From: Armatimonadota bacterium
GTDB taxonomy: Bacteria; Armatimonadota; HRBIN16
Assembly (NCBI GenBank): GCA_026003175.1
Contig: BPGT01000003.1
Span: forward strand, 186,001-250,000
Reading direction: 5' to 3'
Length of the DNA: 64,000 nt
Below the pieces are notes generated by a model. It was given only the letters and a program-made list of their open reading frames with translations. It searched no databases and had not been told where the DNA came from. Positions 1-64,000 of this stretch are shown here, one piece after another. Position 1 is the stretch's first letter, and every line of letters begins with the position of its first letter. The position numbers were made by a program, and so were the translations under genes.

Positions 1-341
1 CTCTAGGTGAGGAGAGCGCGGCGCACCTGGGCTTTGAGGTAGAAAGGCTGAAGCGGTGGGCGATTGTGCTGGCAGCGCTATGCACGGCGGCGGCGGTATC
101 AGTAAGTGGCATCATCGGTTTCGTGGGGTTGGTGGTTCCACATATTGCCCGACGGCTGTTCGGCGCTGACCATCGGCAGCTGTTCTGGAGCGCGGCAGTA
201 CTTGGCGCGGTGCTGATGGTATGGGCGGATACGCTGGCGCGGAGCATCGCCCGCCCGGCGGAGATACCGGTTGGGGTGATTACTGCCCTGTTGGGCGCGC
301 CGTTCTTTATCGCGTTGCTGAGGAGAGAGCGTCTGGTGTGA
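1..341 (+). CDS. FecCD-family ABC transporter permease, C-terminal part
   Basis: The reading frame is open from the window edge (codons begin at base 3), so only about 112 C-terminal residues are present. Proteins of this family form the membrane channel of BtuCD/FhuB-type importers for cobalamin, haem or iron-siderophore. Seen here are the family's conserved GFVGLVVPHIARRLFG stretch, a hydrophobic segment that follows it, and the closing PAEIPVGVITALLGAPFFI motif, which are the usual end of a BtuC/FecD subunit. The substrate cannot be told from this fragment; the binding protein and the ATPase, if adjacent, lie outside the window. The next gene starts inside its stop codon region, suggesting cotranscription. 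Confidence 0.9.
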   Translation, partial: LGEESAAHLGFEVERLKRWAIVLAALCTAAAVSVSGIIGFVGLVVPHIARRLFGADHRQLFWSAAVLGAVLMVWADTLARSIARPAEIPVGVITALLGAPFFIALLRRERLV

Positions 342-862
342 GCAAAGCGATAGCACGCAAAACGGATGGCGAACGGAAACTTGCCACCGAGCAAGCGATT
401 ATCGAGCAGGCACAGCGCGAGCTGCGTGTGATATGGTGGCGATACACGCTGTGGATAACGATACTGATGTTCGTCGCGCCGCTGGTGATGACCGTTCTGG
501 CAGCGCTCCTGCGGATAGGGCAGGTGACTTTTTTGCTGCTCAACTTCATCGTGGTGTTCACGCTGGTACAGGTTATGCTGTATCACGTACGCCAATCCTA
601 CGACCACCTGAAGCAACTTGGGCGGACGGCGGTGCAGAAACATTTGTGGCATGCGGCGCGAGCTGCGCTCGAACCGTTCTCGCGCTTCGGCAATCGGGGC
701 TTCGACTGGGATGGAGAGGCGCATTATCTGCTAATGCGCACCTACCTGTCGTTGGGAGATGTTCGGAGGGCGGAGAAAGCGCGCGATTTCCTCCTGCGTA
801 ACCGACGGGGCAAGTGGGTAGAACGTGCCCGCAAGGCTATCCCTTCGGAGGAGGGCAGCTAG
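338..862 (+). CDS. Small membrane protein of unknown function
   Basis: I chose the GTG at 338, giving 174 residues, because it overlaps the permease stop (GTGA) and follows a GAGGAGAG ribosome site at 320-327. The frame remains open further upstream, but that would be embedded in the permease gene. Two strongly hydrophobic segments at about residues 35-60 and 63-85 predict two membrane helices. They are followed by a basic cytoplasmic region with a possible TPR-like helical pair near the C-terminus (HYLLMRTYLSLGDVRRAEKA). I do not recognise the family. Its stop overlaps the stop of the convergent minus-strand gene by four bases. Confidence 0.7.
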   Translation: MSKAIARKTDGERKLATEQAIIEQAQRELRVIWWRYTLWITILMFVAPLVMTVLAALLRIGQVTFLLLNFIVVFTLVQVMLYHVRQSYDHLKQLGRTAVQKHLWHAARAALEPFSRFGNRGFDWDGEAHYLLMRTYLSLGDVRRAEKARDFLLRNRRGKWVERARKAIPSEEGS

Positions 863-1209
863 TCCTCCTCTTCTTCCTCGTCCTCGTCTTCGAAGTCGAA
901 ACCTTCGATATCTTCCAGGTCCATGCTGGGGTCGGTATAGCGCCCAATCTCCTCGGCGCGGAAGACGTGTACCACAAAGTCCTCGCGCTCGAAACGAGGC
1001 ATATAGCTGGACACGATGTCCTCATCGATCATCGCCACCAGAGTCTCTTCCTGTTCCGGGGCGAAGTCGCCTTCCAGCAACAGGGTAGCGTAGATAGTGC
1101 CGGCAGCATAGTGGATGTCTACTTGTCCTACTCGCTCGTTGTTGCGCCAAATCAGATAGATTTCCGAGCTTTCGGTGCGAACCAGGCGGTTCAGACGCAC
1201 GTTGTTCAT
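859..1209 (-). CDS. Small protein with an acidic C-terminal tail
   Basis: A 116-residue protein with no signal peptide or membrane helix. The N-terminal 85 residues form a compact mixed fold (start MNNVRLNRLV). The last ~20 residues are almost entirely Asp and Glu. It lies 16 bases downstream of the FapA/DUF342-type gene on the same strand, so the two are probably cotranscribed and may act together. A GGAGAAGAGG-like stretch just upstream serves as ribosome site. The family is not recognised. The acidic tail could mediate electrostatic binding or chelation, but that is conjecture. Confidence 0.7.
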   Translation of the reverse strand: MNNVRLNRLVRTESSEIYLIWRNNERVGQVDIHYAAGTIYATLLLEGDFAPEQEETLVAMIDEDIVSSYMPRFEREDFVVHVFRAEEIGRYTDPSMDLEDIEGFDFEDEDEEEEED

Positions 1210-1225
1210 GCCTCTTCTCCTAGAG

Positions 1226-2590
1226 TTAGTCGAGTGGTCTTACCTGCACTCGCGCCTCACCTCGTACGACGAAGAAGCGAACTGCTTGCAAATCACTCTC
1301 TACCAGATAGCTGTATTTGCCGATGGTGACCTTCACGCCCGGGTAGATCGTACCGCGCACGACCACCTCTGCCCGCGTTGGCGCGTTGACCTGTATCGTG
1401 ATGGTGCGCTTCTCATGTTGCAGTTCCTTTAATCGCGCCTCCAGGCGACGACGGTGCGCCATCAGCCGTTGAATCGCCTCTTTCTTTTCCGGTGAGGAAA
1501 CCTCTGCAGTGACCGACACATATGGGCGCAGGGCGTCATTGATTTTCTGTATATTATGCTCGCACTGCCGTATCTCCTCCGCGATCTCAAACAGCCGCTC
1601 ATCGCCCAAGGTGTCTACTCCCACTACTACTTCGGTGGGCGCCCATGCAGGTGTACCTATAGTATACGCCTCTATGCCTTCGAATGCCACCACACGCCCG
1701 CCCGCGATGTGCACGCTGCTGTTCAACGCAATAACCTGGCGGCGGGTGCTGAGGGTGCAATTTACGATGCTTGCGCCCAGTAAGATGTTCCCGTCCGCTG
1801 CGATGTCCGACTGCTGCGCTCCCTTGCTAAGGTAACAGGTTCCCCTGGCGTTCAGAGAAGCACCTTCGCATCGCCCGCTCAGTGCCACGTCGCCGTGCAC
1901 GCGCACCTGCGCCCCCGGTAACAAGTTGCCTTTTAACACCAGCGAGTCTGCAAACAGTTGCGCTCCTTGCAGGTCGCCCATTACCGGCTGTGTCGGCAAC
2001 ACGCTCAGCTTGTCGCCGGAAAGGTGTACATAGCCCGACCTCTGTGCGGTGAACTGCAGGTTATCGTCGGAGGCGAGCACGTTCTCCCCTGCACGCAGGT
2101 TCGCTTCTCTACCGGGGCGCTGCGGTACCGTTTGGGGCGGAAACGTCAGAGTGCGCCCAGGACGCCCGTGTTGCGCTGGCACTACTGTAGCAATCAACTG
2201 CCCTGCCTGAATATAACGCGCCGGGTCCAGTTGAAGATAATCAACGCTACCGTCCGGCAGCAGGGGCAAGGGACGCATTACCACCTCTTCGGGCAAGCGG
2301 TAATTGACCTTCGCATCGGTACCATGAACAGGCGGCACGCCCTCTGCCACGACCACCTGTACCTTGTCTGCTAGCCTTGTGGCTCGTTCTATGGCGTTGC
2401 GGATGGCGTGTTCGTCAATCCCGTAGGCTACGCCCATCTCTTCGAGAGCGTGAACTACATCCGCAACCCTTACCGGGTTACCATCCCCCTGCGGCGGGGC
2501 AACCAACAGCATCGCCTGCGTCTTATCTTCGTTGAAAAACACCCAGAAGCTGCCGTCCACAGAAGCCCCCAGCGAAGGCTTCAGTGCCAT
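1226..2590 (-). CDS. FapA/DUF342-family protein
   Basis: The ATG at 2590 is the start (454 residues, MALKPSLGAS) because GAGGAGG sits six bases before it; an in-frame GTG at 2605 overlaps that ribosome site. Family DUF342, also called flagellar assembly protein A, has an N-terminal domain followed by a right-handed beta-helix of short repeats and a C-terminal coiled coil. The order is visible here: a repetitive polymer-like region at about 190-300 (VRVHGDVALSG, then a Cys-containing stretch, ILLGASIVNCTLSTRR), a charged helix at about 350-400, and a terminal beta-rich domain. No flagellar genes are nearby, and the family occurs in non-flagellated bacteria, so the role is open. Confidence 0.8.
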   Translation of the reverse strand: MALKPSLGASVDGSFWVFFNEDKTQAMLLVAPPQGDGNPVRVADVVHALEEMGVAYGIDEHAIRNAIERATRLADKVQVVVAEGVPPVHGTDAKVNYRLPEEVVMRPLPLLPDGSVDYLQLDPARYIQAGQLIATVVPAQHGRPGRTLTFPPQTVPQRPGREANLRAGENVLASDDNLQFTAQRSGYVHLSGDKLSVLPTQPVMGDLQGAQLFADSLVLKGNLLPGAQVRVHGDVALSGRCEGASLNARGTCYLSKGAQQSDIAADGNILLGASIVNCTLSTRRQVIALNSSVHIAGGRVVAFEGIEAYTIGTPAWAPTEVVVGVDTLGDERLFEIAEEIRQCEHNIQKINDALRPYVSVTAEVSSPEKKEAIQRLMAHRRRLEARLKELQHEKRTITIQVNAPTRAEVVVRGTIYPGVKVTIGKYSYLVESDLQAVRFFVVRGEARVQVRPLD

Positions 2591-2751
2591 GAGTGACCTC
2601 CTCACCAGTGGTCTACTAACTCTATTTGCCCATCTTATTATTGGAAAAAGTTGCCTCGTTGCTGAGGCAGAAGGAGATTCCTTTCTACCTCGGTAATTAA
2701 ACGATTAAGAACGACCGACAATCAAAAAGATGCTCTACTGAGGTCTTCCCT

Positions 2752-4770
2752 ATGCTCTCGTGGCGTAAATGGACAATGCCGTACTCGCCCAGTGTAGCGA
2801 GGGCGCGTGTACAGGAACCTGTTGCTGCTGTGACCGCGACAGGACGTGCGCTCACCGCACGCGCATGGATTATCGGCATCATCTGCGTGACATTGGTAGA
2901 CCTGTGGATACACTGGGCGGAGCTGGTACTGGGCGGGCGCGGGCACACCGCGCTGGCGAATACCTCTATCCCTGTTGGGGCGTTCAACGCGCTGGTCGCG
3001 CTGGTGGTGATGAATCTGTTGTTACAGCGGGCGGCGGCACGTTGGGCGTTAACCCCACAAGAGCTGCTGGTTATCTACGTGATGATGACGGTAGCCACCG
3101 TGCTTTCCTCTTCGGGCGCGCTGCACTTCATCGTGCCGACGGTGACCGCCGCCTTCTATTACGCCTCCGCCGAAAATCAGTGGGCAGAGCTCTTTCATCG
3201 CTACATCCCCGACTGGCTGGCGCAGAAGAACGAGTTCGCGCTGAAGTACTTTTATCAGGGCAATGCATCTGTGCCGCTGGGTTTGTGGTGGAAGCAAATC
3301 GGCGCGTGGACGCTTTTTATGACCGTGTACACCTTTACCTGCCTATGCTTGATGGCAATTATGCGCCGACAGTGGGTGGAGCGCGAACGGCTGACCTTCC
3401 CAACGGTTGCACTGCCCCTTGCGCTCATTCGCGAACCGCAATCCTTGTTCAGCAACCGCTTGCTGTGGCTGGGGTTTGCCATTCCCTTCGGTCTGGGCAC
3501 ACTGAACACCATCCACCTGAACTATCCGGCGGTTCCTGAGGTTCCTCTGCGCGCCACCAGCCATCTGGACATCGCACAATGGGTGACCACCCCACCGTGG
3601 AACGCCATCGGCTACACGCCCATGTCTTTCTACCCCTTCGTTATCGGCATCGCCTACCTGTTGTCGCTGGATGTGACCTTCAGCTGCTGGTTCTTCTACC
3701 TGGTTACCAAGATCGAGCTGGTGCTGGGTTCAGCCATGGGCTGGACAGCGGCGGCAGGCGGCGCGGCACAGAGCGTGTACCCCTGGACAGGGCATCAGGG
3801 CGCGGGAGCCTTTCTGGGATTGACCGCTATCAGCCTCTATCTGGCGCGCAAGCATCTTAAAGAAGTGTGGCGAGCCGCCTGGCATGGTCAGGGTGATGAC
3901 AGCAACGAACCGATGCCTTACCGCTGGGCGGTGATAGGCTTCTTTGCGGGCTTACTGGGCAGTATGATGTTCTGTGTGGTGGCGGGCATGAGCTGGGGCG
4001 CGGCGGGGATACTAGTACTGCTCGCCCTCTCCTATATGATGGCAGCGACGCGTACCCGCGCTGAAAGCGGCAACGCCTGGCTTTTTGGCCCCAGCGTGGA
4101 CGTGTACCAGCTCATGACCACCACCTTCGGCACGACAGGGTTTCGCGTGCAAGACCTGACCATCCTGGCTTATATGCGTGCGCCGCTGGCAAACTTCGAC
4201 CTGCGCTGTATCTCCATGCCCCACCAGCTGGACGGTTTCAAGATGGGCGGCGAGGTGCGTGCTAACCTGAGACAGGTCGCGCTGGCGATGATGACTGCGA
4301 TTGCGGTGGGGTTCGTGATTTCCTTTGTCATCGCACTGGCAATATGGTACCACTTTGGCGCAGGCGCGAAGACCGACGCCTGGCGCACCTATATGGGGCG
4401 GACTCCCTTCGATGCCCTGGCGGACGCCATCAAAACCCCTCTCAAGGCAGATACCAATGGCTCCATCGCTGTGTTATTCGGCTTATTGATTACTGTGGTG
4501 CTCGCCGTACTGCGTACACAGCTTGCCTGGTTCCCCTTCCATCCCGTCGGCTATGCGATTGCCCACACGCTGACCATGCAAATGGTGTGGTTGCCCTTCA
4601 TTATCGCGTGGGTCATCAAGTGGGCGGTACTGCACTTCGGTGGGATGAAGCTCTACCGACAGTCCCTGCCGTTCTTCTTCGGGCTGATACTGGGCGACTT
4701 CGTGAACGGCGGCTTCTGGACACTGGTCGGGTGTTTCACCAACATCAGTGTGTATCCGATTAACTGGTAA
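2752..4770 (+). CDS. Polytopic membrane protein, DUF6785/DUF6784 (OPT-like)
   Basis: A 672-residue protein with roughly 14 hydrophobic segments spread from residue 40 to the C-terminus. The pattern, including the conserved WYHFGAGA-type stretch and the LPFFFGLILGDFVNGGFWTL end, matches the oligopeptide-transporter-like DUF6785 and DUF6784 pair found in Armatimonadota, Planctomycetota and related phyla. Substrate is unknown. The ATG at 2752 is preceded by GAGGTC at about 2743. The gene stands alone, divergent from the FapA gene and separated by about 200 bases from the sugar-nucleotide operon. Confidence 0.75.
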   Translation: MLSWRKWTMPYSPSVARARVQEPVAAVTATGRALTARAWIIGIICVTLVDLWIHWAELVLGGRGHTALANTSIPVGAFNALVALVVMNLLLQRAAARWALTPQELLVIYVMMTVATVLSSSGALHFIVPTVTAAFYYASAENQWAELFHRYIPDWLAQKNEFALKYFYQGNASVPLGLWWKQIGAWTLFMTVYTFTCLCLMAIMRRQWVERERLTFPTVALPLALIREPQSLFSNRLLWLGFAIPFGLGTLNTIHLNYPAVPEVPLRATSHLDIAQWVTTPPWNAIGYTPMSFYPFVIGIAYLLSLDVTFSCWFFYLVTKIELVLGSAMGWTAAAGGAAQSVYPWTGHQGAGAFLGLTAISLYLARKHLKEVWRAAWHGQGDDSNEPMPYRWAVIGFFAGLLGSMMFCVVAGMSWGAAGILVLLALSYMMAATRTRAESGNAWLFGPSVDVYQLMTTTFGTTGFRVQDLTILAYMRAPLANFDLRCISMPHQLDGFKMGGEVRANLRQVALAMMTAIAVGFVISFVIALAIWYHFGAGAKTDAWRTYMGRTPFDALADAIKTPLKADTNGSIAVLFGLLITVVLAVLRTQLAWFPFHPVGYAIAHTLTMQMVWLPFIIAWVIKWAVLHFGGMKLYRQSLPFFFGLILGDFVNGGFWTLVGCFTNISVYPINW

Positions 4771-4821
4771 TACCGGTTGATTTTACAAAGTAGGTGCATC
4801 GAAGGCAACAGGCGTGCAGAA

Positions 4822-4862
4822 CCTGACCCCCCTGTCTCCCTTCCTTGCGGTGAAGGGGGTAT
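4822..4862. repeat. REP-like C/G-rich palindromic repeat, short copy
   Basis: An intergenic C-run/G-run segment with imperfect dyad symmetry (CCCTTCC...GAAGGGGG). It resembles half of the longer elements at 8282-8358 and 45070-45155. It lies after the membrane protein stop and could act as a weak transcription end. Confidence 0.4.
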
Positions 4863-4895
4863 ACTCTTCTCCCTGTGCCGTGTTGACCCCTCCGC

Positions 4896-4925
4896 TTTAC
4901 AAAACCTTTATCCGCTGAGTATAAT
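4896..4925 (+). promoter_or_regulatory. Sigma-70-type promoter for the sugar-nucleotide operon
   Basis: TTTACA at 4896-4901 and TATAAT at 4920-4925 are separated by 18 bases. The start codon of the first operon gene lies about 50 bases downstream. Confidence 0.7.
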
Positions 4926-4978
4926 TTGTGGGGTGTTCAACCCGATAATGTGAAATCATGCGCTTGGGAGGTGAAAGG

Positions 4979-6082
4979 ATGCAAGGGATTATCATTGCCG
5001 GTGGATTCGGTACCCGTTTCCGTCCGCTCACTTACACCCGTCCGAAACCTCTCATGCCCATCTTAAACCGCCCGCTGCTGGAGTATCAGGTGGCTTTGCT
5101 GAAGGCACACGGTGTCACGGAGATTGTGTTTGCTACCAATTATATGGCGGATGCGATTGAGGAACACTTCGGGGATGGTAGTCGCTTCGGCGTGAAGATG
5201 CGCTACGCCCAGGAGGAACAGCCTCTGGGCACGGCTGGAGCCATCCGCAACGCCGCGAAGAGCCTATGGAGACAGGAAACGGTGGTGGTTTTCAACGGCG
5301 ACATTGTGACCGATTTTAACCTGAGCGCGATTATAGACCTGCACCGGCACCGAAGAGCACGTGCCACTATCGCGCTGAAAGCAGTGCCCAGCCCCAACCC
5401 ATACGGCGTGCTGGACCTAGACCGTGACGGCAGGGTTCTGGCATGGCGTGAGCCAACAGAGGAGCAGAAGAAAGCGCTGGCGGCGAACCCCAATGTGGAG
5501 CAGACCGGCTGGGACTACATCAACGCAGGCTTCTACGTGCTGGAGCCGGAAGTGGTGGAAAGCATCCCCGAGGGCAGAATGGTATCGATAGAGCGCGAAA
5601 TCTACCCGCGTATGATTGCACAGGGAGAAGGTTTATATGGCGCGCCTGCTGAAGGCTACTGGGTGGATGTTGCCGGTCCCACGCAATACTGGAAGGTTAC
5701 CAACGACCTGCTGCGTGGTCGGGTAAACGTGCCCCTGCCCGGCACACCGCGCGCAGAAGGCTTGTGGTGTATGGAGCGTGCTCAGGTGCGCTGCACGCTG
5801 GACGCAGGCGCGGTGGCGCATATCGGTGAAGGGGCGGTTGTGGAAGAAGGGGTGCACCTGCGCGGCACGGTAGTGATCGGGGCAGGTTGCCATATCGAGC
5901 GGGGTTGCGTGCTGGAGGATTGTGTGCTGCTGGAAGGGGTGCATCTCGGCGAAGGAACCGACCTGACCCGTGTTATCTGCGACCGCGATGTGTTCGTCGA
6001 CGCGGGTAGCCGTATTGCTGACGCAGTGATAGCTGCGGGCAGCCGTATCGAACGTGAAAGCCGAATGGGCACAAGCTGGTGA
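4979..6082 (+). CDS. Sugar-1-phosphate nucleotidyltransferase with beta-helix tail
   Basis: The ATG at 4979 (367 residues, MQGIIIAGG) is chosen because GGGAGGTG at 4966-4973 is its ribosome site; an ATG at 4958 lies upstream of that site. Enzymes of this family join a sugar 1-phosphate to a nucleoside triphosphate. The N-terminal Rossmann-like domain carries the nucleotide-binding loop GGFGTRFRPLT and KPLMP, then the metal-binding FNGDIVTDF segment. The region after about residue 260 has hexapeptide-like repeats of a left-handed beta-helix (IGEGAVVEEG, VVIGAGC). It is closest in pattern to GDP-mannose pyrophosphorylase-like proteins. The next gene overlaps or abuts its stop. Confidence 0.88.
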   Translation: MQGIIIAGGFGTRFRPLTYTRPKPLMPILNRPLLEYQVALLKAHGVTEIVFATNYMADAIEEHFGDGSRFGVKMRYAQEEQPLGTAGAIRNAAKSLWRQETVVVFNGDIVTDFNLSAIIDLHRHRRARATIALKAVPSPNPYGVLDLDRDGRVLAWREPTEEQKKALAANPNVEQTGWDYINAGFYVLEPEVVESIPEGRMVSIEREIYPRMIAQGEGLYGAPAEGYWVDVAGPTQYWKVTNDLLRGRVNVPLPGTPRAEGLWCMERAQVRCTLDAGAVAHIGEGAVVEEGVHLRGTVVIGAGCHIERGCVLEDCVLLEGVHLGEGTDLTRVICDRDVFVDAGSRIADAVIAAGSRIERESRMGTSW

Positions 6083-6093
6083 GGATACTTTGT

Positions 6094-7221
6094 ATGGACA
6101 ATACGATTCAAGTACCTATAGCTGACCTTCAGGCGCAGTACCACGCGCTGCGCCCGGAGATAGATGCCGCCATCGCCCGCGTGCTGGAAAGCGGGCGGTT
6201 TATTCTGGGAGAAAACGTGCGGTGCGTTGAAGAGGAGGTCGCTGCCTGTTGTGGGGCGCGTTTTGGCATCGGGGTGGCATCCGGCACCGACGCACTGGAG
6301 CTATCACTGGCAGCGCTGGGTATCGGGCCGGGGGATGAGGTAATTACCACACCCTTCACTTTCGGAGCCACTACCGAGGTCATCGTGCGGCTGGGCGCGA
6401 AACCGGTGTATGTAGACATTGACCCCGATACCTATAACATCGAAGTGAACGCGATCGAACGCGCCATCACACCGCGCACGCGCGCCCTGTTGCCAGTAGA
6501 CCTGTTCGGACAGATGGCAGACCGACAGGCGCTATGGCGCATTGCACAGGAGCACGGTCTTTACCTGGTAAACGACTCGGCGCAGGCGATCGGCGCACAA
6601 CAGAACGGTATACCGGTGGCGGCGGTGGGTCACGCCACCGCACTGAGCTTCTATCCCACCAAGAACCTGGGCGCGTTCGGCGACGGCGGCATCGTGTTGA
6701 CAAACGACGAGCAAATAGCCCGGCGGGTGAGGCAATTGCGCGTGCATGGCGCCGAAGGTGGGGCGTACTTCTACAAAGTGCCCGGCTATTGCAGTCGCCT
6801 GGACGAGATACAGGCGGCGATACTGCGGGTGAAGCTGCGCTACCTGGAAGAGTGGAACGAGCGTCGTCGCCAAAACGCCCATCGGTATATGGAGCTGTTG
6901 CAGGGTACGCAGGCGGTGCTGCCCGTCACTGCGCCGGGCAATCTACACACCTACCATCAGTTCACCATCCGGTATCGGCAACGTGACGCGCTGCAGGCGT
7001 ATCTAAAACAACACGGCATCGCTACCGCCGTATATTACCCGCTACCACTGCACCTGCAGGAGGCGTACCGGTGCCTGGGCTACAAGCGCGGCGACTTCCC
7101 CCACGCGGAGCGTGCCGCCGAGGAGGTACTTTCTCTGCCGGTGCATCCGGAACTGAGCATGGAGCAGATCGAGTATGTGGCTGCGATGGTGCGGCGTTTC
7201 GAGGAGGAACACACGCAATGA
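6094..7221 (+). CDS. DegT/DnrJ/EryC1/StrS-family sugar aminotransferase
   Basis: The ATG at 6094 gives 375 residues; an in-frame GTG at 6079 overlaps the upstream stop, and the AGGA at 6082 favours the ATG. These PLP enzymes transfer an amino group to a keto-sugar nucleotide. Visible are the cofactor-phosphate segment GTDALELSLAALGIGPGDE, the conserved NDSAQAIGA (PLP-ring contact Asp), and the Schiff-base lysine Lys190 in FYPTKNLGAFGDGG. The enzyme sits between two nucleotidyltransferases with overlapping codons, so the three probably make an amino-sugar nucleotide for a surface glycan. Confidence 0.92.
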   Translation: MDNTIQVPIADLQAQYHALRPEIDAAIARVLESGRFILGENVRCVEEEVAACCGARFGIGVASGTDALELSLAALGIGPGDEVITTPFTFGATTEVIVRLGAKPVYVDIDPDTYNIEVNAIERAITPRTRALLPVDLFGQMADRQALWRIAQEHGLYLVNDSAQAIGAQQNGIPVAAVGHATALSFYPTKNLGAFGDGGIVLTNDEQIARRVRQLRVHGAEGGAYFYKVPGYCSRLDEIQAAILRVKLRYLEEWNERRRQNAHRYMELLQGTQAVLPVTAPGNLHTYHQFTIRYRQRDALQAYLKQHGIATAVYYPLPLHLQEAYRCLGYKRGDFPHAERAAEEVLSLPVHPELSMEQIEYVAAMVRRFEEEHTQ

Positions 7222-8273
7222 AAGCGATGATTCTGGCAGCAGGTGTAGGTTCACGCCTGGACCCGCTTACCCGCAATGTACCCAAGCCGATGGTGCCTAT
7301 CGTGAACCGACCGGTGATGGAGCATATCGTGGAACTGCTGAAACGGCATGGCTTCGAGGAGATTATGGTGAACCTGTACTATCTGGGCGACCAGATAGAG
7401 AACCACTTCGGAGACGGTTCGAAATGGGGCGTACGCATTCACTACTCCAGAGAAGACCGCTTGTGGGGAGATGCTGGTAGCGTCAAGCGCTGCGAGCACT
7501 TCTTCGATGACACCTTCATCGTCATCGGCGGCGACGACATCACCGACCTGGATCTGACTCGCTTGCTGCGTTATCACAAGGAGAAGCGCGCTATCGCCAC
7601 TATCGCCCTGTCGCTGGTGGATGACCCTTCGGAGTATGGCATCGCCCTGCTGAACGAACGCGGACGCATCACTCGCTTCCTGGAGAAACCGCGCGGGGAG
7701 GTCATCTTCTCCAACGCGGCGAACACCGGCGTGTACGTGTTTGAACCGGAGATATTTGACCTGATTCCCCGTGGGGTGACCTACGGCTTTGGCGCGAACC
7801 TGCTGCCCCTGCTGCTTGAACAGCGTCGCCCCTTCTATGGTTTTCTGACCTCGTCCTACTGGAAGGATGTAGGCAACCTGCGCACCTACCAGCAAACGCA
7901 CGTGGACGCCATGCAGGGCAGGGTTGCTCTGCGCATCCCCTATCCCGAAACGCGCAAGTACGTGTGGATAGGCGAAAACGTGAAGGTTGACCCCACCGCC
8001 GAAATCGGCTACCCGGTGGTGATAGGCAACAACTGCGAAATCGGTCCGGGCGCGAAGGTGCTGGAGTACAGCGTGCTGGGCGATAACTGTGTGGTGGAGG
8101 ATAATGCCACGGTGCAAGAGAGCATCCTGTGGGAAGGCGCGGTGGTGATGCGCGACACAATGCTAGTGCGTTGCGTGGTAGGCAAAGGCTGTCGTGTGAA
8201 GTCCAACGCCGCAGTGTTCGACGGAGTAATCGTAGACCCTGTGAGAAAGAATAATCATGTGGGCACTGGATAG
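7218..8273 (+). CDS. Second sugar-1-phosphate nucleotidyltransferase
   Basis: The ATG at 7218 overlaps the aminotransferase stop (ATGA) and follows GAGGAGG at 7199-7205; the protein has 351 residues. The N-terminal catalytic domain starts with the nucleotide-binding AAGVGSRLDPLT and KPMVPI, with metal-binding Asp residues in GGDDITDLDL. The final ~100 residues are left-handed beta-helix repeats (IGYPVVIGNNCEIGPGAKV). It is a clear paralogue of the first gene of the operon but differs enough that it likely uses another sugar. The last residues (NNHVGTG) run directly into the repeat-bearing intergenic region. Confidence 0.88.
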   Translation: MKAMILAAGVGSRLDPLTRNVPKPMVPIVNRPVMEHIVELLKRHGFEEIMVNLYYLGDQIENHFGDGSKWGVRIHYSREDRLWGDAGSVKRCEHFFDDTFIVIGGDDITDLDLTRLLRYHKEKRAIATIALSLVDDPSEYGIALLNERGRITRFLEKPRGEVIFSNAANTGVYVFEPEIFDLIPRGVTYGFGANLLPLLLEQRRPFYGFLTSSYWKDVGNLRTYQQTHVDAMQGRVALRIPYPETRKYVWIGENVKVDPTAEIGYPVVIGNNCEIGPGAKVLEYSVLGDNCVVEDNATVQESILWEGAVVMRDTMLVRCVVGKGCRVKSNAAVFDGVIVDPVRKNNHVGTG

Positions 8274-8281
8274 TCAACCGC

Positions 8282-8358
8282 ACCCCCCGACCCCTCTCCT
8301 GCAAGCAGAGAGGGGTCTCCTCCTTCCTTCGCAGGGAAGGGGCAAGGGGTTAGGTCAA
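8282..8358. repeat. REP-like double-hairpin repeat
   Basis: Two neighbouring dyads are seen: GACCCCTCTC...GAGAGGGGTC and CCTTCC...GGAAGG, ended by GGGGTTAGG. Read on the opposite strand the order and sequence match the element at 45070-45155, so this is a dispersed intergenic repeat. Confidence 0.65.
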
Positions 8359-8381
8359 CAAGCTGAAGCAAAAAGGCATGA

Positions 8382-10632
<2,251 letters not shown>

Positions 10633-10636
<4 letters not shown>

Positions 10637-11712
10637 GCCACCACGCGCAGAAGGGTACTGCCCGCTGACTTTTGCGCCTGCTGCTCGGCAAGCCGTTTGC
10701 GGATGCGGGCAATCACCTTTGCGCGACTCTGGCAACCGGTGAGGCTACCGTCCTCCAGAAGAGCCTGTCCAGGGCACCGACTGCAATACTGCTTCACCTC
10801 GCAGGTCTGGCACTGCGTCAGGTCGTCGGGGGTGATGTTGCGCAGATGGCGCAGTTCACGTGAGCCGTACCATATCTCCAGAATAGACTTCTCGCGCACG
10901 TTGCCACAGGGGATGAGCATCTGCACGCAGGGATACACCTCGCCCCATGGGTTAATCGCCAGGCTATTGCGCCCCGCATCGCACATCTTCACCTTATCGT
11001 TCGGTCCCATGGAGGGTAGCCCCTTCTTTTTGAACACCCGCTCGTCGTCATACAACCTCATCAGCTCTTCTACCCCGATGCGCAGGTTGGTAGGGCACAT
11101 ATCGCCGTCGTTCATGGGGGCGATAGTGGGGTCGAAGCGGTACTCTGCGCCCAGCTCCTGGGCCATCTGCATGATGTCCTCGTACTGCCCAAAGCTGGAT
11201 GTCGCCAGGGGACACTTGAGGATAACGCGCTGCCCTAATGCGACCAGCAGCTTCACTGCCCGTATCACGCGGTCAAAACTACCTTTCACCTGCGTCATGG
11301 CGTCATGCGTTTCGGCATTGGAGCCGTACACGCTGATTTCTACCGTGAAGGGGTGCAGGGCGGCTATCTGTTCGGCGACTTTGGGGGTAACCAGCGTGCC
11401 GTTGGTGTATATCTTCAGCGCGAAGCGTTTCTTGCGGGCGTAGCGAGCGATATCAAAGAAATCCTTGCGCAACAACACCTCACCGCCGGTGAGCGTCAGG
11501 TATAGCGTGCCCGCCTCGGCGAGGTCGTCCATCACGCGACACCACTCTTCGGTACTCAGTTCACCGTCGGCTCGTTTGGGATGGTGCTGGTAGCAGTGCT
11601 TACAGCGCGTGTTGCATCGGTGCGTGAGTTCGAACATCACGTTAAAGGGGATAGCCCGCTCCACCGTCAGGTCGGAGATGTGCGCCAACAGCGAGAATCT
11701 TTCGCATTCCAT
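10633..11712 (-). CDS. Radical SAM enzyme with SPASM domain
   Basis: The ATG at 11712 (359 residues, MECERFSLL) follows a GCAGGAGGC ribosome site. Radical SAM enzymes cleave S-adenosylmethionine with a [4Fe-4S] cluster. The cluster ligands are Cys33, Cys37 and Cys40 in RCNTRCKHC, followed by the SAM-contact GGEVLLRKD. The C-terminal third contains spaced cysteines (KMCDAGRNSLAINPWGEVYPC, then CQTCEVKQYCSRC), the SPASM pattern that binds auxiliary clusters in peptide-modifying enzymes such as PqqE. I saw no precursor peptide gene next to it, so the substrate is unknown. Confidence 0.9.
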
Positions 11713-11863
11713 CCGTTTTGCCTCCTGCAGCAATGCTTAGCATGGCAATATTCTCGCATCGATGCGGCAATTCCTGCAAAAGTGCTTCGCCATATCTGAA
11801 GCGTGCCGGGCAATCTGCCGATAATTACCATGATACCGAAGCGTCCAATTGGAGGAGGATACG

Positions 11864-12556
11864 ATGAAACTCAGGGGCTTACTTGGCATAGCGCTGGCAT
11901 CAACGGTTGGCTTGTCGATGGCGGGATGTGGAGGGAGTATGTTTCGCAGTGCCAAAACAATTAACGATCCTTTGGCTCTCAGCGGGCGTTCTGCTGGGGT
12001 GAGTGTCGTTCTCGGCGGTGACGCCTTGACCAGGCAATTTTCTGCAGAAACACCTCGCCCACCATCGAACCCCAGCGAGGCGCTACTCACCTATTCTTTC
12101 GGTAATAACATCAACCTGGCACAGTACGAGGGAATGGAGACCCTGTCCATCAGTCAGGGTGTCCGACTGCGTTTCACCTTCACGCCCAACACTGGCATGC
12201 CCGGCGTCATCACGCTGCGCAACGTGTCTTTGCGCCTTTGGTTGTGGCTGACAGATAAAGACAGCCAAGACGTTGCACGCTCGGCACTACCCATAGAGCT
12301 GGCTTATAACGGTACGCTGACCATCGAAAGACAAACAGACGGTAGCTACCTTTCTCAAAATGTGATACCATTCTCCGTAAGAACGGACAAAGCGGATGGA
12401 TGGCAGCTGCTGAATATTCTGGCTTCCGGCACTGAAAACACGTTAACGGTAGACCTCTCTTTTACGGCAGAAACGGGTTCGTCCAATATTCCTGCAAACG
12501 CAGCCGCTCGGTTGAGTGTGGATTTCGAGACAAGTAGCGCCTATATCCAGTGGTAG
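11864..12556 (+). CDS. Secreted lipoprotein of unknown function
   Basis: The ATG at 11864 follows GGAGGAGG at 11851-11858; the product has 230 residues. A signal peptide ends in a lipobox (LSMAGC), so the mature protein is likely lipid-anchored at Cys23. The rest is beta-rich, with alternating hydrophobic and polar residues (VTLRNVSLRLWLWL, TVDLSFTAETG) and no motif I recognise. A strong terminator follows the stop, so the gene appears monocistronic. Confidence 0.75.
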   Translation: MKLRGLLGIALASTVGLSMAGCGGSMFRSAKTINDPLALSGRSAGVSVVLGGDALTRQFSAETPRPPSNPSEALLTYSFGNNINLAQYEGMETLSISQGVRLRFTFTPNTGMPGVITLRNVSLRLWLWLTDKDSQDVARSALPIELAYNGTLTIERQTDGSYLSQNVIPFSVRTDKADGWQLLNILASGTENTLTVDLSFTAETGSSNIPANAAARLSVDFETSSAYIQW

Positions 12557-12579
12557 TAGAAAATTTTGCTGAATCGCTT

Positions 12580-12611
12580 GCTCGTGCGCTATGGGGTGCA
12601 CGAGCTTTTTT
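12580..12611 (+). terminator. Rho-independent terminator after the lipoprotein gene
   Basis: Eight-base stem GCTCGTGC / GCACGAGC at 12580-12587 and 12598-12605, followed directly by a run of T. Confidence 0.85.
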
Positions 12612-12934
12612 GTTCGGCTCATACGACTGTCTCTCGCTCTTTCCGATGGCAAGGATTTTGCCGATCTGGTGCGGGTAGATTCAGGTGCCTTCACGGTTGC
12701 AGCCATTCCCTTACAGAAAGAGGCTAACCTGCGCTGGCATCAAGCCCTGCGAAGGCAGGATATGGTTTGAAGGGGTGCGGTTATAACCACAAAGAATACG
12801 CTCCCACCAAACCGGCTCAACAGGCGTTGGGAGAGGAACGTTCCGTATTTCTGATGGACCTGAATGGCGCCTGTGAGTGTTCCAATATCCTACTCCGTCT
12901 TCCTGCACGTGGGGAACCGTTGCTGAGTTCAATA
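12612..12934. other. Intergenic stretch without a convincing gene
   Basis: Between the two terminators nothing firm is visible. A 59-codon plus-strand frame (12591-12770) reads like ordinary protein in its second half but begins inside the terminator hairpin and has no ribosome site. It might be a decayed remnant. Confidence 0.5.
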
Positions 12935-12967
12935 GAAAAAGCAGAGGCAGTCTGCACTGCCTCTGCT
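12935..12967 (-). terminator. Rho-independent terminator for the minus-strand WD40-lipoprotein operon
   Basis: Eleven-base perfect stem AGCAGAGGCAG / CTGCCTCTGCT with a six-base loop. On the minus strand the stem is followed by TTTTT. It lies about 20 bases past the stop of the minus-strand lipoprotein. Confidence 0.9.
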
Positions 12968-12987
12968 TAGCACAGTATCTCAGTGTC

Positions 12988-13377
12988 TTAAAAGACGGGG
13001 GCATCTGGCGGAGGTACCAGCACCTCACCGCTTTGCGCAGTCTTACCTGTTCTGTCGGTAGCTCTGACCGTTACACGCAGGACGTTCTGGGGCAGTTCGA
13101 CACGATACCTGTTGCCATAATCTTGCGCCATCGTATATTGTCTGGTCAACAGGCTACCATCTACTGCCAGTACTTCTACCGTCTCTATCTCGCTGTCGTC
13201 GTATACCTGTGCCTCCACCAACACCTGATTGTTGGCGGAGCGTGTAGCTCTTACCCCGTCAATCACAGGGGCTGTCTGGTCGGTAATCCCTGGTGCACTA
13301 CCGCCTCCGCCGCACGCGCTCAAAATCCAGACAGCTACGAAGCCTGCTACTACCAGCAACCATCGATTGCGTTTCAT
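12988..13377 (-). CDS. Small lipoprotein with an Ig-like domain
   Basis: A 129-residue protein. Residues 1-22 are a signal peptide with lipobox LSAC followed by a Gly run, predicting lipid anchoring. The remainder (TAPVIDGVRATR, VYDDSEIETVEVLAVDG, VTVRATDRTGKTA) reads like a single bacterial Ig/Fn3-like beta-sandwich. The ribosome site AAGGAGG overlaps the stop codon of the preceding giant gene, 12 bases upstream, so the two are translated from one message and may be surface partners. Confidence 0.78.
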   Translation of the reverse strand: MKRNRWLLVVAGFVAVWILSACGGGGSAPGITDQTAPVIDGVRATRSANNQVLVEAQVYDDSEIETVEVLAVDGSLLTRQYTMAQDYGNRYRVELPQNVLRVTVRATDRTGKTAQSGEVLVPPPDAPVF

Positions 13378-13389
13378 CCCACAGCCTCC

Positions 13390-16300
13390 TTATCGTGTCA
13401 AGACGATGGGTAGCATGGTGCGTACCACCTGCCCGTCAGAGCTGCTGGCTCGTATCTCCGCCACGTAGGCTCCGGCAGGAAGGGCGATACCGTTGCTATC
13501 TCGCCCGTCCCATGTTATCTGTTGCACACCAGCGGAGCGAGTGATTCCGCTTACCAGCCTGCGCACCATCTTGCCGTTTGCCATGATGCTAACATCCACC
13601 TGCGCTACGTCGCTCAGCTGGTAGCTGATGGTGTAGCGTCCGCCAGTGCTGCGTCCACCGCTTACCCGTGCGTGCATAATCTTGAGCAACTGATTGGCAG
13701 GCAGCATCTCGATGCGGAATCGGTACTCGCCACCTTGTCGGCTAACAGCGAAGGTATGCGAGCTGGTAGTGCGCAGGAACTTCCTTTCGCCGGTCTGTAG
13801 GTCCACCAGCACGGGGTTCACTCCACGAGGAGTGGTATGCGTCCCTTGCCACAGCAGAACGGCACTGTCTGTGCTACCTGCGGGGACCTGAACCACTACC
13901 TCCCATGGAGTGTTTGCCCTTCCCTCGGCGCGCAGGTCGGCGGCTAGCTGAGTGCCCTGCCGGGCAAGATACATTTTAGGTATGGGCGAAGAAGACGGGG
14001 GATCAGGCGGTAGACCAACAGTGATATCCTGTGCAGAACGACTACCGCCGATAAACACCCCGCTGAGATGCGTACCGAGCTGCACCTGCAATCGAATCGA
14101 CCACGGTCCGGGAGTTTGTTCGGTAACAAGCCTGTTATGTGCCTGCTCTCGCCGTGAAGGAGCTATCACCAGATCGCACTCCTGGTGGGCGTATATCCAG
14201 TAACCTTGCCAGGGAGCCAACTGTGTCTGTGCGCCCGGCACAATGTTCGGTTCGTGAACGAGCTGATATCGTGCCTGCTCCGCGTTCCAACCCCACGCGT
14301 ATCCGGCAATCCAGCCAACCTGGCGTGCTTGTGTCAGGGTCAATTCCTCGCTGTTGCGACGTACCCGTATCGCGTCCGAGCTCCACGTGACCGGCATCAG
14401 CAGCGGGCTGCTGATATGGTTCCATCCAGCCTTCAAGTGAATGGTGACAGGCGATGTCACAGGCGCACCGCTGATAATCAACCGCGCGGCTGCCCCCGGC
14501 TTCATCCAGTAGCCTGTGCCAGGCACCAGCACTTCGTCTGGTGCTACTTCGCGATACTGCCATGTGGTGGGATCCCAAACACGCATGGGGACATCTGCCA
14601 GCCCCAAATCGGCTTTGGTCTTGTTGCCCACCTGAAGGCTTAATCCCCATGCAGAAAGGGCTGCTGGAACCTCAACGAGCACCTTGTCCGACACGGTGAA
14701 CCTGCCCTCGGCTGCTGCACCCTCCGAACCTTTGGCGTCTTGTGCTTTGACACGCCACATCCACTCGCCTGATGCTAACTCGGTGGGTAGAGTGTAGGTG
14801 AGACGCTTCCCGCTGTCCACAAACTCCGTCTGCTGCGTGATGGTGTTCTCACCCTGCACTAACTCCATCAGGAAGCGCACCTGGTCACCTTCATCATCAC
14901 TGGCACGCAGCACAAAGGTCGGTGCAGGAGCCACCACCGCGCCGTCTGCAGGCTCTATGACCTCAGGTGTCAGCGGAGCGCGGTTGGCGGTGAAGGTGCG
15001 TGGTGCACTCCACTCTCCCTCCGAGCCTTTGGCGTCTACCGCCTTCACCTCATACTGCCACTGACCCGATGCCAACGCCTGTGCCTGAGGCAGGGTGAAG
15101 GTGAGCGAACGTCCGCTCTCACCAAACGGCGTCTCCACCGTCTGCTGCGTCTCGCCCTGAGTGAAGCGCAGCACGAACTTCACCTGGTCGCCTTCGGCGT
15201 CGCTAGCACGCAGGCGGAAGGTGGGTGTGGGCGAGACCACCACACCGTCCTCAGGTTCCAGCACCTCTGCCACCTGTGGCGCACGGTTGGCGGTGAAGGT
15301 GCGCGGTGCACTCCACTCTCCCTCCGAACCTTTGGCGTCTTGTGCTTTGACACGCCACGTCCACTCGCCTGAAGCCAGTTCGGTGGGCAGAGTGTAGGTG
15401 AGACGCTTCCCGCTGTCCACAAACTCCGTCTGCTGCGTGATGGTGTTCTCACCCTGCACTAACTCAATCAGGAAGCGCACCTGGTCACCTTCATCATCAC
15501 TGGCACGCAGCACAAAGGTCGGTGCAGGAGCCACCACCGCGCCGTCTGCAGGCTCTATGACCTCAGGTGTCAGCGGAGCGCGGTTGGCGGTGAAGGTGCG
15601 TGGTGCACTCCACTCTCCCTCCGAGCCTTTGGCGTCTACCGCCTTCACCTCATACTGCCACTGACCCGATGCCAACGCCTGTGCCTGAGGCAGGGTGAAG
15701 GTGAGCGAACGTCCGCTCTCACCAAACGGCGTCTCCACCGTCTGCTGCGTCTCGCCCTGAGTGAAGCGCAGCACGAACTTCACCTGGTCGCCTTCGGCGT
15801 CGCTAGCACGCAGGCGGAAGGTGGGTGTGGGCGAGACCACCACACCGTCCTCAGGTTCCAGCACCTCTGCCACCTGTGGCGCACGGTTGGCGGTGAAGGT
15901 GCGCGGTGCACTCCACTCTCCCTCCGAACCTTTGGCGTCTTGTGCTTTGACACGCCACGTCCACTCGCCTGAAGCCAGTTCGGTGGGCAGAGTGTAGGTG
16001 AGACGCTTCCCGCTGTCCACAAACTCCGTCTGCTGCGTGATGGTGTTCTCACCCTGCACTAACTCAATCACGAAGCGCACTCGGTCGTTGTTGGCATCTT
16101 CTGCCCTCAGTTCGAAAGTTGGTGCAGGCGGTACTATCGCACGGTCGGTTGGGCTAAATACCTGAGGCACAAATGGCGGCACATTGTACGGAGCTTCACG
16201 CACGCGCCACAGGGCTACCGCATCATCTCCTGCGGAGGCAGCGTAAACGCCGTCTCTCGATAGCGCTACCGAACGAACTGCGCGCGTATGCCCGCGTAAT

Positions 16301-18087
16301 ACCTTGATGGGCACCAAATCCGGAACAGACCAGTAGCGTACTGTGTTGTCCTCTCCTCCAGATACCAGGAAACTGCCGTCTACCGAGAAAGCTATGGAAT
16401 AGACAGGTCCTTCATGCCCACTTAAAGTGCCAAGTAGAGACCAGTCTGTCGTACGCCATATTTTAACCTGTCCATCTTGACCTGCTGAGGCGAACAGGTT
16501 GTGCATTGGCGAGAAGGCGACAGCATAGGCTCGCCCCGTGTGAGCGTTTAGAGTGTTCACAAGTTGCCCATCGCTGACGCGGTATACTCCGACGGTGCCA
16601 TTGTCCAGCGCTGCCGCGATGAGGGTGTTATCTGGCGAGAAGGCTGCTGCGTACACATAGACATTTGCATCGATATCGCGCACCAATCCTCCTGTGCTGG
16701 TGTTCCACAAGCGAATGTGCCGGTCCTCGCACGTAGTAGCGAGCAAGGTATTGTCTGGAGAGAAGCTCACATGGTACACCCAGCTGGGATGAGCAAGAGC
16801 CACTAAGGAGCCTCCCGTGGTAGCGTTCCACAAACGCGCCGTGTTGTCTCTGCTACCTGTGGCTAGCCACTGACCGTTCGAAGAGAAGGCAACAGAGTAT
16901 ATCCAGTTACTGTGTGCGTTGATTGAGGCGGACTCTTCTCCACTGCTCAAATTCCTGAGTATCACACGCCCATCTTTGCCCGCTGAGGCAATGCGAGAAT
17001 CATCGGGGTAGACGGCTACAGCGGTAATATCGTCTGTGTGCTCTGCCAGCAGAGACAGCTGGGCTCCATCGCTCCATGGCCAGATTCGCACTGTGGCGTC
17101 ATCACTTCCCGACGCAATCTGCTGTCCGTTCGGCAGGAGCAGTACGGAACGCACTGCAAGAATATGACCACTCATAGTTCTTTGCAGACTGCCATCGCTC
17201 ACGCGCCAGACTTTCAGAACCGTATCTTCGCTGCCTGACACCACGTAACTTTCTCCTAGTCCATCTGTAACGAAGGTTACACTGGTTACCGGAGCGGAGT
17301 GCCCTGACAGACCTGACAGAGTAGAGATCAAAGTACCGCTGTTTGCATCCCAGATACACACCGTTCTGTCGTCACTGCCGGAGGCAACACGGCTTCCATC
17401 GGGTGAGAATGCCACCGCCCTCACGGCATGGTCGTGGCCCTCCAAAGTGCGAACAGCTGAACCATCGCTGGTTTGCCATATCCCTACCGTTCGGTCCTCA
17501 CTGCCTGAAGCGATCAGCTGTCCATCTGGTGAGAAGGCAATGCAGGTGACAGAACCGCTGTGCCCGGTGATTGTTCGCACCAGCGTGCCATCGCGCGTAT
17601 CCCACAGGCGTATCGTACCATCACGACTGGCTGAAGCCAGCAGGCTTCCGTCTGGCGAGAAGGCTACCGCGTTAATCCAGCTGGTATGACCCTGCAGGGT
17701 GTAGCGCAGGCTGTATGCCCTACCACTTTGGGAAATCTGCCAGACTTTGACCGTCTTGTCGTCGCTGCCGGAAGCCAGCAAGTTGCCATCCGGGGAGAAT
17801 GCGACGGCGTTCACGCGGTTATCGTGAGCAGGGATGACACTCATCAGCACTCTATCTTGCACACGATACAGGCTGATTGTTCCCTGGCTGGCGGGCACAG
17901 CCAGAACCCCTTGACTGCTCGAATAGGCGAGAGATTTTGGTTCCAGAACAGGACGGAACCAGATCAGTTCCGGAGGAAAACCTCCAGTAGCTTGCGATGT
18001 TGCCACGATAAGGCAGGTGAAGTAAACTGTAATAGCTAGGCTGAGCAGGTTTCTCCCTTGACCTCGTCGATAATGGTTGCCCACCAC
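13390..18087 (-). CDS. Giant secreted protein: 14 WD40 blades, Ig-like modules, FlgD-like end
   Basis: I place the start at the GTG at 18087 (1565 residues) because AAGGAGG lies eight bases before it; the longer frame to 18153 has no ribosome site. After a signal peptide come about 14 WD40 repeats (residues ~55-620, typical VAFSPDG...LASGS...W), enough for two seven-bladed propellers. Five Ig/Fn3-like modules of ~100 residues follow, alternating in two types, then a beta-rich region and a C-terminal FlgD-like Ig domain (ITWDGRDSNGIALPAGAY). The 3' half contains two exact 600-base tandem copies. Likely a cell-surface scaffold or binding protein; the ligand is unknown. Confidence 0.88.
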   Translation of the reverse strand: MVGNHYRRGQGRNLLSLAITVYFTCLIVATSQATGGFPPELIWFRPVLEPKSLAYSSSQGVLAVPASQGTISLYRVQDRVLMSVIPAHDNRVNAVAFSPDGNLLASGSDDKTVKVWQISQSGRAYSLRYTLQGHTSWINAVAFSPDGSLLASASRDGTIRLWDTRDGTLVRTITGHSGSVTCIAFSPDGQLIASGSEDRTVGIWQTSDGSAVRTLEGHDHAVRAVAFSPDGSRVASGSDDRTVCIWDANSGTLISTLSGLSGHSAPVTSVTFVTDGLGESYVVSGSEDTVLKVWRVSDGSLQRTMSGHILAVRSVLLLPNGQQIASGSDDATVRIWPWSDGAQLSLLAEHTDDITAVAVYPDDSRIASAGKDGRVILRNLSSGEESASINAHSNWIYSVAFSSNGQWLATGSRDNTARLWNATTGGSLVALAHPSWVYHVSFSPDNTLLATTCEDRHIRLWNTSTGGLVRDIDANVYVYAAAFSPDNTLIAAALDNGTVGVYRVSDGQLVNTLNAHTGRAYAVAFSPMHNLFASAGQDGQVKIWRTTDWSLLGTLSGHEGPVYSIAFSVDGSFLVSGGEDNTVRYWSVPDLVPIKVLRGHTRAVRSVALSRDGVYAASAGDDAVALWRVREAPYNVPPFVPQVFSPTDRAIVPPAPTFELRAEDANNDRVRFVIELVQGENTITQQTEFVDSGKRLTYTLPTELASGEWTWRVKAQDAKGSEGEWSAPRTFTANRAPQVAEVLEPEDGVVVSPTPTFRLRASDAEGDQVKFVLRFTQGETQQTVETPFGESGRSLTFTLPQAQALASGQWQYEVKAVDAKGSEGEWSAPRTFTANRAPLTPEVIEPADGAVVAPAPTFVLRASDDEGDQVRFLIELVQGENTITQQTEFVDSGKRLTYTLPTELASGEWTWRVKAQDAKGSEGEWSAPRTFTANRAPQVAEVLEPEDGVVVSPTPTFRLRASDAEGDQVKFVLRFTQGETQQTVETPFGESGRSLTFTLPQAQALASGQWQYEVKAVDAKGSEGEWSAPRTFTANRAPLTPEVIEPADGAVVAPAPTFVLRASDDEGDQVRFLMELVQGENTITQQTEFVDSGKRLTYTLPTELASGEWMWRVKAQDAKGSEGAAAEGRFTVSDKVLVEVPAALSAWGLSLQVGNKTKADLGLADVPMRVWDPTTWQYREVAPDEVLVPGTGYWMKPGAAARLIISGAPVTSPVTIHLKAGWNHISSPLLMPVTWSSDAIRVRRNSEELTLTQARQVGWIAGYAWGWNAEQARYQLVHEPNIVPGAQTQLAPWQGYWIYAHQECDLVIAPSRREQAHNRLVTEQTPGPWSIRLQVQLGTHLSGVFIGGSRSAQDITVGLPPDPPSSSPIPKMYLARQGTQLAADLRAEGRANTPWEVVVQVPAGSTDSAVLLWQGTHTTPRGVNPVLVDLQTGERKFLRTTSSHTFAVSRQGGEYRFRIEMLPANQLLKIMHARVSGGRSTGGRYTISYQLSDVAQVDVSIMANGKMVRRLVSGITRSAGVQQITWDGRDSNGIALPAGAYVAEIRASSSDGQVVRTMLPIVLTR
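14867..16066 (-). repeat. Two exact 600-bp tandem copies inside the WD40/Ig gene
   Basis: Bases 14867-15470 are identical to 15467-16070 by line-by-line comparison. Each 600-base unit encodes 200 residues, a pair of Ig-like modules. A third, slightly diverged half-unit precedes them (about 14722-14866). Confidence 0.95.
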
Positions 18088-18382
18088 TTGGGATTCCTCC
18101 TTACGCTGGTTTTGCTGAGAATCTGTAACGCTCTTGCCCCTCCCGCGAGGCAAGCAGGTACTTCGCTATCCGTTCCGTAATTATGGCAGTAGAGTTGGCT
18201 TTGTGTAGGGGTAGTTCCACCGAAAGCAACGATGAATACCCAGTCATGTTGCTGGTTGATGAAAAAAGGTAAACAAAAACACGAGCAGGGATGTCCTTGC
18301 CACTTTTGAACTGCCAGAGGAACCATTGTCCTGCCTGTCGAAGCTGCTCCTGACAAGCGAGCACTGTCAGGAGGGGCAAGCG
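18088..18382. other. Divergent intergenic region between the WD40 gene and araB
   Basis: About 295 bases that must hold promoters in both directions. It contains an A-rich segment (18260-18285) but no -35/-10 pair or operator that I can defend. Confidence 0.5.
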
Positions 18383-20080
18383 ATGCAACCCAAATATGTG
18401 ATCGGGCTGGACTATGGAACCAACTCCGTGCGCACGCTCGTGGTGCGCGTTCACGATGGATTTGAGGCTGGCACCTGCGTATTTGAATATCCCCATGGCG
18501 ACGCGGGCATCCTGCTGGATAGCGCAGACCCTAACCTCGCCCGCCAGCACCCCGCCGATTATCTGCAGGGAGCGGAGGTATCGGTACATGCGGCGCTGGA
18601 AGATGCCCGACGCAACGACCCTGATTTCGCCCCGGAGCGCATCATCGGCATCGGGGTAGACACCACTGGAAGCACGCCCCTGCCTGTGGACGAGAACGGC
18701 GTGCCCCTCGCCTTCCACAAGCGATTTCAGGACAATCTGAACGCGATGGCGTGGCTGTGGAAGGACCATACCTCCACCGAAGAGGCGGTCACCATCACCG
18801 AAACCGCGGCGAAGATGCGCCCGCAATACCTTGCCAAGTGCGGCAACTCCTACTCGTCCGAGTGGTTCTGGGCGAAGGTGTGGCACTGTCTGAACACCGA
18901 CCCCGAGGTGTTCGAAGCGGCGTATACGTGGGTGGAATGCGCTGACTGGATACCCGCTGTGCTCACGGGCAACGACCACCCCTCGCGTATCCTGCGGGGC
19001 GTGTGCGCCGCCGGACACAAGGCGCTGTACAACCCGCAGTGGGGCGGCTTGCCCGACAAAGAGTTTCTCGCCGCGCTGCACCCGAAGCTGGCGCAACTGC
19101 GCGACCGCCTGTACGATGTCGCCTATACTTCCGACCATCCCGCCGGACGCCTGACCGCCGAGTGGGCGGCGAAGCTGGGCTTGCCAGAGGGCATCCCCGT
19201 TGCGGTGGGGGCTTTCGACGCGCACCTGGGCGGCGTGGGCGCGGGCATCAAGCCGGGCACGCTGGTCAAAATCATCGGCACCTCCTGCTGCGATATGATG
19301 GTGGTTCCCAACACCGAACCGCTGGCGGACATCCCCGGCACCACCGGCATCGTGGACGGCTCCATCCTGCCCGGCTACTTCGGCATCGAACTGGGGCAGA
19401 GCGCGTTCGGCGACATCTATAACTGGTTCGTGAACTATATAGAACCGGGTGGACCCGACCTCGGCTCGCACGAGGCATTGACGGTAAAGGCACAGCAGCT
19501 GAAACCGGGGCAATCGGGTTTGCTTGCGCTGGACTGGAACAACGGCAACCGCTCCATCCTAGGCGACCAGCGGCTGGTGGGACTACTGGTCGGCCAGACG
19601 CTACACACCACCCCCGAAGAGATTTACCGCGCGCTGATTGAAGCCACCTGCTTCGGCTCGCTGGTAATCATGAACCAGCTGGAGAAGTACGGCGTGGCGA
19701 TCAAGGATGTGATTGCCTGCGGCGGCGTGGCGGAGAAGAACCCGCTGGTGATGCAGATTCTGGCGGACGTTAGCGGTCGCACCATCCGGCTGGCTCGTTC
19801 CTCACAGACTTGCGCGCTGGGTGCAGCGATTGCGGGCGCGGTCGTCGCCGGGAAGGAAGCGGGCGGTTACGCCACTTTTGAAGAGGCACAGGCGGCGATG
19901 TGCGGACTCAAAGATGTCGCTTACGAGCCGAACCCGCAGGCGCAGGCGGTGTACCGCGATCTGTTCGCGCTGTACAAAGACCTGCACGACGCCTTCGGCA
20001 CGCGCGAGTGGCAGGGCAACCTGCACCATGTAATGAAACGACTGATAGACATCCGCAACACTGCAAGGCAGGGTGCGTAA
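18383..20080 (+). CDS. araB: L-ribulokinase (FGGY family)
   Basis: The ATG at 18383 (565 residues) has GGAGGGG nine bases before it. The enzyme phosphorylates L-ribulose in L-arabinose catabolism. Evidence: the N-terminal phosphate-1 loop GLDYGTNSVRTLVV, the ribulokinase-type segments GVDTTGSTPLPVD and SYSSEWFWAK, the central GAFDAHLGGVGAGIKPGTLVKIIGTS, and the C-terminal FGGY/adenosine motif CGGVAEKNPLVMQILADV. Length and motif order match AraB rather than xylulokinase. AraA and AraD are not in the window. A CE15-like esterase follows 23 bases later, consistent with one operon for hemicellulose use. Confidence 0.93.
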   Translation: MQPKYVIGLDYGTNSVRTLVVRVHDGFEAGTCVFEYPHGDAGILLDSADPNLARQHPADYLQGAEVSVHAALEDARRNDPDFAPERIIGIGVDTTGSTPLPVDENGVPLAFHKRFQDNLNAMAWLWKDHTSTEEAVTITETAAKMRPQYLAKCGNSYSSEWFWAKVWHCLNTDPEVFEAAYTWVECADWIPAVLTGNDHPSRILRGVCAAGHKALYNPQWGGLPDKEFLAALHPKLAQLRDRLYDVAYTSDHPAGRLTAEWAAKLGLPEGIPVAVGAFDAHLGGVGAGIKPGTLVKIIGTSCCDMMVVPNTEPLADIPGTTGIVDGSILPGYFGIELGQSAFGDIYNWFVNYIEPGGPDLGSHEALTVKAQQLKPGQSGLLALDWNNGNRSILGDQRLVGLLVGQTLHTTPEEIYRALIEATCFGSLVIMNQLEKYGVAIKDVIACGGVAEKNPLVMQILADVSGRTIRLARSSQTCALGAAIAGAVVAGKEAGGYATFEEAQAAMCGLKDVAYEPNPQAQAVYRDLFALYKDLHDAFGTREWQGNLHHVMKRLIDIRNTARQGA

Positions 20081-20103
20081 TTTACCAGGAGGCAGAAGAG
20101 CAA

Positions 20104-21213
20104 ATGCTACAGAGCCGCGTCTTTCCGGTTGTTGACGACCTGCCTGTTGTGAGGGAACTACCCGACCCTTTCCTGCGCCCCGATGGGAAGCGCATCACCT
20201 CGCCGCGTGAGTGGAAAGCCTTGCGTGAGCACTGGCTCGCGCTGGTACTGTATTACGAATACGGCGAGTTGCCTCCCAATCCGCGTGGGGTGCGTGCAGA
20301 AAGGGTGGACGAGAAGGAATTATCCGACCTGAAAGCGGTGCGTACCGAATACCGTTTGCACATCGAGACCCCTGCTCCCCTGAGCACGCGCCTGTTGCTT
20401 TTCCGCCCGCGTCGGAGAGGGCGGCTGCCTGTCATTGCAGACGGCGACCTTGGATGGGGTGAGCCGAACGGGGATATCGTTGAGGAAGCGATCAAACGGG
20501 GCTACGCGCTCGCTTTCTTCGACCGCACGCAAATCGCCCCCGATAGCATGGAGCGCAAAGGCGTGTACGAGGCATACCCTGATTACGAAGGAGGCAGGCT
20601 GGCAGCATGGGCTTGGGGATATCATCGCGTAGTCGACTTTCTGCTCACACAGCCAACCGTACATCCCAAGCGCATCGCGGTCACCGGGCACTCTCGCGGG
20701 GGCAAAACCGCCTTGCTGGCAGGAGCCACCGATGGGCGTGTCGCCCTGACCGCGCCGAATAACTCGGGATGCGGCGGCGCAGGGTGCTACCGCTATCAGG
20801 CGCACGGCAGCGAAACCATCGCCGACATCCTGCGTAACTTTCCCTACTGGTTTCACCCGCGCTTCGCGCAGTTCATCGGGCAGGTGGAGCGATTGCCGTT
20901 TGACCAGCACATCGTGAAGGCTCTGGTGGCTCCGCGTGCCCTGCTGAGTACCGAGGCGCTAGCAGACCTGTGGGCAAATCCTGAGGGCACGCAGGTCACC
21001 TACCTCGCCGCGAAAGAGGTTTATCGCTTCCTGAAGGCGGAAGATAGAATAGGTATCTGGTTCCGTGAAGGGGGACACGAACACTCTCTGGCGGACTGGC
21101 AGGCTTTGCTGGATTTCGCCGACTGGCAACTGCTGGGCAAACCGCCTGCCCGCGCATTTGATAAACCGGCGTTTCCACCAAGAGAAGGAATCTACTCCTG
21201 GCGTGCGCCCTGA
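20104..21213 (+). CDS. Alpha/beta hydrolase, glucuronoyl esterase (CE15)-like
   Basis: The ATG at 20104 (369 residues) follows AGGAGG at 20089-20094; the open frame upstream overlaps araB and is not used. CE15 enzymes cleave the ester between lignin alcohols and glucuronic acid on xylan. Visible are a nucleophile elbow with Ser197 in GHSRGGK followed by ALTAPNNSGCGGAG, which resembles the CE15 Ser-Arg-x-Gly-Lys motif, and the C-terminal GGHEH with candidate catalytic His325. There is no signal peptide, which is unusual for a polymer-acting esterase and suggests it may act on imported oligomers. A related acyl-esterase role is possible. Confidence 0.72.
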   Translation: MLQSRVFPVVDDLPVVRELPDPFLRPDGKRITSPREWKALREHWLALVLYYEYGELPPNPRGVRAERVDEKELSDLKAVRTEYRLHIETPAPLSTRLLLFRPRRRGRLPVIADGDLGWGEPNGDIVEEAIKRGYALAFFDRTQIAPDSMERKGVYEAYPDYEGGRLAAWAWGYHRVVDFLLTQPTVHPKRIAVTGHSRGGKTALLAGATDGRVALTAPNNSGCGGAGCYRYQAHGSETIADILRNFPYWFHPRFAQFIGQVERLPFDQHIVKALVAPRALLSTEALADLWANPEGTQVTYLAAKEVYRFLKAEDRIGIWFREGGHEHSLADWQALLDFADWQLLGKPPARAFDKPAFPPREGIYSWRAP

Positions 21214-21271
21214 AATCTGGACGTGTCGCTGGGTACCTTATTCAAGGTGAACGGGTAATGGGAGGAAGTTG

Positions 21272-24200
21272 ATGTCGCAGCCTGTCTGGCAACAACCGAT
21301 ACCCTTCGGCTGGACGGTGCAGGCTGACGGTACGGTACACGCCGAGATGCCGCAGGGCGTGATGTTGCTGAAAGATAGCTTTTCGAGGGAAGGCGAGCTG
21401 AGCGCAACAGTTGTGGTGCATCGGCAGGTAACCAACCCCGTCTACTGGAAAACGGTCGGCATCACCCTGTGGCAGGACGACCGCCACCACTGGCGGCTGA
21501 ATCTGGTAGAGGCGCCTGAAAACCTGCAGTACCGTCACACTGCAGAACTGCATGAGATGTACGCCGGCGTATGGCTGGCTGGCAACGAACCGGCTACGCA
21601 CTTGACGGTAAAAGAAAGTTTCAGCCTGCCGAACTGGAACTGGCAATATGGTAAGCCTTACCGCTTGCGCTTGATATGGAACGCGCAGTCCATTCGGGGT
21701 GAAGTATACGATAACGAGACGCTGTGTTGGGCGTACGAGTGGCTACTGGGCAACCCGAAGGCAGTGCGCGTAGGCTACCTTGGGCTGACCTGTAGCTCCT
21801 TCGATGCCACCTTCTCGCAGGTGGAAACGCGAAATCTCACCCCAGCAGAGCCGCCCAAGCCCGAACCGAAGCGAATACCCCCCTACCGTGCGCAACGCGC
21901 AGGCAAGAAGGTTGCCGCAGCAAGGGGCTTCTTCCGCGTGCAGCAGATAGACGATGTATGGTGGTTTATCGATCCCGAAGGCAGACTCTTCTTCGCGCTG
22001 GGCACTGACCATACCAGCTACTTCGTGCACTGGTGCGAGAAGCTCGGCTATGCTCCTTACCACGAGAACATGAAGAAATTGCATGGTACGGAAGAAGCCT
22101 GGGCGAAGGAGACCATCCAGCGTCTGAAGGAGTGGAACTTCACTATTCTCGCTGCCAACCACTCGCAGTATCTGCGCTATCAGGGGCTTCCCTACATTGA
22201 AAACATCTTGGGCATGGGACAGGGCTACGCTGCGATAGACGACCTTGTAAAACAGATAAACTGGACTGGTTTTCCCAACGTATTCTCACCACGCTGGCAA
22301 CAGTGGTGTGAGTGGATAGCGTACCAGCGGTGTGCGCTGCTCCGCGACGACCCCTGGTTGATTGGCTACTTTCTGGATAACGAGCTGGAATGGTTCGGCA
22401 AAGACTACAAGCCCTGGGGACTGGCAAGCGAGGCGATCAAGCGCCCGCCCGGGCACGAATCGCGCATTGCACTAGCGCAGCTGCTCAGGGAACGCTACAA
22501 GGATGACGTGCAGCGATTCAACCGCGCGTGGGAGACGCAGATAGGAGACTTCGAGCACATCGCGCGAAGCGAACAGCCGCCTTCCATCCGTACGAAAGCG
22601 GCGGAAGAGGATGGTATTGCCTTTACCCGCCTTGCAGCGGAACTCTACTTCCGCACCTGCACCGAAGCCATCCGCAAATACGACCCAAACCACCTGATTT
22701 TAGGCTGTCGGTTCGCGGGCGAGGCTCCGCCCATTCTGGACATCGTGGGCAAATACTGCGACGTGGTGAGCATCAACACCTATCCGCGTATTGACCTGCG
22801 CGCGGGGCGTGTGCTGGACTGGGAGGAGCGTTTGCGCGAATATCATCTTCGATCGAAGCGACCGCTGATGATTACCGAATGGAGCTTCCCTGCGCTGGAT
22901 AGCGGTCTGCCCTGCAAACACGGCGCGGGAATGCGTGTAGATACCCAGCAACAGCGGGCGGAGTGCTTCCGTATCTTCCAGTCCGCTCTCTTCCGCCTGC
23001 CGTTTATGGTGGGTTCGAACTTCTTCATGTGGGTAGATGAGCCTGCGCTGGGCATCAGCAGCACCTTCCCCGAAGACAGCAACTATGGACTGGTGAACGA
23101 ACGCGGTGAGCCGTATCGGGAGCTGGTGCAGACCACCGCCAGCTTGCAGGCGAAGGTGTATACCATGCACGCCGAATCCGCCCGTTACTGGCAGAAAAGC
23201 CCACAGCCGCCTGCCCTGACGACCCCTGTTTTTATTCGCAAGCGGTGGAACCTGCCGACAGGAGCTGCGCTGGCATGGCAGGTGGATATCATGAACGTAG
23301 GTAAACAACCCTTCAGTGGATGGACAGGCATAGACCTGCCCGAACACCCGATGGCGCGGGAGGTGTCGGGTGAGTGGCGGTGCATCGGCGCAGAAGGCAA
23401 ACCGGCGCGGTTTTATATTGAACCGCTGTTTCGACAAAGGGTGTGGGTACACCTGATGGGGCTTCCGTTTGGTAAGATGTGGAGCGGGCTGGTGATGTTT
23501 TTGCCATCAGAGGTAAGACGCAAACAGCAAGCAGGACCTCTGGCGTCCAGTGCCTATTTGGGCGCAGACACATTCCACCTGCAGTTTGGCGACGAGCGCG
23601 CACCGATCCACGCCATCCATTGGCAGGGGCGCCGAGTAGGTAGCTACACAGTGCTGGTGCAGCAGGCACTGACGCAGATGCAGTGGGTGCCTCCGAACCG
23701 CCACGAGGGGGTTCAGGTGGTCAGCACGCCGTTTGGGCACTATTTCCGCGGTTGGCTGGTGCATCGGGATGGCTCCGCTATCACGGAGGTGAATCAGCAA
23801 ACGGGGGAGTACGCTGCCCAGCAGGCGCGCCCACGAGGATACCGCGTGGAGTGGGAGATGGAGATTCGCGAAGACCTGCCCAAGCCCATGTTGCTGGTGC
23901 GGATGCGCCGCTTGCAGAACCTGAGCAACGTCCCCGTGCGCGTGGAAGCAGTGTATCACTACGCGCAAAGCCAGCTGGTGGATGACGGTAGAGCGGACGA
24001 ACCCTCAGGCGTGCCCAACTATTACCTGAATGCAGGCGCGTGGAGCCATCCCCAAGTAGGATTGTTCTACGGCGCGATGCCCTTCGATTCCGAGAAGTGG
24101 CGATGTATTTTCTGGAAAGACCCTTCGGGCGGTCAGCATCCCGACCTGTGGCAGGACGTGAAAAAAGAGCTGAAGCCGAACGAAACGGTCGCTCTAGACG

Positions 24201-24325
24201 GCGGGTGGGTGGCTTTGTTAACAGGCAGAGGTGATTTCGGCAAAGGCGATTGGTCCTCGTTAACTGCGCAAGTGCAATCTCTGGCAAGCGTGGTGGGCAA
24301 CGTGCAGTGGATACGCCGACGATAG
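21272..24325 (+). CDS. Clan GH-A glycoside hydrolase, agarase-like
   Basis: The ATG at 21272 follows GGAGG at 21261-21265 (1017 residues). The N-terminal ~200 residues form a beta-sandwich (VGITLWQDDRHHW, VRVGYLGL) of carbohydrate-binding type. A TIM barrel at about 220-610 has candidate acid/base Glu371 in FLDNELEW and candidate nucleophile Glu536 in LMITEWSFP, the retaining GH-A arrangement. The order resembles GH50/GH42-like agarase or galactosidase annotations, but substrate cannot be read from sequence. C-terminal ~350 residues are beta-rich. No signal peptide is seen. It is followed, with a 19-base overlap, by the saccharopine-dehydrogenase-like gene. Confidence 0.8.
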   Translation: MSQPVWQQPIPFGWTVQADGTVHAEMPQGVMLLKDSFSREGELSATVVVHRQVTNPVYWKTVGITLWQDDRHHWRLNLVEAPENLQYRHTAELHEMYAGVWLAGNEPATHLTVKESFSLPNWNWQYGKPYRLRLIWNAQSIRGEVYDNETLCWAYEWLLGNPKAVRVGYLGLTCSSFDATFSQVETRNLTPAEPPKPEPKRIPPYRAQRAGKKVAAARGFFRVQQIDDVWWFIDPEGRLFFALGTDHTSYFVHWCEKLGYAPYHENMKKLHGTEEAWAKETIQRLKEWNFTILAANHSQYLRYQGLPYIENILGMGQGYAAIDDLVKQINWTGFPNVFSPRWQQWCEWIAYQRCALLRDDPWLIGYFLDNELEWFGKDYKPWGLASEAIKRPPGHESRIALAQLLRERYKDDVQRFNRAWETQIGDFEHIARSEQPPSIRTKAAEEDGIAFTRLAAELYFRTCTEAIRKYDPNHLILGCRFAGEAPPILDIVGKYCDVVSINTYPRIDLRAGRVLDWEERLREYHLRSKRPLMITEWSFPALDSGLPCKHGAGMRVDTQQQRAECFRIFQSALFRLPFMVGSNFFMWVDEPALGISSTFPEDSNYGLVNERGEPYRELVQTTASLQAKVYTMHAESARYWQKSPQPPALTTPVFIRKRWNLPTGAALAWQVDIMNVGKQPFSGWTGIDLPEHPMAREVSGEWRCIGAEGKPARFYIEPLFRQRVWVHLMGLPFGKMWSGLVMFLPSEVRRKQQAGPLASSAYLGADTFHLQFGDERAPIHAIHWQGRRVGSYTVLVQQALTQMQWVPPNRHEGVQVVSTPFGHYFRGWLVHRDGSAITEVNQQTGEYAAQQARPRGYRVEWEMEIREDLPKPMLLVRMRRLQNLSNVPVRVEAVYHYAQSQLVDDGRADEPSGVPNYYLNAGAWSHPQVGLFYGAMPFDSEKWRCIFWKDPSGGQHPDLWQDVKKELKPNETVALDGGWVALLTGRGDFGKGDWSSLTAQVQSLASVVGNVQWIRRR

Positions 24326-25464
24326 GAATATTGGGCGGATACGGCAACACCGGCAAACATATCGTACGCCTGCTGTTGCAGCACACTAACGTGCATCTGG
24401 TGATAGCGGGTAGACACATCCTGCGTGCGCGCGAGTTCGCGAAGGAGTGTAACGAGCAAGCTGGTAAGGAACGTGTGTGCGCCGCATACGCCCATGCCGC
24501 CGATGCTGCAAGTGTGATGCACGCTTTTGATGGTACCCAGCTGCTGACTGTCGCTTCACCTACCGGTCGGTTCACCGAAGAGGTTGCCAGCGCCGCGCTG
24601 GAAATGGACTGCGACTGGCTGGATATCCAGTACTACACCCCGAAACTGACGGTGCTTCACCACATGGCAACACGCATCGAGCAATCAAAACGGTGCTTCA
24701 CCACCGATGCGGGGCTACATCCCGGCTTGCCTGCCCTGCTGGTGCGCTATGCAGCAACCCGCCTCGAGGTGTTGGAAGCCGCGCATGTGTTCGCCGTGTT
24801 CAGCCCGCAAGGCGGTTTTCCTCGAACCCCTTCGCTGTATGAGTTTACCCGTGAGCTGATGCGTTTTCGCTGTGGCGCGTATCGCGATGGACAGTGGCGG
24901 TTCTTCTCCGGGCTGGGAGTGGGAGAAATGCGTGAGGCGGATTTCGATTCTGGGTTCGGCACACGTCTGTGTGCGCCGATGATGCTGGAGGAGATGCGCG
25001 CGCTGCCCAATATGTTTCCCACCCTTCGGGAGACCGGCTTCTACATCGCCGGTTTCAACTGGTTCGTGGACTGGGTGGTGATGCCCCTGTTGTGGGTGTC
25101 GGGCAGGGTAGCTCCGCGCCTATGGGTGAAGCCGATGGCACATTTCTTGCACTGGGGTACACGCCTGTGTGCCAATCCGCCATACGGGGCGGTAGTCAAG
25201 CTGGAGGCATGTGGTTGGCAGGGTGGTCAGAGACAACAGATCCGCGTACAGCTGTTTCATTCTGACCCTTACCTGTTCTCCGCTATTGCTGTTGTGGCGG
25301 GCGTAATGCAGTACCTGCGTGGTCACGGGCGAAAGGCAGGTTTATGGTTTGCCGGTCACCTGTACGACCCGCAAGAGGCTTTTCAGGACATGCAGGCGAT
25401 GGGCGTGAAGATTCAGCAGCAGATATCGCCCATTCAGGGCGCGTGCCCGTTCTGCGGGAGGTGA
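24307..25464 (+). CDS. Saccharopine dehydrogenase-like NAD(P)-binding protein
   Basis: The GTG at 24307 gives 385 residues (VDTPTIGIL); it overlaps the upstream gene by 19 bases, and no ribosome site is strong. Residues 5-20 are a Rossmann dinucleotide loop (GILGGYGNTGKHIV), typical of the saccharopine dehydrogenase/homospermidine synthase superfamily. The next strand ends in AGR, as in NADP-binding members. The C-terminal half has two possible membrane-associated hydrophobic stretches (FNWFVDWVVMPLLWVSG) and ends with a CPFC pair. Substrate unknown; coupling to the glycosidase suggests a link to sugar oxidation, but that is only context. Confidence 0.75.
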   Translation: MDTPTIGILGGYGNTGKHIVRLLLQHTNVHLVIAGRHILRAREFAKECNEQAGKERVCAAYAHAADAASVMHAFDGTQLLTVASPTGRFTEEVASAALEMDCDWLDIQYYTPKLTVLHHMATRIEQSKRCFTTDAGLHPGLPALLVRYAATRLEVLEAAHVFAVFSPQGGFPRTPSLYEFTRELMRFRCGAYRDGQWRFFSGLGVGEMREADFDSGFGTRLCAPMMLEEMRALPNMFPTLRETGFYIAGFNWFVDWVVMPLLWVSGRVAPRLWVKPMAHFLHWGTRLCANPPYGAVVKLEACGWQGGQRQQIRVQLFHSDPYLFSAIAVVAGVMQYLRGHGRKAGLWFAGHLYDPQEAFQDMQAMGVKIQQQISPIQGACPFCGR

Positions 25465-25565
25465 GAACGCAGGGAAGTAGAAGGCAGGATTTTACCTTAT
25501 TGGAAACGAATATAACAACCAACATTAGCCGTGTTTTCATCATATTCTGAAGTGCAGGCACAATC

Positions 25566-26003
25566 ATGGGTTCTGAAAGGGTTGAACAGATTGCCATACA
25601 GTCTGACCGCGTTGCAGAGCCGAAGTTCGACGTGGGCTCGCTGGCTCAAGAGGATATTATACGTGCCCAAGTGAAGACAGCAAGGAAGTCTATCGGATTT
25701 ACTAGGGGAGAGCGAGGAGGGGTAGACAGGTTCTACCGTTCGGGCGTTAAGCGCTACAGGCAAAACACTCGTACCGCTGATGTCATCATCGGGGTGCACG
25801 AAAACGAGGATGGAACTTATTCCCTGTATTTCGTGCCAACCTGTCTGGTCGAAGAATTGCAACAGGATAGCATCGCTTTGCGCAAAATAGATTTCCTCAG
25901 GGAAAACTATCAGATTCTGGAACACTGCAAGGACAGAGACTTTGTGCTTCAACATGAAGGCTGTAAGAAGCTTATACCAAAGAAAAACTCTCAGCCTGAG
26001 TAA
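25566..26003 (+). CDS. Orphan protein, possibly a gene fragment
   Basis: A 145-residue frame visibly more AT-rich than its neighbours, with a poor ribosome site. The middle reads like a folded domain (TADVIIGVHENEDGTYSLYFVPTCLVEEL), with an Asp followed by paired strands as in nuclease-like folds, but no family is recognised. Its stop at 26003 is four bases from the end of a minus-strand fragment with a Cys-x-x-Cys pair. The pair may be remnants of a horizontally acquired cassette, for example defence-related; this is not demonstrated. Confidence 0.45.
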   Translation: MGSERVEQIAIQSDRVAEPKFDVGSLAQEDIIRAQVKTARKSIGFTRGERGGVDRFYRSGVKRYRQNTRTADVIIGVHENEDGTYSLYFVPTCLVEELQQDSIALRKIDFLRENYQILEHCKDRDFVLQHEGCKKLIPKKNSQPE

Positions 26004-26006
26004 GAT

Positions 26007-26126
26007 CTACCCCTCAAGGTCCTTCGTAAAGTCCAGAGTAGCTATTCCACCTTTCTTGTTGCTACACTTCTTGCAGGCAACCTCTTGGCTCGACTCGAAA
26101 ACTTGATATGTTGACACGCCCAACCT
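26007..26126 (-). pseudogene. Minus-strand 3' gene remnant with a CxxC pair
   Basis: Translating the minus strand gives a protein-like C-terminus: VSTYQVFESSQEVACKKC, then a basic stretch and TLDFTKDLEG before a stop. There is no credible start or ribosome site and it is cut off by the leader of the GH127 gene. I read it as the truncated end of a lost gene; chance is possible. Confidence 0.3.
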
Positions 26127-26138
26127 GGGAGGAAAGGA

Positions 26139-28631
26139 ATGAAAGCATGGCTTTGGGTGCTGCTTATCATCGCATCTCTGGTTGCATTCGCACACGCTCA
26201 AACCATCTCCAATACGAGGGAAACAACGATGAAAGTAGTTCCGACACCACCCGCTGCTCCTGCAAACAAGTTTTACGCGGGTAATCGCGCTCCCCTGTTG
26301 CCAAGCCCTTTGATAAAGCTACCCACCGGTTCCGTCCGTCCCGAAGGCTGGCTACGCCACCAGCTAGAGCTGATGACAGAAGGCTTCACCGGTCGCCTCA
26401 CCGAAATCAGCCCGTGGTGCAAATGGGAAGGCAGCGCGTGGGCACACCCGAAGGGCGAGGGCGAACGTGGTTGGGAAGAACTCCCCTACTGGTTGAAAGG
26501 GTTCACCTCGCTGGGATATCTGCTTGGCGACGAGCGTGTTATCGCCGAAGCGAGAAAGTGGATAGATGCCATCCTCGCCAGCCAGCGCGAAGATGGGTAT
26601 TTCGGTCCTGAGAGCAACCGACATATCATAGACCCCCATTTCTCCGGTCAAGAAGGGATAGATCTCTGGCCCAACATGATTGCCCTGTACGCCCTGCGCA
26701 CGCACTACGAAGCCACCGGCGACAAGCGGGTCATTCCCTTCATGCTCCGATACTTCCGCTGGCAGATGACCATACCGTTAGAGCAGTTCCTGCCGGGAAG
26801 CTGGCAGAAGATTCGCGGTGGCGACAATCTGGATACCATCCACTGGCTCTACAACCTAACAGGCGAAAAGTGGTTACTGGACGCCGCGCGAGTGACTCAC
26901 GAGCGTACCGCCGACTGGGTAGGCGACATCCCCACCTGGCACGGCGTGAATATCTGCCAGGGCTTTCGCGAACCCGCCCAGTATTACCAGCAAACGGGTG
27001 ACATCCGCTATCTGCGAGCCACGGAGCGGGTGTACGATACGGTCATGGGCATCTATGGACAGGTTCCGGGCGGTATGTTCGGCGCGGATGAGAACGCCCG
27101 CCCCGGATTCACCGGTCCCCGACAGGCGGCGGAGACCTGCTCGATGGTGGAGATGATGTACAGCCATGAGCTGCTCACCCGCATCACTGGAGATGTGAAG
27201 TGGGCAGACCGTTGCGAGGAGGTGGCGTTCAATTCCCTGCCAGCTGCCATGACCCCCGACCTGAAGGGTCTGCATTACCTTACCGCACCCAATATGGTGC
27301 AGCTGGACCGCCAGAGCAAAGCGCCGATGCTCCAAAACGGTGGCGACATGCTTTCCTACAACCCGTACGACTACCGCTGCTGCCAGCACAACGTATCACA
27401 TGGCTGGCCCTACTTCGCTGAGCATCTGTGGATGGCAACGGCGAGCAACGGTCTGGCGGCAGTGTTGTACGCACCCAGCCGAGTGAAAGCGAAAGTGGGC
27501 GACGGCACTGAGGTGGAAATCACCGAGCAAACAGGCTATCCCTTCGGGGAGGAGATGCTGTTTACGATCAAAACGCCCAAACCCGTGCGTTTCCCCTTGA
27601 TGCTGCGTGTACCGGGGTGGTGCGAGGCACCGGCAGTAGAGGTGAATGGGCGCAAACAAGCCGCGCCCGCCCTGGCGAAAGGATGGATACTCCTGCAACG
27701 CGAATGGCGCAACGGCGACCGGGTGAAACTGACCCTCCCCATGCCGCTGCGGGTGAGGGTATGGGAGAAGAACCGCCACACAGTTTCAGTGCATCGGGGA
27801 CCGCTGGCGTTCTCTCTGCTGATTGGCGAACGATGGGTACGCTATGGCGGCACCGAACGCTTCCCCGCTTACGAGGTCTTCCCCACCACCCCGTGGAACT
27901 ACGGATTAGTGGTAGACGTGAATAATCCGCAAAGCTCCTTCGAGCTGGTCCAAAAGCCGGGCACGCTCGCCGAACAGCCGTTTACTCCCGAGAACGCGCC
28001 TATCTTACTCAAAGCGAAAGGAAAGCGTATCCCGCAGTGGCGTCTGGAGGCAAACGGGCTCGTCGGCGAGGTGCAGGATTCTCCGGTGCGCTCGGACGAG
28101 CTGGTAGAGGAAATTACCCTCATTCCGATGGGATGTGCACGACTGAGGGTGTCGGCGTTTCCTCAAATTGGCGAGGGAGCGGATGCAAAGGTGTGGCAAG
28201 AGACGAACACCGTCTATGTAGAAGCCTCGCACTGTTGGCACGCGGACACGGTGCTTGCGCTCAACGACGGTATGATACCTTCTTCCTCTGCTGATACCAG
28301 CATCCCACGATTCACCTGGTGGGACCACACAGGCAGCACGGAATGGGTGCAGTATACCTTCTCGCAACCGCGCAGGCTCTCCTATTGCGAGATATACTGG
28401 TTTGACGATGAACCGATAGGTGGGCAGTGCCGTCTGCCCGAGTCATGGCGATTACTCTGGTACGACGGCCAGGGATGGAATCCTGTACAGGTTACCCGTG
28501 TCGCTGAAATGCGCAAAGACACTTTCAACCGTGTAGAGTTCGCGCCAGTGGTTACAACCGCCATTCGCCTGGAGGTGAAGCTCAAAGCGGGGTTTTCTGC
28601 AGGCATCCTCGAGTGGCGGGTTGAAGAGTAG
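26139..28631 (+). CDS. GH127 beta-L-arabinofuranosidase-like enzyme (DUF1680)
   Basis: An 830-residue protein with a signal peptide (WVLLIIASLVAFAHAQ). GH127 enzymes remove beta-L-arabinofuranose and use a cysteine nucleophile held by zinc. The equivalents of the HypBA1 active site are present: Glu318 in GADENARPG, the Glu332-x-Cys334 pair in AETCSM, and the Cys414-Cys415 pair in YRCCQHN; spacings agree with the known order (E322, E338, C340, C417, C418). An (alpha/alpha)6 barrel spans ~60-470, beta-sandwich domains follow, and a C-terminal carbohydrate-binding-like domain ends the protein. The start at 26139 has GGAGGAAAGG just upstream. Confidence 0.92.
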   Translation: MKAWLWVLLIIASLVAFAHAQTISNTRETTMKVVPTPPAAPANKFYAGNRAPLLPSPLIKLPTGSVRPEGWLRHQLELMTEGFTGRLTEISPWCKWEGSAWAHPKGEGERGWEELPYWLKGFTSLGYLLGDERVIAEARKWIDAILASQREDGYFGPESNRHIIDPHFSGQEGIDLWPNMIALYALRTHYEATGDKRVIPFMLRYFRWQMTIPLEQFLPGSWQKIRGGDNLDTIHWLYNLTGEKWLLDAARVTHERTADWVGDIPTWHGVNICQGFREPAQYYQQTGDIRYLRATERVYDTVMGIYGQVPGGMFGADENARPGFTGPRQAAETCSMVEMMYSHELLTRITGDVKWADRCEEVAFNSLPAAMTPDLKGLHYLTAPNMVQLDRQSKAPMLQNGGDMLSYNPYDYRCCQHNVSHGWPYFAEHLWMATASNGLAAVLYAPSRVKAKVGDGTEVEITEQTGYPFGEEMLFTIKTPKPVRFPLMLRVPGWCEAPAVEVNGRKQAAPALAKGWILLQREWRNGDRVKLTLPMPLRVRVWEKNRHTVSVHRGPLAFSLLIGERWVRYGGTERFPAYEVFPTTPWNYGLVVDVNNPQSSFELVQKPGTLAEQPFTPENAPILLKAKGKRIPQWRLEANGLVGEVQDSPVRSDELVEEITLIPMGCARLRVSAFPQIGEGADAKVWQETNTVYVEASHCWHADTVLALNDGMIPSSSADTSIPRFTWWDHTGSTEWVQYTFSQPRRLSYCEIYWFDDEPIGGQCRLPESWRLLWYDGQGWNPVQVTRVAEMRKDTFNRVEFAPVVTTAIRLEVKLKAGFSAGILEWRVEE

Positions 28632-28650
28632 CCCAGCGGTTAGCATGCAA

Positions 28651-28681
28651 AAAAGCACCGGACGCTCTGTCCGGTGCTTTT
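28651..28681. terminator. Bidirectional rho-independent terminator
   Basis: Stem AAAAGCACCGGAC / GTCCGGTGCTTTT around a five-base loop. T runs occur on both strands, so it can end the GH127 message and the convergent minus-strand STN message. Confidence 0.93.
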
Positions 28682-28770
28682 GGGTTCTGGACAAAGCGAT
28701 TTTCGCGGTAAGGCTGGCTTGCAGCAAACCGGAGTAACAAGCTGGGTAGCCGGTCGCTTACAGAAGCAGG

Positions 28771-29574
28771 CTAGAAGCCACGCCCCCAGCCGCGACCGCC
28801 GCCCCAGCCACCGAAGCCACCGCCCCAGCCACCGCGGTTGAAGCCACCGCCCCAGCCGCCGAGACCGCCTCCCCAGCCGCCGAAGCCGCCGCCCCAGCCG
28901 CCGAAGCCGCCGCCCCAGCCACCGAAGCCACCATAGCCGCCGAAGCCGCCGAGACCGCCGCCCCAGCCACCGCCGGCCCAGCCGCTACCGCCCCAGCCGC
29001 CCAGGCCGCCGTAGCCACCATAACCGCCGAAGCCACCATAGCCGCCGTAGCCACCGTAACCGCCGTAGCCACCGTAACCACCGCTATACGTCCAACCGGT
29101 CTGGTTCAGCGCAACGGCAGTTCCACCGAGCAGCTGGGCAACCGCCAGCGAGTCCAGGTGCTGCAGCATAATTTTCTCGGTGCGAACCTGGGGTTGTGGA
29201 GGCTCTTCCGGCTGCTGAGTTTCTGCGGTGCTGGTCTCGTACGTTTCTACCTTGGGCGTGATGATGTACACGCCGCCATCCACACGGTAAGTCAATGGCG
29301 GGTTAGCAGCGCGCAAAATGGTGCGCAATGCCGTCTCGAAGGTAACATCCTTCAGCGAGACGGTGACGTAACCACCGACCACCGACTCGTCCAGCGTGTA
29401 GTTGTAGCCGACGGAGCGGAACAGCAACTTCAGAGCGTCGGCAATGCTGGCGGACTCCAGATTCAGGGTGATGCGGGGCGATTGTTGTCCGCCTTCCTGC
29501 TGACTGTACGCCGGGCTCACTGTGCCCAGAACAAGCACAAGCAACGCCAGAACCCATAGCCACTTCATCCGCAT
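28771..29574 (-). CDS. Secreted STN-domain protein with Gly/Tyr/Trp-rich tail
   Basis: The ATG at 29574 follows GAGGAGG six bases upstream (267 residues). A signal peptide (residues 1-25) precedes an STN (secretin/TonB short N-terminal) domain at about 30-105 (ASIADALKLLFRSVGYNY, VTVSLKDVTFETAL). A Gln/Pro-rich linker follows, then a short helix, and finally ~100 residues made of GGYGG, GGFGG and GGWGG repeats with Arg near the end. STN domains normally sit at the start of secretins; here no secretin channel follows. The Gly tail may be disordered, adhesive or phase-separating, by analogy only. Confidence 0.82.
   Translation of the reverse strand: MRMKWLWVLALLVLVLGTVSPAYSQQEGGQQSPRITLNLESASIADALKLLFRSVGYNYTLDESVVGGYVTVSLKDVTFETALRTILRAANPPLTYRVDGGVYIITPKVETYETSTAETQQPEEPPQPQVRTEKIMLQHLDSLAVAQLLGGTAVALNQTGWTYSGGYGGYGGYGGYGGYGGFGGYGGYGGLGGWGGSGWAGGGWGGGLGGFGGYGGFGGWGGGFGGWGGGFGGWGGGLGGWGGGFNRGGWGGGFGGWGGGRGWGRGF
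28780..29090 (-). repeat. Low-complexity GGN repeats encoding the Gly-rich tail
   Basis: Imperfect nine- to twelve-base units (on the plus strand CCGCCGTAGCCACC and variants) encode GGYGG, GGWGG and GGFGG. It is coding repeat, not a spacer array: no unit is separated by unique sequence. Confidence 0.85.
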
Positions 29575-29671
29575 TTGTCTCACCTCCTCTGTCGCGCGCG
29601 ATAGAGGGTTTCCACTTGTTAAGACGCAGATAGATGGCGATAGGTTACTTCTCTATCATCTTCATTTTACC

Positions 29672-30607
29672 TTACACCATATCTTTCCTGCTATGCAAAA
29701 AACCTATCACTGCTTCCCAGGTAGGAATGCCCGACTGCCCGCCGGTGTGCATCGCTTTCATAGCAGCGGTCGCAGAGGCGATGCGAACACGCTCCCGCAG
29801 AGGCAAGCCTCGCGCCAGTGCAGCAGCATACGCCCCATGAAATACGTCACCGCAACCGGTAGTGTCCACCACTTGCACCCGATAGGCTGGCTGATGCGTC
29901 GGTTCCTCTACATCCTCGCCCAGATACCAGCACCCATCCGCTCCACAGGTAACCACCACCGTTTGCTGGGCATGACGACGAATACGTTCCACCGCTTCCG
30001 CGACGGTCTTACCGGGGTTAAGCTGCTCTACAAACTCGTGCGAAACTATCAAGTGCGTGGTTAATTCCATCAGTTCCTCGAAGCCTTCTCCTCCTGCACG
30101 CTCGATGTCGGCAACGATGGGAATACCCGCTTCTGATGCGATACGTGCCGCGCGTATCATCCCTGGCAATCCGTGATGGTCGGCGAAGAGCACCCGGGTG
30201 CTCCGGATAACCTCCGCCGGTGGAGCATCGGGAGCAGCGCCCGTTTTCGCTCCGCGCAGAAAGAAGATGTTACGGGTGTGCGCTGTGGTGTCTACAACAA
30301 TGAACGAGTGCACCGGCTGGGCGTCGTCGCACCATACTACGTAGGTGAGGTCAATCCCTTCTCGTCGAAAGGTATCTGCCACAAATTGCGACAACGCATC
30401 GCGCCCCAACATCCCCGCGTAGGCACATTTCGCTCCTAACCGTGCAGCGGCAACAAGAGCGGTGCCCGTTAGCCCTCCTGCCTGTCGCTCACAGTGCAGC
30501 ACGGGCGTTTTGGTATCAGGGGGCGGGTAGTGCTCGACGTACAGCAGTTCGTCCACCGCCAGCACGCCCAAACCCAGCACATCGAACATACGCTCATCTG
30601 CAGGCAT
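29672..30607 (-). CDS. PfkB-family carbohydrate kinase
   Basis: A 311-residue ribokinase-type kinase that phosphorylates a sugar or nucleoside with ATP. Near the N-terminus is the substrate-lid region with GGLTGTALVAAARLGAKCAYAG. The C-terminal signature VDTTGCGDVFHGAYAAAL contains catalytic base Asp254; the usual Gly-Ala-Gly-Asp is Gly-Cys-Gly-Asp. GGAGG stands nine bases before the ATG. It is divergent from the GH51 gene and in line with the STN gene. Substrate could be a keto-sugar phosphate precursor; context favours arabinan-derived sugars, but sequence does not settle it. Confidence 0.88.
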   Translation of the reverse strand: MPADERMFDVLGLGVLAVDELLYVEHYPPPDTKTPVLHCERQAGGLTGTALVAAARLGAKCAYAGMLGRDALSQFVADTFRREGIDLTYVVWCDDAQPVHSFIVVDTTAHTRNIFFLRGAKTGAAPDAPPAEVIRSTRVLFADHHGLPGMIRAARIASEAGIPIVADIERAGGEGFEELMELTTHLIVSHEFVEQLNPGKTVAEAVERIRRHAQQTVVVTCGADGCWYLGEDVEEPTHQPAYRVQVVDTTGCGDVFHGAYAAALARGLPLRERVRIASATAAMKAMHTGGQSGIPTWEAVIGFLHSRKDMV

Positions 30608-30745
30608 CTAGCGCATCCTCCGTATTGTGTTGCGCCGGAGGATGAGAACAATCCTGCTACAGGAACGCGCCTTGTGGATGTAGAAAAAGACATCACACAG
30701 CTACCGAGCAAAACAACAAGTTGCCGAATCGGGAGGAAAGCAGCG

Positions 30746-33145
30746 GTGAGGTTTCTTATATTCTCTGCTATCCTGACCTGTATGGTTCTGTCCCCTGTTC
30801 TCACACAGGCTCAAACCGCTACCATAGAAGTAGACTGCTCGGTGCGGGGCACGCCTGTTAGCCCCACCCTGTGGGGGATCTTTTTCGAGGAGATTAACCA
30901 CGCGGGCGACGGAGGAATTTACGCGGAGCTGGTACGCAATCGCTCCTTCGAAGATGCCCCAACCCCACAGGCGTGGACACTCACTGGCAAGGATGTGAGC
31001 AAGTCACGTGTTGCGATAGACAACTCTTATCCACTGAACGCCCGTAACTCGCACTATCTGCGCTGGGATATCGAGGGAGAAGCGTTGCCGGTGAGCCTAG
31101 TGAACGAGGGCTACTGGGGAATTGCGGTACAAGAAGGCAAAAGGTACCGCCTCTCCCTGTACGCCCGATGCGACAACCTCTTTCGTGGCGAGCTGAGCGT
31201 TAGCCTGCAGGGTACGAATGGCGAGGTGTATGCTCAGCATACCGTGCGAGGAATCGGTACACAGTGGAAACGATTCTCGGCGACCTTGACCGCCCGCGCT
31301 ACCGATCCCAAAGCGCGTTTGGTCATTACTGCGCTCTCGCCGGGCGTCGTGTTCCTGGATATGGTTTCGCTGATGCCAGTGGATACCTTCAAAGGACGTC
31401 CCAACGGACTGCGTAGAGACCTTGCGCAGATGTTGGCAGACCTCAAACCCTCTTTTCTGCGTTTTCCAGGCGGTTGCTTTGTGGAAGGCGACCGTATGAG
31501 AAACGCCCTGCGCTGGCGTGACACGCTGGGGGATATCGCCGAGCGACCGTCGCGTTGGTGTGTGTGGGACTATACCACGACACAAGGATTGGGTTTGCAC
31601 GAGTACCTGCAGATGTGCGAGGACCTGGGTGCAGAGCCTCTGCTGGTGGTCAACTGTGGGATGGCGTGTCAATACCGCGGCGGAGACACGGCGCCGATGG
31701 ATGCGCTGGAGGAGTGGATTGAGGACGCGCTTGCTGCTATCGAGTATGCAATCGGTGATCCAACCAGCAAATGGGGCGCGCTGCGAGCAAAGAACGGGCA
31801 TCCCAAGCCCTTCCCCCTGCGATTGGTAGAGGTGGGTAACGAGAACTGGGGTCCGGCATACGAGGAGCGCTACGCCCGCTTCTACGATGCTATCAAAGCG
31901 CGTTACCCGCAAATCCAGATTATCGCCAACACACCGGTGCGCAGCCGCCCGATAGATATTCTGGATGAGCACTACTACTCCAGCCCGGAGTGGTTCATCT
32001 CACAAGCCAATCGCTATGACCGCTACAACCGCGCCGGACCGAAGATTTTCGTAGGTGAGTATGCGGTCACGCAGGGCTGTGGTACGGGAAATCTGCGTGC
32101 AGCAATCGCCGAAGCGGCATTCATGACGGGCTTGGAGCGCAACGGAGACATCGTGGTGATGGCAGCATACGCTCCTCTGTTTGTAAACGTTAACGACCGC
32201 AAGTGGAACCCCGACCTGATCGGCTTCGACAGCTCGCGCTGCTATGGCACACCGTCCTATTACGTGCAGAAGATGTTCAGTATCTATCGCGGCACGCACG
32301 TGCTGCCGTTGAGGGCAAACGCACCTGCCGTCTCAGTCACCGAAACGCGCGGGGCAATAGGGCTTGGCACATGGGCAACGCAAGCGGAGTACCGCGATGT
32401 GAAAGTGACACGCAACGGGCAAACCCTGTTCACCGCCGATTTCGCGCAAGGAGCAACCGGCTGGCGCGTGGTGCGCGGTAACTGGCAGACAACAGACGGC
32501 AGCTACCGCCAGAGCAGTGCAGCCACCGACTGCCGGGCAGTGGCGGGTGACGTGAACTGGACGGACTACACCCTCACCCTGCGTGCGCGTAAACTCGGCG
32601 GCGCGGAAGGCTTCCTTATTATGTTCCGCGTGCGCGACGACAATAACTGGTACTGGTGGAACCTCGGCGGTTGGGGCAACTCCAAACACGCCGTGGAGAA
32701 GTGCGTTGGTGGCGGTAAGAACATCGTGAGCAACGAAGTGCCCGGCAGTATCGAAACAGGGCGATGGTACAACATCCGCATCGAGGTGCAGGGCGCTCGT
32801 ATTCGGTGCTATCTGGATGATAAATTGATACATGATTTCGAAGACAAACCGCTACCCGCTCTTTACGCCGTTGCCAGCCGGAGCTACCGGACTCGCGAGG
32901 TGATTCTGAAGGTGGTCAACGTCTCGGATAGAGCAGTAGAGGCAAACGTGCGTCTGCAGGGTGTACGCCTGTATCCGACGGGCAAGACAATCACTCTGAG
33001 CAGCGGTAGCCCCGATGACGAGAACTCACTGCAAAACCCAACGCGCGTCGCGCCGGTAGAGAGCAGGCTGAACGGGGTAGCTCCGCAGTTTCGATATACC
33101 TTCCCAAAGCACTCACTCACGGTGATGGTGCTGAAGGAGAAGTGA
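30746..33145 (+). CDS. GH51 alpha-L-arabinofuranosidase, secreted
   Basis: The GTG at 30746 (799 residues) is used because GGGAGG precedes it and a signal peptide (FLIFSAILTCMVLSPVLTQAQ) begins at once; the longer frame to 30494 crosses the divergent kinase gene. GH51 enzymes release arabinose from arabinan and arabinoxylan. Candidate acid/base Glu366 lies in EVGNENWG and candidate nucleophile Glu438 in FVGEYAV. A jelly-roll module resembling DUF1080/LamG (about 540-680, RDVKVTRNG to ALYAVASRS) is inserted before the last strands of the C-terminal beta-domain (FPKHSLTVMVLK). Confidence 0.92.
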   Translation: MRFLIFSAILTCMVLSPVLTQAQTATIEVDCSVRGTPVSPTLWGIFFEEINHAGDGGIYAELVRNRSFEDAPTPQAWTLTGKDVSKSRVAIDNSYPLNARNSHYLRWDIEGEALPVSLVNEGYWGIAVQEGKRYRLSLYARCDNLFRGELSVSLQGTNGEVYAQHTVRGIGTQWKRFSATLTARATDPKARLVITALSPGVVFLDMVSLMPVDTFKGRPNGLRRDLAQMLADLKPSFLRFPGGCFVEGDRMRNALRWRDTLGDIAERPSRWCVWDYTTTQGLGLHEYLQMCEDLGAEPLLVVNCGMACQYRGGDTAPMDALEEWIEDALAAIEYAIGDPTSKWGALRAKNGHPKPFPLRLVEVGNENWGPAYEERYARFYDAIKARYPQIQIIANTPVRSRPIDILDEHYYSSPEWFISQANRYDRYNRAGPKIFVGEYAVTQGCGTGNLRAAIAEAAFMTGLERNGDIVVMAAYAPLFVNVNDRKWNPDLIGFDSSRCYGTPSYYVQKMFSIYRGTHVLPLRANAPAVSVTETRGAIGLGTWATQAEYRDVKVTRNGQTLFTADFAQGATGWRVVRGNWQTTDGSYRQSSAATDCRAVAGDVNWTDYTLTLRARKLGGAEGFLIMFRVRDDNNWYWWNLGGWGNSKHAVEKCVGGGKNIVSNEVPGSIETGRWYNIRIEVQGARIRCYLDDKLIHDFEDKPLPALYAVASRSYRTREVILKVVNVSDRAVEANVRLQGVRLYPTGKTITLSSGSPDDENSLQNPTRVAPVESRLNGVAPQFRYTFPKHSLTVMVLKEK

Positions 33146-33201
33146 AGGGCTCTGCTGGTTTACAAATTTGACAAATTCACCCCCGTCATCGATCAAATTG
33201 C

Positions 33202-33230
33202 TTGACAAGTTTTTCGCAAAAGCCTACAAT
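33202..33230 (+). promoter_or_regulatory. Sigma-70-type promoter for the WD40-dockerin gene
   Basis: TTGACA at 33202-33207 and TACAAT at 33225-33230 with a 17-base spacer, about 40 bases before the start codon. Confidence 0.85.
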
Positions 33231-33269
33231 AGGCGTGGTTCGCAAACCTACTTTTTACCGGAGAAAGGG

Positions 33270-34703
33270 GTGGAAATCGTGTTTTCGCATCGCGTCTCCC
33301 GTTTCGTGGTGTTGCTTGTGCTGGGCGTGGTCTGGTGTGCTCTGAAAGTGCCTGCTGATGCACAGGGTGCGCCCGACATCGTGTGGATGACCAAGCAACA
33401 CACCAGCTGGGTCAACGCGCTGAGCTTTACCGCAGACGGCAGTTTGTTGGCATCTGGCAGCGAGGATACCACTGCGAAGGTGTACCGCGCTTCCGACGGC
33501 GCGCTCGTCCGCAACTTTTCTGGTGGCACGGCGGTAAGGGGCTTAGCTATCGCTCCCGACGGCAGCACCCTCACCGACGTGTTGTTCGAACGGACGGTGC
33601 AGTTCTGGAGCGTGACGGATGGCACTCTGCTTGCCAGCTTTCTGGGGCACAGTGCCTACATGTACGCTGTGCGCTACCTGCCCGATGGCACTCTGGTCGC
33701 CACCGGCGGCACCGACGGCTTAATCAAGTTCTGGCAGATACCGAACAACACGCCCGTCAAAACCATCAGCAGCCCCGAGTGGATACGGTGTATCGCCTTC
33801 TCGTCAGATGGCAGTCTGGTGGCATCTGGTGGGCAGAATGGGGGTATTCGTATCTGGCGCGTGTCGGACGGCATGTTACTGCGCACCATGACCGGACACA
33901 CCAGCGGCGTCACCGCCATAGACTTCTCACCCGACGGCAGCCTGCTCGCCTCGTCCAGCTTCGACAACACCGTGCGCCTGTGGCGGGTTTCCGATGGTGC
34001 GCTGCTGCACACGATGACCGGTCATACCAACTGGGTGTACGGGGTGAGTTTCTCGCCCGACGGTCAGACGCTGGTGTCCGGCGGTCGTGATGGCACGGTA
34101 CGCCTGTGGCGTGTTTCCGATGGCGCACAGCTGGCGATGTACAATCAGGAGACCAGCCCGGTGGTGTACTCGGTGGCGTTCTCGCCCGACGGAGAGACCT
34201 TCGCCTACGGTGGTTCGGACGGGCGCGTGGTGCTGGCGCGAAACCCCTTCGCGTTGCCCAAGGTGGGCGGCACGATAACCTTTGGAGATTATGGAGGCGC
34301 GCTCCCACCATCCGTGACTTTTGAACTGCGCGAGCCCGGGCAAACCCAGCCGTTCCAGACGGTGGATGTCGCCGTTGGAGAGGGCGGAGCTTTCCGTTTT
34401 ACCGCGCCGCGCCGGGGGGCGTTTGACCTATCGGTGAAGGTGAGCCACTGGCTGAGACGCACGCTTTCGGTAGATACCAGCGTCGGTAGCGTCACCGACC
34501 TGAGCATCGAACTGCTCAACGGCGACATCGATGGGGATAACGAGGTGACGTTGTTCGACTTCGGCGCGTTGGTAGCCGCGTTCGGTAGCATGCCCGGCGA
34601 CCCCAACTGGAACTCCGATGCCGACCTGGACGGGGACGAAGAAGTCACACTGTTTGACTTCGGTATCCTCGTGCGCCATTTCGGCGCAATTGGGGATGAG
34701 TAG
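33270..34703 (+). CDS. Secreted WD40 propeller protein with dockerin-like doublet
   Basis: I take the GTG at 33270 (477 residues) after GGAGAAAG; the GTG at 33279 is also possible. A signal peptide (RFVVLLVLGVVWCALKVPADAQG) is followed by seven WD40 repeats at about 40-320, one full propeller. A carboxypeptidase-regulatory-like beta domain spans 330-410. The last ~60 residues hold two 12-residue calcium loops (DIDGDNEVTLFD and DLDGDEEVTLFD), the dockerin type-I pattern. The same end occurs in the proteins at 46357 and 49108. Function is probably extracellular recognition or anchoring. Confidence 0.85.
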   Translation: MEIVFSHRVSRFVVLLVLGVVWCALKVPADAQGAPDIVWMTKQHTSWVNALSFTADGSLLASGSEDTTAKVYRASDGALVRNFSGGTAVRGLAIAPDGSTLTDVLFERTVQFWSVTDGTLLASFLGHSAYMYAVRYLPDGTLVATGGTDGLIKFWQIPNNTPVKTISSPEWIRCIAFSSDGSLVASGGQNGGIRIWRVSDGMLLRTMTGHTSGVTAIDFSPDGSLLASSSFDNTVRLWRVSDGALLHTMTGHTNWVYGVSFSPDGQTLVSGGRDGTVRLWRVSDGAQLAMYNQETSPVVYSVAFSPDGETFAYGGSDGRVVLARNPFALPKVGGTITFGDYGGALPPSVTFELREPGQTQPFQTVDVAVGEGGAFRFTAPRRGAFDLSVKVSHWLRRTLSVDTSVGSVTDLSIELLNGDIDGDNEVTLFDFGALVAAFGSMPGDPNWNSDADLDGDEEVTLFDFGILVRHFGAIGDE

Positions 34704-34724
34704 GCTGTTCAACTTCAATCTCGG

Positions 34725-34797
34725 GGAGGGCGAGGCTGCCACCGAGCCGATGACGCAAGAACCATTCGCCTGGCACACAGGTGCAACCTCGCCCTCC
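34725..34797. repeat. Long-loop inverted repeat in a convergent intergenic gap
   Basis: Eleven-base perfect arms GGAGGGCGAGG (34725-34735) and CCTCGCCCTCC (34787-34797) lie between two convergent genes. It could be a transcription end or a dispersed repeat; no T run follows. Confidence 0.5.
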
Positions 34798-34809
34798 GCA
34801 TGGGCACGT

Positions 34810-37800
34810 CTAGCGTGTTGCTATGCCCACCCGTGCCTGCGCGGATACCAGCGCGACCGTGGGCTGACCGTCGCCCTTCCAGCGTTCCTTCACCTGCCAC
34901 ATAAAGTGTGCCAGCTTCATGTCGCGGCTAGCATCTACAAAGCCGTCGTAGTCCAGGTTTAGCATCGGGATGTTGCCGTAGCGACGGCGCAGCTCGCGGG
35001 TGAACGCCGCCACCACGTTGCCGGGCATACAGCCGAACGGGCGCACTGCCACGATGCCCGCCAGCCCGCGTCGGGCGAAGTCCACTGCCTTGCCGAGACT
35101 GCATATCGCCTCGCCACCGAAGTCGGGATGCACGAACTCCGAGCCGAGTCGAATCACCTCATCTGCGCTGATGTCAGGATAGTCACCTAGCGTTTCGTGC
35201 ACCACTTGCGCTAGCGTGTGCTCTTCGCGTTTGGCAAGACGGTGGTTTATCCACGCGGCGAGGAAGTTCACTAGATGTTCCCGACGCAGGGTGTCCAGCC
35301 AGCGGTTGCGCTCGTTATACATGCCGATGCAGTTGGCGTAGGCAAAGAACTCGGTAGCGGGAGCCAGCCACGCCTCACCGCCCAGCTGCTCGATGCGCCG
35401 AATCACGTCCTGATTCGCACCCTCGTGGATGCGCACGTAGAACTCGCCCACCACGCCGATGAGGGGGCGGCGTTCGTCGCGCCTGGGCAACCGCCGAAAC
35501 TCATCCTGCGCCCGCAAAAGCAGCTCCTGCAACGGCTCCAAATGTTTGGTGGTGAGCAACGAGTGGATAGCGTTCCAGCCTTCCTGTACCCGACGCTGGT
35601 GTTCCGGCAACATGTCGCAAATGGCGTCCAGATACCTCAGGTAGATGGCATCCGCGTCGGCGGGGTTCAGGCAGTATGGGCGCGTACGGTGCAGCATCCG
35701 CTGTAGCAAGTCGTGCGTCACCAGCGCATCCCACGCGACCATCGCAAACAGCGTGCCCAGCCCATTCTCTTCGTCGCCCGTGCCCAGCGTCACCATATCC
35801 ACCGTATGCAAGCCCATCCTCTCCAAAATGCGCTTCTGCAGGATGTGGTACATGCCGAAGCGGCAGGGACCGTCGCTGCTGCCCATGAAGAAGGCTTCGC
35901 GTTCGGGGTCGAAGTCGGGCTGTTGCACACGAGACAGAATATCCTCGGTGGTCATGAAGGCGGGCAAGCACACGTCCTCGGTGATGGCGGCGCGTGCGCG
36001 CTTCATGGCAGGGTCGGGTGAGCGGGAGATAATCTCCGCGTCCACACCGCACGCTCGCAGGGCGGCAGCAATCACCTTCGCTCCCTCGGAAGCGTACGGT
36101 ACCCACACCTTGCGCCCGCGTGCCCGTTGGGGGCTGATTGCTGAGGCGCGGATGAAGGGCTTTTCCGATGGGAACTTCGCACCCCGCGCGGTATCCGCGA
36201 ACGCTTCCAGCCGGGTGATAATGCCCGCATCGGCGGTGTGTTCATCAATCTGCAAGATGCAGCACGGCTCGTTCAGCTCATCCTTGAAGAAGGGGTTGGC
36301 GAACGAGTCCGGTCCGCAGCCGAAGTAGGTCAGCACCACCGCGCGCAGGCGCGGGTCTTCACGCACGATTCGGGCTGCCGCCAGCTTGCGCTGTACCTGG
36401 CGTGGGTTCACCGCCTTCCACGAATCGCAGATGTGCGCGTCGTTGATGGGCAGGAAATCCTGAGGGATAGGCAGGATGCCCATGTCGCGTATCTTCTTGC
36501 CGATATTGGTGTTAACCGATTCGTCGTACAGCACGTACGGTCTACCTACCACTACGAACGCCTTCCCATCCTCGCCCAGTGAGTCCAGTATCTGCAGTCC
36601 CCGCTCCTTCTGCCATTCGCGGAATCGCTGCAGGGCTTCCAGCCCTACCTTTAACGCGCGCTTTGCCTCGCGCGGGTTTTTACCCATCTCCTTTGCCACT
36701 TGCGTGAACGCGCGCTGCAGGTGGCGTCTGCCGCGCTGGAAGTGCAGGCGCGGGGCAAGATACTTCACCCCTTTCTCCTCTACCTTGCAATAGGTCTTTA
36801 GCAGTTCGGGGAGAGCTTGCAAGTAGGGACAGGTGAGCGACTTACGGATGTGCGGGTCGGGTTGCTCAACGGAGACCACACCCGGCACGAAAAGCATATC
36901 CACGCCCTTCTCCAACAGGTTCAGCACATGCCCATGCGCTGCCTTGATGGGGAAACAGAACTCACTGTGTGCGGTCGCCAGCCCGTCGCGTACGATGTGT
37001 CGATTCGGCTTGTCGGAGGGGACGACCTCAAAGCCCATCTCGGTGAAGAAGGCTTTGTAAAGGGGATAGTACTCGTAGAACATGCCCACTCGCGGGATGC
37101 CAACGCGCGGTGCACCATCAGGAGCCTTTTTGTCGTACACCTCAAGTAGATTCTGCTCTCGCTCGGCGAACAGGTCGGGCAGATTGCGCTCCGAACGGGT
37201 ACGGTTTGCTGCACCGAACCGCTCGCAACGGTCGTTGTAGAAGAACTTGCGCCCACCGGGTATCTGGAAGGTGTTTACATCGCACTGGTTAGCGCACCCC
37301 CGACATTCGAAGGAGCCGACCTGATAGCGCCCTTCCGTCACCTGCTCGAAGCCGCGGAAGTGTGACTGGGCGGGAGCCTCCAGCAATGCCAGCCTCGCCA
37401 CGCCAATGGCTCCCGTCAGGTGCGGGTAAGGTGGCACGAGGATCTTTCTACCCAGCACGGTTTCGAACGCCGCCACCATGCCCCTGTTGAACGCCACCGC
37501 ACCCTGAAACGCTACCCTCTCGCCGATAGGTCTGCCGCCCACGTTCTTACTAAGGTAGTTATGCACCGCCGCGAGGCATACCGCTGCGCACAACTCTTCT
37601 ATCGGCACGCCTACCTGCTGGTAGTAAACCATCGCGCTCTCGGTAAACACGGTGCAGGTCCAGTCCATGTGAGGCGGATTCATCGCCTTCAGCGCACGTT
37701 CGCCGAACTCCTCAATGGGGATGCCCAGCTTTGCCGCTTGTTTCTCCAGGAACGCGCCGCATCCCGCCGCGCAGGCTTTGTTCATTTCGTAGTCCACCAC

Positions 37801-39099
37801 CGCGTCGCCGTCCAGCCGGATGTACTTCGAATCCTGGCCGCCGATTTCGAGGATGGTGTCAATATCGGGCAAGAAGGCGCGGGTTCCGCTCGCCTGCGCG
37901 GTGATTTCGTTGCGGATGAGGTCCGCGCCAATGAAGTCACCGGTGAGATATCGTCCAGAGCCAGTGGTCGCTGCCACAATGCGACCGATGCGGTAACCCT
38001 TCTGCTGAATCTGCTGGTGAATCTGGAAAAGGGTATCGCGCACAGCGGCCAGAGGATCGCCGTCGGTGCGTCGGTAGTAGCTTGCCAGCACAACTATTTG
38101 TCCATCGCGTTCGGCTACCAGCGCTGCCTTGGTAGACACGGAGCCGATATCCACGCCTAACGCGGCAAGGGGAACGTCGCGCAAAAAGCCGTCCTGTGGC
38201 GGCGGTTGCAGGATTTCGGAGCGTTCGAAGCACAATGCGCCTGCGCTCGCATAGGTCACCGGGCGCACTATCTGCTGGCACAGTAATTGGATGGCTTCGC
38301 GCAGGTTCATCTTCTGCGTGGCGCACAATGCAGCCCCCAATGCGCCCAGCTCGCGGGCGTATTCAGGGATAAGCAGCCGCTCTATGCCCAGTTCCTGCGT
38401 GAGAAAGCGTATCATTGCCGGATTCTGGGAAACACCTCCGATGAACGCCACCTCGGGCTGGATGTCTTTGCTGCGGGCAATGCGGTTGCAGAAGTTGCGA
38501 CAGATAGCCTGATGGATGCCCGCCGCGATGCGCTCACGTGAAGTGCCTTTCTGGTAGAGGTGCACGATGTCGGACTCGGTGAACACACTGCATCGCCCTG
38601 AGAGGGAAGCAGGCTTCTCAGTGCGCAGAGCAACCTGCGCGAACTCCTCGATACTGGAAAAGTTGAGCCTCGCCGCCATGTGCTCCAAAAACGCGCCTGC
38701 GCCCGCTGCGCATCGGTCGCCCATGTCGCAATCGGAAAGAAGCAACCTTCCTGTTCTATCGTCGCGCTCGAACAACAGAAGCTTCTGACACTCCCTGCCC
38801 ATCTCAATCAGCGTGCGCACATCCGGCAGGAAACGGTTAACGGCAGCAGTGAGGGCAACAGGCTCATCAATTACTCTGGTGTTGAGCGCGTTCGCCACCG
38901 CCACACCGCCCGAACCTGTTACTCCGAGCAGTAATTCCTCACATGCCAGAAGGGCAAGCAGCTCTTCGAACAGCTCTTTGGCGCGTGAAAGAGGACGAGC
39001 ATGTACGCGGCGAATGGGGAACCTTTGCAGAGAACCATCAGCAAGCAAAACGACCGCCTTTATCGTATCGGAGCCGATGTCCAGGCCAACGCGAACCAT
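34810..39099 (-). CDS. Large acyl-CoA dehydratase activase-type protein
   Basis: The ATG at 39099 follows AAGGAGG; 1429 residues. These proteins combine two BadF/BcrA-type ATPase domains that drive an electron into radical 2-hydroxyacyl-CoA dehydratases with a dehydratase-like part. The first ATPase is at ~1-270 (VGLDIGSDTIKAVV, CAAGAGAFLEHMA), the second at ~320-600 (GVDIGSVSTKAAL, CAAGCGAFLEKQA); their Cys residues would hold the bridging [4Fe-4S] cluster. A Cys cluster (CRGCANQCD) and the DUF2229 region follow, and the C-terminal third is HgdB-like with FGCGPDS and FGCMPGNVV. No separate dehydratase subunits are nearby; substrate unknown. Confidence 0.88.
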   Translation of the reverse strand: MVRVGLDIGSDTIKAVVLLADGSLQRFPIRRVHARPLSRAKELFEELLALLACEELLLGVTGSGGVAVANALNTRVIDEPVALTAAVNRFLPDVRTLIEMGRECQKLLLFERDDRTGRLLLSDCDMGDRCAAGAGAFLEHMAARLNFSSIEEFAQVALRTEKPASLSGRCSVFTESDIVHLYQKGTSRERIAAGIHQAICRNFCNRIARSKDIQPEVAFIGGVSQNPAMIRFLTQELGIERLLIPEYARELGALGAALCATQKMNLREAIQLLCQQIVRPVTYASAGALCFERSEILQPPPQDGFLRDVPLAALGVDIGSVSTKAALVAERDGQIVVLASYYRRTDGDPLAAVRDTLFQIHQQIQQKGYRIGRIVAATTGSGRYLTGDFIGADLIRNEITAQASGTRAFLPDIDTILEIGGQDSKYIRLDGDAVVDYEMNKACAAGCGAFLEKQAAKLGIPIEEFGERALKAMNPPHMDWTCTVFTESAMVYYQQVGVPIEELCAAVCLAAVHNYLSKNVGGRPIGERVAFQGAVAFNRGMVAAFETVLGRKILVPPYPHLTGAIGVARLALLEAPAQSHFRGFEQVTEGRYQVGSFECRGCANQCDVNTFQIPGGRKFFYNDRCERFGAANRTRSERNLPDLFAEREQNLLEVYDKKAPDGAPRVGIPRVGMFYEYYPLYKAFFTEMGFEVVPSDKPNRHIVRDGLATAHSEFCFPIKAAHGHVLNLLEKGVDMLFVPGVVSVEQPDPHIRKSLTCPYLQALPELLKTYCKVEEKGVKYLAPRLHFQRGRRHLQRAFTQVAKEMGKNPREAKRALKVGLEALQRFREWQKERGLQILDSLGEDGKAFVVVGRPYVLYDESVNTNIGKKIRDMGILPIPQDFLPINDAHICDSWKAVNPRQVQRKLAAARIVREDPRLRAVVLTYFGCGPDSFANPFFKDELNEPCCILQIDEHTADAGIITRLEAFADTARGAKFPSEKPFIRASAISPQRARGRKVWVPYASEGAKVIAAALRACGVDAEIISRSPDPAMKRARAAITEDVCLPAFMTTEDILSRVQQPDFDPEREAFFMGSSDGPCRFGMYHILQKRILERMGLHTVDMVTLGTGDEENGLGTLFAMVAWDALVTHDLLQRMLHRTRPYCLNPADADAIYLRYLDAICDMLPEHQRRVQEGWNAIHSLLTTKHLEPLQELLLRAQDEFRRLPRRDERRPLIGVVGEFYVRIHEGANQDVIRRIEQLGGEAWLAPATEFFAYANCIGMYNERNRWLDTLRREHLVNFLAAWINHRLAKREEHTLAQVVHETLGDYPDISADEVIRLGSEFVHPDFGGEAICSLGKAVDFARRGLAGIVAVRPFGCMPGNVVAAFTRELRRRYGNIPMLNLDYDGFVDASRDMKLAHFMWQVKERWKGDGQPTVALVSAQARVGIATR

Positions 39100-39154
39100 C
39101 AGCTTACACCTCCTTCCGAGGTGATTCATCTGCATTACTTTATTAACCATACTA

Positions 39155-39183
39155 AGTTTATCTCATTACAGGGTAAATGTCAA
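39155..39183 (-). promoter_or_regulatory. Promoter of the dehydratase activase gene
   Basis: On the minus strand TTGACA (39183-39178) and TAAACT (39160-39155) are 17 bases apart. Confidence 0.75.
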
Positions 39184-39188
39184 CCGCT

Positions 39189-39217
39189 TTGCCCCGTTTA
39201 CCGCGGGATGGTATAAT
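39189..39217 (+). promoter_or_regulatory. Promoter of the coiled-coil nuclease-like gene
   Basis: TTGCCC at 39189-39194 and TATAAT at 39212-39217 with a 17-base spacer, back to back with the minus-strand promoter. Confidence 0.7.
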
Positions 39218-39243
39218 GAAGAGCGGAAAGGAGCGTCAGACGC

Positions 39244-40062
39244 ATGGTAGTGGAGGACCTTCATGACCTTGTGCGATTGCTGGAGCAACATCCAGAGTGG
39301 CGCGCCGAGCTAAGACGGGTGCTTCTGGGAGATGAACTGTTGCAACTGCCTGACCTGGTGCGTGAAATCCTGGAGATACTGCGCCAGCACTCCGAGATAC
39401 TGGCGGAGCACTCGCGGCAGATAGCCCTTTTGGCTGCGGCTCAGCAGCGCACCGAGCAGCGTTTAGAGGAGTTGGCTGCGGCTCAGCAGCGCACCGAGCA
39501 GCGTTTAGAGGAGTTGGCTGCGGCTCAGCAGCGCACCGAGCAGACGTTGGCAGAACTGATTGAGGCACAGAGGCATATGGCTCAGGATCTGCGCAGGCTG
39601 GTGGAATGGCAACGTGGAGAAGCAGGGCGCCGCGATGGGGAACGCTATGAACAGAACACCATACGGCGTGCCGTAGCTATATTCGCTGGGGGACAAGGCG
39701 GAGCAGCCGACCAGCCGCACGTACAAGCCGCTCTCTACCAGTGGCTGGCTGACGTATACCATAACGAGGTCATCGACCCCGCCAGGGACCCCTCCCTCGC
39801 CGATATCATCTGGTGGAAGGGCGATGAGGTCGTGGTGGTGGAGGTTTCGCAGAAAGTGGATGCGCAGGATGTGCGTCGCGCCCGTCAGCGTGCTGAAACC
39901 TTGCGCGAGGCGGGAGTAAAAGCCACCCCTGTGGTGATAGGCGAGGACTGGGCAGCAACCGACACGCAGGCACTGGCTCAGGAGGAAGGGGTGGAGTGGA
40001 TGATAGGACAACACGGTTTGTCGCAGGGCTTGCTTCGCTTCCGCAGACTGACCCCCCAGTGA
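39244..40062 (+). CDS. Coiled-coil protein with PD-(D/E)xK-like C-terminal domain
   Basis: A 272-residue protein with AAGGAG upstream of the ATG. Residues ~10-55 are helical. Residues ~60-130 are a coiled coil built partly of three 14-residue repeats (LAAAQQRTEQRLEE). The C-terminal domain has the order expected for a restriction-like fold: a helix, then Asp in LADIIWWKGDE, the VVVVEVSQKV strand with the Glu-x-Ser variant of the catalytic Glu-x-Lys, and a long helix. Such DUF3782-like proteins are common in cyanobacteria and thermophiles, and their function is not established. No partner gene is obvious. Confidence 0.72.
   Translation: MVVEDLHDLVRLLEQHPEWRAELRRVLLGDELLQLPDLVREILEILRQHSEILAEHSRQIALLAAAQQRTEQRLEELAAAQQRTEQRLEELAAAQQRTEQTLAELIEAQRHMAQDLRRLVEWQRGEAGRRDGERYEQNTIRRAVAIFAGGQGGAADQPHVQAALYQWLADVYHNEVIDPARDPSLADIIWWKGDEVVVVEVSQKVDAQDVRRARQRAETLREAGVKATPVVIGEDWAATDTQALAQEEGVEWMIGQHGLSQGLLRFRRLTPQ
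39430..39546 (+). repeat. 42-bp tandem repeats in the coiled-coil gene
   Basis: Units 39430-39471 and 39472-39513 are identical; a third copy starting at 39514 diverges after about 30 bases. Each encodes 14 residues, four heptad turns per pair, so length changes keep the coil register. Confidence 0.93.
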
Positions 40063-40095
40063 GCAGCCCCGTTCATCGAAAGGAGGTTAAGCAAT

Positions 40096-42036
40096 ATGGC
40101 ACCTCGTCGTGCCTTCATTGTGTGGATTCTATCCTTCTACCTTCTTGTAGCGAACGGTCTACAGGCAGCCTCGCAGCCCCTGCACCCGCAAGGTGACCCT
40201 CGCCTCGCGAAAAAGTACACTCTGTATTATTCCCCCGCGCCTCTTAGCGAACTGCTACGGGCGGTATCCCACCAGACAGGCATTGCTCTGCGTGTGGAGC
40301 GATCGGTGGCTCAGCATCGGGCGATACTGGTAGCGCACGAGCAGCCGCTCTACGAGACGTTGAACCAGCTCGCGGAGGCGTTTGGCTTTGCCTGGCGCAA
40401 AGTGGACACAAAAGGAAAGCCTCCAGAGTATATGTTGTACCAACCCGCGCAGGCACTGGCGCAACAACGGGCTGAATGGAATGAACTGCAAAAGCTGAAC
40501 CAGCAGATTGTGCAGGGCGCGCTGCGCGAAATCGTTCAGGCAGATGTATCGCAGCTGGATGCTATCCGACGCGAGTACCTTGAGCGGCATAAGGAGCTGG
40601 GCGACGCCACAAAGATACCGCGTGACCGCAACGAGGCGATAGCGATGCTCCAGCAGAGATTGCTGATAGAAGCCTCTTACTCATGGGACAAGTGGATAGC
40701 CGCGTATGTTCTCGCCAAACTTCCCCCAGTCGCCTGGCGACAACTGCAATCGGGCGAGGTCTTGCACTTCCACACCGCACAACCTGACAGCCCTGTCCCA
40801 CCGAACTACGTGGACGTATGGAAACAGCTGCAGCAGGAGTCTTTGCAAAGCTCCTCTCCTTTTGCCGATGACGAACGCTGGCGTGAAATCGTCATGCGCA
40901 ATATGCAGGCAGTGGACGGTGGGCGAATTACCGTTTTCATGCATCCCGTTTCGCGTGCGCTCATGTACACCTTCGCCATGACTCAGGGCACCCTTCCCAT
41001 AGTGCATGATAACGCCAAACCGCTCTGGTACAGCCTCAGCGAGGTTGCATACCTGCTGGATGAACTCCTGCAGCGAGCACGAGATCGTGACGAAAAAAAC
41101 TCGCCAGCATCTATTCGGAAGCTGTCTCAACCCCTCAAAGAGGTCGTGCTGAGCCTTCAGGAGGCAGGCGATATTGCGGGCAACCTGCTCGCTCGATTCG
41201 CACGAGAAAACGGCGTCAACCTGGTCGCCGAATGGTACCCCTATCCGCCGACACCAGTATACGACCTCTTTCTACCGCGTCTATCCAGGCAGATTCCCTC
41301 CCTGCAATGGAAAACCCTCGCCCAGTTCCTGCAAGATTACGGTTACGACACACAGGAAAGGGAAAGTTTCGTGCTGGTAACCCAGCGATTGCGCACGTTG
41401 TGCCGTCAGTACGAGGTTCCAGAGACATCCGTCCGGCGCTGGCTCTTCAAGCGTGGGCGGGAGGGAGAACTGGACATCCCCGACATACTGGAAATCGCCT
41501 CTCTGCTCCCGGAGCAGGTTCAGACCATTGCCTATCGTTCGGACAATATCCTTGCTTTTCGGGAAAGTAAAAACCGACCACCCGGGCACCTGCGTGAAAT
41601 CAAGGAACATCCCCAATTGCAGGTGGCGTTACTCGCGATAGCCACACTTCCGCCCGCCATGAGGCAGATGGTACTGCAGGGTATACCCATCCCCTTCCCG
41701 CAACTACCCACCGGAGTGCAGCGTCTGCTGATACTGGCAAACAGCTTCACTCAACCTGTCATCCCGCCTCTGGAGCGCGCTTCCCTTCTGGTGCGCATCG
41801 AGGAGCGCAATCGCCCCGAGCCTCCTGCCGAGATACCCATGGGCGACGATGCGCTGAGAACGATTGTCGACCGTTTCTACAGCATGCCCTACGAAGAGTT
41901 TTACGCCAGTCTGTCCGAAGAGGAACGAAATCGCTACCTGCGCCAGCACTATCGGCGTGAGGTACAGATACGCCTGCAGGAAGGGGAGCAGATTTATTTC
42001 CTGACGGGCTTCTACTGGGAACGCTGGGGAGATTGA
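40096..42036 (+). CDS. Secreted protein with STN-like N-terminal domain
   Basis: A 646-residue protein with AAAGGAGG before the ATG and a signal peptide (FIVWILSFYLLVANGLQAAS). Residues ~35-105 resemble an STN domain (ALYYSP-type strand, LSELLRAVSHQTGIALRVE, YETLNQLAEAFGFAW). The remaining ~540 residues are largely helical with no motif I know. The C-terminal ~60 residues are acidic and contain a YEEFYASLSEEERNRYL helix. It may be a periplasmic component of an export or pilus system, but no secretin or ATPase lies beside it. Confidence 0.65.
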   Translation: MAPRRAFIVWILSFYLLVANGLQAASQPLHPQGDPRLAKKYTLYYSPAPLSELLRAVSHQTGIALRVERSVAQHRAILVAHEQPLYETLNQLAEAFGFAWRKVDTKGKPPEYMLYQPAQALAQQRAEWNELQKLNQQIVQGALREIVQADVSQLDAIRREYLERHKELGDATKIPRDRNEAIAMLQQRLLIEASYSWDKWIAAYVLAKLPPVAWRQLQSGEVLHFHTAQPDSPVPPNYVDVWKQLQQESLQSSSPFADDERWREIVMRNMQAVDGGRITVFMHPVSRALMYTFAMTQGTLPIVHDNAKPLWYSLSEVAYLLDELLQRARDRDEKNSPASIRKLSQPLKEVVLSLQEAGDIAGNLLARFARENGVNLVAEWYPYPPTPVYDLFLPRLSRQIPSLQWKTLAQFLQDYGYDTQERESFVLVTQRLRTLCRQYEVPETSVRRWLFKRGREGELDIPDILEIASLLPEQVQTIAYRSDNILAFRESKNRPPGHLREIKEHPQLQVALLAIATLPPAMRQMVLQGIPIPFPQLPTGVQRLLILANSFTQPVIPPLERASLLVRIEERNRPEPPAEIPMGDDALRTIVDRFYSMPYEEFYASLSEEERNRYLRQHYRREVQIRLQEGEQIYFLTGFYWERWGD

Positions 42037-42038
42037 AG

Positions 42039-42078
42039 CAACACCGCCCTCGTCTGCACAGGCAGAGAGGACGGTGTT
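42039..42078. terminator. Strong hairpin between convergent genes
   Basis: A near-perfect stem begins CAACACCG and ends CGGTGTTG with CTC-type pairs inside. No T run follows on either strand, so it is either a rho-dependent or RNA-stabilising end. Confidence 0.55.
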
Positions 42079-42089
42079 GAGGAAACCAC

Positions 42090-42608
42090 CTAATCCATCC
42101 GGTACGGCGGACCGGCTTCCGGTATCTCCAGCTCTTCGGGAGAGATAGTGTACCGCTCCACCAGCCCAGTCATTGCCTGTGCCAGTACTGCGCCCACCGT
42201 GTCGGGGTCAACAGGCTTGTACATATCGTGCAGCAAAGGCGACTCTTCAGAAATGTATCCGTGGCTGACAAGAAACTGCAGGTCCTTGAACGCCCAGTGC
42301 TGGGGTTTGACCGGTACAGCGATGGACACCTGGGGGGTGCGTGCCTTGAGGTCTTTCAGGCTCTCCTCCACCTGTCGCATGAACCGCGCCAGCGTTACCG
42401 CCAGTTCATAGCGGGTCACTGGCTGGTCACCGCGAAACGTGCCGTCGGGGAAACCCTTCATGATACCCTTTGCCACCACTTCCTGCACCGCCGCTGCCGC
42501 CCAGTGGTCAGGGGGTACGTCTTTGAACCCAGCGGTCTGTGCAAGCGAGGGCAGCGCCACGATGGCTACTGCTATCGAGGCTACTACGCGACGAGCGATG
42601 CGCAACAT
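42090..42608 (-). CDS. Secreted SLH-domain protein
   Basis: The ATG at 42608 follows AGGAGGAGG; 172 residues. A signal peptide (residues 1-22) is followed by a full S-layer-homology domain (FKDVPPDHWAAAAVQEVVAKG with GFPDGTFRGDQPVTRYE), which binds secondary cell-wall polymers or peptidoglycan. A second partial SLH-like segment is possible (HWAFKDLQFLVSHGYI). It lies downstream of mreB in the same direction, fitting an envelope role. Confidence 0.83.
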   Translation of the reverse strand: MLRIARRVVASIAVAIVALPSLAQTAGFKDVPPDHWAAAAVQEVVAKGIMKGFPDGTFRGDQPVTRYELAVTLARFMRQVEESLKDLKARTPQVSIAVPVKPQHWAFKDLQFLVSHGYISEESPLLHDMYKPVDPDTVGAVLAQAMTGLVERYTISPEELEIPEAGPPYRMD

Positions 42609-42627
42609 TGAGAATACCTCCTCCTGT

Positions 42628-43647
42628 TTAGAACTCTGCCGAAACCACGTTGCTTTCGCGAATGGCGGCGAACTCTTCCAGGGCGCGCCCTGTGCCGATG
42701 GCCACACACGATAGCGGGTCCTCCGCCACCTGGGTGCGGATATTGGTTACCGACTCCAGGAGCTTATCTATCCCGCGCAACAGCGCGCCGCCGCCGGTGA
42801 GGGTGATACCGCGCTCGATGATATCCGCAGCCAGTTCGGGCGGAGTCTCCTCCAGCACCGAGCGCACCCGTTCCACGATGGCGTTAATCGGCTCCTGAAG
42901 CGCTTCGCGAATCTCCTCCGAGGTGACCGTAATCGTCTTGGGCAGCCCCGCAATGAGGTCGCGTCCGCGCACCTCCATCTCCAGTTCCTTCTCCAACGGG
43001 TAAGCAGAGCCAACCTTTATCTTTATTTCTTCGGCAGTTCGTTCGCCAATCATCAGGTTATATTGACTGCGAATGTAGCGCGTAATGACTTCATCCATCT
43101 TATTGCCGCCCACCCGTACCGAGCGGCTAATCACGATGCCTTCCAGCGAGATGACCGCTACGTCGGTGGTGCCACCGCCGATGTCTACTACCATATTACC
43201 GCCCGGCATACTGATGGGCAATCCTGCGCCGATGGCTGCCGCCATTGGCTCCTCGATGGTGTATGCCTCACCTGCACCCGCCTCGCGCGCTGCCTGAATC
43301 ACCGCCCTGCGCTCCACACTGGTCACACCGGACGGCACGCACACCAGCACACGCGGTTTGAAGAAGCGTCGCCTGCCGCACACCTTCGCGATAAGATACT
43401 CCAGCATCTTCAGGGTGGTGGTGTAATCGGCAATCACACCGTCCGACATGGGGCGAATCGCCACGATATGCCCAGGCGTGCGCCCCAACATCAGGCGAGC
43501 CTCTTCGCCGATAGCCAGCACCTTCTTATTCTTGGTGGAGATGGCAACAACCGATGGCTCGCGCAAAACGATACCCTTGCCCCGCAGGTAAACCACAATA
43601 TTGGCCGTTCCCAGGTCGATCCCCAACTCAGGAGTCAGGCGGAACAC
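42628..43647 (-). CDS. mreB: Rod shape-determining protein MreB
   Basis: A 339-residue actin homologue that polymerises under the membrane and guides cell-wall synthesis. The GTG at 43647 overlaps the end of murA by 13 bases and is preceded by GAAGAGGTG. Motifs: phosphate-1 [12 protein letters not shown], phosphate-2 [14 protein letters not shown], adenosine motif [13 protein letters not shown], and the connecting [13 protein letters not shown]. No mreC or mreD follows; an SLH protein takes that position. Confidence 0.96.
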
Positions 43648-44936
43648 ACCGGCACCTCTTCCGCAGCAACGGCAACAGGCTCATCACTCAACCGCAGGAT
43701 TTGTGCTCCCAACGACTGCAGCTTCGCCACCAGATCCTCATAGCCGCGGTCGATATGGTGTATCTCTTCAACAGTGGTCTCGCCTTCGGCACCAAGACCG
43801 GCTATCACCAGCGCGGCGCCTGCCCGCAGGTCGGTTGCCTCTACCGTAGCGCCGTACAACCTCTCCACACCACGCACTACCGCTGTGCGGTTCTCCTGCT
43901 GGATGTCTGCACCCATTTTGCGCAGCTCCTGTACATAGCGGAAGCGACGTTCGTACACCGTCTCGGTGACGATAGATACTCCTTCCGCCACACAGAGCAA
44001 GGCGGTCATTGGCTGCTGCATATCGGTAGGAAAGCCGGGGTGGGGCATGGTTTTGATGTTGACCGCTTTCGGTCGCCCTTGCAGCTGTACACGCACGCCT
44101 GTCTCGTCGGTCTCTATATGCACTCCTGCTTCCTGCAGTTTCAGCAACACCGGCGTCATGTGGTCGGGGGTGGCGTTGACGATACGCACCTTGCCCCGCG
44201 TCATCGCGGCAGCGATGGCGTAGGTTCCCGCCTCCAATCGGTCGGGGATGATAGTATATTCACCGCCACGCAGGCGGGATACGCCTTCGATAGTGATTCG
44301 TCGCGTGCCGTGTCCTTCGATGCGTGCGCCCAACGTGATAAGGAAGTTCGCTAGGTCCACCACTTCGGGCTCTTCCGCCGCGTTCTCAATCACCGTCGTG
44401 CCCTCTGCCAGCACTGCAGCGGTCATCAGGTGCTGGGTGGCGCCCGCGCTGGGGTAATCCAGATAGATGGTGTTGCCTCTCAGTCGCCTCGCTTCGGCGG
44501 TCACGAAATTGCCGTCCATCTCCACCTGCGCCCCCAGCAGGCGCAACCCCTTAATATGGAAGTCCACCGGTCGTGCGCCGATATCACAGCCCCCGGGCAA
44601 AGGCACTTTGGCGAAGCCGAAACGTGCCACCAGCGGACCGGTGACGCTGAAAGATGCTCGCATACGGGTCACCAGGTCGTGTGGCGCTTCGAGGTGACTG
44701 ATGCGACTAGCATCGATAAGCAACGAACGGGGATGGATAAACTCCACAACGGTTCCCAGTCGGCGCAGCATCGCCATCATGGTGTAGATGTCGGTGATAC
44801 GAGGGAGGTTATGCAAAATGACAGGCTCAGACGCCAAAACCGCCCCTGCCATGATGGCAAGCGCGGCGTTCTTGCTTCCGCTCACGCAGACCTCGCCTTG
44901 TAAAGGTACGCCTCCGGTGATAGTAATGCGTTCCAA
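43635..44936 (-). CDS. murA: UDP-N-acetylglucosamine 1-carboxyvinyltransferase
   Basis: A 433-residue enzyme that adds enolpyruvate to UDP-GlcNAc, the first committed step of peptidoglycan synthesis. The TTG at 44936 is the start with AGGAGGG nine bases upstream. The catalytic Cys117 lies in [11 protein letters not shown], in the normal position (Cys rather than the Asp variant that resists fosfomycin). Conserved SGSKNAALA and the [13 protein letters not shown] segment are also present. It heads the murA-mreB-SLH message. Confidence 0.96.
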
Positions 44937-44999
44937 GTGAGAAGTCCCTCCTGAATATCAACGGTAGGATAGACACAATTCCCGAGATTCACCCTGAAT

Positions 45000-45029
45000 A
45001 GTATACAGAGGACGTACTTACAGTGTCAA
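45000..45029 (-). promoter_or_regulatory. murA: Promoter of the murA-mreB operon
   Basis: On the minus strand TTGACA (45029-45024) and TATACT (45005-45000) with an 18-base spacer, about 65 bases before the start codon. The MITE-like element begins only nine bases upstream of the -35 box. Confidence 0.85.
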
Positions 45030-45037
45030 GGTGCCTT

Positions 45038-45223
45038 GAGGGTGTTCGAAATTGCTGGTTGAATGGATAGATAACCTAACCCCCTTGCCCCCTTCCCTGC
45101 AAGGGAAGGGGGAACGCCCCTCTCCTCGTAGGAGAGAGGACGGGGGTGAGGTAAGGCAGGGATAGCAAGAACGCCTCTCTCCTTGCGCTACAACCAACTT
45201 CTCAACAATTCTCGAACACCCTC
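45038..45223. mobile_element. MITE-like element carrying a REP-like core
   Basis: A 186-base segment bounded by GAGGGTGTTC (45038-45047) and its complement GAACACCCTC (45214-45223). The inverted similarity continues inward for about 20 bases with one indel (CGAAATTGC against CGAGAATTGT). It has no gene. Its ends are the same as those of the adjacent IS, so the IS transposase could mobilise it. No target duplication is clear. Confidence 0.6.
45070..45155. repeat. REP-like double-hairpin repeat inside the MITE-like element
   Basis: Two dyads in series: CCCCCTTCCCTGCAAGGGAAGGGGG and CCCCTCTCCT...AGGAGAGAGG, framed by CCTAACCCCC and GGGGGTGAGG. It is the same family as 8282-8358, in the opposite orientation. 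Confidence 0.75.
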
Positions 45224-45228
45224 TCGAG

Positions 45229-46248
45229 CTCTGAGGGTGTTCAAAAAATCGGTTAGTATCGGGTATACCGATTCCATGAAACGACGATACCTACCACAAA
45301 GCAGACTCACTACCCTGTCGGTGAAGGTCATCTTCACCATCGTCCAACGCTTCTGCCAAATCCATCCTCTGCCCCCACGCCGCGGGCGACCCTACAAATA
45401 CCCCGAAGCGCTCATCCTCACCCTCCTCTTGCTGGGAGTGCGCGAAAACGCCTCCTACCGACGCCTACTGTTCGCCCTCGCCCCAGAACTGCTGCCCGAC
45501 CAACCCCTGCCTGCCTTAGGCACGCTCGCCTACCGCTTGCAGCATCTTGCAGACGAACGCCTGCACCAACTGCTCACTTGGCTTGCCCAGCAGGGCATCG
45601 CGTCAGAGACACCGACCCGTGAAACGCCGTGTGTGTTTGTGGATGGCACGGGCGTGGGGTATGCCTCACCGTTTTTGGCGCAGTATTTGCGTGGGGCACA
45701 GGTACGTCAGCAGCGGTCGCATGTGAAGGTGGTGGCGTTGGGGTGTTGGCAGGGGGGTCGGGTGTGGGTGATGGGGTTATCGTGTGGGGGGGCATATGCG
45801 GATGAGGGGCGTCTGTTGTGGGAGTGGGTGGAGCGTCATGGGCTTGGTGGTTTGTCGTGTGGCACTTTATTAGTTGGGGACGGGTTGTATGGTTATCGGG
45901 CGCAGTTATTGGTTGCGTTGGAGCGTGCGGGTTGGTTGCCTGTGGCAGTGGTTCGGGATGGCGTGTGGCAGCAGGTGCGTGCGGATGCGCGGTTGCGTGC
46001 GCGTGCACGTGCGCAGACATATGGTTGGGCGTTGCGGGAGCGTTATCGGATAGAGCAGGTGTTTGGTAGTGTGAAGGGAGCTTATGGGAGTGTGTGGCGA
46101 GCGCGTTCGTGGGTGGTTGCACGGGTGTGGGTGTGGGGCATGTTTGTGTTGTGGAACATGGTGGGTGTGGTGCAGGTGGCTGGTAGCGGTTGTTTTGTGT
46201 GTTGGTGGTGGGTGTGGGGTCTATGCGATTTTTCGAACACCCTCAGAG
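45229..46248. mobile_element. Insertion sequence with 24-bp terminal inverted repeats
   Basis: Ends 45229-45252 and 46225-46248 are inverted copies with two mismatches, with the outer core GAGGGTGTTC at 45233 and GAACACCCTC ending at 46244. One transposase gene fills the element, about 1.0 kb in all. I could not identify a target duplication. The right end lies a few bases before the promoter of the next gene. Confidence 0.85.
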
Positions 46249-46256
46249 GCTATTGA
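45276..46256 (+). CDS. IS4/IS5-superfamily DDE transposase
   Basis: The ATG at 45276 gives 326 residues, and the stop lies just past the right inverted repeat. The N-terminal helical region (GRPYKYPEALILTLLLLGVRE) is typical of IS5-like transposases. Candidate catalytic residues are Asp123 in FVDGTGVG, Asp202 in LVGDGLYGY and Glu260 in YRIEQVFGSVK, the YREK-type signature. Base composition flips within the gene: the first ~350 bases are C-rich, the remaining ~600 G/T-rich, giving a Trp/Val-rich C-terminal half. The frame is intact, so the element may be active. Confidence 0.85.
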   Translation: MKRRYLPQSRLTTLSVKVIFTIVQRFCQIHPLPPRRGRPYKYPEALILTLLLLGVRENASYRRLLFALAPELLPDQPLPALGTLAYRLQHLADERLHQLLTWLAQQGIASETPTRETPCVFVDGTGVGYASPFLAQYLRGAQVRQQRSHVKVVALGCWQGGRVWVMGLSCGGAYADEGRLLWEWVERHGLGGLSCGTLLVGDGLYGYRAQLLVALERAGWLPVAVVRDGVWQQVRADARLRARARAQTYGWALRERYRIEQVFGSVKGAYGSVWRARSWVVARVWVWGMFVLWNMVGVVQVAGSGCFVCWWWVWGLCDFSNTLRGY

Positions 46257-46281
46257 CAATCTGTAGAGAGGGCGATAAAAT
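46253..46281 (+). promoter_or_regulatory. Sigma-70-type promoter next to the IS right end
   Basis: TTGACA at 46253-46258 and TAAAAT at 46276-46281 with a 17-base spacer. The -35 box starts nine bases outside the IS core end. Confidence 0.82.
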
Positions 46282-46287
46282 GTTTAT

Positions 46288-46299
46288 GTAATCGATTAC
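46288..46299. promoter_or_regulatory. LacI-type palindromic operator
   Basis: The perfect 12-base palindrome GTAATCGATTAC, with central CG, lies seven bases after the -10 box, over the expected transcription start. LacI/GalR-family repressors bind such central-CpG palindromes. Confidence 0.65.
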
Positions 46300-46356
46300 G
46301 CAGTATCCCATAGTAAAACACGTGACAAACCCATACTGAAGGAAGGAGAGTGCAAC

Positions 46357-47445
46357 ATGGTCTGTATCAAGGCTTTACTATGCGCAACGGTCTCGCTGTT
46401 CTTGTTTACTTCTCTGCACGCCGCGCCTATCTACACGGAAGACTTCGAGGGAGCAACCCAGACAGTGGACTGGGACCTGAACACGGGAGATAGCCCCCTG
46501 GACCTCAATGTTCCTTTCCAGGCGACCCTGCCTGCCGACTGGATTTACGGCAACGACGGCTGGGGGCTCACCTCGGGTTGGGATGTCATCAGCCTGCAGC
46601 CGTATGCCTACCAGGGACGTTCCTTCCACTCGTGGGCTATTTACGACTCGCACAAGGCAGCGTCTCCCACGCTTTTCCTGAACCCCGGCAGATACCGACT
46701 ATCCTTCTGGCTAAGGATGGGTGGTCTGCGGCCACTGGACAACAATCCAGGGCTTGCTACATGGGTAGAGTGGGGCATCCTGAAGAAAGAGAACGGCTTA
46801 AACGACAATCAGCCCGGCGCGCCCGGCTGGAGCAAGTCACCCATTCCGCAGGGTAATTTCATGGACTGGACACACTTTAGCGTCACCTTCGATATCACCA
46901 CAGCAGGCGAATATCGTGTCGGGTTCAAGATTGGCTCTATCACTCCCTACGGTGTGTATGCTAATGTGGACAACCTTGTCCTGGAAAGCGCGGCGGCGCT
47001 CAGCGGCACGGTTACCCTCGGGGACTATGAGGGCGACTACACCCGGCAAAATATCACCGTCCGCGTGCTGAACCCTGCCGACCACAGCGATGTAAAAGCG
47101 GAGGTGTCCACACCTTTGGCATCCGATGGAGCGTATGAGGTTGCTGATTTGGGCGTGGCAGCGGGCACATACGACATTGCGCTAAAAGCCTCCCACTGGT
47201 TGACCACGATTGTGCCGGGTGTGACTCTACCCGGCGGTACCGCAAGTGCTACCCTACGCAACGGCGACATCGACGGCGACGATGAGGTGACCCTGTTTGA
47301 CTTCGGTGCACTGGTCGCCGCATTTGGTTCAGTGCCCGGCGACAGCAACTGGAACCCTGACGCCGACCTGGACGGGGACCTGGAGGTTACCTTGTTCGAT
47401 TTCGGCGTACTGGTACGCAACTTCGGAGAGATAGGCGAGGAGTAA
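46357..47445 (+). CDS. Secreted beta-sandwich protein with dockerin-like doublet
   Basis: A 362-residue protein with AAGGAGAG upstream. A signal peptide (LLCATVSLFLFTSLHAAP) is followed by a jelly-roll-like domain at ~25-215 (YTEDFEG, RLSFWLRMGG, YANVDNLVLES) of the kind found in carbohydrate-binding modules. A carboxypeptidase-regulatory-like domain spans ~215-300, then two calcium loops (DIDGDDEVTLFD, DLDGDLEVTLFD) end the protein. The gene is under the promoter and palindrome at 46253-46299, so it is likely sugar-regulated. Ligand unknown. Confidence 0.82.
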   Translation: MVCIKALLCATVSLFLFTSLHAAPIYTEDFEGATQTVDWDLNTGDSPLDLNVPFQATLPADWIYGNDGWGLTSGWDVISLQPYAYQGRSFHSWAIYDSHKAASPTLFLNPGRYRLSFWLRMGGLRPLDNNPGLATWVEWGILKKENGLNDNQPGAPGWSKSPIPQGNFMDWTHFSVTFDITTAGEYRVGFKIGSITPYGVYANVDNLVLESAAALSGTVTLGDYEGDYTRQNITVRVLNPADHSDVKAEVSTPLASDGAYEVADLGVAAGTYDIALKASHWLTTIVPGVTLPGGTASATLRNGDIDGDDEVTLFDFGALVAAFGSVPGDSNWNPDADLDGDLEVTLFDFGVLVRNFGEIGEE

Positions 47446-47512
47446 CACAATATCAAGGCACCGATCCGAACAATCGGTTGCATATACTCTCACGAAAGGA
47501 GGAAAACGCATC

Positions 47513-48166
47513 ATGAAACGACTCGGTCTGTTGCTGGTGATGTTGGGAGCCATCGCCCTGCCTGCCTTCGCGCAGAATCTGGTGCTCAACGGCGACTTCG
47601 AGGGCGGGTTCTCCAGCGTGGGCGGTGAGACCATCGCCAACCAGTGGTCGTGGTGGGACGCCGGTACGGTGAACCCCGTTTTCCCCGGTAGCACCCACTT
47701 CTGGCAGGTTGGTGGTGTGCCCGGCAGTGCACAGCGCATTATCGGCGGTCAAATCGCCGGACAATCGTTCCGGGGAGGTATCTATCAGGTAGTCAGCGGC
47801 GCGATTCCCGGTCTGCCGCATATCTTCTCTTTTGACTACCTGGTAGCAGGCACTACCGATCCCGGCGCCGGGCAGGAGCGTCGTATTGGCTACGACCTGA
47901 CCGGCGGAACTAACCCGGACAGCGGGGACATCGTGTGGGTGGTGGTGGAAGATGCTACGGGCGAAAAGCCCTGGCAGCACTTCGAGACCACCATCGTGCC
48001 CACCGGTACCAGCGTGACCATCTGGACACGCGTGGGCATCGTCTGGCCCGTTGCCACAACTTTCATGGATATCGACAATGTGAGCCTCGTACCTGTGCCG
48101 GAGCCTTCCAGCTTAGCGGCAATGGGTATTGGGCTGGTGTGGTTGTGGCGACGGCGTAAGAGCTGA
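47513..48166 (+). CDS. PEP-CTERM sorted surface protein
   Basis: A 217-residue protein with AAAGGAGG before the ATG and a signal peptide ending AFAQ. The mature part is a beta-sandwich (NLVLNGDFEGG, FMDIDNVSLV) as in many carbohydrate-binding-like exported proteins. It ends with the exosortase signal: VPEPSS, a hydrophobic helix, then RRRK. Such proteins are cleaved at the PEP motif and moved to the outer surface or matrix. No exosortase gene is in the window. Confidence 0.88.
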   Translation: MKRLGLLLVMLGAIALPAFAQNLVLNGDFEGGFSSVGGETIANQWSWWDAGTVNPVFPGSTHFWQVGGVPGSAQRIIGGQIAGQSFRGGIYQVVSGAIPGLPHIFSFDYLVAGTTDPGAGQERRIGYDLTGGTNPDSGDIVWVVVEDATGEKPWQHFETTIVPTGTSVTIWTRVGIVWPVATTFMDIDNVSLVPVPEPSSLAAMGIGLVWLWRRRKS

Positions 48167-48228
48167 ACAACGAACAGCGGGGGCGCGGTTCATCCGCGCC
48201 CCAGTCCAGCAGAGGGAGGTAACAGAGG

Positions 48229-49008
48229 ATGAGCCGCAAAAACGCCTTTACACTTATCGAATTGCTCGTGGTAATAGCCATCATCGCCATTCTTGCCGCG
48301 ATACTTTTCCCCGTATTCGCCCGTGCGCGGGAAAGCGCGCGCATGGCACTATGCCTGACACATGTGCGCGAACTGGGCACGGCTTTGCGTATGTACACAC
48401 AGGACTACGATGAAACCTTCCCGAAAGCGGGTTCCTGGATTGCTGCCATCACCGACCCGCCGATTTGCGAGCGGGATTATGACCCCGTCAGCCGGCGCAT
48501 CACCTGCCGTCAACGCATGGTAGACGCGCTGGAGCCATACGTGAAAAACATCCAGCTGCATCGTTGCCCCAGCGATACGGGCTTGTCGTACGGGGGATTC
48601 TGGTTGTTTGTGCCACCGTGGACGGAACGACCGCTGTGGGACCCGGAGGTGCTGGGACCGCGTGGGGGACCGTTGAGCAGTTATCAGTACAGCGCGTGGT
48701 CGCTCACCTGCTCGCTGGGACTGCTTGCCACACCGCAGCGACCGGAGCGTGGCTACTTTGGACCCTATACAGGGCTGCCCGACGCGAAAGTTGCTGTGCC
48801 ATCCCAGTGGCTGGCTATCGGCGAGATATGGTTCTGGCATCAGAAAGACCCCAGCACCGGCATCGCCCGCAAGAACTACGCCTTCGCCGATGGTCACGCC
48901 AGGCGACTCAATCAGGATACGATCGGAGATCTGGACGGCAAGCTGCTTTCGGAGGGATACGTGCGACTGGTGAACACGCAATGGGGGGCTTTTCAGCCCT
49001 GTCAGTGA
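48229..49008 (+). CDS. Type II/IV pseudopilin-like protein
   Basis: A 259-residue protein. The N-terminus has the prepilin peptidase motif (KNAFTLIELLVVIAIIAILAAIL) with the +5 Glu and a long hydrophobic helix. The C-terminal region contains YAFADGHARRL, the His-x9-Asp-Gly-like signature of DUF1559-type pseudopilins common in Planctomycetota and Armatimonadota. Cys pairs in the middle may form disulfides. AGGGAGG is the ribosome site. Sits within the surface-protein cluster. Confidence 0.87.
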   Translation: MSRKNAFTLIELLVVIAIIAILAAILFPVFARARESARMALCLTHVRELGTALRMYTQDYDETFPKAGSWIAAITDPPICERDYDPVSRRITCRQRMVDALEPYVKNIQLHRCPSDTGLSYGGFWLFVPPWTERPLWDPEVLGPRGGPLSSYQYSAWSLTCSLGLLATPQRPERGYFGPYTGLPDAKVAVPSQWLAIGEIWFWHQKDPSTGIARKNYAFADGHARRLNQDTIGDLDGKLLSEGYVRLVNTQWGAFQPCQ

Positions 49009-49107
49009 GTCTACGTGCCAAGCAAAGGGAGCAACCTCCACTCAACGTACGGGATTGCTTCTCCGGCGCTTGCAACGACGCGATGCCTGTTCAAAAGGAT
49101 GGGTAAT

Positions 49108-51498
49108 ATGCTGCGGTATGGTGCGCTATATGCTGTTTTTCTTCTACTGCTGGTTCATGCTTCTGCCTTTGCAGATGGCTGGATAAGCGGTAAGGTGACC
49201 GATATGCTGGGGCGAGGGGTGTACGAAATCGCCGTATGGGCAAGCTCCAGCCAGACCGGCTACACCTATTCCGCAAGCACCGCTACCGACGGCACGTACA
49301 TGATTACCCTGCCCGCAGGAACGTATACTGTTGGCTTGCGCGACCCGTTTCACTTTCGTGTCCAGATGCGCCACGGTGTGGTGGTGCGCGACAGCAGGAC
49401 GACACCGCTGAACTTTACCCTGTACAACACCGTGTGGACGGATGACCCCACCTGGTTTGTGGACTGGCATCGGGTGTACGCCCAGAGCTTTATCGCCGAC
49501 GGCACGTCGGTGGTAAAGGTGACGGCGCGGGTGGCCTCAGAAGCGACCACCATCAACGTCTCTATCCACGAGGACGGACCCGACGGGCTTCAGGTTGGAC
49601 CGACGCGCACCCTGTATGCCGGACAAAGCGGAAGAGGAACTGCTGCCTGGCACGCGGGCGAAGTGCCGGTGGTTCCCGGCAGGCGGTACACGGTGGTGCT
49701 GCGCCGATCGGACAACGCCCTGTGGTCTACTTACATGAGTCGCCCTCTCTACTTCGGCACGGATGCCTATCCTGATGGTTATGCTACTGTGGATAGCGTG
49801 CCGATGCCGGATCTGGACCTGGGAATCACCATCAGTTGTGATAACGATGGACACTCCACCTTCTATCACGTGCGCCACAATAACGGCGGGCAGTGGGTGA
49901 GCGAAGCAGTGCAGAGCTTCGTCGCACGAGGAAGCAGCCTGACGTCCGTCAGCTTCACCCCGGGTGGTGTGAACAACGTCTGGTTTATAGTGAGCGTACA
50001 CACCGCTCCCTCTGGTGGTCAAACTGTCGGCGCGGTACGCACCGTACGAGGCTGGGCGGATAACCCCATGATGGTGTGCTGGTCGCCCGGTGAGGTGCCG
50101 CTGACACCCGGGCAGACCTACTACCTGCGCATTCGGCGTACCACAGGAGAGGGGTTCTATATCTATCTCGCCAGTAATGCCTATCCCGATGGTATGGTGT
50201 ATCTGAACGGAACCGCCCAGCCCGGGCTGGACCTGGGAAGTTGTGTCATGACCACAGAAGAGTACCCGGGCGCGGTGAAGCCCAGGCTGCAGGTGTATAG
50301 CTTGATGACCACCAGTGTTACCTCGCGCGCGGCATCGTTGTACTGGCGCACCAGCGCGCCCGCCGATTCGGTGGTGGAGTACAGCACAGACACGCCATAC
50401 AATCAAGCGGTAAGCAACCCATCCCTGACAAACATCCACGAGGTAAGCCTCAGCGGTTTAGAGCCACATACTCTCTATCACTTTCGGGTGCGCTCACGGG
50501 CAGACGGCTACATCGATGGGGTGAGCGGGGATAACACCCTGCTCACCCTGCCGGAGACGCCCAACCTGTTGGCGAACGGCGGTTTTGAAACGGGCACGCC
50601 GGCGGGGTGGACGTATTTCGGCGCGTCCGACGGCGTATACGAGGGTCCCTGGTTCAAAGACCTGCGGGCGGTGGAAGGACGCTTTTTCATCGGCTGGGCG
50701 ACCAACGGCGGCACGCGCAACGGCGGCGTGTGGCAGCGCGTGGTGGCGATGCCCGGCAGGGAGTACTGTTTCAGCGCATGGGCGTGGACGTGGTGCTCGA
50801 ACATTCCCATGTACAACCTGTCGGTGCGTATCGGTATAGACCCGTTCGGCGGGACCAACCCCAATGCGCCCGGTGTGGTGTGGACGCCGTGGAGCGTGCA
50901 TTTTGATCGCTGGCATCCGCTGTGGGTTCGAGTGACAGCGCAATCCGACTATGTCACGGTTTTTCTGCAAGGACACGCCGATTCGCCCGCCGAGTGGAAC
51001 ATCTACGCCTTCGATAACGCGGTGCTCACCGAGCGGGCGCAACGGTTCAACGTGAGCGGCAAGGTAACGCTCGGCGATTTTGTCGCTTCGCCCGAGGGGG
51101 TCCCTGTGGAGATGCAGCTACGCGCTTCAGGCAGTGCCGAACCTTTGCGCACGGAGATACTGACGCTGGATGCGGTGGGCAACTACATCCTGACCGATGT
51201 GGAGCCCGGGCAGTACGACATCGCCTTCAAGGCAAGCCACTGGCTGAGGGCTGTGGTGAGGGGGGTACGGGTTACCAGCGCAGACGTGCAGGATGTGGAT
51301 GTTCTGCTGCTCAACGGCGACATCGATGGAGACAACGAGGTAACCCTGTTTGACTTCGGTGCACTGGTCGCCTCATTTAGTTCAGTGCCCGGTGACAGCA
51401 ACTGGAACCCTGACGCTGACCTGGACGGGGATGAAGAGGTCACGTTGTTTGACTTTGGTGTGCTAGTGCGCCACTTTGGGAAAGTAGGAGAAGAGTAA
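49108..51498 (+). CDS. Large secreted multidomain protein with dockerin-like doublet
   Basis: I choose the ATG at 49108 (796 residues, MLRYGALYAV) because AAAGG lies at a workable distance; an ATG at 49099 is an alternative. A signal peptide is followed by a carboxypeptidase-regulatory-like domain (~20-95, GKVTDMLGRGVYEIAVWA), two beta-sandwich repeats (~120-390), an Fn3-like domain (~395-480, PHTLYHFRVRSRADG), a carbohydrate-binding-like domain (~490-640, NGGFETGTPAGW) and the shared end with two calcium loops. It is probably a surface binding protein or scaffold; no catalytic motif seen. Confidence 0.82.
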   Translation: MLRYGALYAVFLLLLVHASAFADGWISGKVTDMLGRGVYEIAVWASSSQTGYTYSASTATDGTYMITLPAGTYTVGLRDPFHFRVQMRHGVVVRDSRTTPLNFTLYNTVWTDDPTWFVDWHRVYAQSFIADGTSVVKVTARVASEATTINVSIHEDGPDGLQVGPTRTLYAGQSGRGTAAWHAGEVPVVPGRRYTVVLRRSDNALWSTYMSRPLYFGTDAYPDGYATVDSVPMPDLDLGITISCDNDGHSTFYHVRHNNGGQWVSEAVQSFVARGSSLTSVSFTPGGVNNVWFIVSVHTAPSGGQTVGAVRTVRGWADNPMMVCWSPGEVPLTPGQTYYLRIRRTTGEGFYIYLASNAYPDGMVYLNGTAQPGLDLGSCVMTTEEYPGAVKPRLQVYSLMTTSVTSRAASLYWRTSAPADSVVEYSTDTPYNQAVSNPSLTNIHEVSLSGLEPHTLYHFRVRSRADGYIDGVSGDNTLLTLPETPNLLANGGFETGTPAGWTYFGASDGVYEGPWFKDLRAVEGRFFIGWATNGGTRNGGVWQRVVAMPGREYCFSAWAWTWCSNIPMYNLSVRIGIDPFGGTNPNAPGVVWTPWSVHFDRWHPLWVRVTAQSDYVTVFLQGHADSPAEWNIYAFDNAVLTERAQRFNVSGKVTLGDFVASPEGVPVEMQLRASGSAEPLRTEILTLDAVGNYILTDVEPGQYDIAFKASHWLRAVVRGVRVTSADVQDVDVLLLNGDIDGDNEVTLFDFGALVASFSSVPGDSNWNPDADLDGDEEVTLFDFGVLVRHFGKVGEE

Positions 51499-51602
51499 GC
51501 ATCCCGCTGCACTATGCAGGAAACAAAAGCTTCATGGCGAATGCTCCTCAAAAGCTGGTAATCCCTCGGGCGTTTTGAGGTTCATTCAGGAGGAAACAAC
51601 CG

Positions 51603-52790
51603 ATGCGAGCAGGGGGTGTACTGATGTTGTTCTTGCTACTGGTTCTGCCTAAGCCGTTTTACGAATCGCAACTGCTTTTCCCACCGGAACGATGGCACAA
51701 CCACGGCTCCTGCATCGTGGAGCTGCCCAACGGCGATTTGCTGGTGTGCTGGTATAACGGCTCGGGCGAGCGCACCGCCGACGATGTGAAGGTAGAGGGG
51801 ATGCGCAAGCGCAAGGGCGCGAAGACATGGAGCGGTCGCTTCCTGATGGCGGATACCATCGGCTTCCCGGACTGCAACCCGTGTATGTTTGTGGACCCGC
51901 AAGGCAGGCTATGGCTGATGTGGGTGGCGATTATCGCTAATCTATGGGAGACCGCTCTGCTGCGTTACCAGATTTCGGACAACCCTCGCGGCACGGGCGC
52001 GCCCCGCTGGACGCATAGCGACATCCTGATACTCAAGCTGGGCGATGAGTTTGCAGAGATCGTGGCGAAACAGTGCGACGAGGACGAAAAGCGCATTGAC
52101 CAGATACTGCCGCCGGAACGCAAAGCAGAGGGGCTGGCTTATCTCGCCGAGCGACGCAAGAATGCAGCAGACAAGTACTTCCGGCGAATGGGTTGGATGA
52201 CGCGCGTGCATCCTTTTGTGCTGGACGGCAAGCGTATCATCGTGCCGCTCTACTCCGATGGCTTCGACTTTTCCATCATGGCAATCAGCGACGACGGAGG
52301 CAAGACATGGCAGGCGAGCCGTCCGCTGGTGAGTTTCGGAGGGGTGCAGCCCAGCCTGGTACAGAAGCGCGACGGCACGCTGGTCGCCTATATGCGCGAT
52401 AACGGACCACCTCCCCAGCGCGTGATGAAAAGCGAGTCGCGCGACGGAGGCATGACCTGGTCGCCGGTGGTGGACGATGACATCCCCAACCCCGGCTCCG
52501 GTCTGGAAGTGATTCGCCTGCAGAACGGGCACTGGGCAATGGTGTGCAACGACACCGAGCAGGGTAGACACCGCCTCGCCGTGCTTCTCTCCGACGACGA
52601 GGGCAACAGCTGGAAGTGGAAAAGGTATCTGGAGAACGACCCGCCCGGAGCAGGCTCCTACTCATATCCCTCCATCATTCAGGCGAAGGATGGCACCCTG
52701 CACGTCACCTACAGCTGGAGCCAGCCGGGCAAGGGTTCGTGTATCAAATACGCCCACTTCAATGAGCAGTGGGTGCTTCAGGGGGATTAG
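51603..52790 (+). CDS. Sialidase-fold (BNR repeat) protein
   Basis: A 395-residue protein with GGAGGAAA upstream of the ATG and a short N-terminal hydrophobic stretch that could be a weak signal peptide. It is a six-bladed propeller of the BNR/Asp-box class (SDDGGKTW, SRDGGMTW, SDDEGNSW). Family members are called exo-alpha-sialidase but many act on other acidic sugars, for example rhamnogalacturonan or uronate linkages. An Arg triad cannot be assigned confidently. It heads the locus and abuts the next gene, so the two are cotranslated. Confidence 0.8.
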   Translation: MRAGGVLMLFLLLVLPKPFYESQLLFPPERWHNHGSCIVELPNGDLLVCWYNGSGERTADDVKVEGMRKRKGAKTWSGRFLMADTIGFPDCNPCMFVDPQGRLWLMWVAIIANLWETALLRYQISDNPRGTGAPRWTHSDILILKLGDEFAEIVAKQCDEDEKRIDQILPPERKAEGLAYLAERRKNAADKYFRRMGWMTRVHPFVLDGKRIIVPLYSDGFDFSIMAISDDGGKTWQASRPLVSFGGVQPSLVQKRDGTLVAYMRDNGPPPQRVMKSESRDGGMTWSPVVDDDIPNPGSGLEVIRLQNGHWAMVCNDTEQGRHRLAVLLSDDEGNSWKWKRYLENDPPGAGSYSYPSIIQAKDGTLHVTYSWSQPGKGSCIKYAHFNEQWVLQGD

Positions 52791-53867
52791 ATGGCGAAAG
52801 GCACCACGTACAACCACGAGCGCATCGAGTTCGTAGACGCCCGCACGGGTGTGCGCCTGATGCAGGTGACCAGCTTCCCCACTATGAGCATGGCGTTGCC
52901 CTACTTCGGGCGCAACTTCACCAGCGACTCGAAGACCCTCATCTTTGTCTCTCAGCGTGAGGCGCGTCGTGATGCCCCCTGGGACCTGTTTCGGGTGGAT
53001 ATAGATGGCACCAACCTGACGCAACTGACCGAGTGCGAAGGCGCGGCAGGGTTTGTGATGTCGCCGCAGGACGATTGCGCCTATTTCCACCGGCAGGGCG
53101 CATTGTGGAAGGTAGACATCAATACCTTCCGCGAAGAGGAGATACTGGCGCCGCATGGTGTGGCAAGTATGGGGGCAGGAGCCATCTCCCCTGACGGCGT
53201 GTACTATTTCGCGCAGGTGGTCACCGCACACGACACCAGCGGCATTGTGCGCATTCGCACCGACGGCTCGGAAGCGGTGCTCATCGCCGAGGGAGAGCGA
53301 GGGAGCCTTGCCCTGCACTCCGCCAGCCCGGGCGGCGCAGGGTTGCTGGTCTGGCAGATGCGTGAGGACAAGAAGAGGTGGCTGCTGCTGGGCGACAACG
53401 GCACAGAGAAGGGCGTGTACACCAGCAGTTACGACTTCGCACATTGCACCTTTCTGGGCAGGAGCGAGCGCGTGCAAGGGTGCGCGCTCCCACCCGACCG
53501 TGCGCTGGTGCATATCGGCTTGGGGGAAGAACAGCCAACCACCATCGCGCAAGGGGTATACTTCTGGCACTCCGCCTCCACGCTGGATGGTGAGTGGATT
53601 GTCTCCGACACCAACTGGCCCGACGAGGGCTTGCAGCTGGTGCATGTGCCGACGGGACGCTACCGCCCACTGTGTTACCCGCGCAGTGCACAGGGGCATC
53701 CGCAGTGGACGCATCCCCATCCGCAGTTCAGTCCCGACGGACGGGCGGTGCTGTTCCATTCGGACAGGACGGGCATCTGCCAGATTTATCTGGCGTTCGT
53801 TCCTGACGACCTGCGCGAGCGCGTACGCACCGGTCAGCTGAGCGTACAGGAGAGACGAGTGTGGTAG
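52791..53867 (+). CDS. Oligogalacturonate lyase-like (PL22-type) beta-propeller
   Basis: A 358-residue protein whose ATG directly follows the previous stop. The opening (TGVRLMQVTSFP, FTSDSKTLIFVS), central GTNLTQLTE and the end (HPHPQFSPDGRAVLFHSDRTG) match PL22 oligogalacturonide lyases, which split unsaturated digalacturonate in the cytoplasm. No signal peptide fits that location. Catalytic His and Mn ligands cannot be assigned without alignment; a TolB-like non-enzymatic propeller is the alternative. Confidence 0.68.
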   Translation: MAKGTTYNHERIEFVDARTGVRLMQVTSFPTMSMALPYFGRNFTSDSKTLIFVSQREARRDAPWDLFRVDIDGTNLTQLTECEGAAGFVMSPQDDCAYFHRQGALWKVDINTFREEEILAPHGVASMGAGAISPDGVYYFAQVVTAHDTSGIVRIRTDGSEAVLIAEGERGSLALHSASPGGAGLLVWQMREDKKRWLLLGDNGTEKGVYTSSYDFAHCTFLGRSERVQGCALPPDRALVHIGLGEEQPTTIAQGVYFWHSASTLDGEWIVSDTNWPDEGLQLVHVPTGRYRPLCYPRSAQGHPQWTHPHPQFSPDGRAVLFHSDRTGICQIYLAFVPDDLRERVRTGQLSVQERRVW

Positions 53868-55177
53868 ATCTGCGCTGGGCAGGCATATGGGCGATGCTGC
53901 TGGTGATAGCGGCGGGCATGACAGGGTGTCGCCCCCGCGACGAAGGCTCGTTTCCCTCACGCGCCATCACCATCATCTGCCCTCCTGCGCCGGGTGGTGT
54001 TTCCGATACACTGACGCGCGCGCTGGCAGCTTCCGCTCAGCCAGAGTTTGGCGTGCCGGTGGTAGTAGAGAACAAACCGGGCGGTGCGAACGCCGTGGGA
54101 CTGAATTATGGAGCACACGCCGCACCCGATGGCTACACGGTGACCTATGTGGTCGCAGAGCTGGCTATCCTGCCGCATCTCGGCTTGAGTCCTATCTCCC
54201 CCAATGACTTTGACTTGCTGGCTCGCACCAACTATAACCCGGCAGCCGTGACCGTACGAGCCGATTCGCAGTGGGCCACACTGCAGCAGCTGATGGCAGA
54301 CGCTCGCGCCCACCCGGAGGCGATACGCGCAGGCAACTCGGGCACCGGCTCGATATGGCATCTGGCGGCGGTTGCTTTACAGGAGGCAGGGGGGGCGAAG
54401 TTCAAGCACGTGCCTTTCAGTGGAGCCGCTCCGGCAGTGCAGGCGTTACTGGGTGGGCATGTAGACGTGGTATGCGTCAGTCCCACCGAGGTGCAGGCGC
54501 ATGTGGAATCGGGAAAATTGCGGATGCTCGCCGTGCTCACCACTCAGCGTGATCCCCTCTTTCCCCATGTGCCGTGTGCCCGCGAACTGGGCTATCCGCT
54601 GGATATCGGCGCGTGGGGAGGGTTGGCTCTGCCCAAAGGCGTCCCAATGGAGAGGAGACAGAGGCTGCTGGAAGGTTTCCGCAAAGCGTTCGGCAAGCGC
54701 GAGTTCCGGCAGCTGATGGAGGAACGGGGTGTGCGTCTGGCGTGGCTGGAGGGAGAACCGTTCCGTCAATTTGTGGAAGCGCAAAGCACGCTCAACCGTC
54801 AGATCATCGCCCGCATGGGCGTGAACCTCACGCGAGGGGATGTTGGGCATCTCTACTTTCCGGGACTACTTGCGGTCCTGGCAGTGGGGCTGGCGATAGC
54901 CATAGTCGGGGCACGTCTGGCGGGCGGACGCGGTGAGCGCGTGGAAGCCCACACTCCAGTTGGAAGACGGCAGTCGGCGATGATGAGTACACTCACTCTT
55001 GCTTTCATCGCTCTGCTACCTGTGGCAGGCTTTCTGGCTGCATCTGCGCTCTTTCTGCTCACTGCGATAGCCATCACCGGACGTGTCAGGTGGTGGCAGG
55101 CAGTGGTGTATGCAAGTGTAGTGAGCCTGAGCGTGTGGTGGTTGTTTGGCAGCATACTGGGGGTACCTATGCCATGA
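53861..55177 (+). CDS. TctC-TctB fusion of a tripartite tricarboxylate transporter
   Basis: A 438-residue protein from the GTG at 53861, overlapping the previous stop, with CAGGAGAG upstream. Residues 1-23 are a signal sequence ending in a lipobox (AAGMTGC). Residues ~30-310 are a Bug/TctC binding protein (GGVSDTLTRALA, VVVENKPGGAN, GNSGTGSIWHLAAV). From ~318 to the end are about four hydrophobic segments, as in TctB (YFPGLLAVLAVGLAIAIVG, LALLPVAGFLAASALFLLTA). Normally these are separate proteins. The next gene, TctA, overlaps by four bases. Confidence 0.82.
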   Translation: MVDLRWAGIWAMLLVIAAGMTGCRPRDEGSFPSRAITIICPPAPGGVSDTLTRALAASAQPEFGVPVVVENKPGGANAVGLNYGAHAAPDGYTVTYVVAELAILPHLGLSPISPNDFDLLARTNYNPAAVTVRADSQWATLQQLMADARAHPEAIRAGNSGTGSIWHLAAVALQEAGGAKFKHVPFSGAAPAVQALLGGHVDVVCVSPTEVQAHVESGKLRMLAVLTTQRDPLFPHVPCARELGYPLDIGAWGGLALPKGVPMERRQRLLEGFRKAFGKREFRQLMEERGVRLAWLEGEPFRQFVEAQSTLNRQIIARMGVNLTRGDVGHLYFPGLLAVLAVGLAIAIVGARLAGGRGERVEAHTPVGRRQSAMMSTLTLAFIALLPVAGFLAASALFLLTAIAITGRVRWWQAVVYASVVSLSVWWLFGSILGVPMP

Positions 55178-56643
55178 GCAACGTCTTCCAGCAGCTGTGG
55201 TCAGACAACACGATGTGGTTGATGTTGGGGGGTGTGGTGGCAGGCATCGTGATTGGTGCTCTGCCGGGTTTGACTGCCACGATGGGCGTAGCGTTACTGG
55301 TTCCCTTTACCTTCTGGCTACCTACCGTACCTGCGCTGATGGTGCTTCTGGGTGTGTATGTAGGCGCAATGTACGGAGGAGCGATACCAGCGGTGCTGAT
55401 ACGCACTCCGGGCACACCCGCTGCGGCGGCGACCAGTCTGGACGGCTACCCGATGGCGCAGGAAGGCAAGGCAGGACTGGCGATAGGTATCTCGTGCATG
55501 ACGGGCGTGGTAGGCGGGGTGTTCAGCACTCTGGTACTGATGTTCGCCGCACCGCAGGTGGCTCGATTCGCGCTACAGTTTGGTCCTGCGGAGTACTTCG
55601 CGCTGGCGGTGTTCGGGCTGAGTGTGATTGCCAGTCTGTCAGAGCGTTCCCTGCTGAAGGGCGCGCTGATGGGTGTGTGCGGATTGTTGCTCGCCACAAT
55701 AGGCATGGACCCGATTACCGCCGTACCGCGCTTCACTTTGGGGTTGACCCCGCTTCTGGAAGGACTGGCGCTGGTGCCCGTGCTAGTAGGTGTGTTCGCG
55801 CTGGGCGAGGTGCTGTACCAGAGTAGCCTGCCTGAACCTGATAGGAGCCTGTTCCACAACATCGGCAGGATAATGCCCTCGCGCAGCCACTACCGGCGCA
55901 TCGCTCTTCCGACACTGCTTGCCAGCATCACGGGCACGTTCATTGGAGCACTGCCCGGCGTGGGAGGCGATGTCGCCGCGTTTGTGGCGTATGACCAGGC
56001 GAAGAAGGTCTCGCGCCGACCGGAGGAGTTCGGCAAAGGCTCGATAGAAGGACTGGCGGCGGCAGAGTGTGCCAACAACTCAGTTACCGGGGGAGCGATG
56101 ATACCCATGCTCACTCTGGGCATCCCCGGCGACGCGGTGACAGCGGTTATCCTGGGCGCGTTGCTGATGCACGGCGTGCGCCCCGGTCCCGACCTGTTTG
56201 AGAAGCAGACCTATCTGCTCTCCGCCATCTTCATCGGTTTGCTGGTCGCAAACCTGCTGGTGTTGCCCATAGGGCTGGCAGGCGCGAAACTCTTTGCGCA
56301 GACGGTGCGTGCACCTCGCCATTACCTGTTTCCGCTGATAGTGGTGTTGTGCGTAGTGGGCAGTTACGCCATTAACAACAGCCTGTTCGATGTCGGTGTC
56401 ATGTTCCTGTTCGGCATAGTGGGCTGGGCACTGCGGCAAGCAGGCTTCCCGATTGCTCCGCTCGTGCTGGGTTTGATTTTAGGGCGCATGACCGAAGAGA
56501 ACTTCCGCCGTGCACTGATTCTGTCGGGAGGTAGCTGGAGCATTTTTGTGAGCCGTCCACTGTCGGCAATTTTATTGTTGCTGGCGGTGGCATCGGTGAC
56601 GTTTTCGGTATGGCAGAGCAGACGGGGTGGGCACAAGGCGTAG
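55174..56643 (+). CDS. tctA: TctA-family large permease subunit
   Basis: The ATG at 55174 overlaps the fusion gene's stop (ATGA); 489 residues. About twelve hydrophobic segments and the family's signatures are present: VIGALPGLTATMGVALLVPFT, GAMYGGAIPAVLI near the N-terminus, and the repeated IGALPGVGGDVAAFVAYDQAKK at mid-length. It is the channel subunit of a secondary transporter for tri-, di- or mono-carboxylates, in some cases hexuronates. The neighbouring uronide-lyase-like gene favours an acidic sugar as substrate. Confidence 0.92.
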   Translation: MSNVFQQLWSDNTMWLMLGGVVAGIVIGALPGLTATMGVALLVPFTFWLPTVPALMVLLGVYVGAMYGGAIPAVLIRTPGTPAAAATSLDGYPMAQEGKAGLAIGISCMTGVVGGVFSTLVLMFAAPQVARFALQFGPAEYFALAVFGLSVIASLSERSLLKGALMGVCGLLLATIGMDPITAVPRFTLGLTPLLEGLALVPVLVGVFALGEVLYQSSLPEPDRSLFHNIGRIMPSRSHYRRIALPTLLASITGTFIGALPGVGGDVAAFVAYDQAKKVSRRPEEFGKGSIEGLAAAECANNSVTGGAMIPMLTLGIPGDAVTAVILGALLMHGVRPGPDLFEKQTYLLSAIFIGLLVANLLVLPIGLAGAKLFAQTVRAPRHYLFPLIVVLCVVGSYAINNSLFDVGVMFLFGIVGWALRQAGFPIAPLVLGLILGRMTEENFRRALILSGGSWSIFVSRPLSAILLLLAVASVTFSVWQSRRGGHKA

Positions 56644-56836
56644 TTGCGCAGGAAGAAATGGCTCCCTGAGGAATACAGGGTATAGGTCAGGGCTTCGTGG
56701 TGGGGGCTTTGCCCCAGCGAGGTTCGCAAGGACACCGTGGTAGCGCGATGGAACGCGACCATTCGTTGGGCAGACTGCTGGATTGTTGGCTTTAACGCAC
56801 TGTCTTAAAGGAGGCTAACCTGTCAGGGGGTATACG
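56644..56836. other. Gap between tctA and the large glycosidase-like gene
   Basis: Contains a small GGGGCTTTGCCCC hairpin (about 56705-56717) and an AAAGGAGG about 25 bases before the next start. No gene is evident. Confidence 0.5.
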
Positions 56837-59800
56837 ATGATGCAGGGTACCACCTTGAAGCCGATTGTGCCCGATGCACCGATTGTCAACCTGGACGAAA
56901 TCGGGCTGTATGCTATCGGCTATGCCTACCGCGGGCAGGAGGAACGGTTGTTCCCCACAGGCTGGAGCGGATTCTTTGAGGAACGTACGGGCGTCGCCTG
57001 TCAGCCAGTGGGTATCGTCAACGGCAAACAGGCTTTCTTGCTGCACTGCCCCTGGCGCGGGGGGACGGGTGTCACTTTCCAGACCTTCACCTTCCAGCTG
57101 CCCAGAGCAAGAAGTGCGTTCCTGCGCGGGTTCACCGCCATGCGCCCCGACATCGTGGACAGGTCGGATGGGGCCACCTTCCGAATCTTCGTGAACGGCA
57201 AAAAGGTGATGGAAGAGCATCGAACCGACGCGCAGTGGAAGCCATTCCGCATAGACCTCTCGCCATATATGGGACAGACGGTGAGCATCCGTTTTGAAAC
57301 CGACCCTGGGCCTGGGGATAACCCGTCTTTCGACTTCTCGTTGTGGGCGCAGCGCGAGCTGGTGCTGGAGGGCTACCAGCCTAAATCCGTCCAACGTCCT
57401 GCACCGCCCCTTTTGAAACTGTCCAGTCTCTACTCTGCGCCCAACGGCACAATGGCTCCGCGCAGTGCATTTGCCCACAAAAACACGGTGGAGATGCGGG
57501 CAGACACCGCTGTGTTCCGCTATCAGGGCAGTGACGGCGTGCTGGAGTATCGTTGGCGCAAGCCATCCCCCAATGGCTCGAACCCGCTGGGCGAGTGGAC
57601 GCTGCGGGCTCAGATGAAAGGAGATACCCCGGTGCAGGTTCCTCTGGCGACCGCCGCCAGCTTGCAATGGGTGGTTGAACAACCCACCAGCAGCACGCAG
57701 TGGGAGCAGCGCGGCGACTCGGTGGTGTGTACCCGACGCTATGTGGTGGGCAGGGCGGGCGTGACCGTGCGCATCACAGCACGTCTCTTCCACAAAAGCC
57801 TCGTTCTTACTCTGGAAGCTGACCGCCCTGGCGTGACCCTGTTCGATGCAGGCGGCTGGGGTCCCGTGTTCCGACGCAAACAGGTCACCACGCCCTACTA
57901 CGGAGGCCAGGTGTTCTATCTCCCCGCCGAGAACCTGTTCGTAAACGCCCAGCTGGACTGGACACATAGTCACGCCACCAGCCACGACGGCTTGCGGGCG
58001 CACTACGGCGCGTTGACCGATGGCAGCCGCAATCCCCTGCGCGAGCGCGTGGTTTTCACCGCGGCATGGCACGCTGCCGAAGTGCTCCCCAACATCCCCA
58101 ACCCGCCCTCGCCTTTCCTCAAGCAAGTGGGCGATAGGATTGTGCTGGACATCTGGGGCGGACGGTTCGTGGACATCGCCCGTGACTTCGAGCGGCTGAA
58201 AGAGTATGGCATCGACAGGTGTATCGCGCTCATCCACGTATGGCAGCGCAGCGGTTACGACAACGCCCTGCCCATGCACATTCCCGCGATGGCGGAGTTG
58301 GGCGGCGACGAAGGCATGAAAGAGCTGGTGCAGACGGGTGTGAAGCTGGGCTATCTCGTCGCCCTGCACGAGAACTACGTGGACTACTATCCCAACTACG
58401 ACCACTATGATGACGACGACATCGCTCTGGATTCGCAGGGCAACAAACAGCTGGCGTGGTTCAATCCGGGCACGAAAATACAATCTTTCGCGGTAAAGCC
58501 CAACGCCATCCTGCGCCTCGCCGCTACCCAGTCACCCGAAATCCACCGTCGCTACGGCACCAACGCCTGTTATCTGGACGTGCATTCGGCGGTTCCGCCC
58601 TGGTTCCACGTGGACATGCGGGCAGGTGAGGAGGGTGCAGGCATGTTCCGGCGCGTGTGGGACGTACACCGCGCCTTGTGGGAGTACGAGCGCAAGACAC
58701 ACGGCGGTCCCGTCTTCGGCGAAGGCAACAACCACTGGTACTGGAGCGGTTGTCTGGACGGCGTGGAAGCGCAGTTCGGCACTGGATGGGCATGGGGACA
58801 GGGGCTGCAGGCGCCGCTGGCGGTGGACTTCGACCTGCTGAAAATCCATCCCCTGCAGTGTAATCACGGTATGGGTTACTACGAACGCTGGTGGAGCGAC
58901 GCCAAATGGGGTAGCATACCTCCCATGATCGTTATGGACCAGTACCGGATGCAGGAGGTGGCGTATGGGCACGCGGGCTTCCTCGGTAGTGCGGTGTGGA
59001 ACCTGATACCCTACGCCTGGCTGGAGCATCACCTACTGACCCCCGTGATGGCGCGTTACGCTACCGCCAAACCACTGAGCATTGAGTACCATGTGGGAGG
59101 CAAATGGGTGGACAGCACCACCGCCGCCAAAGCGGGCAACTGGCAGCGCGTGCGCATCCGCTATGACAGCGGCTTGACCGTGGTGGCGAATAATGCGGAG
59201 GAACCGTTGCGCACCGGCACCGTCATCTTGCCTCAGTTTGGCTGGCTGGCAACAGGGGCAGGAGTTACTGCCTATACCGCCCTGCGGCTGGGCGTGGTGG
59301 TGGACTATAGCGAAACCGCTGATGTCCTCTTCGCCAACGCCCGCAACATCGCGCACTGGAACCTGACCGGATTGAAGCGCATCCGCCCGGAGGTAGCGCA
59401 ATTCGAGCAGACGGGGGCACGCACCTTCCGTGTGACCTACCGCTGGCGAGTGAGCGATACGCTAGACAGGGATTACTTTTGCTTTGTGCACTTCAGCCAG
59501 CTGCCACCCGAACCTTGGGACGAAGGCATCAAGTTCCAGCAAGACCATCCTCTGCCCAAGCCCACCAGCCGATGGCAACGCGGCGAAGAGGTGGTGGACG
59601 GTGAGTACACCGTGACCGTGCCTGAGACCATCCCTGATGGCGACTACCAGTGGACTATCGGCTTGTATGCGCTGGGCGGGGGTGGGCGTGTCAATCTGGA
59701 AGGCGAGGTAGACCGTCACGGGCGAAACCTGTTGGGGGTATTGCAGGTGCGCGATGGCGGCAGAATCATCCGCTTCGTGCCCGAAAGCAACACGGGCGCA

Positions 59801-60088
59801 TATCGGCTGGCACTGTACCGAAGCCATCTGAACGAAGAGGGCGAGGTGATAGACTTCGGGGCGGTGCGCACCAACGGCAGCGTGCTGGTACGCCGTCAGG
59901 GGCGTGGATGGTCGCTGATCGCCTATCCGCGCGAGGGCAACTTCGTAATAGATCTGAACGCCTCCCGCTTCCCCGCGCCTCAGCGTGTGCAATGCGTAGA
60001 CGGCGATGTGCCCTTTGTGCAACCGGTGCGGCAGGGCGGATGGTGGCGATTGCGCCTGAACGGGGCGCGGATGTATACCTGGGAGTGA
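56837..60088 (+). CDS. Large TIM-barrel glycosidase-like protein (GH101/GH129-like)
   Basis: A 1083-residue cytoplasmic-type protein without signal peptide. An N-terminal ~200-residue beta domain (TFRIFVNGKKVMEE, VSIRFETDPGPGDNPSFDF) looks like NPCBM or similar. A supersandwich-like region precedes a TIM barrel at about 430-720 (HVWQRSGYDNALP, HENYVDYYPNYD). Candidate nucleophile Asp581 lies in CYLDVHS and candidate acid/base Glu629 in VFGEGNN, 48 residues apart, a spacing close to GH101 and GH129. C-terminal beta domains complete it. The assignment to that clan is an inference; DUF5696-like proteins are similar. Confidence 0.6.
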   Translation: MMQGTTLKPIVPDAPIVNLDEIGLYAIGYAYRGQEERLFPTGWSGFFEERTGVACQPVGIVNGKQAFLLHCPWRGGTGVTFQTFTFQLPRARSAFLRGFTAMRPDIVDRSDGATFRIFVNGKKVMEEHRTDAQWKPFRIDLSPYMGQTVSIRFETDPGPGDNPSFDFSLWAQRELVLEGYQPKSVQRPAPPLLKLSSLYSAPNGTMAPRSAFAHKNTVEMRADTAVFRYQGSDGVLEYRWRKPSPNGSNPLGEWTLRAQMKGDTPVQVPLATAASLQWVVEQPTSSTQWEQRGDSVVCTRRYVVGRAGVTVRITARLFHKSLVLTLEADRPGVTLFDAGGWGPVFRRKQVTTPYYGGQVFYLPAENLFVNAQLDWTHSHATSHDGLRAHYGALTDGSRNPLRERVVFTAAWHAAEVLPNIPNPPSPFLKQVGDRIVLDIWGGRFVDIARDFERLKEYGIDRCIALIHVWQRSGYDNALPMHIPAMAELGGDEGMKELVQTGVKLGYLVALHENYVDYYPNYDHYDDDDIALDSQGNKQLAWFNPGTKIQSFAVKPNAILRLAATQSPEIHRRYGTNACYLDVHSAVPPWFHVDMRAGEEGAGMFRRVWDVHRALWEYERKTHGGPVFGEGNNHWYWSGCLDGVEAQFGTGWAWGQGLQAPLAVDFDLLKIHPLQCNHGMGYYERWWSDAKWGSIPPMIVMDQYRMQEVAYGHAGFLGSAVWNLIPYAWLEHHLLTPVMARYATAKPLSIEYHVGGKWVDSTTAAKAGNWQRVRIRYDSGLTVVANNAEEPLRTGTVILPQFGWLATGAGVTAYTALRLGVVVDYSETADVLFANARNIAHWNLTGLKRIRPEVAQFEQTGARTFRVTYRWRVSDTLDRDYFCFVHFSQLPPEPWDEGIKFQQDHPLPKPTSRWQRGEEVVDGEYTVTVPETIPDGDYQWTIGLYALGGGGRVNLEGEVDRHGRNLLGVLQVRDGGRIIRFVPESNTGAYRLALYRSHLNEEGEVIDFGAVRTNGSVLVRRQGRGWSLIAYPREGNFVIDLNASRFPAPQRVQCVDGDVPFVQPVRQGGWWRLRLNGARMYTWE

Positions 60089-60092
60089 GAGC

Positions 60093-63000
60093 ATGGACAC
60101 CTTCGACATCGCGCCATTCGCATTGCCGAACTGCGAACCAGGAGAGTACCGCTTTGAGGAGCCTCGCGATATCCGTCAGGTGCGGCTGCGTTTCAGGGGA
60201 GGGATACCTTCTTCGCTAAACGTCTACTACCTGCGCAAAACATGGCCCGATATGCGCATCGAGTATGCACGCGACCTGGATAACCCCTGCAGCTTCGGCT
60301 GGACGCCCATAGACGACCAATTCAACACCCGGTGGCAGAAGGCGTCCATAGAGATTCATCCAGAGAGTGCCAACGTGGCGTTGGTCACGTTCAAGGGGCT
60401 GAGTGCGGAGTTTCCTGACCTGAAAGATTACGATGTAACTTTCCGGCGCACGCTTGGTGTTAGAGTAGAGGTGCCCAACGCGAAGCAGATTCTCGCGGTA
60501 AACATCTTCACCACCTCCACACCTCTACTAAGCCGCTTGCGCGTAGAGATCGATGCCGGGCGCGAAACCACTGGTAAACGTATCCGACTAAGCGCATACA
60601 ACGCCACCATCCGCGCCGTATTGTCTCCTAAAGGGGTGCGTTCGTCCCGCCGTATGGTGGAGCTGCTACCGGAGAAAGAGCGGTCGTTCGATCTGTACGT
60701 AGCACACATGCTTCCTGCACATCGCTATTGCGGCGACGAAGGGCACATTATCTTCTCACTGGATGACGACGTGTTCACTATCTCCCTGCAAAGCCTGAGA
60801 GAGCAGGGACCCATCTGGTACGCCGAAAAAGGCGTCTACATCACCTTTGCCGATGACCCCACTCGCTTCGCAGATTATCTGCAGCGCATCGAGGGCGCGA
60901 AGACGCTCAATCAGCGCGTCAGGGAACATCGCGAGCAGACTTACGCCGGCGCGTTTTACGGACAGCCTCGCCCACACGCCGTGAGCTATAATCTGGGCTG
61001 TAAGCACAACCGCCAGCGGTTCTGGCTGGAAGCCAACGGCGACCTGGTGCTGCATCGGTGGAACGTGACCAGCATCCCGGGTCAGGACACTGCCCGCTTC
61101 CTGTGTGACGGCAACGCGCGCTTCTTCTTTGGTCTGGAGCACAAAACCATCCTCGCCCGTTACACCGATGCGCCCCCTGTGCTGGCATACTACATTCGCG
61201 CACGTGATGGCGACATCGTCATCGAGCAGGAGAGCTTCGCGGTGCCGCTGGAACGTTCCATCCTCGATGAGCCCTTGGCGAGCGACGACACGGTGGTAGC
61301 GCTGGTACGGTTCCGCTTCGAGAACCTGGGCGACGCGCCCGCGATAGCGGAGCTGCCCCTTTCCTACTCCCACCGTTCGGGCAGGTCCTACAATGCCTAC
61401 GCCAGCGATGGGTACCAGGACGACTATCTGGTTCCCCGCGGCGAGCGAGATACGCTGCTGGTAGAGGGCAATCATATCCTCTCGGAGTGGAACGGAAAGA
61501 GGGTGTTCCGCGCGCGCTGGGAGGGAGACATGCCAGTGGAGGCAGGAGACCGGCAGGTTGTTTTCCGCCGTACCCTGCAACCCGGCGAGGTGTGCGAACT
61601 GCTACTGAAGATACCCTATATTGCCATCGACCAGCCAGAAGAGCTGCAGGCTCTCCAGAGTCTATCTTTCGAGCAGTGCTACCGTGAGGTGGTTGCCTTC
61701 TGGCGGGCGCAGGCGCAGCAGGGGGCGCAGCTTGTCTGTCCTGAACCGCACCTGACTGCCCTGCACGCTGCACATCTGAACCATGTACTCATCACCGACG
61801 CCCTCATGCCCGACGGTAGCGGACTGATAAACACCTCCGTGGGCACCTCCACCTACGGCAATTTTACCAACGAGGCGTGCATGGTCACGCACGAGCTGGA
61901 TCAGCGCGGACTGCACGAGGAGGCTCGCAAGCGCATCGAGCTGTGGGTCAAGTATCAAGGAACCGCTCCCCAGCCAGGCAACTTCACCGACTACGAGGGG
62001 ATGTACTTCGGAGCGGGCGGATTCGAAAGCGGTGCGTACAACCAGCACCACGGATGGGTGTTGTGGTGTATCGGCATGCACTACTTCCTGACGGGCGACG
62101 CCGAGTGGCTGAGCCGCGTGGCTCCCTCGTTGATTGCAGGATGCGACTGGGTATTCCGACAGCGACGCAACACCATGCATAACCTGCCCCATTCTCGCGG
62201 ATGGGAGTACGGTTTCCTGCCCGCAGGCAGTCTGGAAGATGTGACCGATTTCCACTACTGGCTTTCGACCAACGCGCTCACCTGGCGCGGAGTGGACACG
62301 GCGGCGAAGGCGCTGGAAGCGATTGGTCACCCTGAGGCGGCACGCATCCGACGGGAAGCAGACGCCTATCGTGCCGACCTGATACGCGGCTTCGAAACCA
62401 TGCGGCAGCACAGCCCGTTAGTACGCCTGCGCGATGGGCGATGGGTTCCGCATTACCCCAGCCGTCTCTACCAGCGTGGACGCGACGTGGGCTGGATCCG
62501 CGAGGTACTGGAAGGTTCTGTCTACCTGTTGATCAGCGGCTTGTACGACGCCGACAGCGTGCAGGCGCAGTGGATTCTGGACGACTTTCAGGACAATCGC
62601 TATCCCACTCCGCCTTATGGATACCGGATCCCCGACTTCGAAGCGAATTGGTTTGACCGCGCGGGCTTTTCCATCCAGCCCAACCTGCTGGCAGGACTGA
62701 TGCCCCACTTAGAGCGTGACGAGCCAGAGATTTTCATCTGGATGTTTTTTAACGCATGGTGTGCCTGCTACCGCGAAGAGATTAACGCCATGATCGAACA
62801 CCCCATGCCCGTGCTAGGTTACTCCAACTCGGCGCACTTCAAAACCAGCGACGAGGCGAACGCGGTTTCGTGGCTCCGGGCGATGTTCGTGTATGCCAGT
62901 GAGAAGGTGCTGCATCTGGGGAGGGCGATACCGCGTGAGTGGTTCCATAGCGGCAAGCCGATAGCAACCACAGGCGTGTGCACACGCTACGGTACGGTAA

Positions 63001-63227
63001 GCGTAAGTTATCACGTTTCGGGTGATGGCAAGCGCATAAAAGCAGCAGTGGATTTGCAACTGCGAACCCAGCCTCCGAAGCTGCTCGTGCGCTTCCGCCA
63101 CCCAGAGAGCCTGCCTATCCGCGCCGTGCGCGTTAACAGTTCGCCGCACAATCGCTTTGACCCTCAACGCAACGATGTAGACATCACCGGCTACTTGGGT
63201 AAAGTGGTGATAGAGACGGCATTTTGA
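60093..63227 (+). CDS. Large (alpha/alpha)6 glycosidase-like protein
   Basis: A 1044-residue protein without signal peptide; GGGAGTGAGAGC precedes its ATG, five bases after the previous stop. The N-terminal ~480 residues are beta-rich. From ~520 to ~900 a helical toroid is apparent (LNHVLITDALMPDGSG, NFTNEACMVTHELDQRGLHEEARKRIELW, HHGWVLWCIGMHYFLTGD, GWEYGFLPAGSLED). This resembles GH78/GH95/GH127-type six-hairpin glycosidases, and a short C-terminal beta domain follows. I cannot name the family or pick the catalytic acids with confidence. It is probably the last enzyme of the locus. Confidence 0.6.
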   Translation: MDTFDIAPFALPNCEPGEYRFEEPRDIRQVRLRFRGGIPSSLNVYYLRKTWPDMRIEYARDLDNPCSFGWTPIDDQFNTRWQKASIEIHPESANVALVTFKGLSAEFPDLKDYDVTFRRTLGVRVEVPNAKQILAVNIFTTSTPLLSRLRVEIDAGRETTGKRIRLSAYNATIRAVLSPKGVRSSRRMVELLPEKERSFDLYVAHMLPAHRYCGDEGHIIFSLDDDVFTISLQSLREQGPIWYAEKGVYITFADDPTRFADYLQRIEGAKTLNQRVREHREQTYAGAFYGQPRPHAVSYNLGCKHNRQRFWLEANGDLVLHRWNVTSIPGQDTARFLCDGNARFFFGLEHKTILARYTDAPPVLAYYIRARDGDIVIEQESFAVPLERSILDEPLASDDTVVALVRFRFENLGDAPAIAELPLSYSHRSGRSYNAYASDGYQDDYLVPRGERDTLLVEGNHILSEWNGKRVFRARWEGDMPVEAGDRQVVFRRTLQPGEVCELLLKIPYIAIDQPEELQALQSLSFEQCYREVVAFWRAQAQQGAQLVCPEPHLTALHAAHLNHVLITDALMPDGSGLINTSVGTSTYGNFTNEACMVTHELDQRGLHEEARKRIELWVKYQGTAPQPGNFTDYEGMYFGAGGFESGAYNQHHGWVLWCIGMHYFLTGDAEWLSRVAPSLIAGCDWVFRQRRNTMHNLPHSRGWEYGFLPAGSLEDVTDFHYWLSTNALTWRGVDTAAKALEAIGHPEAARIRREADAYRADLIRGFETMRQHSPLVRLRDGRWVPHYPSRLYQRGRDVGWIREVLEGSVYLLISGLYDADSVQAQWILDDFQDNRYPTPPYGYRIPDFEANWFDRAGFSIQPNLLAGLMPHLERDEPEIFIWMFFNAWCACYREEINAMIEHPMPVLGYSNSAHFKTSDEANAVSWLRAMFVYASEKVLHLGRAIPREWFHSGKPIATTGVCTRYGTVSVSYHVSGDGKRIKAAVDLQLRTQPPKLLVRFRHPESLPIRAVRVNSSPHNRFDPQRNDVDITGYLGKVVIETAF

Positions 63228-63257
63228 CGGCTGTTCAGACGTATCCAGCCTTTACTT

Positions 63258-63740
63258 CTACTTTGCAAAAATGCTTATCTGTCCTCTCAACACGGTGCCG
63301 GCAGGTACCTCGTCAATCGGTATCACTACGCAGGAGGAACGACTCGGCAGGCGCACATCCAGTCCCGGGATAGATAGCGAATCCTCCACCACAAATCCGT
63401 TAATCACATAGAAGTAGATACGGCAGTTGCGAGCAGTCTGGTCAATCTCCAGCGTAACGGGGTTACTATAAGTGGTGACCTGCCGACCATCCCTGGTAGT
63501 GTAAGTGGCGGAAGCCTGCAGCTGGAGCGTCTGGCGCGGCAAGGGATTCTGCAGACTGAAGCGCACCGTCTGCACGGTACCCGATGGAAACCTGCCTCGC
63601 ACACCCTGGATAGAGAGATTCACCGAAAACTCGTTGCCGGACTCCGCCCATGCCCGTAGTAGAGCGTCGGCAGATACCTGTGCTACGAACCACGCAAGCA
63701 GCATCACACTCACAAACAGGTGCAGAACGTTCCTGAACAT
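63258..63740 (-). CDS. Small secreted beta-rich protein
   Basis: The ATG at 63740 follows GAGGAGG (160 residues); the longer frame lacks a ribosome site. A signal peptide (VLHLFVSVMLLAWFVAQVSAD) precedes ~135 residues of alternating strand-like sequence (TVQTVRFSLQNPL, TLQLQASATYTTRDG, VLRGQISIF). Two Cys could pair. No family recognised. Confidence 0.7.
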   Translation of the reverse strand: MFRNVLHLFVSVMLLAWFVAQVSADALLRAWAESGNEFSVNLSIQGVRGRFPSGTVQTVRFSLQNPLPRQTLQLQASATYTTRDGRQVTTYSNPVTLEIDQTARNCRIYFYVINGFVVEDSLSIPGLDVRLPSRSSCVVIPIDEVPAGTVLRGQISIFAK

Positions 63741-63957
63741 CAAACGACCTCCTCGTTTGTTGGGAAAGGTATTCGCAGGAAAGGCAGCAGGTTCGACCGT
63801 TGTTCGTGCCGCCAGGCACAAGCGTTTGTTTACTAACATGGTATCACAGAGTAACCCTGATGACCAGTAGTCCAAAATACAAAACCCGTCTCATGTCGAG
63901 GGGGTGGAAAAGAGGGTTGCTGTTGAGGGTAGCGAATGATTGTACGAAAGGAGGAAG

Positions 63958-64000
63958 ATGAAGGAAATGGAAGTGGTGGGCATTATTCCTGCGCGGCTGG
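63958..64000 (+). CDS. Cytidylyltransferase-like protein, N-terminal start only
   Basis: AAAGGAGG at 63947-63954 and ATG at 63958 open a frame reading MKEMEVVGIIPARL to the window edge. VVGIIPARL is the usual beginning of 3-deoxy-manno-octulosonate cytidylyltransferase (KdsB) and related CMP-sugar synthetases. Only 14 codons are seen, so the name is provisional. Confidence 0.6.
   Translation, partial: MKEMEVVGIIPARL

What the first reader, a model, noticed from the sequence alone, without database searches (positions are those of the whole stretch)
51603..63227. Candidate undescribed acidic-polysaccharide utilisation locus
Six co-directional genes with overlapping or short junctions combine a sialidase-fold enzyme, a PL22-like lyase, a TctA plus TctCB transporter, and two proteins of more than 1000 residues with no clear family. 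The last two lack signal peptides. Coupling a secondary carboxylate transporter with large unclassified glycosidases differs from the SusCD and ABC loci usually described. I infer import of an unsaturated or acidic oligosaccharide and intracellular breakdown.
Basis: inference. Interest (0 to 1): 0.6.

Follow-up and report, generated by a model that had tools for sequence, protein, structure and literature searches.

The report
Sugar-acid uptake operon, two joined modules
The six genes are real and very probably let an uncultured Armatimonadota bacterium release, import and break down a carboxylated sugar, but they are two gene modules joined only in some species, and the "sialidase" at the front lacks two residues of the standard sialidase active site.

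Summary
All six co-directional genes are present at the stated coordinates. The organism is a Chthonomonadia (Armatimonadota) genome.

The array is two modules. A–B–C–D is a BNR_2 propeller, a PL22-like protein, a TctC–TctB fusion and TctA. E–F is a GH101/GH129-like retaining glycosidase and an (α/α)6-barrel glycosidase. In G001 and G005 the modules lie on separate contigs. In the three genomes where A–D is not next to E, a GH38-like gene sits between E and F. Outside the genus the genes are scattered.

New points:
(i) A is not a canonical sialidase. The first arginine of the triad is His34 and the catalytic Glu is Gln249, both invariant in 81/81 sequences; two arginines and the Tyr nucleophile remain.
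(ii) A's partner transporter is swappable: TTT, galactonate-type MFS, or AspT-like. Sugar-acid aldolases or dehydratases sit beside A in other phyla. This points to a small sugar acid rather than an imported oligosaccharide.
(iii) C fuses the binding protein to TctB with TctB's first helix deleted, giving a membrane-tethered binding protein. The TTT review I read reports only rare TctAB fusions.

Substrate unknown. New variant of a known kind; interest moderate.

The parts
51603..52790 (+). gene A: exported BNR_2/sialidase-superfamily beta-propeller, non-canonical active site (H34, Q249, R265, R322, Y355)
   Evidence: Pfam BNR_2 1.4e-46; HMM alignment to M. viridifaciens sialidase; residues invariant in 81 sequences; orthologues carry an AGAQ signal-cleavage motif that this copy lacks
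52791..53867 (+). gene B: cytoplasmic PL22-like (oligogalacturonate lyase-like) propeller; QWTHPH metal-site motif kept (Q305, H308, H310)
   Evidence: Pfam PL22 2.8e-18; alignment to 3pe7/3c5m; no signal or TM segment
53861..55177 (+). gene C: TctC substrate-binding protein (lipobox MTGC) fused to TctB lacking its first helix
   Evidence: Pfam TctC at residues 52-320, TctB profile positions 25-137; alignment with stand-alone TctB of L133 and G090
55174..56643 (+). gene D: TctA permease (start at the ATG at 55174, 489 aa)
   Evidence: Pfam TctA 1.8e-155
56644..56836 (+). 193-bp junction between the two modules; no promoter-like or terminator-like match inside it in the pattern scan
56837..60088 (+). 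gene E: GH101/GH129-like retaining alpha-glycosidase, predicted nucleophile D581 and acid/base E629, intracellular
   Evidence: AlphaFold model pLDDT 89.8, Foldseek GH101/GH129 1e-17, D581 aligned with NagBb D435, invariant in 24
60093..63227 (+). gene F: (alpha/alpha)6-barrel glycosidase with N-terminal super-beta-sandwich, no sequence family, intracellular
   Evidence: no Pfam or PDB sequence match; model pLDDT 84.3; Foldseek GH95/GH94-type 4.5e-15

Best explanation
A two-module sugar-acid scavenging locus. Step 1 (inferred): the exported BNR_2 propeller A removes a terminal carboxylated sugar (a uronate or ulosonate type residue) from an external glycan. It holds the carboxylate with R265 and R322 and uses Y355, with H34 and Q249 replacing the sialidase Arg and Glu; it is therefore either a mechanistically altered hydrolase or a lyase. 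Step 2 (architecture shown, function inferred): the released anion is captured by a binding protein covalently joined to the small subunit of a TTT transporter (C) and taken up through TctA (D). Step 3 (inferred): the cytoplasmic PL22-like propeller B acts on an acidic product. In some species the E-F pair, two intracellular glycosidases (E retaining, of GH101/129 type; F (alpha/alpha)6, probably inverting), has been placed directly downstream and would handle the rest of the same glycan or a co-occurring one. Confidence: small carboxylated sugar as the A-D ligand about 0.7; E-F on the same substrate about 0.45; exact substrate unknown.
For: Anatomy and order. Transporter swap next to A: TTT in G000, G001, G002, G004, G005, G007, G008, G009 and Acidobacteriota L133; galactonate-type MFS directly behind A or A-B in G003, G007, G042, G070, G083, L148 and L150; AspT-like permease in G095 and L143. 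Sugar-acid enzymes beside A elsewhere: DapA/NanA-type aldolase in L133, HpaI/GarL-type aldolase in L182, galactonate-dehydratase-like protein in L155. PTE-like (lactonase-type) gene just upstream of A in G002, G004 and G007. R265, R322 and Y355 retained, H34 and Q249 invariant. Signal motif in A orthologues, none in B, E, F. E catalytic pair retained. G009 and G002 also have the transporter genes directly before E; in G002 D and E overlap.
Against: No substrate or activity data. Outside Armatimonadota most A genes have unrelated neighbours. E-F and A-D lie apart in G001 and G005, G003 lacks C at E-F, and the 193-bp D/E gap leaves room for a promoter. B is missing in G008 and G009, so B is not essential. 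The genome lacks UxaC, and its only KduI-family hit is IolB, so the usual hexuronate route is not seen; NanE is present.
Confidence: 0.6

Rival explanations
1. One reading: the TTT imports an unsaturated or acidic oligosaccharide which B, E and F then break down inside the cell.
For: B keeps the PL22 metal motif and PL22 enzymes act on small oligouronides in the cytoplasm (established knowledge); E and F lack signal peptides.
Against: The alternative transporters next to A are all of families known for small carboxylates (PMC5812351 for TTT ligands); B is absent in G008 and G009 while A-C-D is kept.
Confidence: 0.2
2. Two unrelated loci that happen to adjoin: A-D takes up and uses a sugar acid, E-F is a separate neutral-glycan pair.
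For: Separate in G001, G003 and G005; unlinked outside the genus; 193-bp gap at the join; Chthonomonas genomes are known to have few operons.
Against: The join is kept in G000, G004, G002, G009 and probably G007, with D/E overlapping in G002; a distant F paralogue lies upstream of A-MFS in G042.
Confidence: 0.3
3. A is an ordinary sialidase and the locus is for sialic acid.
For: Closest solved relatives are GH33 sialidases; a NanE homologue is in the genome; a NanA/DapA-type aldolase lies next to A in L133.
Against: First Arg of the triad and the catalytic Glu replaced in 81 of 81 family members; the aldolase scores best as DapA-type and below every cut-off.
Confidence: 0.1

Closest known systems
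GH33 exo-sialidases (Micromonospora viridifaciens sialidase, 1eur)
   Same: BNR/Asp-box propeller, two of three triad arginines, Tyr nucleophile position
   Different: First Arg is His34 and catalytic Glu is Gln249, invariant in the family
PL22 oligogalacturonate lyases (3c5m, 3pe7)
   Same: N-terminal blade and C-terminal QxxHPH metal motif, cytoplasmic
   Different: Blades in the middle (about 120-300) do not match; very divergent
TTT transporters (TctABC)
   Same: TctC, TctB and TctA components; reported ligands include sugar acids (galactarate/glucarate; PMC5812351)
   Different: TctC and TctB are one chain and TctB lacks its first helix
GH129 / GH101 (NagBb 5wzn, EngBF 2zxq, ZgGH129 5opq)
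   Same: Fold and catalytic Asp/Glu pair
   Different: 9-14% identity over the fold, longer than GH129, no signal peptide; DUF5696-related branch
GH95/GH94-type (alpha/alpha)6 glycosidases
   Same: Super-beta-sandwich plus (alpha/alpha)6 barrel
   Different: No sequence similarity detectable; TM about 0.3-0.4 by query length; unclassified

Membership tests
GH33 sialidase | Arg triad with three arginines | tested here: not met
   R265 and R322 kept; the first position is His34 in 81/81; the His34 correspondence was made by hand by spacing from the PNGDLL/PDGDLL motif
GH33 sialidase | Catalytic Tyr/Glu pair | tested here: not met
   Y355 kept; Glu aligned with invariant Gln249
GH33 sialidase | Release of sialic acid | not testable with these tools
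   needs assay
PL22 | C-terminal Gln-x-x-His-Pro-His metal site | tested here: met
   PQWTHPHPQFSPD aligned with RQVTHPHPSFTPD of 3pe7
PL22 | Whole-length family match and remaining catalytic residues | tested here: inconclusive
   score over cut-off, but only residues 1-119 and the C-terminus match
TTT transporter | TctA, TctB and TctC all present | tested here: met
   with TctC-TctB fused
GH129/GH101-like | Fold and Asp nucleophile / Glu acid-base | tested here: met
   the acid/base assignment E629 is inferred from invariance
GH129/GH101-like | Profile match over the Pfam GH101 cut-off | tested here: not met
   19 bits against 25
SusCD-type PUL | SusC/SusD pair | tested here: not met
   none among the six genes

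The most novel reading that the evidence does not exclude
Gene A belongs to a widespread, so far uncharacterised enzyme family (seen here in Armatimonadota, Verrucomicrobiota, Acidobacteriota, Planctomycetota, Hydrogenedentota and others) that uses a His/Gln-altered sialidase scaffold, perhaps as a lyase, to free sugar acids; it is coupled to a new TTT architecture in which the binding protein replaces the first helix of TctB.
Probability: 0.35. Interest if true: 0.6.

Novelty: new variant of a known kind. Interest (0 to 1): 0.42.

Why it matters
Proteins like A match the BNR/sialidase profile and could easily be taken for sialidases in soil and groundwater genomes; the altered active site and the conserved pairing with sugar-acid transporters give a testable alternative function. 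The tethered TctC-TctB chain offers a natural one-piece version of a poorly understood transporter class, useful for biochemistry and structure. F is a glycosidase fold with no sequence family.

Tried and rejected
Rfam and tRNA scans of the window: nothing. KduI as a marker of unsaturated uronate use: the hit is IolB. UxaC: absent. Pooled Pfam scan of A's neighbours in other phyla: no dominant partner family, at most three members with any one family, such as sulfatase. E's neighbours outside the genus: housekeeping or unrelated genes. Plasmid search for the TctC-TctB fusion: 0 of 947 records cover 80% of the chain. Literature for TTT plus polysaccharide lyase and for TctC-TctB fusions: no description found.

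Full report
Observation. The window lies in a 4.1-Mb genome (G000) whose nearest named relative in the collections is a Chthonomonadia bacterium, phylum Armatimonadota. All six reported genes exist on the + strand at the stated positions. A/B abut, B/C and C/D overlap by 7 and 4 bp, E/F are 4 bp apart, but D/E are separated by 193 bp. The pattern scan found no promoter-like or terminator-like site within that gap; this scan is weak evidence.

Gene A. Pfam gives BNR_2 at 1.4e-46 and the nearest solved structures are GH33 sialidases. In the profile alignment to M. viridifaciens sialidase, R276, R342 and Y370 of that enzyme (numbers from my own knowledge, checked against the spacing in the alignment) fall on R265, R322 and Y355 of A, whereas the catalytic Glu260 falls on Gln249. 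By spacing from the PNGDLL/PDGDLL motif the first arginine falls on His34; this part is outside the HMM alignment and was done by hand. His34, Gln249, R265, R322 and Y355 are identical in all 81 sequences compared, 80 of them from a genome-wide scan across several phyla. The scan used two motifs of the family, so R57, D60 and D61 are biased by selection; His34 and Gln249 are not. A is therefore not filed as GH33. Orthologues have a LPAGAQ|KP signal-cleavage motif; the window copy has lost those four residues.

Gene B. PL22 profile match over the cut-off, in the first blade and the C-terminus, including the QxxHPH metal motif. No signal peptide. Orthologues outside the genus exist in few genomes and stand apart from A-type genes. 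B is absent from G008 and G009.

Genes C and D. C is a lipobox-bearing TctC joined to TctB; the TctB part begins at profile position 25, and alignment with stand-alone TctB proteins shows that the first membrane helix is missing. Since TctB's first helix would run from inside to outside, replacing it with a periplasmic domain keeps the remaining helices in place; this topology is inferred. The fused form was found in eight genus members and in one genome of another family, G230, among 291 genomes of the phylum; G090 and the Acidobacteriota locus L133 have separate chains. A review of the transporter class reports only rare TctAB fusions (PMC5812351). D is a TctA.

Genes E and F. E folds confidently (pLDDT 89.8) and matches GH101/GH129 structures; D581 aligns with NagBb D435, the catalytic nucleophile as I know it, and D581 and E629 are invariant in 24 sequences. 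F folds well (pLDDT 84.3) into a super-beta-sandwich plus (alpha/alpha)6 barrel, nearest to GH95 and GH94-type enzymes, without any sequence match in Pfam or the PDB. Both are probably active glycosidases, F probably inverting by analogy (inference).

Modularity. A-B-C-D-E-F is contiguous in G000, G004 and G002, and A-C-D-E-F in G009, whose two contigs share a 141-bp identical end. In G001 and G005, A-D is on another contig than E-F; in G003, A-B is followed by an MFS gene and C is absent. In these three genomes a GH38-like gene with a PL4-type carbohydrate-binding domain sits between E and F; it is absent in all four genomes where the transporter is known to precede E. On E and F trees G003 groups with G009, inside the joined species, so the arrangement has changed more than once. 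Outside the genus E and F are in unlinked places.

Function. The most useful clue is what follows A. A is followed, directly or after B, by the TTT in eight genus members; by an MFS protein of the galactonate-transporter type in G003, G007, G042, G070, G083 and two Chthonomonas-like or other Armatimonadota genomes (L148, L150); and by an AspT-type permease in G095 and, one gene later, L143. Only eleven close copies of this MFS were seen in 101 genomes and five of them adjoin A, so chance is not plausible. In Acidobacteriota L133 a TctCBA set and a DapA/NanA-family aldolase lie next to A; a HpaI/GarL-type aldolase follows A in L182 and a galactonate-dehydratase-like gene in L155. A PTE-type gene precedes A in G002, G004 and G007, but is elsewhere in G000. 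Most other A loci have unrelated neighbours. The common reading is release and uptake of a small sugar acid. The usual hexuronate isomerase UxaC is absent and the only KduI-family protein is IolB; a NanE homologue is present. These do not settle the substrate.

Verdict. Real locus, ordinary in kind (carbohydrate scavenging), with three features worth following: the altered sialidase scaffold, the swappable sugar-acid transporter, and the tethered TTT binding protein. Functional linkage between the two halves remains open.

Noticed in passing
window 51603-51660: A lacks the four residues AGAQ (12 bp) at the signal-peptide cleavage motif that genus orthologues keep; assembly error or real change not distinguished.
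   Followed up: partly
L023:5665-9054, L026:8579-11986, L028:8857-12255: GH38-like protein with PL4 domain III-type CBM between E and F in G003, G001, G005, absent where A-D precedes E.
   Followed up: partly
window 46357-47445 and 49015-51498: Two secreted-looking proteins end in near-identical dockerin-like modules (DGDxEVTLFDFG...); weak Dockerin_1 match for the second.
   Followed up: no
window 45183-46256: DDE transposase about 5.3 kb upstream of gene A.
   Followed up: no
window 26139-33145: GH127 and GH51-type arabinofuranosidase genes in the same window.
   Followed up: no
window 34810-39150: 1446-aa BcrAD_BadFG/DUF2229 activase-type protein.
   Followed up: no
window 13390-18153: 1587-aa protein made largely of WD40 repeats; a second WD40 protein at 33168-34703.
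   Followed up: no
G007:C68 and G007:C256 (L116, L100): G007 holds both versions: PTE-A-B-MFS and A-C-D-E, with two different E copies; duplication or a mixed assembly.
   Followed up: partly
L110:8228-12241: Three or more A-type genes in tandem in G090, next to a GH38 gene on the other strand.
   Followed up: no
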